Shown: positions 1-29,655 of the stretch, one piece after another | Layout of the letters: every line of letters begins with the position of its first letter | How positions within the stretch are numbered: the stretch's first letter is position 1 | IMG/VR virus record: IMGVR_UViG_3300046006_001914 | Coordinates: 1 to 29,655 of that record | DNA from: a virus | Strand: one strand, 5' to 3' | Length of the DNA stretch: 29,655 nt | Notes under the pieces: model-generated | The model's input: only the letters and a program-made list of their open reading frames with translations | Told to the model about the DNA's origin: nothing | Database searches by the model: none | Translations under genes and position numbers: made by a program

Positions 1-524
1 GTACAAAAGAAAATACAAGAGCTACTACCGTAACTATTGATGGAATATCTTCAAAGTGGCTAAGAGCAAGAATAGTAACTAAAGGTTCTTCATCACCAGT
101 CGCAACACAAATACGAACTATAGACCACGGTGGAGTTTCTGGCTGGAGAATGAAAGAGATGTGGTCTGCAAATATGAAGATTGTAGACAATGCAGGAACA
201 GCTATAAGTGGTGCAACAGTAAAAGCTACAAGTCCATCTGGTGTTACCTCATTTACAACAACTACTGGAGTAGATGGCAAGATTACAGAGCAGTTACTTA
301 CATCTAAAGAGTGGTATTTTGACCCTGTAAATAATGTAGGTCAAGTTGGTCAGACACTTACACCTACTTACAACTTAGAGATAAGCAAAGCAGGATATGA
401 AACTTATACATCAAATGGAAATGATTTAAGTGCTAAAATAGATATGACTATAGCTCTAAAAACAGAGGGATATGGAGATACAGTTATCTATGATTCCACT
501 TTAATTGATACGATACTTTATTAA
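1..524 (+). CDS. Virion appendage/tail fibre-like protein, C-terminal part (5' truncated)
   Basis: The reading frame is already open at base 3, so this gene enters from upstream of the window and the first ATG at 150 is internal. About 173 residues are visible. From about residue 58 they resemble a carboxypeptidase-regulatory or Cna-B-type beta sandwich: a run like NAGTAISGATVKATSPSG, a turn with TGVDGK, and a later ISKAGYETY strand. Such Ig-like domains are common at the ends of phage fibres, spikes and baseplate proteins and usually serve adhesion or stability. The position just before the lysis genes also suits a late tail or fibre gene. No enzyme motif is visible. Exact role and total length cannot be judged from this fragment. 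Confidence 0.6.
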   Translation, partial: TKENTRATTVTIDGISSKWLRARIVTKGSSSPVATQIRTIDHGGVSGWRMKEMWSANMKIVDNAGTAISGATVKATSPSGVTSFTTTTGVDGKITEQLLTSKEWYFDPVNNVGQVGQTLTPTYNLEISKAGYETYTSNGNDLSAKIDMTIALKTEGYGDTVIYDSTLIDTILY

Positions 525-538
525 AAGGTGGTGAAAAC

Positions 539-904
539 ATGGGAGATTTAACAAAAAACATTAGCGCTTCAGAACTTGTCTGCAACTGTGGTAAATGTGG
601 TCAGTGCATCCTAGATGACACAATAATAAAATATGCGCAGATGGTATTCGATGAGTGCGCAGACATAGCCAAAGTAGATAAGGTGCTAGTAACCATCACA
701 AGTGGAAACAGATGTAAAGAATGGAACAAGCACGAAGGTGGGAAACCAACCTCTAGGCATCTAAAAGGGCAAGCAATAGACTTTATGGTAAAAGGATTCA
801 CTGACTCACAGCTATTAGTTATCTGTGGGCTGGTTCTTCCTGTGGGGAAGTTCTACGCCTACAGTCCAGCTAAAGGAGTAGTTCATCTGCAATTAACTTG
901 TTAG
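539..904 (+). CDS. Endolysin-like M15 peptidase (D-Ala-D-Ala carboxypeptidase family)
   Basis: 121 residues, start ATG behind an AAGGTGG Shine-Dalgarno. It carries the zinc-peptidase M15 signature: SRHLKGQAID places the zinc ligands at His74 and Asp81, and His116 in a VHLQ strand fits the third. SGNR (Arg58) matches the usual SGYR turn before the first zinc ligand. The N-terminal SELVCNCGKCGQC run (Cys15, 17, 20, 23) is like the Cys-rich N-terminus of the M15_3 subgroup. Family members cleave peptide cross-links of peptidoglycan, so this is the probable cell-wall lysis enzyme. There is no signal peptide, so it would need a holin to reach the wall; a two-helix membrane protein lies two genes downstream. 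The third ligand motif is HLQ rather than the more common HxD/HVDL. Confidence 0.85.
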   Translation: MGDLTKNISASELVCNCGKCGQCILDDTIIKYAQMVFDECADIAKVDKVLVTITSGNRCKEWNKHEGGKPTSRHLKGQAIDFMVKGFTDSQLLVICGLVLPVGKFYAYSPAKGVVHLQLTC

Positions 905-926
905 TTATAATATAGTGAGGTGGCTT

Positions 927-1070
927 ATGTGGGTAGTATACTTAAGCAAAGACTGGAAAGAAAAAGAACTAATAAGAAAACAGAAAGAGTCAGATGCGAT
1001 ACAATACAAGCTTTGCCATGAGGGATGTTATAAATTGTCAGGTTATTGTTTAGTTATAAGGAAGGAGTAA
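927..1070 (+). CDS. Small hypothetical protein in lysis cassette (47 aa)
   Basis: 47 residues starting at ATG 927 with GTGAGG seven bases upstream, and ending three bases before the next start. The sequence begins MWVVYLSKDWKEKELIRK, is basic in the middle and has three cysteines (CHEGCYKLSGYC). No family recognised. The tight packing between endolysin and holin candidate and the good ribosome site support it as a real gene; the Cys spacing might bind a metal. Confidence 0.55.
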   Translation: MWVVYLSKDWKEKELIRKQKESDAIQYKLCHEGCYKLSGYCLVIRKE

Positions 1071-1072
1071 GA

Positions 1073-1285
1073 ATGTTTAAGTTTAGGATGACTGTAGTTG
1101 TAGAGTTGACGATAACGCTTGCTAGGCTGTTTATAATTTGTGCGTTCATTGTAGGAGCAGTATATGGGTTCATGTTCCAAGACACGATTGTAATGTGTAC
1201 TAGTATTGCATCAGCTTTGGGATTGTTTGCTTTGAGTTCTAATAATAAATCAAAGGAGAAACTTCATGTTGTGGACACTAATTAA
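1073..1285 (+). CDS. Putative holin (two transmembrane segments)
   Basis: 70 residues from ATG 1073, preceded by AAGGAG. An in-frame upstream ATG at 1046 lacks a ribosome site and overlaps the previous gene, so it is not preferred. There are two hydrophobic stretches, about residues 8-32 and 38-54, with a short loop between and a charged Lys-rich tail. Two-helix small proteins beside an endolysin are typical of class II holins, which make the inner-membrane lesion that times lysis. Identification rests on topology and neighbourhood, not on a family signature. Confidence 0.55.
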   Translation: MFKFRMTVVVELTITLARLFIICAFIVGAVYGFMFQDTIVMCTSIASALGLFALSSNNKSKEKLHVVDTN

Positions 1286-1394
1286 GATGCTATTTGGCTG
1301 GACAAAGAAACCAACCAGCGAAGTAAAGACGTTTAAGAAACTATCTGTAGACGTTCAAAGGGAGATGCTTAAAAACTATGTTAAAAAGAATTAG
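1266..1394 (+). CDS. Small hypothetical protein overlapping the holin candidate (42 aa)
   Basis: 42 residues from ATG 1266 with AAGGAG seven bases upstream, overlapping the end of the holin gene by 20 bases and the start of the next gene by 17. The N-terminus (MLWTLIKMLFGW) is a short amphipathic or hydrophobic stretch and the rest is Lys-rich. It may be a lysis accessory or holin modulator, but this is context only. Confidence 0.5.
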   Translation: MLWTLIKMLFGWTKKPTSEVKTFKKLSVDVQREMLKNYVKKN

Positions 1395-1611
1395 CTTGAT
1401 TTTATTATTATTAATGTCGCTATCTTACGCTAAAACAGACATTGAGCTAGCTGGAGAAGTAATGACTAAGGCAACAGAAGAAAAGGCTCGCTATGAGGCA
1501 TTAAACACTATTACAGCCAAGAACCAAGACAGGCTCAATAGGATGGAGCTTGAGTTATTTGTAGATAAGATATTATTTGTCGTATTAGCATGCGTAAAAA
1601 TATCTCTGTGA
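1378..1611 (+). CDS. Secreted spanin-like protein with signal peptide and C-terminal hydrophobic segment
   Basis: 77 residues. Residues 1-18 form a signal sequence (MLKRISLILLLLMSLSYA) with a plausible signal peptidase I site at SYA. A charged helical stretch follows (residues 20-58), then a short hydrophobic C-terminus (about 61-77). A secreted helix anchored at both ends, next to endolysin and holin, recalls unimolecular spanins that disrupt the outer membrane. Those normally carry a lipobox cysteine, and none is present here. The AAGGGAG site is 13 bases from the ATG, which is long. The last codons lie in a direct repeat that recurs at 1882, so the C-terminus may have been rebuilt by a rearrangement. 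Confidence 0.45.
   Translation: MLKRISLILLLLMSLSYAKTDIELAGEVMTKATEEKARYEALNTITAKNQDRLNRMELELFVDKILFVVLACVKISL
1582..1599. repeat. Direct repeat copy A (pairs with 1882-1901)
   Basis: GTATTAGCATGCGTAAAA here matches GTATTAGCCTATGCGTAAAA at 1882-1901 apart from a two-base insertion. The copies are exactly 300 bases apart in the same orientation. Copy A lies inside the 3' end of the spanin-like gene; copy B lies inside the structured non-coding region. Confidence 0.75.
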
Positions 1612-1617
1612 TATAAT
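1609..1617 (+). promoter_or_regulatory. Extended -10 promoter at the end of the lysis cassette
   Basis: TGATATAAT is a perfect extended -10 (TGn plus TATAAT at 1612-1617). No good -35 hexamer is seen 16-18 bases upstream. Initiation would fall near 1624, at the base of the hairpin described at 1619-1672. It overlaps the last codons and stop of the preceding gene. Confidence 0.45.
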
Positions 1618-1618
1618 A

Positions 1619-1672
1619 GTGGTAGCCAGTTGCCACCCCAAACCCCCCTTTGATAGTAGCTGGCTATTTTAT
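1619..1672 (+). ncRNA. Hairpin with C-rich loop and U-rich tail: terminator or small RNA candidate
   Basis: Bases 1621-1633 pair with 1656-1668 (13 pairs including G-U; core TAGCCAG with CTGGCTA), leaving a 22-base loop holding CCCCAAACCCCCC, followed by TTTTAT. A smaller alternative hairpin (GTGGTAG with TTGCCAC, 1619-1636) competes for the left arm. The simplest reading is an intrinsic terminator for the late transcript. The extended -10 immediately upstream and the exposed C-rich loop also allow a tiny RNA that could pair with G-rich ribosome sites. Seen: pairing and U tract. Inferred: function. Confidence 0.5.
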
Positions 1673-1680
1673 CTACACAT

Positions 1681-1709
1681 TTGTCATTAATAATCACTTA
1701 TGATACAAT
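1681..1709 (+). promoter_or_regulatory. Sigma70-type promoter for the structured leader and nuclease gene
   Basis: TTGTCA (1681-1686), a 17-base spacer, and TACAAT (1704-1709) with an upstream TGA making it an extended -10. Spacing and both hexamers are close to consensus. A start near 1716 would give a leader of about 300 nt before the ATG at 2020. Confidence 0.7.
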
Positions 1710-1715
1710 AGTATT

Positions 1716-2003
1716 CAGAAAGTAATTTCTCAGGGAAGTAATAGGTAGTGCTTTACTTCCCCAGCACTATAGGGATACTTGAAACAACCCCCTTTGCATT
1801 TTAATCGTTAGGATTTAACAACCTTTGCGTTAAAAGGGAGTTCTTTACAAGAGGAGACTCTGAACGTAACCCGATCTGACAGTATTAGCCTATGCGTAAA
1901 AGTGGTGGAGACTGTTGGGTGAACTAGCTAAGGCTTCTTGTTTGCTCCTCAATTAGGTCTAAAATGGCACTAATTGCAGGGGTGAACTGTATTTACAGTT
2001 TCA
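1716..2003 (+). ncRNA. Structured non-coding RNA / long leader upstream of nuclease gene
   Basis: All frames are closed here, yet many paired elements can be read: GGGAAGTAA (1733-1741) with TTACTTCCC (1753-1761); AGTGCT (1747-1752) with AGCACT (1763-1768), which is mutually exclusive with the first; a C-rich CCCCCTTT stretch able to pair with AAAAGGGAG near 1832; GATCTGACAGT (1872-1882) with ACTGTTGGGT (1911-1920); CAATTAG (1950-1956) with CTAATTG (1970-1976); and AACTGT with ACAGTT around an ATTT loop (1985-2000). GGGTGAACT occurs at 1917 and 1980. It does not match tRNA, tmRNA, RNase P RNA or a group I core as far as can be judged by eye. It could be a free RNA, a leader controlling the nuclease, or both. 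Confidence 0.6.
1882..1901. repeat. Direct repeat copy B (pairs with 1582-1599)
   Basis: GTATTAGCCTATGCGTAAAA, matching copy A 300 bases upstream with two extra bases. In the frame of the spanin-like gene this copy would read VLAYA then stop, while copy A reads VLACVKISL then stop. That would fit a duplicated gene end, though chance similarity is possible. Confidence 0.7.
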
Positions 2004-2019
2004 ATATTAGGAGATTATT

Positions 2020-2382
2020 ATGAGTATAAAATATCCACCAAGACATAGTGAATTTGAGATTCATGCTTATTTATATCATAGGTTACATTCAATAGGATAC
2101 GATGTTAGAGGTGAGGTTACGTTATATCTACCTACACATAAATGTAGGTTTGATTTAGTTATTTTCCATAACAAAGAAGCTGTTTGTATTATAGAGGTTA
2201 AAGATGGAGTTTTTATGAGTAATAAACAGGAAGAGCATCATTATCAACAATGGAAGAAAACTAGGCAAGGTAGAAGGTATAGAGAGCTAGGTTTAAAGGT
2301 TTTTTATTGTAGGGGAATGGAAAGAACAGATTTTATATTAAGAGAAATAGTTTCGTTTATGGATAATTTAGTATCCTTCTAA
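2020..2382 (+). CDS. Putative small PD-(D/E)XK-fold nuclease
   Basis: 120 residues, ATG with AGGAG seven bases upstream. A nuclease core is visible: helix SEFEIHAYLYHRL with Glu11, strand GEVTLYL, then RFDLVIF with Asp45, a short turn, and CIIEVK with Glu59 and Lys61. This is the D...(D/E)xK arrangement of the PD-(D/E)XK superfamily. A basic helix (QQWKKTRQGRRYREL) and a strand VFYCRG follow, as in many VRR-NUC or restriction-like minimal nucleases. No partner domain is present. It sits alone between the structured RNA and the early promoter, so it may be a free-standing homing-type nuclease, a host-DNA nuclease, or part of an RNA-linked system. Fold assignment is by motif only. Confidence 0.6.
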   Translation: MSIKYPPRHSEFEIHAYLYHRLHSIGYDVRGEVTLYLPTHKCRFDLVIFHNKEAVCIIEVKDGVFMSNKQEEHHYQQWKKTRQGRRYRELGLKVFYCRGMERTDFILREIVSFMDNLVSF

Positions 2383-2418
2383 AATATATTCAAAACTTTC
2401 GATACAAGTTTACTTCTC

Positions 2419-2441
2419 ATACACACGATAATGTGTATAAT
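2419..2441 (+). promoter_or_regulatory. Early promoter with overlapping inverted repeat (candidate operator)
   Basis: TATAAT at 2436-2441 starts the run of small early genes. The perfect inverted repeat ATACACA (2419-2425) / TGTGTAT (2432-2438), six bases apart, overlaps the -10 box. An operator placed this way would block polymerase. The XRE-type protein at 3952 in the same operon is the obvious candidate regulator. No convincing -35 is seen. Confidence 0.5.
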
Positions 2442-2476
2442 GGTATTTAGTTGAACGTGAAAGTGAGGTGAAGACA

Positions 2477-2653
2477 GTGAGAGTGAGCGTAACAGTGGAA
2501 GATAACGGAAATATTGATATTCATAACGTAAATGCAAACGACAAGATTTGGAGAGTAGCTAAGAACAAGAAGAATTTAGTTACTGATAGTGGCAAAGAGT
2601 TTAGAACAGGCGAGATAGTGATTGGCAAGTTTACAATTAATATTTATAGCTAA
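2477..2653 (+). CDS. Small early hypothetical protein (58 aa)
   Basis: Start chosen at GTG 2477, eight bases after GAAAGTGAGG; an in-frame GTG at 2468 lies inside the Shine-Dalgarno and is unlikely. The protein is beta-rich (alternating RVSVTVED, EIVIGKFTINIY), with no recognised family. It is the first gene after the early promoter, a place where host-takeover proteins are often found; that is inference. Confidence 0.55.
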   Translation: MRVSVTVEDNGNIDIHNVNANDKIWRVAKNKKNLVTDSGKEFRTGEIVIGKFTINIYS

Positions 2654-2670
2654 AAGAAAGTGAGGGTGAG

Positions 2671-2943
2671 ATGAATAACGCAAGAAGAAAAGAGCTAGTT
2701 AAAATCCAAGAAAGAATTGAGAGTTATAAGACTGAGCTAGAATCTCTTAGAGAAGAGCTAGAGGGTCTAAGGGATGAAGAGCAAGATTATCTTGATTGTA
2801 TGCCAGAGAATATGCAATATGGCGATAAGGCTCAAGCATCAGAGGATGCTATTTATCAGATGGATGATGCTATAGCAAATCTTGAGAGTGCTGAGAGCGA
2901 ACTTGATAGTGCTTATAACTGTATTGAAGAATCAGTAGTATAA
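2671..2943 (+). CDS. Acidic coiled-coil early protein (90 aa)
   Basis: ATG five bases after GAAAGTGAGGGTGAG. Almost wholly helical and acidic: residues 5-45 form a clear heptad coiled coil (IQERIESYKTELESLREELE), followed by a second helix at about 55-85 with repeated Glu/Ser/Asp. A short MPENMQYGDKA loop joins the two. Similar helical-hairpin hypothetical proteins with a loop of the PENLQ/YGEKA kind occur in many phages without known function. Confidence 0.65.
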   Translation: MNNARRKELVKIQERIESYKTELESLREELEGLRDEEQDYLDCMPENMQYGDKAQASEDAIYQMDDAIANLESAESELDSAYNCIEESVV

Positions 2944-2960
2944 AGAAAGTGAGGATGAAA

Positions 2961-3131
2961 ATGGTTAGATTAAGATTAACAGAATATGGAGAAGACGATT
3001 TTAAAGCAGAGTATAGGGCTTATGGCTCACATGGAACAATATCCAAGAAGTATATATCAAAGGCAAAGCAACGTGAAGTTAAAGAGTATGGATATGCTTA
3101 TGTGAATCAGCCTAAAGAAAGGATGGTGTAA
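2961..3131 (+). CDS. Small early hypothetical protein (56 aa)
   Basis: Start at ATG 2961, six bases after GAAAGTGAGG; the upstream in-frame GTG 2949 and ATG 2955 fall inside the ribosome site. Rich in Lys, Tyr and Arg (ISKKYISKAKQREVKEYGYAY). No family recognised. Confidence 0.5.
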   Translation: MVRLRLTEYGEDDFKAEYRAYGSHGTISKKYISKAKQREVKEYGYAYVNQPKERMV

Positions 3132-3132
3132 G

Positions 3133-3405
3133 ATGCTTAGAGTTATCGAAGAGTGGAATACAAGTGATGACGGATATGGTACTGATATGATTACGCTTGA
3201 GTGCGATGTGTGTGGGGCTACTTTTGTAGCTCCTTCTGGCTCTGACCCAAGTTGTGATTCTTGTATAGCTAATGAGCATATAGAAGAAGAAACTATAGAG
3301 CATCAAGCAGAAGGAATTGAAGAGGATGGCAAGGGTTTTTATAACGATGGAGATTATGAGCAGTTTGATGCGTATGGTGGATATGATATGGGGGATAGAG
3401 AATAA
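3133..3405 (+). CDS. Zinc-ribbon protein (90 aa)
   Basis: CDVCGATF (Cys24, Cys27) and PSCDSCI (Cys41, Cys44) make a four-cysteine zinc knuckle typical of small phage zinc-ribbon proteins, probably binding nucleic acid or protein. The C-terminal half is very acidic and rich in Gly and Tyr. The last 21 bases recur with one mismatch at the end of the next gene (3584-3604). Confidence 0.6.
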   Translation: MLRVIEEWNTSDDGYGTDMITLECDVCGATFVAPSGSDPSCDSCIANEHIEEETIEHQAEGIEEDGKGFYNDGDYEQFDAYGGYDMGDRE

Positions 3406-3604
3406 AATGAAAAAAACTAAATATACAATTAGAGGAATTAAGATATTGTTGCATCCAGACGAAGACCAGCCTTGCTATATGGATGCTCACAATACACCAG
3501 TTTACTTAGGTCATAAGTGCAAGATAGATGATGGGTTTATTGTAATGAGTGGAATGGGTGGATATTATATAACTAAAGATTTTGATATGGGGGAGAGAGA
3601 ATAA
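3385..3604. repeat. Duplicated 21-base gene end carrying the next gene's ribosome site
   Basis: Bases 3385-3405 and 3584-3604 are identical except at one position. Each encodes the last residues of its gene (DMG-D/E-RE), contains GATATGGGGGA, and ends with TAA directly at the next ATG. The repeat therefore carries coding end, stop and Shine-Dalgarno together, which suggests one gene-end module was copied. Confidence 0.6.
3407..3604 (+). CDS. Small hypothetical protein (65 aa)
   Basis: Start set at ATG 3407, one base after the previous stop; the longer upstream frame from 3317 would overlap the zinc-ribbon gene. Likely translated by coupling through the GGGGGA run. Begins MKKTKYTIRGIKILLHPDED; no known family. 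Ends in DFDMGERE, matching the previous gene's DMGDRE. Confidence 0.5.
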   Translation: MKKTKYTIRGIKILLHPDEDQPCYMDAHNTPVYLGHKCKIDDGFIVMSGMGGYYITKDFDMGERE

Positions 3605-3681
3605 TGGAAACAATTAAAGCAATATTATTTTTAGGTCTAGGATTAACAACTATCTACGTTGTTATGCTAGCAACATACTAA
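3604..3681 (+). CDS. Tiny single-span membrane protein (25 aa)
   Basis: METIKAILFLGLGLTTIYVV and five further residues: one transmembrane helix with almost no soluble part. ATG overlaps the previous stop (TAATG) behind GGGGGAGAG. Too short for family assignment. One of several such microproteins in the early region. Confidence 0.4.
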   Translation: METIKAILFLGLGLTTIYVVMLATY

Positions 3682-3690
3682 GGAGACATT

Positions 3691-3849
3691 ATGACAAATA
3701 TAAACGTTAAGAGAATAATACAGGCGATGGATAAGAGTTATGATGATATTAAAAAAGAGCAAGATAAGAACATTAGGCTTGGTAGATTAGAAGGTCTTTT
3801 GGAGTTCTCATTGTCTTACTTAAAAGAAGAAATAAAGGAGAAATCATGA
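3691..3849 (+). CDS. Small helical hypothetical protein (52 aa)
   Basis: ATG six bases after AAGGAG. Charged and helical (MDKSYDDIKKEQDKNIRLGR and a LEEF-like tail ending LKEEIKEKS). No family recognised. Overlaps the next start by ATGA. Confidence 0.5.
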   Translation: MTNINVKRIIQAMDKSYDDIKKEQDKNIRLGRLEGLLEFSLSYLKEEIKEKS

Positions 3850-3962
3850 TTAGTAGTAGCGAATGGCAGATAGCGCAGGAATGGTTAGAGATGACAATTG
3901 AAGAAGAAGGTTATGATTTGTATGACATAGAGAAAGATAACGAGATTGAAAATGAATACTAA
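3846..3962 (+). CDS. Small acidic hypothetical protein (38 aa)
   Basis: ATG 3846 with AAAGGAG seven bases upstream, ATGA overlap with the preceding gene. Very acidic (IEEEGYDLYDIEKDNEIENE). Its end overlaps the start of the XRE gene, suggesting coupled translation. No family recognised. Confidence 0.45.
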   Translation: MISSSEWQIAQEWLEMTIEEEGYDLYDIEKDNEIENEY

Positions 3963-4197
3963 AGAGTTCAAGAAGATACTAGGATTGAATCTAAGGCAGT
4001 TTCGTGAGGCTGGCAACCTCACTAGAGCCTATGTTGCACATCATGCAAAGATTCACTACAGAACATTAGAGCAGATAGAAAAAGGGGATTATACTGCTGG
4101 GATTGTTGTGTTAAAAAAACTGTGTGATTTTTATGAGCTAGACTTGAGTATAGTAGTGCCATCTGGTATAATAGAAGAAGAAAGTGAGGGTGAATAG
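3952..4197 (+). CDS. XRE-family helix-turn-helix regulator
   Basis: 81 residues from ATG 3952 (a TTG at 3946 in the same frame is an alternative). The HTH_3 fold is readable: LRQFREAGNLTRAYVAHHAK as helices 1-2, IHYRTLEQIEKGD as the recognition helix and turn, then IVVLKKLCDFYELDLSIVV as helices 4-5. It is Cro/CI-like in size and lacks a C-terminal peptidase, so it is a simple DNA-binding protein, probably an early switch regulator. Candidate sites are the inverted repeat at 2419-2438 and the promoter in its own 3' end (4144-4172). Confidence 0.75.
   Translation: MNTKEFKKILGLNLRQFREAGNLTRAYVAHHAKIHYRTLEQIEKGDYTAGIVVLKKLCDFYELDLSIVVPSGIIEEESEGE
4144..4172 (+). promoter_or_regulatory. Promoter for the recombination operon, inside the XRE gene
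   Basis: TTGAGT (4144-4149), 17-base spacer, TATAAT (4167-4172) with TGG making an extended -10. It lies within the last codons of the XRE gene and points at the ERF gene. Confidence 0.65.
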
Positions 4198-4239
4198 AAT
4201 CAAGGAATTTAGGTTATTTATTTAACAAAGAAAGTGAGG
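4180..4239 (+). repeat. Two copies of the extended ribosome-site element, the first without a clear gene
   Basis: GAAAGTGAGG occurs at 4180-4189 and 4230-4239. The second serves ATG 4245. The first is followed only by an 11-codon GTG frame (4190-4225) or by an ATA codon in frame with the ERF gene. It may mark a lost small gene or a leader peptide. Confidence 0.4.
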
Positions 4240-4244
4240 TTGAA

Positions 4245-4913
4245 ATGGGAATTTACAAGAAAATGTTAGAGTTACAAAAAGAGTTAACAGTGATGCCAAA
4301 GACAGAAACAGGTGGCAGTGTTAAGAGTTCATATAAGTATACTTCTGGAGATTATCTTTTCGCAGTATTAAGACCAAAGATGGATAAGCTAGGGTTGTTG
4401 TTATTCCAAGAGATAGTAGAATCTAAGAGCGAACACGTGCTTTGGAAGACAAGCTATGGAGACAAGCAACAGACATACGTTAGCGCAACATTCAAGTTCA
4501 CTTGGGTAGACTCAGATACAGATGAAAAAATAGAGCATCTATTCCACGCTGATGGGTTTAATGATTGGGATAAGGCGATAGGGTCAGCGATGACATACGC
4601 AGAGCGTTATTACATCCTAAAGCAGTTCCATATACCGACAACAGAGTTAGACCCAGATGAGCGCAAAGAAAACAGCACTCAAACTATTCCACCAGTAACA
4701 AAAGAAGAGCCAAAGAAAGAATCTAAGAAGAGCGCAGATGAAGAGCCAAAGTCTACAAAAGAACAGCTAGATGAAATATCTAGACTTGCTAAATTAAAGG
4801 GTTCGCTTCTGCCAAACATAAGTAAGAGTTATAAAGTTCCTTATATTTCTAACTTAACGTTTGCTATGGCTAAGGATTGCATAGAAAAACTAAAACTAAA
4901 GGAGAATATATAA
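4245..4913 (+). CDS. erf: ERF-family single-strand annealing protein
   Basis: 222 residues. The ERF-family hallmark is present: DKAIGSAMTYAERYYILKQF at 109-128, followed by IPT and acidic residues, with an N-terminal SSYKYTSGDYLFAVLRPKM element at 28-46. ERF proteins anneal complementary single strands during phage genome circularisation and recombination. The Lys/Glu-rich linker (about 140-175) and a separate C-terminal helical part fit the family. It starts the operon with DUF1351-like protein, SSB, NinB-like protein, HNH nuclease and RusA, a typical recombination set. Start ATG follows AAAGTGAGGTTGAA. Confidence 0.88.
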   Translation: MGIYKKMLELQKELTVMPKTETGGSVKSSYKYTSGDYLFAVLRPKMDKLGLLLFQEIVESKSEHVLWKTSYGDKQQTYVSATFKFTWVDSDTDEKIEHLFHADGFNDWDKAIGSAMTYAERYYILKQFHIPTTELDPDERKENSTQTIPPVTKEEPKKESKKSADEEPKSTKEQLDEISRLAKLKGSLLPNISKSYKVPYISNLTFAMAKDCIEKLKLKENI

Positions 4914-4914
4914 T

Positions 4915-5718
4915 ATGGAGCTGATAATACAAAACGAGATAGATATTTTAAAGAATGTTGAATGTAACTTTGAGGAGATTAAAAGCAAGTTACAAGAGAA
5001 AATGGTTACGTATAAAGGGTTAGTTTATAACGATGAGCAGATAGCTAATGCAAAAGCTGATAAAGCAAATCTTAACAAGCTAAAGACAGAAATTGAGGAT
5101 AAGCGTAAGGATGTAAAGAAAACAATCTTATTACCTTACGATAGCTTTGAACTAAAGATAAAAGAGCTTGTTAAGCTGATTGATGAGCCTATTACCGAGA
5201 TAGGAAAACAAGTAACTGCTTATGAGGATAAGATAAAGGCTGAAAGAAAGAAAATCATTGAAGCGTTCTTTACGTCAGAGATAGGAGATTGTGAATTAAA
5301 GCTTAATCGTATTTGGCAAGACAAGTGGCTAAATATATCTCTTAGCTTGAAGAAGGTTCAAGAAGAAGTAATGGGTCATATAGCCTATTTTAAGCGTGAT
5401 ATTGAAGTTATTACTAACCTACAAAGCAAACACTTCGAGCAACTTAAAAAAACGTATCTAGCCACTTATGACTTGGGATTAGTGATGACTGAAAAGAACA
5501 AGCTTGATGAAGCAGAGAAAACAGTCATAGCAGTACAGCAGAAAGAAGCAGAGCAAGTTAAGGTGGTAGAGCAAGAAAAAAAAGAGATACCACAGCAAGA
5601 AGTAGTTGCTACAGGGATGTCAACGTTTACAATTAAAGTAACCACCGATAAAGAACGTATGCAGTTATTGAAAGATTTTATTTTATTTAATCAAATCTCT
5701 TACGAGAGAATAAGTTAG
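4915..5718 (+). CDS. DUF1351-like phage recombination-module protein
   Basis: 267 residues, helical. An N-terminal part (residues 1-45) is followed by a run of Lys-rich helices (KADKANLNKLKTEIEDKRKD), a long coiled-coil middle, a Gln/Glu/Val-rich linker near 205-230, and a compact C-terminal beta-alpha element (TFTIKVTTDKERMQLLKDFI). This order matches DUF1351 proteins, which sit beside ERF or RecT annealing proteins and SSB in many phages and whose biochemical role is unknown. The start lies one base after the ERF stop. Confidence 0.75.
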   Translation: MELIIQNEIDILKNVECNFEEIKSKLQEKMVTYKGLVYNDEQIANAKADKANLNKLKTEIEDKRKDVKKTILLPYDSFELKIKELVKLIDEPITEIGKQVTAYEDKIKAERKKIIEAFFTSEIGDCELKLNRIWQDKWLNISLSLKKVQEEVMGHIAYFKRDIEVITNLQSKHFEQLKKTYLATYDLGLVMTEKNKLDEAEKTVIAVQQKEAEQVKVVEQEKKEIPQQEVVATGMSTFTIKVTTDKERMQLLKDFILFNQISYERIS

Positions 5719-5722
5719 AATA

Positions 5723-5806
5723 ATGAATCCAACAATAATGAACAGTGTTGCTATTGTCTTGCTAGGTATTGCTGTAATTATACATTTATTAAAAGGAGTA
5801 CAATAA
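5723..5806 (+). CDS. Tiny single-span membrane protein (27 aa)
   Basis: MNPTIMNSVAIVLLGIAVII then HLLKGVQ: one transmembrane helix. The stop overlaps the next ATG (TAATG). Ribosome site is weak, so confidence is modest. Confidence 0.35.
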   Translation: MNPTIMNSVAIVLLGIAVIIHLLKGVQ

Positions 5807-6039
5807 TGAACGAATTACCATATGGATTTAAAGACGATGAGTACAAGAGCCAAGTAGCTTGGGTAAAACAACAGGTTCTCGCAAAAGGTTTTATAACTAG
5901 GAACGAATGTCTAAGAAGTTATATCAGTAGATTGTCAGCGATTATATTCATCCTAAAAGAGCAAGGAATGATGTTTACAGTAGAGCGTGTTAAGAACAGT
6001 ATTGGTAGCGATTATATTTATTATTACAAAGGAGAATAA
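5806..6039 (+). CDS. Small winged-helix DNA-binding-like protein (77 aa)
   Basis: Start after AAAAGGAG. The pattern FITRNECLRSYISRLSAIIFILKEQG followed by FTVERV...YIYYYKGE resembles a winged helix-turn-helix (helix, recognition helix, hairpin wing) found in many short phage proteins beside recombination genes. Function unknown; probably DNA binding. Confidence 0.5.
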   Translation: MNELPYGFKDDEYKSQVAWVKQQVLAKGFITRNECLRSYISRLSAIIFILKEQGMMFTVERVKNSIGSDYIYYYKGE

Positions 6040-6040
6040 G

Positions 6041-6517
6041 ATGAAAAAATTAATATGTTTAGTAATGGTTTTAGGGTTTATGTTTGGGTTAGAAGTTACG
6101 CCAGAGTTTAGAGGAAACAAGTTGGGTATTACTTATGAACAGTTAAATGAAACGGCAGAGATTTATTCACATGAAACATATGGAGACAGAGAGTTTTATT
6201 ATTATGTAGTAGATTTTAAAGGATATAATGTATACGCATCTTATGTGTTCTATAAGGGGAAGCTATACAATGGAGCATACCTTGCATACGATGAAGCTAT
6301 GACAGAATTAGCAAGTACAGTCATATCTTCTTATAATCCAACAAAGGAGTCTGAAGGTATCTACTCTGTTTTATCCAAAGATAAGAAAACAAAGCTTATA
6401 GCGTCAGATGAAATCAATAACGATGGAGAACCATATGTTTGCGTTAGAGTATTTGATGTTGCTACTAATAAGCAAATCCTAGAACTAGAACGTAAGTCTA
6501 AAGAAACTAAGCTATAA
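6041..6517 (+). CDS. Secreted/periplasmic protein of unknown function
   Basis: 158 residues from ATG 6041 (eight bases after AAAGGAG). A clean signal peptide: MKKLICLVMVLGFMFGLEVT with cleavage probably near residue 17. The mature part is beta-rich and Tyr-rich (EFYYYVVDFKGYNVYASYVF) with an EINNDGEPYVCVRVFD segment. No family recognised. An exported protein inside a DNA-recombination operon is unexpected. It may alter the host envelope, for example as a superinfection-exclusion factor; this is inference. Confidence 0.55.
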   Translation: MKKLICLVMVLGFMFGLEVTPEFRGNKLGITYEQLNETAEIYSHETYGDREFYYYVVDFKGYNVYASYVFYKGKLYNGAYLAYDEAMTELASTVISSYNPTKESEGIYSVLSKDKKTKLIASDEINNDGEPYVCVRVFDVATNKQILELERKSKETKL

Positions 6518-6527
6518 GGAGAAAATA

Positions 6528-6878
6528 ATGAATAGTATTAACCTAATCGGAAATTTAACAAAAGACCCAGAGCTAAAGTACACAACAGAAGGTAAAGCAG
6601 TATGTTCATGTTCTATAGCTGTTAACGGATACAAGAAAGATGACGTAGATTTTATACCGATAAAAGCATGGGAAAAGAAAGCAGAGTTCATGGGTAACTA
6701 CCTTAAAAAAGGTTCTAAGGTTGGAGTAACTGGAAGACTAAGCATAAGACCATACGAGAAAGATGGGAAGAAGCTAACGTTTACAGAGGTTATTGTTGAG
6801 AATATACAGGCGCTTGATAAGAAAGTTAGCGATGAAAAGCAAGAAATTGTAACAGATGAAAGTGTTGTTCCCTTCTAA
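6528..6878 (+). CDS. ssb: Single-stranded DNA-binding protein
   Basis: 116 residues with a complete OB fold: MNSINLIGNLTKDPELKYT at the N-terminus, CSCSIAVNGY, FIPIKAWEKKAEFMGNYLKKG, then KVGVTGRLSIRPYEKDGKK. The acidic tail ends DESVVPF, the hydrophobic tip by which SSB proteins bind partners, though VPF replaces the usual IPF. The short linker is normal for phage SSBs. Sits after AAGGAG and overlaps the following gene by TAATG. Confidence 0.93.
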   Translation: MNSINLIGNLTKDPELKYTTEGKAVCSCSIAVNGYKKDDVDFIPIKAWEKKAEFMGNYLKKGSKVGVTGRLSIRPYEKDGKKLTFTEVIVENIQALDKKVSDEKQEIVTDESVVPF

Positions 6879-7258
6879 TGAGCCTACATGATTTAAATAC
6901 TCCAGAGGGAATCGCATCAGCAAAAGACAGGATGAATGCTGTTGCCAAGAAGGGTGGAACTGTCGAAATTAAAGAAGTCAAAGACAGTAGAACCTCTAGG
7001 CAGAATAGATACCTTCATAAGCAGTGGCAGATACTTGCAGACGATATAGGAGACTTCATGGAAGACGTTAAGTTTGAATCGAAGATAGCTATTGGGTTCT
7101 ATACAGAGACTCCTGCTGGATATAAAAAGCCAAAGGAATCAAGCAAGTTGAGCAAGGAAGAGTTTGCAGAGTTAACAGATAAGTTTATCAAGTGGGCGTT
7201 TATGTTTCATGGGATAAGACTTATGACACCAGAAGAGTTTTGGAGAGGAGCAGAGTAA
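6878..7258 (+). CDS. NinB-like recombination protein (putative)
   Basis: 126 residues. RTSRQNRYLHKQWQILADDI, an FEBS-like middle with SKLSKEEFAELTDKFIKWAF, and GIRLMTPEEF follow the layout of NinB/Orf-type phage recombination mediators, where an R.S.xQNRY motif is followed by helices. Placement between SSB and an HNH nuclease, with RusA downstream, matches lambda-like nin modules. Assigned from motif and context only. Start and stop overlap both neighbours, so translation is coupled. Confidence 0.5.
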   Translation: MSLHDLNTPEGIASAKDRMNAVAKKGGTVEIKEVKDSRTSRQNRYLHKQWQILADDIGDFMEDVKFESKIAIGFYTETPAGYKKPKESSKLSKEEFAELTDKFIKWAFMFHGIRLMTPEEFWRGAE

Positions 7259-7611
7259 TGGGATACAAGAAGTACAGAACAACAATCGGCTCAGAGAAGA
7301 ACAGGAAGGAATACTTTGAACACACTCCATACTGTGAGATATGTGGCTCTACTTACGAGACAGCAGTGCATCATCATATCCCTCAGCAGTGGAAGTATCG
7401 TGGAGATGAGTATATTATCGACCTACCAGAGAACTACAGCACGTTATGTAGAACATGTCATGGGATAGTAGAGCATAATGAGAGCCAGTACGACAGAGAG
7501 CTATTCGGCAGGGTGTTTAATGGAAGATTAAACTGGGTTCAATGGAGATACTGGAAGACATTAAAGAACGGAAAAAAGCCAGAAGAATATGTAGAAGGAG
7601 AGGTGAATTAG
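7258..7611 (+). CDS. HNH endonuclease-like protein
   Basis: 117 residues from ATG 7258 (AGGAG upstream; TAATG overlap). CEICG (Cys26, Cys29) and CRTCH (Cys64, Cys67, His68) hold structural zinc; HHH at 38-40 supplies the catalytic histidine and ENY at 58-60 the HNH asparagine, with His73 after the second CxxC. This is the ββα-metal HNH arrangement, as in NinG-like and packaging-type nucleases. In this operon it most likely trims or nicks DNA during recombination. Confidence 0.75.
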   Translation: MGYKKYRTTIGSEKNRKEYFEHTPYCEICGSTYETAVHHHIPQQWKYRGDEYIIDLPENYSTLCRTCHGIVEHNESQYDRELFGRVFNGRLNWVQWRYWKTLKNGKKPEEYVEGEVN

Positions 7612-7863
7612 ATGGAGTTTTTAAGCAAGGAGCAGATGAAGCGTAGGGTTTGGGATATTCTAGAGCTATGTGATTTCAATGAGAAGACAGAGGCTAAGTT
7701 GGCAGATTACATAGATTTAGTATCCGGAGAGCCGATAGATGAGGATTTAAGCAAAGGGCAGGCAGTAGGTCGTATATTGGATATTTATGAATGTTCAAAG
7801 CCGAAGCCTGAGCCAGAGGCAGTAAAGAAGCTAAGGGCGTTTTTGGGTCATTTAAGAGGATAA
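7612..7863 (+). CDS. Hypothetical protein (83 aa)
   Basis: Starts directly after the HNH stop, behind GGAGAGGTG. Helical, acidic, with a Pro-rich linker (SKPKPEPEA) before a last short helix (VKKLRAFLGHLR). No family recognised. Confidence 0.55.
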   Translation: MEFLSKEQMKRRVWDILELCDFNEKTEAKLADYIDLVSGEPIDEDLSKGQAVGRILDIYECSKPKPEPEAVKKLRAFLGHLRG

Positions 7864-7879
7864 CAAGAAAGAGAGGCAG

Positions 7880-8188
7880 ATGATGATAGTAAAAAGCGAT
7901 AGAGCAAGTGATTATTTTGAGACGTTATATAAGAAACAGCTAAAAAGACATAATCTAAGCCAGAAGGAGCGTATCTTTATTGCGCTATTCACTGCAGGAG
8001 AGCATGGGTTGTCTAAGAGGTTCTTTGACTACCAGATGATTCCAAAGATTAAGCATCCAAGACAGGCTATCAGCGTGTTAAGAAAGGCTGGGTTTGTGAT
8101 TGATTTTTTAGGTAGAGATAACGCAAGGTATGTTTTGAATACTGAAGTGTTTAATGATACAAAGAGAAAATGGTGGCATCTATGGTAG
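7880..8188 (+). CDS. Winged-helix DNA-binding-like protein (102 aa)
   Basis: Two adjacent ATG codons (7880, 7883) follow AAAGAGAGG. LSQKERIFIALFTAGEHGLSKR, then HPRQAISVLRKAGFVIDFLG and RYVLN, read as helix, turn, recognition helix and wing of a winged-helix fold, as in many replication or Rha-like accessory proteins. Its 3' end overlaps the RusA start by 19 bases. Exact role unknown. Confidence 0.5.
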   Translation: MMIVKSDRASDYFETLYKKQLKRHNLSQKERIFIALFTAGEHGLSKRFFDYQMIPKIKHPRQAISVLRKAGFVIDFLGRDNARYVLNTEVFNDTKRKWWHLW

Positions 8189-8562
8189 GAACTATTGTGC
8201 TTCATCATGTTCCTGTTCCTAAGCCTAGAATGACCAGAAGTGATGCTTGGGCAGGAAGAGACTGCGTAGTCAGATACTTTAGCTTTAAGGATGAGCTAGT
8301 GTTAGAGGCAAGAAGGGTAGGTTTTGTGTTAGGTAATGGGTTTAGGGTGATATTCTATATGCCTATGCCTAAAAGCTGGAGCAAGAAGAAGCAGGAAGCG
8401 TATTATGGGAAGCCACATGACCAGACTCCAGATATAGATAATTTATTGAAGGCAGTCATGGATAGTCTTCTTAAGCAAGACAACAAGGTTCATCACGTAG
8501 AAGCATTTAAGGTGTGGTCGTGTGTGCCAAAAATAATAATAACAAATGATTTGGGGGAGTAA
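8170..8562 (+). CDS. rusA: RusA-family Holliday junction resolvase
   Basis: 130 residues from ATG 8170 (ATG 8182 is an alternative). Family features: KPRMTRSDAW near the N-terminus, the strand VIFYMPMPKSWSKKK, then TPDIDNLLKAVMDSL with Asp88, Asp90, Lys94 and Asp98, and D104NKV. The DxD...K pattern is the RusA metal-binding site that resolves four-way junctions. Function fits the ERF/SSB operon. Confidence 0.9.
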   Translation: MVASMVGTIVLHHVPVPKPRMTRSDAWAGRDCVVRYFSFKDELVLEARRVGFVLGNGFRVIFYMPMPKSWSKKKQEAYYGKPHDQTPDIDNLLKAVMDSLLKQDNKVHHVEAFKVWSCVPKIIITNDLGE

Positions 8563-8565
8563 AAA

Positions 8566-8790
8566 ATGGTATTAATGGCAGATAAAAGTGTTCACATATC
8601 TAAGTACAATTTTGATGACGCAAAGGTAGGCGATGTGTTCGACCTACACTGTATAGAGCTATTTGATTGGAAGTTGCATATCATGCACAGGATTAAAGAG
8701 CTAAACGCTAAAGGAATGAAGCTAAGACACGTTCTAAAAGGGAAGGTAAGAGAATCAAACGCTATCTATTACCAAGTGGTGGCGAAATGA
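8566..8790 (+). CDS. Hypothetical protein (74 aa)
   Basis: Good site TTGGGGGAG before ATG. Looks alpha/beta: FDDAKVGDVFDLHCIELFDW, then helix HIMHRIKELNAKGMKLR and strand YYQVVAK. No known family. The next start overlaps its stop by ATGA. Confidence 0.5.
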   Translation: MVLMADKSVHISKYNFDDAKVGDVFDLHCIELFDWKLHIMHRIKELNAKGMKLRHVLKGKVRESNAIYYQVVAK

Positions 8791-8921
8791 GATTTGATAG
8801 AAGCAAGTTTGATGTTTTACTGTTGATACCAATCGGATTAGTAATATTTGCGATAATGTTCTTGCTGAATTGTTATAACTTTGTCGTTGCAGGAATATTA
8901 GTATTAAGGATGGGAGCGTAA
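8787..8921 (+). CDS. Small two-span membrane protein (44 aa)
   Basis: MRFDRSKFDVLLLIPIGLVI begins a first transmembrane helix to about residue 27; NFVVAGILVLRMGA is a second, shorter one. ATGA overlap with the previous gene. No family recognised. Confidence 0.45.
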   Translation: MRFDRSKFDVLLLIPIGLVIFAIMFLLNCYNFVVAGILVLRMGA

Positions 8922-8923
8922 TT

Positions 8924-9055
8924 ATGGGATTTAAGGATTATTTAATATTTGCTAAAGATTTTATGAGTCTACAAGACATACATAATAAATATACTCCTAA
9001 AAAGAAAAGCCAGAGCAAACTAAGAAGATTAAATAGGCAAAGGAGCATAAAATGA
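8924..9055 (+). CDS. Small basic hypothetical protein (43 aa)
   Basis: MGFKDYLIFAKDF then a Lys/Arg-rich tail (KKKSQSKLRRLNRQRSIK) that could bind nucleic acid. Weak ribosome site (GGGAG); its stop overlaps the next ATG. Confidence 0.4.
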   Translation: MGFKDYLIFAKDFMSLQDIHNKYTPKKKSQSKLRRLNRQRSIK

Positions 9056-9387
9056 AAGTAAAGATTGTACAGTGCTATAACAGCCTATCTTGGTATACTC
9101 GTAGGATAGGAGAAATATTTGAAGTTTATTATGGAACACAAGGTGCAGAAAGATATTTCTTAGTTGAAGATAAAGAAAAAACAAGCCAAAGATTTATGGA
9201 AAAATCAGACTGCGAAATCGTTGCTGATGAAAAGCCTAAAGTTGAAAAAGTTAAGAAGTACAAGTATGTGTGTAAAGAATGTACTGAGCATTGTAAAGTA
9301 AAAGGCTCTAAGCCATTTTGTCCAACAAAATGTTTAATAACTGGGTTAGATGTTAAGTGGAAACTAAAAAAGGAGAAGCGTAAATGA
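9052..9387 (+). CDS. Cysteine-rich, probably zinc-binding protein (111 aa)
   Basis: Start after AAAGGAG. N-terminal part looks like a small beta barrel (KIVQCYNSLSWYTRRIGEIF, EVYYGTQG). After a Lys/Glu linker comes VCKECTEHCKVKGSKPFCPT followed by KC, a five-cysteine cluster likely to bind zinc. No family recognised. Confidence 0.5.
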   Translation: MKVKIVQCYNSLSWYTRRIGEIFEVYYGTQGAERYFLVEDKEKTSQRFMEKSDCEIVADEKPKVEKVKKYKYVCKECTEHCKVKGSKPFCPTKCLITGLDVKWKLKKEKRK

Positions 9388-9665
9388 GAGTATTACATTT
9401 AACATTAAAAAAGAAATGGTTTGATATGATAGCTTCAGGTGAAAAGAAGCAAGAGTATCGTGAGATAAAGCCATATTGGATAACCAGATTAGCTAATCCA
9501 GAAGTCCCTGAGTTTGATTATGTGTTATTTACTAATGGATATAGAAAAGATAGTCCTAAGTTATTAGTTGAATGTGTAGAGATAGCCATAGGAAATGGTA
9601 AGAAAGAATGGGGAGCAGAAAGCGATAAAGAGTATTTTGTAATAGTTTTAGGTGATATAAAGTAG
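9384..9665 (+). CDS. ASCH-domain protein
   Basis: 93 residues. MRVLHLTLKKKWFDMIASGE then EYREIKPYW and VLFTNGY are the classic ASCH/PUA-like signature (GxKxxEyR...W, then FtnGY). ASCH proteins bind RNA or modified nucleotides, and some act as cytidine-derivative amidohydrolases. In phages their role is unknown; placement before an MT-A70 methyltransferase is suggestive of RNA or DNA modification handling. Start follows AAAAAGGAG. Confidence 0.8.
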   Translation: MRVLHLTLKKKWFDMIASGEKKQEYREIKPYWITRLANPEVPEFDYVLFTNGYRKDSPKLLVECVEIAIGNGKKEWGAESDKEYFVIVLGDIK

Positions 9666-9672
9666 AAATAAA

Positions 9673-9771
9673 ATGAGTTGGAGAGATGATTTTGATAAAG
9701 AGTTAAACGTAGATGAAAAACATCACGACATAGCTTATATAAGCATAAAGAAAGTAAAGGAGAAAGTGTGA
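9673..9771 (+). CDS. Tiny hypothetical protein (32 aa)
   Basis: MSWRDDFDKELNVDEKHHDI and 12 more residues; ribosome site poor. The stop overlaps the methyltransferase ATG (TGATG), giving weak support for coupling. Low confidence. Confidence 0.3.
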   Translation: MSWRDDFDKELNVDEKHHDIAYISIKKVKEKV

Positions 9772-10337
9772 TGAGCAGCAAAAAATATAGAATTATTTAT
9801 GCAGACCCTCCGTGGTCATATAAAGATAAAGCTCTTGCTGGAAATAGAGGTGCTTGTTGTAAGTATAAGGTAATGGAAGTATTTGATATTTCAAAGCTAA
9901 ACATAAAAGATTTGGCAGATGAAGATTGTGTACTTTTTATGTGGGTAACAATGCCTAAACTTAATGAATGTTTTGATTTAATAAAAGAGTGGGGATTTCA
10001 GTATAAAACCACAGCGTTTACTTGGGTTAAGAAAAACAAGAAATCAGAAAGTTGGTTTTTTGGGATGGGTAGATGGACTAGAGCAAATGCAGAGTTATGC
10101 TTATTAGCAACAAAGGGTAAGCCAAAACGCATTAACTCTGGTGTTAGTCAAATTATAGACACACCAATACAAGCACATTCACAGAAACCAGATGAAGTAA
10201 GAAAACGTATAGTAAAACTTATGGGGGATATTCCAAGAATAGAACTATTTGCTAGAGAAAAAACTGAGGGATGGGATTGTTGGGGTAACGAAATAGAAAG
10301 CGATATAACCATACAAGTTAAAGGAGAGAATAACTAA
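9771..10337 (+). CDS. MT-A70 family adenine N6-methyltransferase
   Basis: 188 residues from ATG 9771 (GTG 9768 in frame is an alternative). The N-terminal YADPPW (Asp12-Trp15) is the MT-A70/Dam-class catalytic DPPW, followed by CVLFMWVTMPKLNECFDLIK, AFTWVKKNK, RANAELCLLATKGKP and SQKPDEV...ELFAREKTEGWDCWGNE. Reaction: methyl transfer from SAM to adenine N6, in DNA (or possibly RNA). Phage copies are thought to protect DNA against restriction or alter gene expression. No restriction enzyme partner is nearby. Confidence 0.9.
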   Translation: MSSKKYRIIYADPPWSYKDKALAGNRGACCKYKVMEVFDISKLNIKDLADEDCVLFMWVTMPKLNECFDLIKEWGFQYKTTAFTWVKKNKKSESWFFGMGRWTRANAELCLLATKGKPKRINSGVSQIIDTPIQAHSQKPDEVRKRIVKLMGDIPRIELFAREKTEGWDCWGNEIESDITIQVKGENN

Positions 10338-10466
10338 ATGATAAACACAATAATAAACCTGATTATGTTTCTAATTATCGTAGTCCTACAACTGATTATT
10401 AATAGACAGAGTAAGTGTATTGAGAAACTAGAGCAAGAAGTAAGAGATTGGAGGATTGTAAAATGA
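10338..10466 (+). CDS. Small membrane protein with charged helix (42 aa)
   Basis: One transmembrane helix (residues 2-22, MINTIINLIMFLIIVVLQLI) and a charged C-terminal helix with KLEQEVRDW. Overlaps the following gene by four bases (ATGA). Confidence 0.45.
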   Translation: MINTIINLIMFLIIVVLQLIINRQSKCIEKLEQEVRDWRIVK

Positions 10467-10726
10467 CTAAAGTATTACTAGCTATAGACAGTGAGAAGTT
10501 AAATGATAAAAGTGTAGATTATATAGGATTTTTTAATATACGTGATGTCCACGTAGAAGAAGCCAAAGCAGATGCACAAAAGATAGTTGAAGCATTGCTC
10601 AAGGAAACAGAGCAGAAGCAACTAAGTAAATTTAAAATTGATGTACTAGATTTATATATTGGCAATATTGATAGTAAACAGCTTAGAGATAAATATTGGG
10701 AAGAAAAGTATAAAGGAGTGGAGTGA
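10463..10726 (+). CDS. Hypothetical protein (87 aa)
   Basis: ATG 10463 after TTGGAGG. Alpha/beta (KVLLAIDSEKL, EEAKADAQKIVEALLKET, KFKIDVLDLYIGN). No known family. Overlaps the next start by one base (TGATG). Confidence 0.5.
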   Translation: MTKVLLAIDSEKLNDKSVDYIGFFNIRDVHVEEAKADAQKIVEALLKETEQKQLSKFKIDVLDLYIGNIDSKQLRDKYWEEKYKGVE

Positions 10727-10926
10727 TGGAAATACAGTTAAAACAAAGAATGGTCGGACTTTTAAGCAGTAGAATAATTATGCTATTAACTGAAATAGTA
10801 AAACAAAGCGTAATTCATATTCCACACCAAGAATACTATATACTAATAGTTCCAAGAAAAAAGAAACAAGAAATGAAAATATATTTTGATGAAGCAATCC
10901 ATATTGAACACATTAAGGGAGTTTAA
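10726..10926 (+). CDS. Hypothetical protein (66 aa)
   Basis: ATG 10726 after AAAGGAG; the preceding GTG is not preferred. Lys-rich, mixed alpha/beta (LSSRIIMLLTEIVKQSVIHI, YYILIVPRKKKQ). No family recognised. Confidence 0.45.
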   Translation: MEIQLKQRMVGLLSSRIIMLLTEIVKQSVIHIPHQEYYILIVPRKKKQEMKIYFDEAIHIEHIKGV

Positions 10927-10935
10927 GGAGTAAGC

Positions 10936-11037
10936 ATGGATATAGGATATAGTTTAGGAGTGATGTGGAAGTACACTGTGGATGCTTTTGTGATAGCGCT
11001 TGTAGTGTGGATATTTTTAAGATTAATAAGGGAGTGA
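10936..11037 (+). CDS. Tiny single-span membrane protein (33 aa)
   Basis: ATG 10936 after AAGGAG. A helix from about residue 17 to 30 (DAFVIALVVWIFLRL) flanked by MDIGYSLGVMWKY and Arg/Glu at the end. Good ribosome site supports expression. Confidence 0.45.
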   Translation: MDIGYSLGVMWKYTVDAFVIALVVWIFLRLIRE

Positions 11038-11040
11038 ATT

Positions 11041-11337
11041 ATGCATAAAAACAATAAGCTAAGATACATTTTTAAGCACTATGGTGAACGTAATCAGTTG
11101 ATACAACTAAAAGAAGAGTTATACGAGCTTATAGATGAGATTGTAGAAATAGAAGTATTTGGATTAGAAGGAGTAGGAAAAGAGATAGGAAACGTAGATT
11201 TCTTAGGTGAGGTTGCTGATGTAATGGTGATGTGTGAGCAGTTTAGGTTAAAGTACAACACTATCAACAGCACTATGGACTACAAGATAAATAGACAGAT
11301 ACAAAGAATAAAGCAAGAAAATAGTAGTGTGAAGTGA
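11041..11337 (+). CDS. MazG-like nucleotide pyrophosphohydrolase
   Basis: 98 residues, all-helical. The metal-binding pattern of the all-alpha NTP-PPase fold is visible: QLKEELYEL (Glu26, Glu29) and GEVADVMVM (Glu57, Asp60), then MDYKINRQIQRI. Such proteins hydrolyse nucleoside triphosphates or, in phages, may affect (p)ppGpp or the nucleotide pool. Last gene before the packaging block promoter. Confidence 0.75.
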   Translation: MHKNNKLRYIFKHYGERNQLIQLKEELYELIDEIVEIEVFGLEGVGKEIGNVDFLGEVADVMVMCEQFRLKYNTINSTMDYKINRQIQRIKQENSSVK

Positions 11338-11341
11338 TTTA

Positions 11342-11350
11342 TGGTATAAT
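11342..11350 (+). promoter_or_regulatory. Extended -10 promoter for the packaging block
   Basis: TGGTATAAT ends at 11350 with no clear -35. It lies just after the MazG-like stop and 30 bases before the ATG at 11380. The surroundings (GGTATAAT.GAAGAAG) resemble the promoter at 4167. Confidence 0.5.
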
Positions 11351-11379
11351 GGAAGAAGTAAAAAACAAGGAGTAAAACA

Positions 11380-11700
11380 ATGATAGGAGATTTAAGATAC
11401 TGTTTAGACCCAAAGACATATAAAATATTCACAGCAACAGAAATAGGAGTTAACGTTTCAGAGACAGGATACGTAATGATAAGATTACTATTGAGCGACA
11501 ATACTACTAAGACATTAGAAGTAGCTCACGTTCACGTTACAGCTAACGGAGCAGAAGAACATAGGATGAGAGTACAGCCACTCATAGAAGAAGCTGAAGC
11601 GCTCATTAAAGAAGCCACAGATAGAGTAGACAGCATTAGATTTCAAGTTATAGGCTATCCAGAGTTCAAGGAGATAGCGCAGAAGATAGTGGTGAAATAA
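11380..11700 (+). CDS. Hypothetical protein at the start of the packaging block (106 aa)
   Basis: ATG after AAGGAGTAAAACA, a translation start also used at 16383. A beta-rich N-terminal half (YCLDPKTYKIFTATEIGV, GYVMIRLLLSD) and a helical C-terminus (IEEAEALIKEATDRVDSI). No known family; position before terminase suggests a late accessory. Confidence 0.5.
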   Translation: MIGDLRYCLDPKTYKIFTATEIGVNVSETGYVMIRLLLSDNTTKTLEVAHVHVTANGAEEHRMRVQPLIEEAEALIKEATDRVDSIRFQVIGYPEFKEIAQKIVVK

Positions 11701-11701
11701 T

Positions 11702-11956
11702 ATGGAACTAGCATGTGGTATAGCGATATTCTTAGGGATGCTATTCAGCAACGGAGACTACAACACAGGATACGATAAAGGGTTTAATAACGGAAAGATA
11801 TACGCAGAGCAAAACATAGGCAGAAGCATGGATAAATCCTACAGAGCAGGATACACGTTTGCTAAAGAAGAAGATGCCCAGAAAGTAATAGACTTAAGCA
11901 TAGGGATACTAATCAACAGGGAGCTACAGAATGAGCAACCAACCTCTAACAGGTAA
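11702..11956 (+). CDS. Hypothetical protein with N-terminal membrane anchor (84 aa)
   Basis: MELACGIAIFLGMLF is a short hydrophobic N-terminus; the rest is polar with Gly/Tyr repeats (GYDKGFNNGKIYAEQ, SYRAGYTFAKEEDA). Overlaps the terminase small subunit start by 26 bases. Confidence 0.5.
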   Translation: MELACGIAIFLGMLFSNGDYNTGYDKGFNNGKIYAEQNIGRSMDKSYRAGYTFAKEEDAQKVIDLSIGILINRELQNEQPTSNR

Positions 11957-12347
11957 GCAACTTCTATTCGCTCAAGAAGTAGCTAAAGGCTCTACGCTAT
12001 CAGACGCATACAGAACAGCATACGATTCAGAGAAAATGAGTTCTAAGACTATTAACGAGAAAGCTTCTTTGCTTATGGCTAACGACAAGATAAGGACAAG
12101 AGTGGAAGAGTTACGTCAACAATCGCTTGAACACGTTAAATATGATATAGAAGAACACTACAAAGAGCTTGAACAAGTAAGGAAATTAGCGCTTATTCCA
12201 ACAGGTGAATGGGGCAACATACAACTCAATCCAGCTATCAAGGCTATAGAGCTTAAAGGTAAGCTTAAAGGGATGTATGCAAAGGAGACTGATGTAGAGG
12301 TTCAGTCTGGGGGTATTACAGTTAAGATTATGATAGGTGAGAAGTAG
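11931..12347 (+). CDS. terS: Terminase small subunit
   Basis: 138 residues; ATG after AGGGAG. LTGKQLLFAQEVAKGSTLSD then AYRTAYDSEKMS, NEKASLLMANDKIRTRVEEL is the N-terminal DNA-binding region of the Terminase_2 family, followed by a helical oligomerisation stretch and a C-terminal IKAIELKGKLKGMY motif. Recognises the packaging site and recruits the large subunit, which starts one base after its stop. Confidence 0.85.
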   Translation: MSNQPLTGKQLLFAQEVAKGSTLSDAYRTAYDSEKMSSKTINEKASLLMANDKIRTRVEELRQQSLEHVKYDIEEHYKELEQVRKLALIPTGEWGNIQLNPAIKAIELKGKLKGMYAKETDVEVQSGGITVKIMIGEK

Positions 12348-13706
12348 TTGGAGATTAAGCTACCAATCATCAACCTTAGACCATACCAGCAGGAGATATG
12401 GGATTGGTGGTTCAGTAATCGTGGGCTAGTAAAGAACCAGAAGCTTATCCAAGAATGGCATAGACGAGCAGGGAAAGACATCTTCGACCTTAACATAATG
12501 GTTGGTGAGTCTTTGCTTGAGGTAGGGAATTATTGGTTCGTGCTACCAGAGACACAGCAAGTACGTAACGCTATCTGGGAAGGCGTTACTAAGGATGGAC
12601 AGAAGTACCTAGACTTCATACCTAAAGAGATAGTTCATAAATGGGATAACCAATCCATGAAGATATACATCAAGAATCCAGTTAAGCCCAACGAGGCAGG
12701 AAGCATAATAACGTTCTTAGGTGGAGATAGATACGACAAACGTGTTGGAGCAGGGCTTAAAGGTGCTGTGCTATCAGAGTTCAGCTTACAGAAGCCTAAT
12801 GTGTATGACCTAGCTATTGAGCCGATGTTAAAAGAAACAGGTGGTTGGTGTATATTCAACTATACACCTAGAGGAGAGAACCATGCCACAAAGATGTTTG
12901 ATTGGATAGAGACTAAGCCACAGTATAAGGCAAGCAAACTAACGATTGAACAGACCACAGACAATAATGGCAACAGGATAGTAACCGAGAATGACCTTAT
13001 TGAAGAGCGTGAGCGTGGAAAGCCAGAGGAGCTTATCCAGCAGGAATATTATTGCTCAAGGGAAGGCGCTAACTTCGGTTCATACTATGGAGACATCCTA
13101 AAGAACAACAAAGACAAGGTTGGTAATTATCCATACGACCCACAATATCCAGTCCATACGCTATGGGATTTAGGTATCAGCGACCAGATGGCTATATGGT
13201 TCGTGCAGTTCATCCAGAAGCAAATCAGAGTGTTTGACTACTATGAGAACAGCAACTATGCGCTAGGTCATTACGCTTCCATGCTACAGGGCAAAGGATA
13301 CATGTATGCGATGCATCACTTGCCACACGATGGAGCAAAGAGACAGCTAACGTCAGAAGAGAAGGCAGTCAGTATAGAGCAACAGTTAAGGAACTTAGGG
13401 GTCAGACCTACAAAACTACACGAGAGACGCATGGACATCTATGGAACAATACAGAGAGTGCGTTCATTCCTTCCACGTTGCTATTTTAATAACTCACAAG
13501 AGGTAATGGATGGCTACGAAGCTTTAAAGCAATATAGCAGAGAATGGGATGAGAACAGGATGGTGTTCAAGAATACGCCAAGACATGATTGGTGTTCTCA
13601 CAGCGCTGATGCGTTCAGTATCATTTGTGAGGTAGAGAGCGTGGCTAATTTTAAGCACAATATACCACCAAAGAGATTCACTGGTTCAGTACGTATAAAA
13701 ATATAA
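12348..13706 (+). CDS. terL: Terminase large subunit (packaging ATPase/nuclease)
   Basis: 452 residues starting at TTG 12348, directly after the small-subunit stop, with AGGTGAG upstream. ATPase: Walker A-like HRRAGKD (38-44), Walker B AVLSEFS with Glu144, and NYTPRG (171-176) as coupling motif. RNase H-like nuclease: WDLG with Asp274, HDGAKR with Asp328, and HDWCSHSADAFS with Asp414/Asp421. GKD in place of GKS/GKT is unusual but found in podovirus relatives. Pumps DNA into the prohead and cuts concatemers. Confidence 0.93.
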   Translation: MEIKLPIINLRPYQQEIWDWWFSNRGLVKNQKLIQEWHRRAGKDIFDLNIMVGESLLEVGNYWFVLPETQQVRNAIWEGVTKDGQKYLDFIPKEIVHKWDNQSMKIYIKNPVKPNEAGSIITFLGGDRYDKRVGAGLKGAVLSEFSLQKPNVYDLAIEPMLKETGGWCIFNYTPRGENHATKMFDWIETKPQYKASKLTIEQTTDNNGNRIVTENDLIEERERGKPEELIQQEYYCSREGANFGSYYGDILKNNKDKVGNYPYDPQYPVHTLWDLGISDQMAIWFVQFIQKQIRVFDYYENSNYALGHYASMLQGKGYMYAMHHLPHDGAKRQLTSEEKAVSIEQQLRNLGVRPTKLHERRMDIYGTIQRVRSFLPRCYFNNSQEVMDGYEALKQYSREWDENRMVFKNTPRHDWCSHSADAFSIICEVESVANFKHNIPPKRFTGSVRIKI

Positions 13707-13716
13707 TGGGGATGAC

Positions 13717-14148
13717 GTGAGGAAAGAGTTTTACGATGGGAATCAGATAATGAAGAACTACACAGATTATTGGATAGACTTAATAGGTGAAGAGCTAGGA
13801 TGCTACACAGACATAGAGGATGTGAAGCGATGTGTTAAAAATTTAGTTAACGCTGACTTGCTCAAGATATTGTCTATCAACAACACAGGCGTGTTTGCTT
13901 ATGTGATAGCTCCAGATTTTCTAGGTGGCAGAGCGTTAAGTGAGGTTGTCTTCTATATACGCAAAGAGGAGCGTGGGAACTTGAGGCTGTTTAAGAGGTA
14001 TCTGAGCATGATAGAGGCGATAGCTAAGAAGGAACATTGTGGTTCAGTGAAGATAGGTGGCAATATAGGATACAAAGACCAATCATTCTTAACGTTACTT
14101 AAAAGATTTGGTTACGTAGATGACACAGTAGCAAAATATTTGACGTAA
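13717..14148 (+). CDS. GNAT-like acetyltransferase between terminase and portal
   Basis: 143 residues from GTG 13717 (an in-frame ATG at 13750 is an alternative). The C-terminal half fits a GNAT core: LSEVVFYIRKEERGNLRLFK (strand 4 and the acetyl-CoA loop region), IEAIAKKEHCGSVKIGG, and LLKRFGYV. GNAT proteins are often found between terL and portal in podoviruses, with unknown substrate. The promoter of the next block lies over its stop codon. Confidence 0.6.
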   Translation: MRKEFYDGNQIMKNYTDYWIDLIGEELGCYTDIEDVKRCVKNLVNADLLKILSINNTGVFAYVIAPDFLGGRALSEVVFYIRKEERGNLRLFKRYLSMIEAIAKKEHCGSVKIGGNIGYKDQSFLTLLKRFGYVDDTVAKYLT

Positions 14149-14167
14149 TTTCTATAAATGGTACAAT
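14140..14167 (+). promoter_or_regulatory. Late promoter before the portal block
   Basis: TTGACG (14140-14145), 16-base spacer, TACAAT (14162-14167) with TGG before it. Near twin of the promoter at 17551: both have ATTTGACGTAATnT at the -35. Confidence 0.7.
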
Positions 14168-14195
14168 AGATACATACGAAACATGAGGGAGCTTT

Positions 14196-14510
14196 ATGGT
14201 ATCATCAGCAGTAGCGTTTATGAGTTGGGCAGGGTCTACAGCTACAGCAGTCGCTCCATACGTAGGTATGGCAACAGCCACCAGTGAACATATTCAAGGC
14301 AATATAGATAGGGCAGACAAAGCCAATATGAGAGCTAAAGAAGAAGAGCAGATTGGCATAGCTAAGGATAAAGCGCTTACACAACGCAAACAGATGATTG
14401 ATAAACAACGTGTTCAACTACTTGGAGCAGGGGATGGTAAGTACACTACTAACAGAACTGTTGGAGTAACTAGGATACCTAAAGCTGGAGATATGGAGAC
14501 GTTAGGTTGA
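14196..14510 (+). CDS. Small virion-region protein before portal (104 aa)
   Basis: ATG after GAGGGAG. N-terminal Ala-rich stretch (SSAVAFMSWAGSTATAVAPY) that may insert in a membrane, then a long charged helix with Lys/Glu/Gln (DRADKANMRAKEEEQIGIAK), and a basic tail. Such proteins precede the portal in some podoviruses and may be minor head or ejection components. Stop overlaps the portal start. Confidence 0.5.
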   Translation: MVSSAVAFMSWAGSTATAVAPYVGMATATSEHIQGNIDRADKANMRAKEEEQIGIAKDKALTQRKQMIDKQRVQLLGAGDGKYTTNRTVGVTRIPKAGDMETLG

Positions 14511-16093
14511 AACCAAATCCACAAGCAATAATCAAGAAGCATGGCACAGCTAATTCTATAAAATCCACTTGGGATACTGAGTATAGAGAAGTGTTCGAAT
14601 ATTGTATGCCGTCTAGAGATGGATTTGCTAAAGCAACAGCAGGCGAAGCTATAGATAAGAACTTCCAAGATAGAAGAGAGAACCTATACACATCAGTTGG
14701 GGAGCAATCAGCTAATGATTTCGTTAACACTATGCAGGAAGTATTAGCGCCACCAATGAGTAGTTGGATAGCGTTAGAGGCTGGCATGAAGATTAAAAAG
14801 GAAGACCATGATGTGGTCAATAAAGAGTTAGCTAAGATGTGCGATTTAGCAAACGAATATAAGAACAACAGTAGCTTTGATGTAGCGTTCAGTGAGTTCT
14901 GTTATGACGTGTTCGCAGGAACAGGATGTATGTTAGTTCTACCATGTACACCAAGAAAACCTATAAGCTTTAGAGCGATACCATTAAGAGAGTATTGCGT
15001 AGAAGAAGGCGCTAACGGAGAAGTTCGTGGCGTATACAGAAGCTATTCAATGAAACGTGAGCTAGTAAGAGAGCAGTGGAAAGAACTACGTGGGCTAGAG
15101 ATACTAGACGATGAAGATAAAGAGATGACACTTATAGAGTCAACGCATTACGATTATGACCTAGAGCTATATCACTACCAAGTAATAGATAAATCAGAAG
15201 AAGTGGAGCTTGTGCATAGAGAGTACCAGACAAACCCATTCGTGGTGTTGCGTTGGAACAAGATGGCAGGAGAGCCATATGGCAGAGGTGTTGGGCTTAC
15301 AGCATTAAATGATATAAAGACGCTTAACTTGATTAAGTTCTATTCAATGCGTAACTTCGCATACCAGCTACCAATCCTATTAGCACAAGAGAGTGATGTT
15401 ATTGACTATGAGAATTTCGACCCAACTCCGTTGACGTTGAATATAGTGCCAGACGCACAGAACTCTATCGTTCCGTTAAACATAAACCCTAAGTATGAAG
15501 CAGAGAGTTATAAGACCCAAGAGCTTCAGATGGATATAAAGAGGAACACATACTCAAGTACGCTACCTAATGAGGCTGATGCTAAGTTAACAGCTACAGA
15601 GGTAAAGGCTAGGCTTAACGAACTAAGAAGAACACTTAATAGCGTGTTTGGTAGGCTCATAACAGAGTTCCAGATTCCAGTAGTAAGGCGTATATTCGAC
15701 ATACTTGGAGATACTGGCATCATGGGTAAAGAGTTCAGAGAGAAGTTCGATATAGGAAACATTGATGGGCTTATATGGAAAGTTAACGTGGTAACTCCTA
15801 TCGGTAAGATAGTAAGGTACGAAGAAGCACAGACGTTGCTAGCAGTAGCAGGTCAGATGGTGCAGTTTGACCCAACAGGTCAGATATTAAGGACTGTTAC
15901 GAAGTTTAATGAATACCTATACAACTACATGAAGTTGAGTGGTGTGCCATTAGACCTAATAAACACTCCAAAGGAAATGGAAGAGATTCAGAACAGGGAA
16001 GCACAGGCTCAGATGCAGATGCAACAGCAGATGGTTCAGCAAGAGGCTGATGCTCAGAAGGATATAGATACGAACAAAGGGTTAATGAAGTAA
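14507..16093 (+). CDS. Portal protein (T7-like head-tail connector family)
   Basis: 528 residues from TTG 14507, with GGAG eight bases upstream. Family features: SIKSTWDTEYREVFEYCMPS near the start, SANDFVNTMQEVLAPPMSSW at about 65-85, ECVEEGANG-like crown region, WNKMAGEPYGRGVGLTALND, and an AEAQ/QMQQQMVQQEA helical C-terminus. Length is usual for PF12236 connectors. Forms the twelve-subunit channel at one head vertex. Confidence 0.92.
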   Translation: MKPNPQAIIKKHGTANSIKSTWDTEYREVFEYCMPSRDGFAKATAGEAIDKNFQDRRENLYTSVGEQSANDFVNTMQEVLAPPMSSWIALEAGMKIKKEDHDVVNKELAKMCDLANEYKNNSSFDVAFSEFCYDVFAGTGCMLVLPCTPRKPISFRAIPLREYCVEEGANGEVRGVYRSYSMKRELVREQWKELRGLEILDDEDKEMTLIESTHYDYDLELYHYQVIDKSEEVELVHREYQTNPFVVLRWNKMAGEPYGRGVGLTALNDIKTLNLIKFYSMRNFAYQLPILLAQESDVIDYENFDPTPLTLNIVPDAQNSIVPLNINPKYEAESYKTQELQMDIKRNTYSSTLPNEADAKLTATEVKARLNELRRTLNSVFGRLITEFQIPVVRRIFDILGDTGIMGKEFREKFDIGNIDGLIWKVNVVTPIGKIVRYEEAQTLLAVAGQMVQFDPTGQILRTVTKFNEYLYNYMKLSGVPLDLINTPKEMEEIQNREAQAQMQMQQQMVQQEADAQKDIDTNKGLMK

Positions 16094-16107
16094 GAGAGGT
16101 AAAAACA

Positions 16108-16377
16108 ATGAGTCTAAAAACAATGAGAGAAGCCGTAGAAGGTGGACAGCTTGGCGAGCAAGCAAAGAAAGCATCCCAAGAGCAAGTAGATATGGCGAGG
16201 ATGTTCAACAAAGTATTCTCCACGACAGAAGGAAAGTTAGTTCTAGAGCATCTAGACCTATACTCACACAAGAACTTCCCTAACTATGATAACGTGTATG
16301 CCACGTATTCTAAGATAGGTGAGCAGACTTTGGTAGATTATATTGGCAAGTTAATAAGAACCAGCAAGAAGGAGTAA
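16108..16377 (+). CDS. Bbp19-like structural protein
   Basis: 89 residues. DMARMFNKVFSTTEGKLVLE then YATYSKIGEQTLVDYIGKLI is the recurrent layout of the small Bbp19/Bordetella-phage-like proteins that sit between portal and scaffold. Function unclear, probably assembly-related. Start follows GAGAGGTAAAAACA. Confidence 0.7.
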   Translation: MSLKTMREAVEGGQLGEQAKKASQEQVDMARMFNKVFSTTEGKLVLEHLDLYSHKNFPNYDNVYATYSKIGEQTLVDYIGKLIRTSKKE

Positions 16378-16382
16378 AAACA

Positions 16383-16688
16383 ATGAGACTTCCAGATATT
16401 ACGAAAATGGTAAACGACATTCAGAGGAGCAATATCCCTAAAGAGGATAGGCAGATAGTATGTAGTGCGATTATAGACTATCACAAGAAGATGAACGCAG
16501 TCTGCGCAACAAAGAGAGACATGAGCGTAGAGTATGATTCAATGGAGTACCCAACTAATAAGATTCTATTCAAGTACCTAGACAGGATAAACAAAGATGA
16601 CCTGTTAGAGTTAGCGCTGATTATGAACAAGTCAGTGAGCTTAGAAGAGACAAGAGAAAACATCATAAAAACAATTAAGGGAGAATAG
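16383..16688 (+). CDS. Hypothetical head-region protein (101 aa)
   Basis: ATG after AAGGAGTAAAAACA. All-helical and Lys/Glu-rich; a segment DYHKKMNAVCATKRDMSVEY and a C-terminal LLELALIMNKSVSLEETREN. No family recognised. Position suggests a head assembly role. Confidence 0.5.
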   Translation: MRLPDITKMVNDIQRSNIPKEDRQIVCSAIIDYHKKMNAVCATKRDMSVEYDSMEYPTNKILFKYLDRINKDDLLELALIMNKSVSLEETRENIIKTIKGE

Positions 16689-16690
16689 TC

Positions 16691-17554
16691 ATGGAAGAAG
16701 AAAACAATGAAACCACAACTAACGAAACTGTTGAGACTACTGAAGCAGTTGAAACACAACAGGAAGCGCCTAAACCAGCCCAAAAGCAAGATGATTTTGA
16801 GTTTGATGCCAGACTATACACAAAGGATGGAAAGTTCAATAAAGACGGAGCAAAAGAATACGTAAAAGAAATACACGAGACTCAGCAGAAGTATGAAGAG
16901 AGATTGCTTGGTCTTAGGAAGATAGTCAGCAGGAATGGTGAGGCGATAAAAAGCCCAGAGGAGTATGTTCAAGATTACACACCACCAGAGAAGTTCACTA
17001 AGTTCTTTAGTGAGGATACGCCAGAAGAGACAAAAGAGTATATGAAGAATATGACCACGAAGCTGTCTAAGAAATACCTAGACATGGGTTTGAATAAGCA
17101 ACAGGCGTGGGAAGTGAATAACGCTATTCTGGGAGTAATGGAAGAGGTTGGAGTGCTAGATACAAGAACTGATGAGCAGAAGTATATAGATGACAAGAAG
17201 TATATTGAAGAACAACGTGGAAGGCTTGGAGCTAACGCAGAGAACATTATAAGAGAAGCTGAGACGTTTATATTAAGCACAAGCGAGTTTGATGCTAAAC
17301 AGAAGAATAGAATGTTGGATATGATTAAAGGTGGAGACATGGGTCTTGTAAGTATCATGCACAGTATTAAGGATGCGTTTGGTTCAAAGACTGGTGGAGT
17401 TCCTAACAACATAACATCACTAGGTGGACTTGGAACAGATACACAGCTATGGGAAGAATATAAGACGGCTAGTCCAGAGCGCAGAGCAGAGATTATCGCA
17501 CAGAGGCACAAGGCTGGAAGGTCTGGTAAACTATCTGATGCTGGAAATATTTGA
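16691..17554 (+). CDS. Capsid scaffolding protein
   Basis: 287 residues: acidic, low-complexity N-terminus (about 1-35, Glu/Thr-rich), a long helical middle (PEETKEYMKNMTTKLSKKYL, EEQRGRLGANAENIIREAET), and a short basic C-terminus (RAEIIAQRHKAGRSGKL) that would contact the capsid protein. Length, acidity and position just before the major capsid gene match podovirus scaffolds. Confidence 0.82.
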   Translation: MEEENNETTTNETVETTEAVETQQEAPKPAQKQDDFEFDARLYTKDGKFNKDGAKEYVKEIHETQQKYEERLLGLRKIVSRNGEAIKSPEEYVQDYTPPEKFTKFFSEDTPEETKEYMKNMTTKLSKKYLDMGLNKQQAWEVNNAILGVMEEVGVLDTRTDEQKYIDDKKYIEEQRGRLGANAENIIREAETFILSTSEFDAKQKNRMLDMIKGGDMGLVSIMHSIKDAFGSKTGGVPNNITSLGGLGTDTQLWEEYKTASPERRAEIIAQRHKAGRSGKLSDAGNI

Positions 17555-17578
17555 CGTAATCTGTATATATGATAAAAT
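17551..17578 (+). promoter_or_regulatory. Major capsid promoter
   Basis: TTGACG (17551-17556), 16-base spacer, TAAAAT (17573-17578), TGA before it. Overlaps the scaffold stop and gives a leader of about 107 nt. Confidence 0.7.
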
Positions 17579-17598
17579 ATAATTATAGAGTAATAACC

Positions 17599-17645
17599 CT
17601 AAAGTTAGGCTCGCTACCATAAGTAGCCCCATTTAAAGACTTTAG
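17599..17645 (+). promoter_or_regulatory. Folded leader of the capsid mRNA
   Basis: CTAAAGT (17599-17605) pairs with ACTTTAG (17639-17645); inside, GCTAC (17613-17617) pairs with GTAGC (17623-17627) round a CCATAA-like loop. A stable 5' structure may protect the highly expressed capsid transcript. Ribosome site AAGGAG lies outside, at 17678-17683. Confidence 0.55.
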
Positions 17646-17691
17646 CTCATTAGTAACCCTAGTAAGTTAAATTAATAAAGGAGTGATTAAT

Positions 17692-18546
17692 ATGGTAATG
17701 GAAGCAACGGCAGTATTTGTTGATTCATTTGATGCAGACGTTAAAGTAGCATATCAAGGAATCAAATCATTAAGAGATTCAGTTAGAGTAAAGACAGGGG
17801 TTGTTGGTTCAACACACAGATTCCCAACAGCAGGAGCAGGAGTAGCGACACAGCACAACAGAGGAAACGATGTAGTAGCGATGAACGCTGGCAGAGACAA
17901 GGTTGTAGTAACTTTGGAAGATTGGGATGCTTTTGACTATGAAGACATCATGGACATCAACAAGTTAAATTTTGATGACAAGAAGATTATTGCAGAGACT
18001 ACAGTAAAGGCGATTGGAAGACGTGAAGACCAGCTAATCATAGATGCGCTTGCAGATGAGATTACAAACTTAACGAATCTTTCTCCAACTCAGCTTGTAG
18101 GTAACGGAACGGCGGCGATGACAGTTGCGTATTTAGCGTCAGCTTCAGCAATACTAGATGCGAACAACGTTCCTTCAGAAGATAGAACAATGATTATCTC
18201 TTCAAAACAGAAATCTCAGCTTTTAAACACCACTGGAGTAACAAGCTCAGACTACAACTCAGTGAAGACTTTAGTGCAAGGTGATATTGATACTTTCTAT
18301 GGTTTCAAGTTCATCATGATTGGTGGAAGAACAGAAGGTGGGCTACCAAGAGCGAAAGAAGTTGAGCAGTATGCGTTTGCTTACCATAAGCAAGCAGTAG
18401 GTTTGGCTATCGGTAAAGACATGACAACTATGGTTGACTGGATTCCAGAGAAGTTATCATGGCAGATAGGTTGTGTTTATTCAGCAGGCGCAGTAGCGAT
18501 TGACCTTGCAGGTATTGTTGTAATAAATACGGATGATGCTCCTTAA
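17692..18546 (+). CDS. Major capsid protein
   Basis: 284 residues from ATG 17692 (the GTG at 17683 is within the ribosome site). HK97-like capsid features: N-arm VFVDSFDADVKVAYQG, VRVKTGVVGSTHRFPTAG, P-domain with GRREDQLIIDALADEI, TMIISSKQKSQLLNTTGVTS and FYGFKFIMIGGRTEGGLPRA, and late VGLAIGKDMTTMVDWIPEKL. This matches the phage capsid family of podoviruses of this type. The most strongly expressed structural gene by promoter and leader. Confidence 0.88.
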   Translation: MVMEATAVFVDSFDADVKVAYQGIKSLRDSVRVKTGVVGSTHRFPTAGAGVATQHNRGNDVVAMNAGRDKVVVTLEDWDAFDYEDIMDINKLNFDDKKIIAETTVKAIGRREDQLIIDALADEITNLTNLSPTQLVGNGTAAMTVAYLASASAILDANNVPSEDRTMIISSKQKSQLLNTTGVTSSDYNSVKTLVQGDIDTFYGFKFIMIGGRTEGGLPRAKEVEQYAFAYHKQAVGLAIGKDMTTMVDWIPEKLSWQIGCVYSAGAVAIDLAGIVVINTDDAP

Positions 18547-18585
18547 TAAGTAGCACACAAACTAAACTAAGAAGGGAGAATTAAC

Positions 18586-18846
18586 ATGGCATTTGTAAAA
18601 CAAAATTTAAGTATCGTAACTAACAATGTTAAGGCAGGGAATGTACCATCAGTGTGGTTTTACTACAACAAGGATGGAGATGACTTAACAACTTTAGGAA
18701 GCATTGTTGAGCCAAGAATGACTGTTGGAGATTTGATTATGAACTATAAGGCAGATTTCACAGTATTGACGTTCTATAGAGTAACAGTAGTAACTGCTGG
18801 CTCTGGAACAATAGACACAGCACAGTTAACAACAGTTACGCCATAA
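18586..18846 (+). CDS. Small head-decoration-like protein, paralogue of the next gene's N-terminus
   Basis: 86 residues, ATG after AAGGGAG. MAFVKQNLSIVTNNVKAGNV PS... is closely related to the first ~85 residues of the gene at 18922 (shared F-K/R-x-NL-S/T-I, K-A/S-G-x-VPS, YFxY, a GD at about 49-50, and a T-rich end). Probably a small beta-rich virion protein; head decoration is suggested by position after the capsid gene, not proven. Confidence 0.55.
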   Translation: MAFVKQNLSIVTNNVKAGNVPSVWFYYNKDGDDLTTLGSIVEPRMTVGDLIMNYKADFTVLTFYRVTVVTAGSGTIDTAQLTTVTP

Positions 18847-18857
18847 TTATATTGCAA

Positions 18858-18900
18858 CCAACCTCTAGCGAGTTTCATTGTTTACCTCGCTAGGGGCTGG
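18858..18900 (+). terminator. Strong hairpin between decoration-like genes (partial terminator?)
   Basis: CCAACCTCTAGCGAG (18858-18872) pairs with CTCGCTAGGGGCTGG (18886-18900) over about 14 pairs with a 13-base loop. Only a weak T-run follows (CATTT), so it may slow transcription or protect the upstream mRNA end rather than stop transcription fully. Hairpins after capsid genes that reduce downstream expression are common in phages. Confidence 0.6.
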
Positions 18901-18921
18901 CATTTAAGGAAGGAGTATTAA

Positions 18922-19620
18922 ATGAGTTTCACTAGGGAAAATTTAACAATCATTGGGAATAGCATAAAGAGTGGAATCGTTCCTTCTTTATTTGCCTATT
19001 TTAATGAATACAACGACACAGTAACAGCATCAAATTATTTCAGCGATAGACGATTAGTATTAGGAGACCAGATAATTGTTATAAGTCAAAACAAGACAGC
19101 TTTAGCGTATTACTACGTTTCAGCAGTATCAACATTAGCCGGAACGGCAACAGTAACAGCAAGTGTAGGAGCAGACTTATCTGATTATGCAAAAATAGAC
19201 GATAGTGGACAGAACCTAGTAGCTAACTCACTAGAGTTAAGCGAAGGGATTATAGAAACAGGAACGGCTGGTTCTACTGTAGTGGTAGGAGAGGTTTGTT
19301 TCTTGGCATCAGATGGCAAATGGGATAAGGTTGATGGGATATTAGATGGTACAGATACAGGCTTCAAGAGCAGACTAGGGATGTGTATATTAGGTGGTGC
19401 AGTTGATGAGCCATGTAAGATGTTGCTTCAAGGTGAGATAACATATGCATCGTTCCCAGACCTAACTATTGGCGCTCCTGTGTATCTTTCTGATTCAGCA
19501 GGAACAGTTATAGTTACTCAACCAAGTACATTAAACTTTGCCATACGAGTAATTGGCTTTGGAACAGCACAGAAGACAATGTACTTCAACCCAAGTAACG
19601 ATTATATCGTTCACGCATAG
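18922..19620 (+). CDS. Virion surface/decoration protein with two domains
   Basis: 232 residues. The N-terminal ~85 residues are the paralogue of 18586. The C-terminal part (from about residue 105) has the layout of beta-rich phage appendage domains: GTAGSTVVVGEVCFLASDGK, a SRLGMCILGG loop, LLQGEITYASFPDLTIGAPV, YLSDSAGTV and AIRVIGFG. Probably surface exposed. Confidence 0.65.
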   Translation: MSFTRENLTIIGNSIKSGIVPSLFAYFNEYNDTVTASNYFSDRRLVLGDQIIVISQNKTALAYYYVSAVSTLAGTATVTASVGADLSDYAKIDDSGQNLVANSLELSEGIIETGTAGSTVVVGEVCFLASDGKWDKVDGILDGTDTGFKSRLGMCILGGAVDEPCKMLLQGEITYASFPDLTIGAPVYLSDSAGTVIVTQPSTLNFAIRVIGFGTAQKTMYFNPSNDYIVHA

Positions 19621-19628
19621 GAGACATT

Positions 19629-19847
19629 ATGAAGTATGCAATATTACCAATAGCGTTATTAGAAGGCATTGTTTATGATGGTTCTATTAGAAATTCTAAT
19701 GATGGAGAGTTTTTTATAATGCGAGACGATAATACTCTTGGTATTGTTGCACCTGAAAATACAGAATGGTTATCACATGAACAAATATTAGAAACTATAT
19801 TAGAGGATAACTGGAAAGAACCAGTGAATCCTTATGGGAGCAAATAA
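19629..19847 (+). CDS. Hypothetical protein (72 aa)
   Basis: ATG after GGAGAC. Short beta-rich protein (YAILPIALLEGIVYDGSIRN, FFIMRDDNTLGIV). No family recognised. Last base of the stop is the first base of the next ATG. Confidence 0.55.
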   Translation: MKYAILPIALLEGIVYDGSIRNSNDGEFFIMRDDNTLGIVAPENTEWLSHEQILETILEDNWKEPVNPYGSK

Positions 19848-20593
19848 TGGCATTAACAGATAATTTAGTACATTATTGGAAGATGGATGAAGCTTCTGGC
19901 AACATAGCAGATAGCGTTGGAAGTAACACAGGAACAGCAACATCATTACTTTACGGAGCAACTTATGGAAAAATAAATGGTGGCAGTGGGTTTGATGGAG
20001 CGTTAAGTAAAATAGCACTAACTACTTTTGCTTTTGATGGAACAAATAAGACAATATCTTTATGGTGCAACATAGCTTCTGATTGTGTAGACAGAGGCAC
20101 TTTAGTGTATTCTCAAAACTCAGCAACCACACCTTATTGGGAGATAGGGGTAGCCGTAAGCAGTGCTGAAAGAAGAATATACTATTCAGACCATGTTTCT
20201 GGAAGAATTACATACACCACTGATATAAAATCTGCGTGGCATCATGTTGCAGTAACGAAAAGTGGAGCTACTATTACTGTTTATGTTGATGGTGTTTCAA
20301 GGGCTTCTGGAAGTGGTATAAGTGGCAACGATAATGCTGGGATAACAGTGTCAAAAATAGGTGCTAACTATGCAGATGGTAGCAAATACAAGGGAAACAT
20401 GGATGAGGTTGGTGTTTGGTCAAGAGCGTTAAGTGGAGCAGAAATAGCTTCTTTATATAACTCTGGGAGTGGTAGTCAGTACCCATTCTCAACATCAAAT
20501 ATAAAGGTGTTCAATGGTCTAGCATACGCAAGTGTTAAGTTGCTTGATGGTCTAGCTATAGCAAGCGTAAAGAGTAAAAATAATCTAGCGTAG
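19847..20593 (+). CDS. LamG/concanavalin-like lectin-fold protein
   Basis: 248 residues. LVHYWKMDEASGNIADSVGS, KTISLWCNIAS, AWHHVAVTKSGATITVYVDG and YKGNMDEVGVWSRALSGAEI are hallmark strands of Laminin_G_3 domains, which often bind sugars in phage and bacterial proteins. The C-terminus has repeated NGLAYASVK / DGLAIASVK units 11 residues apart, of a type seen after such lectin domains. Possible host surface adhesion or head decoration. Confidence 0.85.
   Translation: MALTDNLVHYWKMDEASGNIADSVGSNTGTATSLLYGATYGKINGGSGFDGALSKIALTTFAFDGTNKTISLWCNIASDCVDRGTLVYSQNSATTPYWEIGVAVSSAERRIYYSDHVSGRITYTTDIKSAWHHVAVTKSGATITVYVDGVSRASGSGISGNDNAGITVSKIGANYADGSKYKGNMDEVGVWSRALSGAEIASLYNSGSGSQYPFSTSNIKVFNGLAYASVKLLDGLAIASVKSKNNLA
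20516..20576 (+). repeat. In-gene tandem repeat (GGTCTAGC units)
   Basis: Two units, starting at 20516 and 20549, are similar over about 28 bases and encode GLAYASVK and GLAIASVK with an 11-codon period, followed by a partial third unit (NNLA). Confidence 0.6.
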
Positions 20594-20602
20594 GAGTTTG
20601 TT

Positions 20603-20884
20603 TTGGGAGAGCAAGAAAAGATAGATTTAATAACGTTTATAAGAGGAGAGTTAGCTCACGTTAACGACAATATAGAGAGCATTAAAGACTTCATAGACAT
20701 AAAATACGCAAGCAAAGATGCGTTAGCGTTAGCAGTTGAGCAACGAAATACTTTTTGCAAAATAAGAGAAGAAAAACTAGATGCAAAGTTTTTACCTGTA
20801 TATACGATGCTTTTAATTATTATTTGTTTTTTATGTGCCAAATATGGTTTTGCTTTTTTTGATGTAGTTAGAGCAATAGCTTAA
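20603..20884 (+). CDS. Coiled-coil protein with C-terminal membrane helix (93 aa)
   Basis: TTG start behind TAGGAG. Residues 1-40 amphipathic helix (LITFIRGELAHVNDNIESIK), 45-65 charged helix, and a transmembrane helix near 67-85 (VYTMLLIIICFLCAKYGF). Arrangement resembles XhlA-like haemolysin/holin partners, but position among head-tail genes leaves both a lysis and an injection role open. Confidence 0.45.
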   Translation: MGEQEKIDLITFIRGELAHVNDNIESIKDFIDIKYASKDALALAVEQRNTFCKIREEKLDAKFLPVYTMLLIIICFLCAKYGFAFFDVVRAIA

Positions 20885-20893
20885 GGAGATAGC

Positions 20894-21490
20894 ATGGTAG
20901 ATATAACAGGAGTAACTTCATCCGAGATTAAGAATCAAGCGTTATTTGAACTTGGGTTCGTAGACGAGATAGACTTCACCAGCCTAACAGATGAAACAGT
21001 TAAGAAGGTTAATCGAGTATATGACACGTGCTTAACTAGTGTGTTGAGTTCCTATCGTTGGAGATTCGCTATAAAGAGAGCTAACTTAACAACAACTCAA
21101 GATGTCGCTGATGATACGTGGAAGTATAAATATACCTATGAGATGCCAGACGATATGCTTACCTATAACGCAAGCTATACCGACAACGGATATAACAGCG
21201 TGATAAGAAACTTTGAAACAAACCAGAGCTTTCTAAACTGTGATGAGACTAAAGCGTATATAATGTATACAGCGTTGGTTGAAGAGACAGAGTTCCCACA
21301 ATACTTTATAAACTATTTTAAATATAAGCTAGCTATGGATTTATGCTTCAACCTAACAGGAGATACAAACTTGCTACAAGTATTAGCTGAACAGGTTAAA
21401 ATGAACTTTATAAGAGCTAAGAATATAGACTCTCGACAGAACCCTGCTAGGACAATAAAAGCAAGCCCATTTACCAATATAAGGGGATAA
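20894..21490 (+). CDS. Tail adaptor (tail tubular protein A-like)
   Basis: 198 residues, ATG after AAGGAG. Helical N-terminus with ITGVTSSEIKNQALFELGFV, TVKKVNRVYDTCLTSVLSSY then RWRFAIKRANL, the conserved SxYxWxFA-type motif, YTYEMPDDML, and C-terminal FINYFKYKLAMDLCFNLTG. This is the gp11-like adaptor between portal and nozzle. Confidence 0.85.
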   Translation: MVDITGVTSSEIKNQALFELGFVDEIDFTSLTDETVKKVNRVYDTCLTSVLSSYRWRFAIKRANLTTTQDVADDTWKYKYTYEMPDDMLTYNASYTDNGYNSVIRNFETNQSFLNCDETKAYIMYTALVEETEFPQYFINYFKYKLAMDLCFNLTGDTNLLQVLAEQVKMNFIRAKNIDSRQNPARTIKASPFTNIRG

Positions 21491-21491
21491 G

Positions 21492-24400
21492 ATGGCACGT
21501 AGCAAACAGAAGAAAATAAAGTTCTCCAAAGGTCAAGTATCCGAGAGACTGCTTGAACGAACAGACCTAGAGGTGCTGGAGAGTTCTGCCAGCGAGATAA
21601 CTAATTTTATCAGCACTCCATACGGAAGCTTACAGACAAGACAGGGTACAGAAGACATGGAAGTAGCTTTTGTGAGTACAACAGATTTTACAGTAGTTGA
21701 TTCAATGCTCGTAGATGCAACAGCGATACCTAGTGGTGGATATGGAGAAACAACAGCGTTGGGTGCTATCTCTGATGATACGAATATATTAAGCATAGAC
21801 TATGGTTCAGCTAAAGATATAACAACAGTAGATTTTAAATGCTATTTTAATGGAGTCGGAGACTATACAGGTTTTAGCGCAACTCCAGTTATAAATAGCA
21901 ACGTAATAACAGACGTAACTGTAGTTGGTACGGCTTTGAAAAACTATAGTTCTTTAGATTGCGTTGCAATAGACCCTGCTCCATTACATGGATATGGTGC
22001 AACGTTTAATGTAGTGTTAAACGATAGTGGAACAGTAACAGATGTAAACGTTGTAACTGGTGGGATTATGTATTCCAACTTAACTTACTTATCGTTCTTT
22101 GGTAATGCTAACTCTTGGACTACTACAACTGTTTCAGTCCAAAAATCAGATAATGGTAGTACGTGGACAACAGTAGATACATTTGATATAACAAACAGTG
22201 ATACAACTCTTAAAACAGTAACAATAAACGATAATATAAGATATGTAAGGTTTATAACAGATGCCTGTAAGGGAAAGCTATATATCGGTGCGCTATCTAG
22301 TTTCGCAAGCTCCACAAATAATGTAAGAGTAGTTCCGTTTATATTTAATGAAGACGAGAAATATATAATAATAATGTCAGATGGTTCATTAACAATATTC
22401 GATGGAACAAACGACAGCACGATAACAGCAACAGGTCTTTTGGATGCGTATATACCAACAGTATGTGTAACGCAAAAAGAAGACATAATGATATTCACTC
22501 ATGGAAGCATGAAGCCAAAACAGCTAGTAAGAACTAAGCCGTTAGGCGTTGTAACGTGGACATTTGGCGATTTTACGTTAGAGAACATACCAAAGTATGC
22601 GTATGCAGGAGAAACCAACTCTAGTCCAATAGCGACAAACGTAACTCCAAGTGCAACCGATGGTCTTGTTACTTTAACGCTAGGAACTGCAAGAACAATA
22701 GCTCTCGGTGATTGTATTGATGGTGGTGGTGGTAGAGTTAAAATAACTCAAGTAGTCTCCACTACTGTATATAAAGGCATAACAATAATACCATTTTATA
22801 CAACTGCTGTTTTCACTAACTGGATACACGTAACAGGATACGAAGATGTATGGAGCGCCACTAGAGGTTATCCTACAACTTGCCTGTTCTACCAGCAGAG
22901 ACTATGGTTTGGTGGCTCTTTGAATAGACCGAACACATTTTGGTTTTCTAGAGTAGATGACTATAACAACTTCTTAAACGTTGGAAACTACGATAATGAC
23001 GCAGGAGAGGTTACTATAGACGCTAACCAATCAGCAGAGATATTAGCTATGTATCCAAACAGAGGGATACAGGTGTTTTGCGCAGGGAGTGAGTGGGTTA
23101 TTTCGGAAGGAAACATAACTCCTAATGGAGTGAGCATAGCAAAGAATACACCAAACGGAATAAAGCAAGGAATAGCGCCAGTAGACATAGGTGGCGTAAC
23201 GTTGTTTATAGAGAAGTCTGGACAGAGCTTGCTTAGTTTTGTTTATAACGATGGACAAGCTTCATATGTTACAAGCCAAATATCAATGCTTACAGACTTA
23301 ATAGTTGACCCTATAGACTTAGACGTTTTGTATCATTCAATCAAAAACAGAGCTAATTACTTATATATCGTGTTAGCAGATGGAACAATGATAGTCGCAT
23401 GTATATTATTAGACCAGCAGATTCAGAGCTTTGTTAAGTTTGAAACAGATGGAAAGATAAAAGACGTATGCGTGTTAGGCGATGAAGTTTATTTGTTAGT
23501 AGACAGAGATGTGTTAACTCTTGAGAAGTTTGTTGATTTACAAACAGACTTTACTAAGACATATTTAGTAGAATCTGATGCAACCATAGTAGTTGGAAAC
23601 GAATACGAAGGAAGAACTGTTCGTGTCTATAATGATTCAGATGAGTATGGAACATTCACAGTAACAGGTGGTGAGATAGAGTTTGATAGAACAGAGATAA
23701 CGTCTACACGAAACATGTTATACGGATTAAATGGCTTGTGTTGGACAGATACCGAGACAGAGACAGCTAACGATATGATTACAAAGCTAGACGCAATAAT
23801 GGGAGCTGGTGCAGTAACGGAAATCCTTAAGTGGAACGGAAGCACGTTTCTATCGTCAACAACTGATTCTTTCAATATAGTGAGAGGTGATGGTTATTTC
23901 ATAAACAGCACTGTTAACGCTCCATTTAGCTTTAAATCAATTGGTGTTCCAGTGGAGAAGTTTGAGCTTAAGACAGGAGATAACTATATAGGGCTACAAT
24001 TCGGAGAAGAATATACGACAGCAAAAAGCATCTTGGATGATATAAACGCTAACGGAGTGATAGCAACAAGCGTTGCTGTTTACGACAATTATTATTATAA
24101 CGGATGGCTTAGTTATAGTGGCTCTGGAACAGGAACAAACTTTAATGTAGGAACAGTATATAGAACGTATACTTTGAAAATAATAATGACTTCAGACTAT
24201 GACTGGTATCCAAAGTCATCTCAAGTCTGGGGCGATGTTAACGTAGGGCTAGATTTTGATTACTCTGTAATAAGCAATAAGATAGCCATAAACACACAGA
24301 CGGAGAACATAGAGAAGCGTATATCTAAAGCAACAGTGGTAACAAGCAACACTGACAAGTTAACATTCTGTGGACAGACACAAGAGCGCACAGGTGATTT

Positions 24401-24518
24401 ATACGACTTTTATGGCGTAACATCACCATCCAGAGACCCACGATTTACGATAACTGGCACATTTAACCCTGTTGAAATCTTGAGTGTTTTGTTAAACTTA
24501 AACTATGGAGATAAATAA
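21492..24518 (+). CDS. Tail nozzle (tail tubular protein B-like) with inserted domains
   Basis: 1008 residues, larger than T7 gp12 (794). Starts with KIKFSKGQVSERLLERTDLE and YGSLQTRQGT, the usual nozzle N-terminus. Core elements include RLWFGGSLNRPNTFWFSRVD (470-489), EVTIDANQSAEILAMYPNRG and VTLFIEKSGQSLLSF. Two apparent insertions: residues about 115-270 hold a discoidin-like beta sandwich (SVQKSDNGSTWTTVDTFDI, IRYVRFITD) itself interrupted by GYGATFNVVLNDSG TVTDV-type repeats; residues about 741-900 carry two tandem repeats (ILKWNG...GDGYFINS and VAVYDN...GWLSYSG). These may bind surface sugars. Confidence 0.82.
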   Translation: MARSKQKKIKFSKGQVSERLLERTDLEVLESSASEITNFISTPYGSLQTRQGTEDMEVAFVSTTDFTVVDSMLVDATAIPSGGYGETTALGAISDDTNILSIDYGSAKDITTVDFKCYFNGVGDYTGFSATPVINSNVITDVTVVGTALKNYSSLDCVAIDPAPLHGYGATFNVVLNDSGTVTDVNVVTGGIMYSNLTYLSFFGNANSWTTTTVSVQKSDNGSTWTTVDTFDITNSDTTLKTVTINDNIRYVRFITDACKGKLYIGALSSFASSTNNVRVVPFIFNEDEKYIIIMSDGSLTIFDGTNDSTITATGLLDAYIPTVCVTQKEDIMIFTHGSMKPKQLVRTKPLGVVTWTFGDFTLENIPKYAYAGETNSSPIATNVTPSATDGLVTLTLGTARTIALGDCIDGGGGRVKITQVVSTTVYKGITIIPFYTTAVFTNWIHVTGYEDVWSATRGYPTTCLFYQQRLWFGGSLNRPNTFWFSRVDDYNNFLNVGNYDNDAGEVTIDANQSAEILAMYPNRGIQVFCAGSEWVISEGNITPNGVSIAKNTPNGIKQGIAPVDIGGVTLFIEKSGQSLLSFVYNDGQASYVTSQISMLTDLIVDPIDLDVLYHSIKNRANYLYIVLADGTMIVACILLDQQIQSFVKFETDGKIKDVCVLGDEVYLLVDRDVLTLEKFVDLQTDFTKTYLVESDATIVVGNEYEGRTVRVYNDSDEYGTFTVTGGEIEFDRTEITSTRNMLYGLNGLCWTDTETETANDMITKLDAIMGAGAVTEILKWNGSTFLSSTTDSFNIVRGDGYFINSTVNAPFSFKSIGVPVEKFELKTGDNYIGLQFGEEYTTAKSILDDINANGVIATSVAVYDNYYYNGWLSYSGSGTGTNFNVGTVYRTYTLKIIMTSDYDWYPKSSQVWGDVNVGLDFDYSVISNKIAINTQTENIEKRISKATVVTSNTDKLTFCGQTQERTGDLYDFYGVTSPSRDPRFTITGTFNPVEILSVLLNLNYGDK

Positions 24519-24946
24519 TGGACTTTACTAAACTATGGACACCATCTAATTTCACTAACGCAATAGACTTCTTCACTCCAGATATAAACTATAATATGCT
24601 TAAGGATATTTCGTCATACCAAGAGCTTGAAGCGCAGTCGCTAGAGCTAAAGGTAGAAGAAGAGGTTAATCTTCTAAGAGAGAACTTTATACAAAGTGTT
24701 GGCACATACCAAACAAACACAGCTAAACGTGGGTTTAAGGTAGGAGAAGGAAGCTCTGCGCAGAACGTTGAGATGAGCGCACAGAATTTAGGCAAAGACA
24801 TCCAGAAGGCAAAGACCTCTGTAGACCTAAAAGCTGAACAGTTAAGAAGAAGCTCTAGGAAATATAACGATTCAGCTAACTCATACAACGTATTAGATTC
24901 CTTGTATAAGTTCAAAAAGATGACTGGTAAGAAGGAGAATGAATAA
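24518..24946 (+). CDS. Internal virion protein, gp14-like
   Basis: 142 residues. Stop/start overlap (TAATG) with the nozzle gene. Helical with EELEAQSLELKVEEEVN-like heptads, an AKRGFKVGEGSSAQNVEMSA motif and a Ser/Asn-rich end. Such short Gln/Ala-rich helical proteins with an R-G-hydrophobic-x-x-G-x-G/S-S turn follow the nozzle gene in T7-like gene orders and form part of the DNA ejection apparatus. Call by position and general layout. Confidence 0.6.
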   Translation: MDFTKLWTPSNFTNAIDFFTPDINYNMLKDISSYQELEAQSLELKVEEEVNLLRENFIQSVGTYQTNTAKRGFKVGEGSSAQNVEMSAQNLGKDIQKAKTSVDLKAEQLRRSSRKYNDSANSYNVLDSLYKFKKMTGKKENE

Positions 24947-26400
24947 TGAGTGGACTAATCTATAAAGAACAGCAGACATCTAATCTGCAACCATCAGCTC
25001 CAGACTTTAAAGCAGAAGGAGCAGTGGCACAGAAACAGCAGGATATTAAGACTCTAGTGGAGAAACAGGAAGAGTTCCAGTTAAAGGAAGCACAGGCTGA
25101 CCTAGAGTACGAACAAAACCTAACCAAAGCAACTGCTGGTCAGATAATGAAAAACGTATATACATTGTATCCTAACGACCCTGTTAAGTATAAAACAGAG
25201 GTTGAGAAGCAACTAAAACCTATCTACGCACAACTACCAGACTCTAAAGAGAAGTTTAGGATAATGGCAGAGGTGCAGATAGCTGGAACAGGATACGAAG
25301 CAAACATACAAAAAAATGCTGTAGACCTAAAGAGCAAACAAAGAAACAACTCTTACAGGAACAACGTATTAAACATGGTTGATTCAGCACAAAAAGGGCT
25401 AACTACTTTCTTTAATGTTACTAATAACAACCTAAGCCCAGAGGAAAAAGTAAAGCAAGAGAAGGCGTTTGTAGATGCTCAGTACCAGCTAAAGAAAGCA
25501 TATGATTCAAGGTATGCAGTAGATGACAATAAGAACCCTATATTCGACAGAAGCGAGATAAAGGTCATAGAGGATGCTTACGAGAACAGAGGCAAGTATA
25601 TGGTTCTAGGGTACGCAAGCGAGAACATATATGATAATAGACAGGGCGTGGTTGATAACTATAACTATATGAGAGAAAACAAAGCAGAGATAATCAAAAA
25701 ATATGATATGGATACTGAAGAGTATAATAAAACGTTGGATGAGATGGAAAAAATTATTGATGGAGAAAGCTCTGTTGACAAGGTGAAGACAGAAGTAATG
25801 ATTACAAGCTTAGTTGATAGCTTTAACATAAAGGATGGAGAGGCTGAAAAAAAAGTAAAGAAAGAAGACTTGTTTAATGCTATCGTTAAACTAGATGAAG
25901 CATACGAGGATAGACTTGTAGATGGAGCTTATTATAAATCAAACAGCGCAAAACTAAAGGGAGCTTACTATAACAAAGAAGAAAAGATGTTTAAGAAGCA
26001 AGGAGTTTGGCAGGATACAACAGCAGGAGTAAATGCTCTCAAATATGTTGATACAATGACGCAACCAAAGGGAGATAGTATAACAAGCAAAGCGCTTAAA
26101 TTTGACCTAACAAGGATAGTTTTGGATGCGTACTCTAAGGCAGGAGTAGACCCTAAAAGCACTAATCCTGTAACAATACAGAAATCAAACGAGATATTGC
26201 TTGCTTTAAGACCTAAACTAATGAAACTTGTGTATCCAGATGCAGATAGCGAAGAGCTAAAGACTGACAAAGGGCAAAAAAATGTTATAATAAAAGAGGT
26301 AGAAAAAGCGTCTAAGGGCAAGGCTAAAGCAATATTAGGTAATGAACTTGATAATTTAGATTGGTCTAATACGACTAATCAGAATATAGGGGTTAGATGA
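24946..26400 (+). CDS. Internal virion protein, gp15-like
   Basis: 484 residues, one-base overlap at the start. Long helical protein, Lys/Glu/Gln-rich: AQKQQDIKTLVEKQEEFQLK, LYPNDPVKYKTEVEKQLKPI, then repeated helical segments to KAKAILGNELDNLDW. Matches the size range and order of ejection proteins in podoviruses. Overlaps the next start by ATGA. Confidence 0.6.
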   Translation: MSGLIYKEQQTSNLQPSAPDFKAEGAVAQKQQDIKTLVEKQEEFQLKEAQADLEYEQNLTKATAGQIMKNVYTLYPNDPVKYKTEVEKQLKPIYAQLPDSKEKFRIMAEVQIAGTGYEANIQKNAVDLKSKQRNNSYRNNVLNMVDSAQKGLTTFFNVTNNNLSPEEKVKQEKAFVDAQYQLKKAYDSRYAVDDNKNPIFDRSEIKVIEDAYENRGKYMVLGYASENIYDNRQGVVDNYNYMRENKAEIIKKYDMDTEEYNKTLDEMEKIIDGESSVDKVKTEVMITSLVDSFNIKDGEAEKKVKKEDLFNAIVKLDEAYEDRLVDGAYYKSNSAKLKGAYYNKEEKMFKKQGVWQDTTAGVNALKYVDTMTQPKGDSITSKALKFDLTRIVLDAYSKAGVDPKSTNPVTIQKSNEILLALRPKLMKLVYPDADSEELKTDKGQKNVIIKEVEKASKGKAKAILGNELDNLDWSNTTNQNIGVR

Positions 26401-29400
26401 CCAGACCAACAGTAGACTACATAAGAGAAAACTATCCTCAGTTTGACTACATGAGCAACAACGAGCTAATAACATATGCTCATCAGAAATATGCGCCAAC
26501 AGAAGACTATAAGAAGTTCTCTGAGAGCATGGGATACAGCCAAAACATGGTTGCTAGGGGAATGAAAACATTCGTAAATATGGTTGAAAAAACCATACCA
26601 AGTACAGTTGCAGGCGTAGGAAGCTATTACAAATATCAAGGTCTTAAATCTACAAACCCAGAAAAAGATATGTCTTATAATTTCGGCAAAGGGCTAATAG
26701 ATTGGGCAAAAAACTACAAAGAAAAGGGTTCTGCGTTATTTAGACCTTCTACGTTAATGATGTCTCCGATGGATAAAGCGCTTAGTGATGGTGGAGTAAT
26801 TAAGCCAATGATTGGAGTTCCAAGTGAAACAGAAAAGAAGACAGGAGCAGGGAAAACAGGAAGCACGTTTGGCTCAGTAGCATCGTTTATGTCATTAGCT
26901 CCAGCAGGAGTTGTTGGGCAAATGGGGATGCTTTCTGGTCAGTATTTTTTAGATATATCAGAAGAGAAACCAGAGTGGAGTGAAACCAAGAAGGCAGAGT
27001 ATGCGTTTAAGCAGGGAGCGTTAGCTACTGTTATGGAAAAAGCAGGAGTAAGTTATATCACTGACCCATTCACAAAGCTAGGCAAGGTGCTTGTGTCTAG
27101 CGCTATAAAGAAAACAGCTCTATATGGTACGTTCAGAAGCGCATTGGGTGGTTTCATAAAAGGATACGCTGAAGGAACTTTAGTAGAAGGACTTCAAGAA
27201 GGAACACAGCAAATAGGGCAGAATGTTATTGATATAGGATATGGGCTAGATAGAAAGATAATAGATGGCGTAGGTGAGGTAATGTTCTATGGTGGACTTG
27301 CTGGTGGAGTTATTAGAGGAACAGGGCAGAGTCTTTTAAGTGTATCTGATGCTAGAAAGCTTAAAGCTCAAGGCATGAGCGATGCAGATATAGACAACAT
27401 GAGCGACAATATGGCTAGTATAGTAAATAAGATTATAAAAGATAATCCAGAGCAATATAAAGAAGCTCAAGACATACTAAAAGCTGGTATGGCAGATAAG
27501 AGCCACGAAGAGCTAATTACTGCGTTACAAGAAAAAGGAAGCACTTACGAGGAAGCTAAAGCGTTGGTGCAGTCAATGAATCCTCTTGATGTACAAACAG
27601 TAAACGAAGAGTATCAAGTTAAGGAAACAAAGAAGACGTTAAAGGAATATGAGACTGAGAAGGTGAGGCTTATCAACGAAGCAGTAGCAAGTGGTTATAC
27701 GCAAGAACAGGCAGAGCAAAGTGTAGCTGTGTTCGATAAGGCTATAGAAGGATATGCTAAATCGTTTGGAAAGACTAAGGCAGAGACGGCAAAAATGGTT
27801 GTCATACAGAAGGGCGTTAAGCCTCAAAAGGTAGAGTTGAACCAAGAAGACCCATTAATCTCTGAAGCAAGGAAGTATAAGAGTGCTGAGGAGTTTGCCA
27901 GAAAAGAAGGTGGCATAATGGTAAGCTCTGGGATGGACACTAATGAAATAATTAGAGTTTTCCCTACAGATTTAATTAAAGATAAAGGCATTACTACAAA
28001 AGAGTTAATGTTTCAGTTGTCTGAGAGGTCAAAGAAAACAGAATCAGATAACGTAAGTGCTTCGGCTGTAAGTAAAAAAGCTATGGGATATTATAAGCAT
28101 TTAGCTGATATTGGATATTTTAGCGAATTTGTAGCTACTGGCAATAAGTTTACAGCTAAACTAACAGAAAAAGCCAAAGAAATAACAAGCTCACCATTAG
28201 CAGAGATATGGAATAAAGCACAAGAGAGTAAACCATTATATCAAGAAGGATACGAAAAGAACCTAGCCGTACTACATAACTTAAGTGAAGCTAAGTTAGC
28301 GTTCACTGATAGGCAAGGTGGTCTTGCTGTTCCAAGTATAGCAATAGGAACTAAAGACAATCCATTAACTGGATTTGGTGAGATTTCATTGATAGCAAGA
28401 CCTTCTATGATAGCTCCATCAGCAACAGCTAAAACATTTAATACAGACATTTATAGTCCAAGATACCCAAGCACAAGATACGACATAGAGTACAAGAAAG
28501 AGCAAGAACTTATTAATAGAATGAAAGAGCTTGGAATACCAAAAGACGATGCGTATTTTAATATAGACAGAGGGATGCAGAGTCTTTCTTCTAGTATTGC
28601 TATGCAGTATTTATACTTAAAAGAGACAGGAAAATTAAAAGAAGTTGTATATAAGAAATCATATAACCCACCAGCAGAAGAAGTTTTGGCAAAACTAGAC
28701 TTTATGAAGAAATATCAATACTTCTACAATTTAGCTGAATCAGAAGAAGGGAAAGCTGATTATAAGAAATTTATCGAGTTAATGAAAGAAAATCTAAGGA
28801 TAAAAGGAACAAAAAAGAAGGATGTTCCTAAGGAGTTTAACGATGGATTTGTAAGAAACACTTGGGAATACTGGAGAGATGCTGTTAATTATAGGGAAAA
28901 AAAGGTTGTTGATGTAAGGGGTACTGTTGGAGCTAATGATTTTAACTATACGGAAGAGTATGATAATTTTATAGAGGATGAATACGCAAAGTTAAACGTA
29001 AAAGAGAAAATATATGCAGGAGAGAATCCAAGAACAGGTGAACGTAAATATAAAGATAACACGCTTGAAAACGCAGTCATAGAGCTAAAGAAAGAGCTAC
29101 AAGATGGAGAAGGGTTTTCTTATGGGATAAAGAACGTAAGGGCAGTTGTTGCAAAACAATATCGCTCACTAGCAGAAATACAAAAAGATAGAAACAAGAT
29201 AGTCTCTGAAGAAGAAATGAAGGAAGTTGTTAAGGAAACTGATGAGTTATGGGGAGAAATACTTGATGAAGCCGACAAGAAATATACAAAAACTTCAGAC
29301 CATAGCACAACAGAAACATTCGTTTATGTGCTAAAAGATGCTATAAAGAATAACGATAACATTAAGTCTGAGCTAGACAAATACCATTTCGTAGGGATGG

Positions 29401-29655
29401 ATATGGATAAGATAAATCTTTTGCTGGTTACTTTAAAAGATATGCCAACAGAATACTTTGAATCTAAGGTAAGAAGAGCAGTAAGTCTTGATGAGTTCGT
29501 AGGCGCAGTAATACCTTATAAATCATCTCAGAAGACTAAGGACATTTTAGAGAAGAACGGAATTAAGTACAGAGAAATGAAGCAAGGTGAAGATAGAAAG
29601 CAAGTTATCTCTGAGTATTTGGATGAACTAAATCAGAAAGACGATATATTATTTT
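26397..29655 (+). CDS. Large polyvalent/ejection protein (3' truncated by window end)
   Basis: Starts at ATG 26397 and stays open to the window end, giving at least 1086 residues. Gly/Ala-rich hydrophobic section near residues 155-310 (SVASFMSLAPAGVVGQMGML, GGFIKGYAEGTLVEGLQEGT), typical of tape or ejection proteins. At about residues 623-690 the sequence reads VLHNLSEAKLAF, GGLAVPSIAIG, GFGEISLIARPSMI and YSPRYPSTRYD, the recurring motif of large polyvalent proteins in phages and mobile elements. It probably combines gp16-like injection function with enzyme domains delivered into the cell. Remaining C-terminus not visible. Confidence 0.7.
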   Translation, partial: MTRPTVDYIRENYPQFDYMSNNELITYAHQKYAPTEDYKKFSESMGYSQNMVARGMKTFVNMVEKTIPSTVAGVGSYYKYQGLKSTNPEKDMSYNFGKGLIDWAKNYKEKGSALFRPSTLMMSPMDKALSDGGVIKPMIGVPSETEKKTGAGKTGSTFGSVASFMSLAPAGVVGQMGMLSGQYFLDISEEKPEWSETKKAEYAFKQGALATVMEKAGVSYITDPFTKLGKVLVSSAIKKTALYGTFRSALGGFIKGYAEGTLVEGLQEGTQQIGQNVIDIGYGLDRKIIDGVGEVMFYGGLAGGVIRGTGQSLLSVSDARKLKAQGMSDADIDNMSDNMASIVNKIIKDNPEQYKEAQDILKAGMADKSHEELITALQEKGSTYEEAKALVQSMNPLDVQTVNEEYQVKETKKTLKEYETEKVRLINEAVASGYTQEQAEQSVAVFDKAIEGYAKSFGKTKAETAKMVVIQKGVKPQKVELNQEDPLISEARKYKSAEEFARKEGGIMVSSGMDTNEIIRVFPTDLIKDKGITTKELMFQLSERSKKTESDNVSASAVSKKAMGYYKHLADIGYFSEFVATGNKFTAKLTEKAKEITSSPLAEIWNKAQESKPLYQEGYEKNLAVLHNLSEAKLAFTDRQGGLAVPSIAIGTKDNPLTGFGEISLIARPSMIAPSATAKTFNTDIYSPRYPSTRYDIEYKKEQELINRMKELGIPKDDAYFNIDRGMQSLSSSIAMQYLYLKETGKLKEVVYKKSYNPPAEEVLAKLDFMKKYQYFYNLAESEEGKADYKKFIELMKENLRIKGTKKKDVPKEFNDGFVRNTWEYWRDAVNYREKKVVDVRGTVGANDFNYTEEYDNFIEDEYAKLNVKEKIYAGENPRTGERKYKDNTLENAVIELKKELQDGEGFSYGIKNVRAVVAKQYRSLAEIQKDRNKIVSEEEMKEVVKETDELWGEILDEADKKYTKTSDHSTTETFVYVLKDAIKNNDNIKSELDKYHFVGMDMDKINLLLVTLKDMPTEYFESKVRRAVSLDEFVGAVIPYKSSQKTKDILEKNGIKYREMKQGEDRKQVISEYLDELNQKDDILF

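Follow-up and report, generated by a model that had tools for sequence, protein, structure and literature searches.

An apparent late-terminator/promoter junction with a long non-coding leader ahead of a small PD-(D/E)XK-like nuclease gene in an uncultured virus

Introduction

Why does a compact viral genome hold several hundred bases without a gene directly in front of a small nuclease gene, and do these bases give rise to an RNA with a role of its own? The locus lies in a record of an uncultured virus (IMGVR_UViG_3300046006_001914), the whole 29,655 nt of which we analysed and refer to as the window. The gap at 1612–2019 (408 nt) is the longest between genes in the window, and sits at the meeting point of the late operon (endolysin and small genes) and the early genes. 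When ORFs of at least 40 aa are counted it is the sole intergenic stretch above 150 nt, leaving aside the open-ended last gene; in a curated gene list the next-longest gaps are 314 and 261 nt, and gaps of 220–330 nt are also kept in related phages. An earlier note, made from the sequence, had read the locus as a probably functional structured RNA joined to the nuclease.

Results

Gene order and anatomy of the junction

On the + strand the end of the tail genes is followed by an M15 endolysin, three small late ORFs, the gap and an ORF of 120 aa, after which come many small early genes with an HTH protein, ERF, DUF1351, SSB, HNH, RusA and MT-A70; small and large terminase genes lie downstream of these, and then the structural genes. 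The last late ORF has no match in Pfam or PHROG and the least typical codon usage among 48 genes, and a relative of the phage (G003) has a similar small secretory ORF at the equivalent position. Several early genes between 2461 and 4245 share a repeated ribosome-site context (AAAGTGAGGNTGAA) upstream, from which the nuclease (AGGAG) and the late genes differ.

The gap divides into a hairpin, a promoter and a non-coding leader, followed by the nuclease gene (Table 1). The promoter, the hairpin, the absence of an ORF and the nuclease motif are all apparent in the sequence, and we consider the anatomy of promoter, leader and nuclease, joined in the order that the earlier note had given, to be largely real.

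Table 1. Positions of features at and around the junction (window coordinates)
Feature	Position	Strand	Evidence or remark
M15 endolysin	539–904	+	Pfam E 1.2e-12
Last ORF of the late operon, 77 aa, with a signal-peptide-like N terminus	1378–1611	+
Extended −10 (TGATATAAT) without a good −35	1609–1617	+	sequence; repeat shared with the 1701 site
Late-operon terminator-like hairpin, GTAGCCAG...CTGGCTA-TTTTAT, C-rich loop	1621–1674	+	fold, z
Sigma-70 promoter TTGTCA-17-TACAAT, TG extension	1681–1709	+
Non-coding leader, about 303 nt, start inferred	1717–2019	+	no ORF; skew; fold
End-closing helix	1721–1730 (5′ arm), 2010–2019 (3′ arm)	+	could mask the nuclease SD
BoxA-like GTTCTTTACA, then directly hairpin AGAG-GAGA-CTCT	1840–1861	+
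Leader's most stable hairpin, 16 bp	1944–1983	+	pair probabilities 0.98–1.00
PD-(D/E)XK-like nuclease, 120 aa, SD AGGAG at 2009–2013	2020–2382	+
HTH protein	3952–4197	+	early gene

The hairpin has a z-score of −3.3, with 2 of 400 shuffles equally good, and the stretch 1561–1680 has the second-lowest folding z-score among 493 windows. Together with its TTTTAT tail it fits the end of the late operon, which the extended −10 box at 1609–1617 overlaps as a possible weak promoter. The terminator loop (1642–1652) and the leader (1786–1796) both contain a C-rich box, AACCCCCYTTTG, and AAAGGGAG at 1833–1840 could pair with either copy.

The + strand of the window has 5 TG-extended promoter sites matching at 10 or more of 12 positions, compared to 0.475 expected in shuffles, a tenfold enrichment. 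The same type is seen at other starts of transcription units, before ORF 14196 and before the capsid gene at 17689; these two promoters, at 14136–14168 and 17546–17579, have an extended block in common (ATATTTGACGTAAT...TGRTAMAAT) and are probably late or middle promoters of the phage, one of them lying ahead of the major capsid gene. The near-consensus promoter proposed earlier is found with a TG extension besides, and is credible because its class exceeds the shuffles and because two others sit before ORF 14196 and the capsid gene with ATATTTGACGTAAT. Transcription would begin near 1717. Since the start is placed there, an RNA beginning at 1612, as first proposed, conflates the terminator and promoter with the RNA: 1612–1680, with its terminator-like hairpin, falls outside, and a promoter-derived RNA of about 303 nt stands. 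A further promoter-like site follows the nuclease at 2414–2441, and the nuclease may therefore be a unit of its own, not the head of the early operon.

Coding content and folding of the leader

The leader has no open frame of note, as had been claimed: no ORF with a start codon overlapping 1700–2019 exceeds 23 codons on either strand. Its base composition is unlike that of the coding strand, and the G/C skew of its first half is near zero on a strand that is otherwise purine-rich. Folding gives a minimum free energy of −84 kcal/mol, with a z-score of −2.0 against 400 dinucleotide shuffles (16 as good) and of −2.4 against a set of 100 (2 equally good), and the leader ranks third in stability among 100 windows of 303 nt. 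The leader thus folds modestly better than chance, and with this rank and a z-score of about −2 a specific structure may exist. The best helices are 1944–1956/1970–1983, 1733–1741/1753–1761, 1874–1883/1911–1920 and the closing 1721–1730/2010–2019. At least six stems had been taken as the mark of a structured RNA, a number expected of almost any 300 nt. An H-type pseudoknot considered at 1733–1769 was dropped, its third loop having 2 nt to cross a 9-bp stem.

The closing helix has a probability of 0.92 when the leader is folded alone, of 0.03 with 35 nt of the gene, of 0.31 with 63 nt, and of 0.60 if the transcript begins at 1614; the hiding of the SD varies with the flank folded and is not robust. 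When coding sequence is folded along with the leader, the SD is mostly paired (G2011 is unpaired 4–7%). The nuclease start lies outside the 14 most occluded among 52 starts tested, and translational gating is therefore without positive support. With a fold that only mildly beats shuffles and a masking helix that drops from 0.92 to 0.03 with its flank, the earlier statement that the RNA is probably functional goes too far.

The earlier note also drew attention to a repeated word, GGGTGAACT, which does occur twice in the leader; about 0.17 such 9-mer repeats would be expected per 300 nt by simple counting, and we do not consider it significant. A scan of viral contigs for GGGTGAACT-N42-66-GGGTGAACT gave 52 matches, none similar beyond the pattern. 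Closely spaced copies of GGGTGAACT were seen in five viral contigs, several of these copies as short palindromes, for instance GGGTGAACTGTATTCACCC or GTGAACTTTGTTCAC, and they look like binding-site or origin arrays.

The nuclease

The translation of the 120-residue ORF, MSIKYPPRHSEF...CRFD45LVIF...IIE59VK61DG, has the D...(D/E)xK catalytic signature at D45, E59 and K61, exactly as first described. Pfam-type searches matched NERD (E 0.0021) and HSDR_N (E 0.0022), both below curated score cut-offs. The AlphaFold model, built from the single sequence, is of poor quality (pLDDT 46), but has helices and strands in the order expected for an alpha-beta-beta-beta-alpha-beta fold; when this low-confidence model was submitted to Foldseek the best match was the restriction enzyme EcoT38I (probability 0.89), with EndoMS and XisH much lower. 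The protein shares the D...ExK signature and predicted helix/strand order of NERD/HSDR_N nucleases, but scores under the curated cut-offs, and no close homologue of it was found. It likely belongs to the PD-(D/E)XK superfamily and is presumably active as an enzyme. Codon usage is phage-typical (ranked by closeness to the average of the phage, the gene is 47 of 48), and the gene therefore looks resident; a moron of foreign composition was considered and dropped, codon usage being typical despite the low GC.

Search for relatives

Homologues of the nuclease were sought by six-peptide scans in viral contigs and in GTDB genomes, with tblastn against phages and plasmids, and with the DNA pattern FDLV-EVK-RQG; no real one emerged from these scans, which reach only fairly close relatives. 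Within the phage, plasmid, viral-contig and GTDB collections the gene is an apparent orphan. Relatives of the leader RNA were likewise absent from viral contigs, GTDB genomes, phages and plasmids; an E. coli plasmid match at 2014–2056 was rejected (43 nt, E 0.02–0.04, between IS1 and an rpoH gene).

Relatives of the phage itself were sought through scans with the endolysin, a PHROG 4068 protein, the terminase and ERF. Six records with a terminase 67–77% identical share the structural module only, with the leader and nuclease absent, and whole-record searches of 23 further records gave a single 25-nt chance match inside a tail-fibre-like gene. The syntenic junction of G003 runs from the endolysin through a small ORF, a secretory ORF and 45 nt to the next gene. 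It has neither leader nor nuclease, which means that conservation of the pair is lacking in the sole relative with a readable junction. Comparison of 1–11000 with G003 and G005 shows a sharp mosaic, in which structural genes are at most 77% identical (terminase) and the early half is almost without detectable relatives.

Comparison with known RNA classes

The leader has no gathering-level match in Rfam, where the best hit (E 2.3, with E up to 10 examined) is chance-like; it had been said to fit no known class, and this agrees. By the absence of a matching Rfam covariance model we set aside a riboswitch or other known structured RNA class, and, there being no recognised interrupted ORF either, a group I or II intron with a homing endonuclease. 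An OMEGA/HEARO RNA with IscB, IsrB or TnpB was rejected likewise: there is no Rfam match, and the protein is 120 aa with a D-ExK signature and without RuvC or HNH.

A likeness is also found in type III toxin–antitoxin systems, where, as in the window, ToxIN has an RNA encoded directly 5′ of a small nuclease (PMC5086642). However, their plan requires tandem repeats and an inner terminator (PMC5086642), of which the locus has neither, and its nuclease is of the PD-(D/E)XK type in place of ToxN. We looked for 30–40-nt tandem repeats, a Rho-independent terminator between the RNA and the toxin gene, and a ToxN-family endoribonuclease, and ToxIN, CptIN and TenpIN were rejected on all three features: Tandem Repeats Finder detected no such repeats in 1500–2500, there is no terminator-like site on the + strand of 1717–2019, and searches of Pfam, NCBIfam and PADLOC gave no ToxN match to the nuclease, with NERD/HSDR_N weakly matched instead.

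Discussion

On balance, the locus is probably an ordinary junction between a late terminator and a promoter, whose long 5′ leader may tune expression of the nuclease in cis. Late transcription would stop at the hairpin, and the host sigma-70 RNA polymerase would restart at the promoter behind it; the resulting messenger would carry an untranslated leader of about 300 nt and then the PD-(D/E)XK-type nuclease as its first gene. The leader would fold locally and most likely only set the amount of nuclease in cis, by way of the stability of the RNA and of the ribosome-binding site, part of which is paired in all the folds we tried; any such regulation we infer. The gene order of tail, endolysin, small late genes and early genes, with the hairpin at the end of the late genes, speaks for a boundary between transcription units. 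Long phage 5′ leaders driven by host sigma-70 share with the window the order of promoter, untranslated leader, SD and gene, and this phage has one of about 100 nt before its own capsid gene; the leader of the nuclease is roughly three times longer and moderately structured. Against the cis leader, 300 untranslated bases are long for a genome so compact. Among the options listed in the earlier note this is nevertheless the most economical, and the others, a free RNA or an RNA partner of the nuclease, are without support.

The leader could instead be a neutral spacer or decayed gene, left without function between the late terminator and the nuclease, as might be expected from a fold only mildly above chance, from the lack of relatives in the collections searched and from its absence at the G003 junction. 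We hold this to be fairly unlikely, given a composition unlike coding sequence with a first-half skew near zero, several perfect hairpins, and the tendency of compact phages to lose useless DNA.

An antitermination leader would have the nascent RNA act on RNA polymerase in the manner of HK022 put RNA, or work via NusB/S10 at a boxA, letting transcription pass the terminators of the early operon. Of known structured RNAs at the head of an early operon, put is the nearest in terms of function. It measures about 70 nt and forms two stem-loops, and putL lies just behind an early promoter (PMC9378689); the leader of the window similarly stands at the start of early genes, behind an early-type promoter, and putL and putR are, like it, structured RNAs at the start of an early operon (PMC9378689). 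The + strand of the window has a single exact copy of the boxA-like GYTCTTTACA, at 1840–1849, and a GNRA-capped hairpin directly follows this word, which makes 1840–1861 a speculative nut-like element. However, the leader is about 300 nt with more stems than put (PMC9378689), to which we found no sequence relation, the boxA-like word also falls within a possible helix with 1782–1795, a 10-letter word may arise by chance, and no N-like protein was recognised among the genes. Antitermination is in our view unlikely, though still a serious rival.

Quite improbable, again, is a structured phage RNA of a kind not described before, about 300 nt long and with its own early promoter, which would control or assist the nuclease or antiterminate the early operon. 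GOLLD, ROOL and similar RNAs are large non-coding RNAs of phage as the leader would be (PMC12286853), but the leader has no Rfam match, is about 300 nt, and has a fold that beats shuffles only mildly.

The region might also act as DNA, as operators or as a site of replication or recombination, with repeats that merely resemble RNA stems. An 18-letter motif, GTATTAGC-ATGCGTAAAA, is found at 1582–1599, within the final part of the upstream gene, and again, two letters longer, at 1882–1901 in the leader, an equally good repeat arising in 1 of 150 shuffles; it is a possible operator, and there are besides the C-rich boxes AACCCCCYTTTG at 1642 and 1786 and two extended −10 boxes. The core of the motif, TTAGCATGCGTAA, is roughly palindromic. 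Yet the repeats are few and irregular, Tandem Repeats Finder gave no tandem array and no iterons in 1500–2500, and no neighbouring initiator or integrase gene was recognised, so that we consider a DNA element very improbable. A scan of viral contigs for TATTAGC-N0-4-ATGCGTAAAA gave 27 matches, none alike beyond the pattern, at chance-like and unrelated places.

A role of the RNA as partner to the nuclease (a guide, antitoxin or tether) is highly improbable: the leader adjoins the nuclease gene and has the GTATTAGC-ATGCGTAAAA motif in common with the upstream gene, a repeat equalled in 1 of 150 shuffles, but tandem repeats, a terminator between RNA and gene, RuvC or HNH, and an Rfam OMEGA/HEARO match are all absent, and the motif recurs in viral contigs only at the chance-like, unrelated places above.

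The value at present lies in a precise map of the junction. Should the stretch be only a leader, the locus illustrates how late and early transcription are kept apart in an uncultured phage, with a small orphan nuclease placed first; should the RNA prove functional, it would represent a new class of regulatory RNA in phages or a nuclease linked to an RNA.
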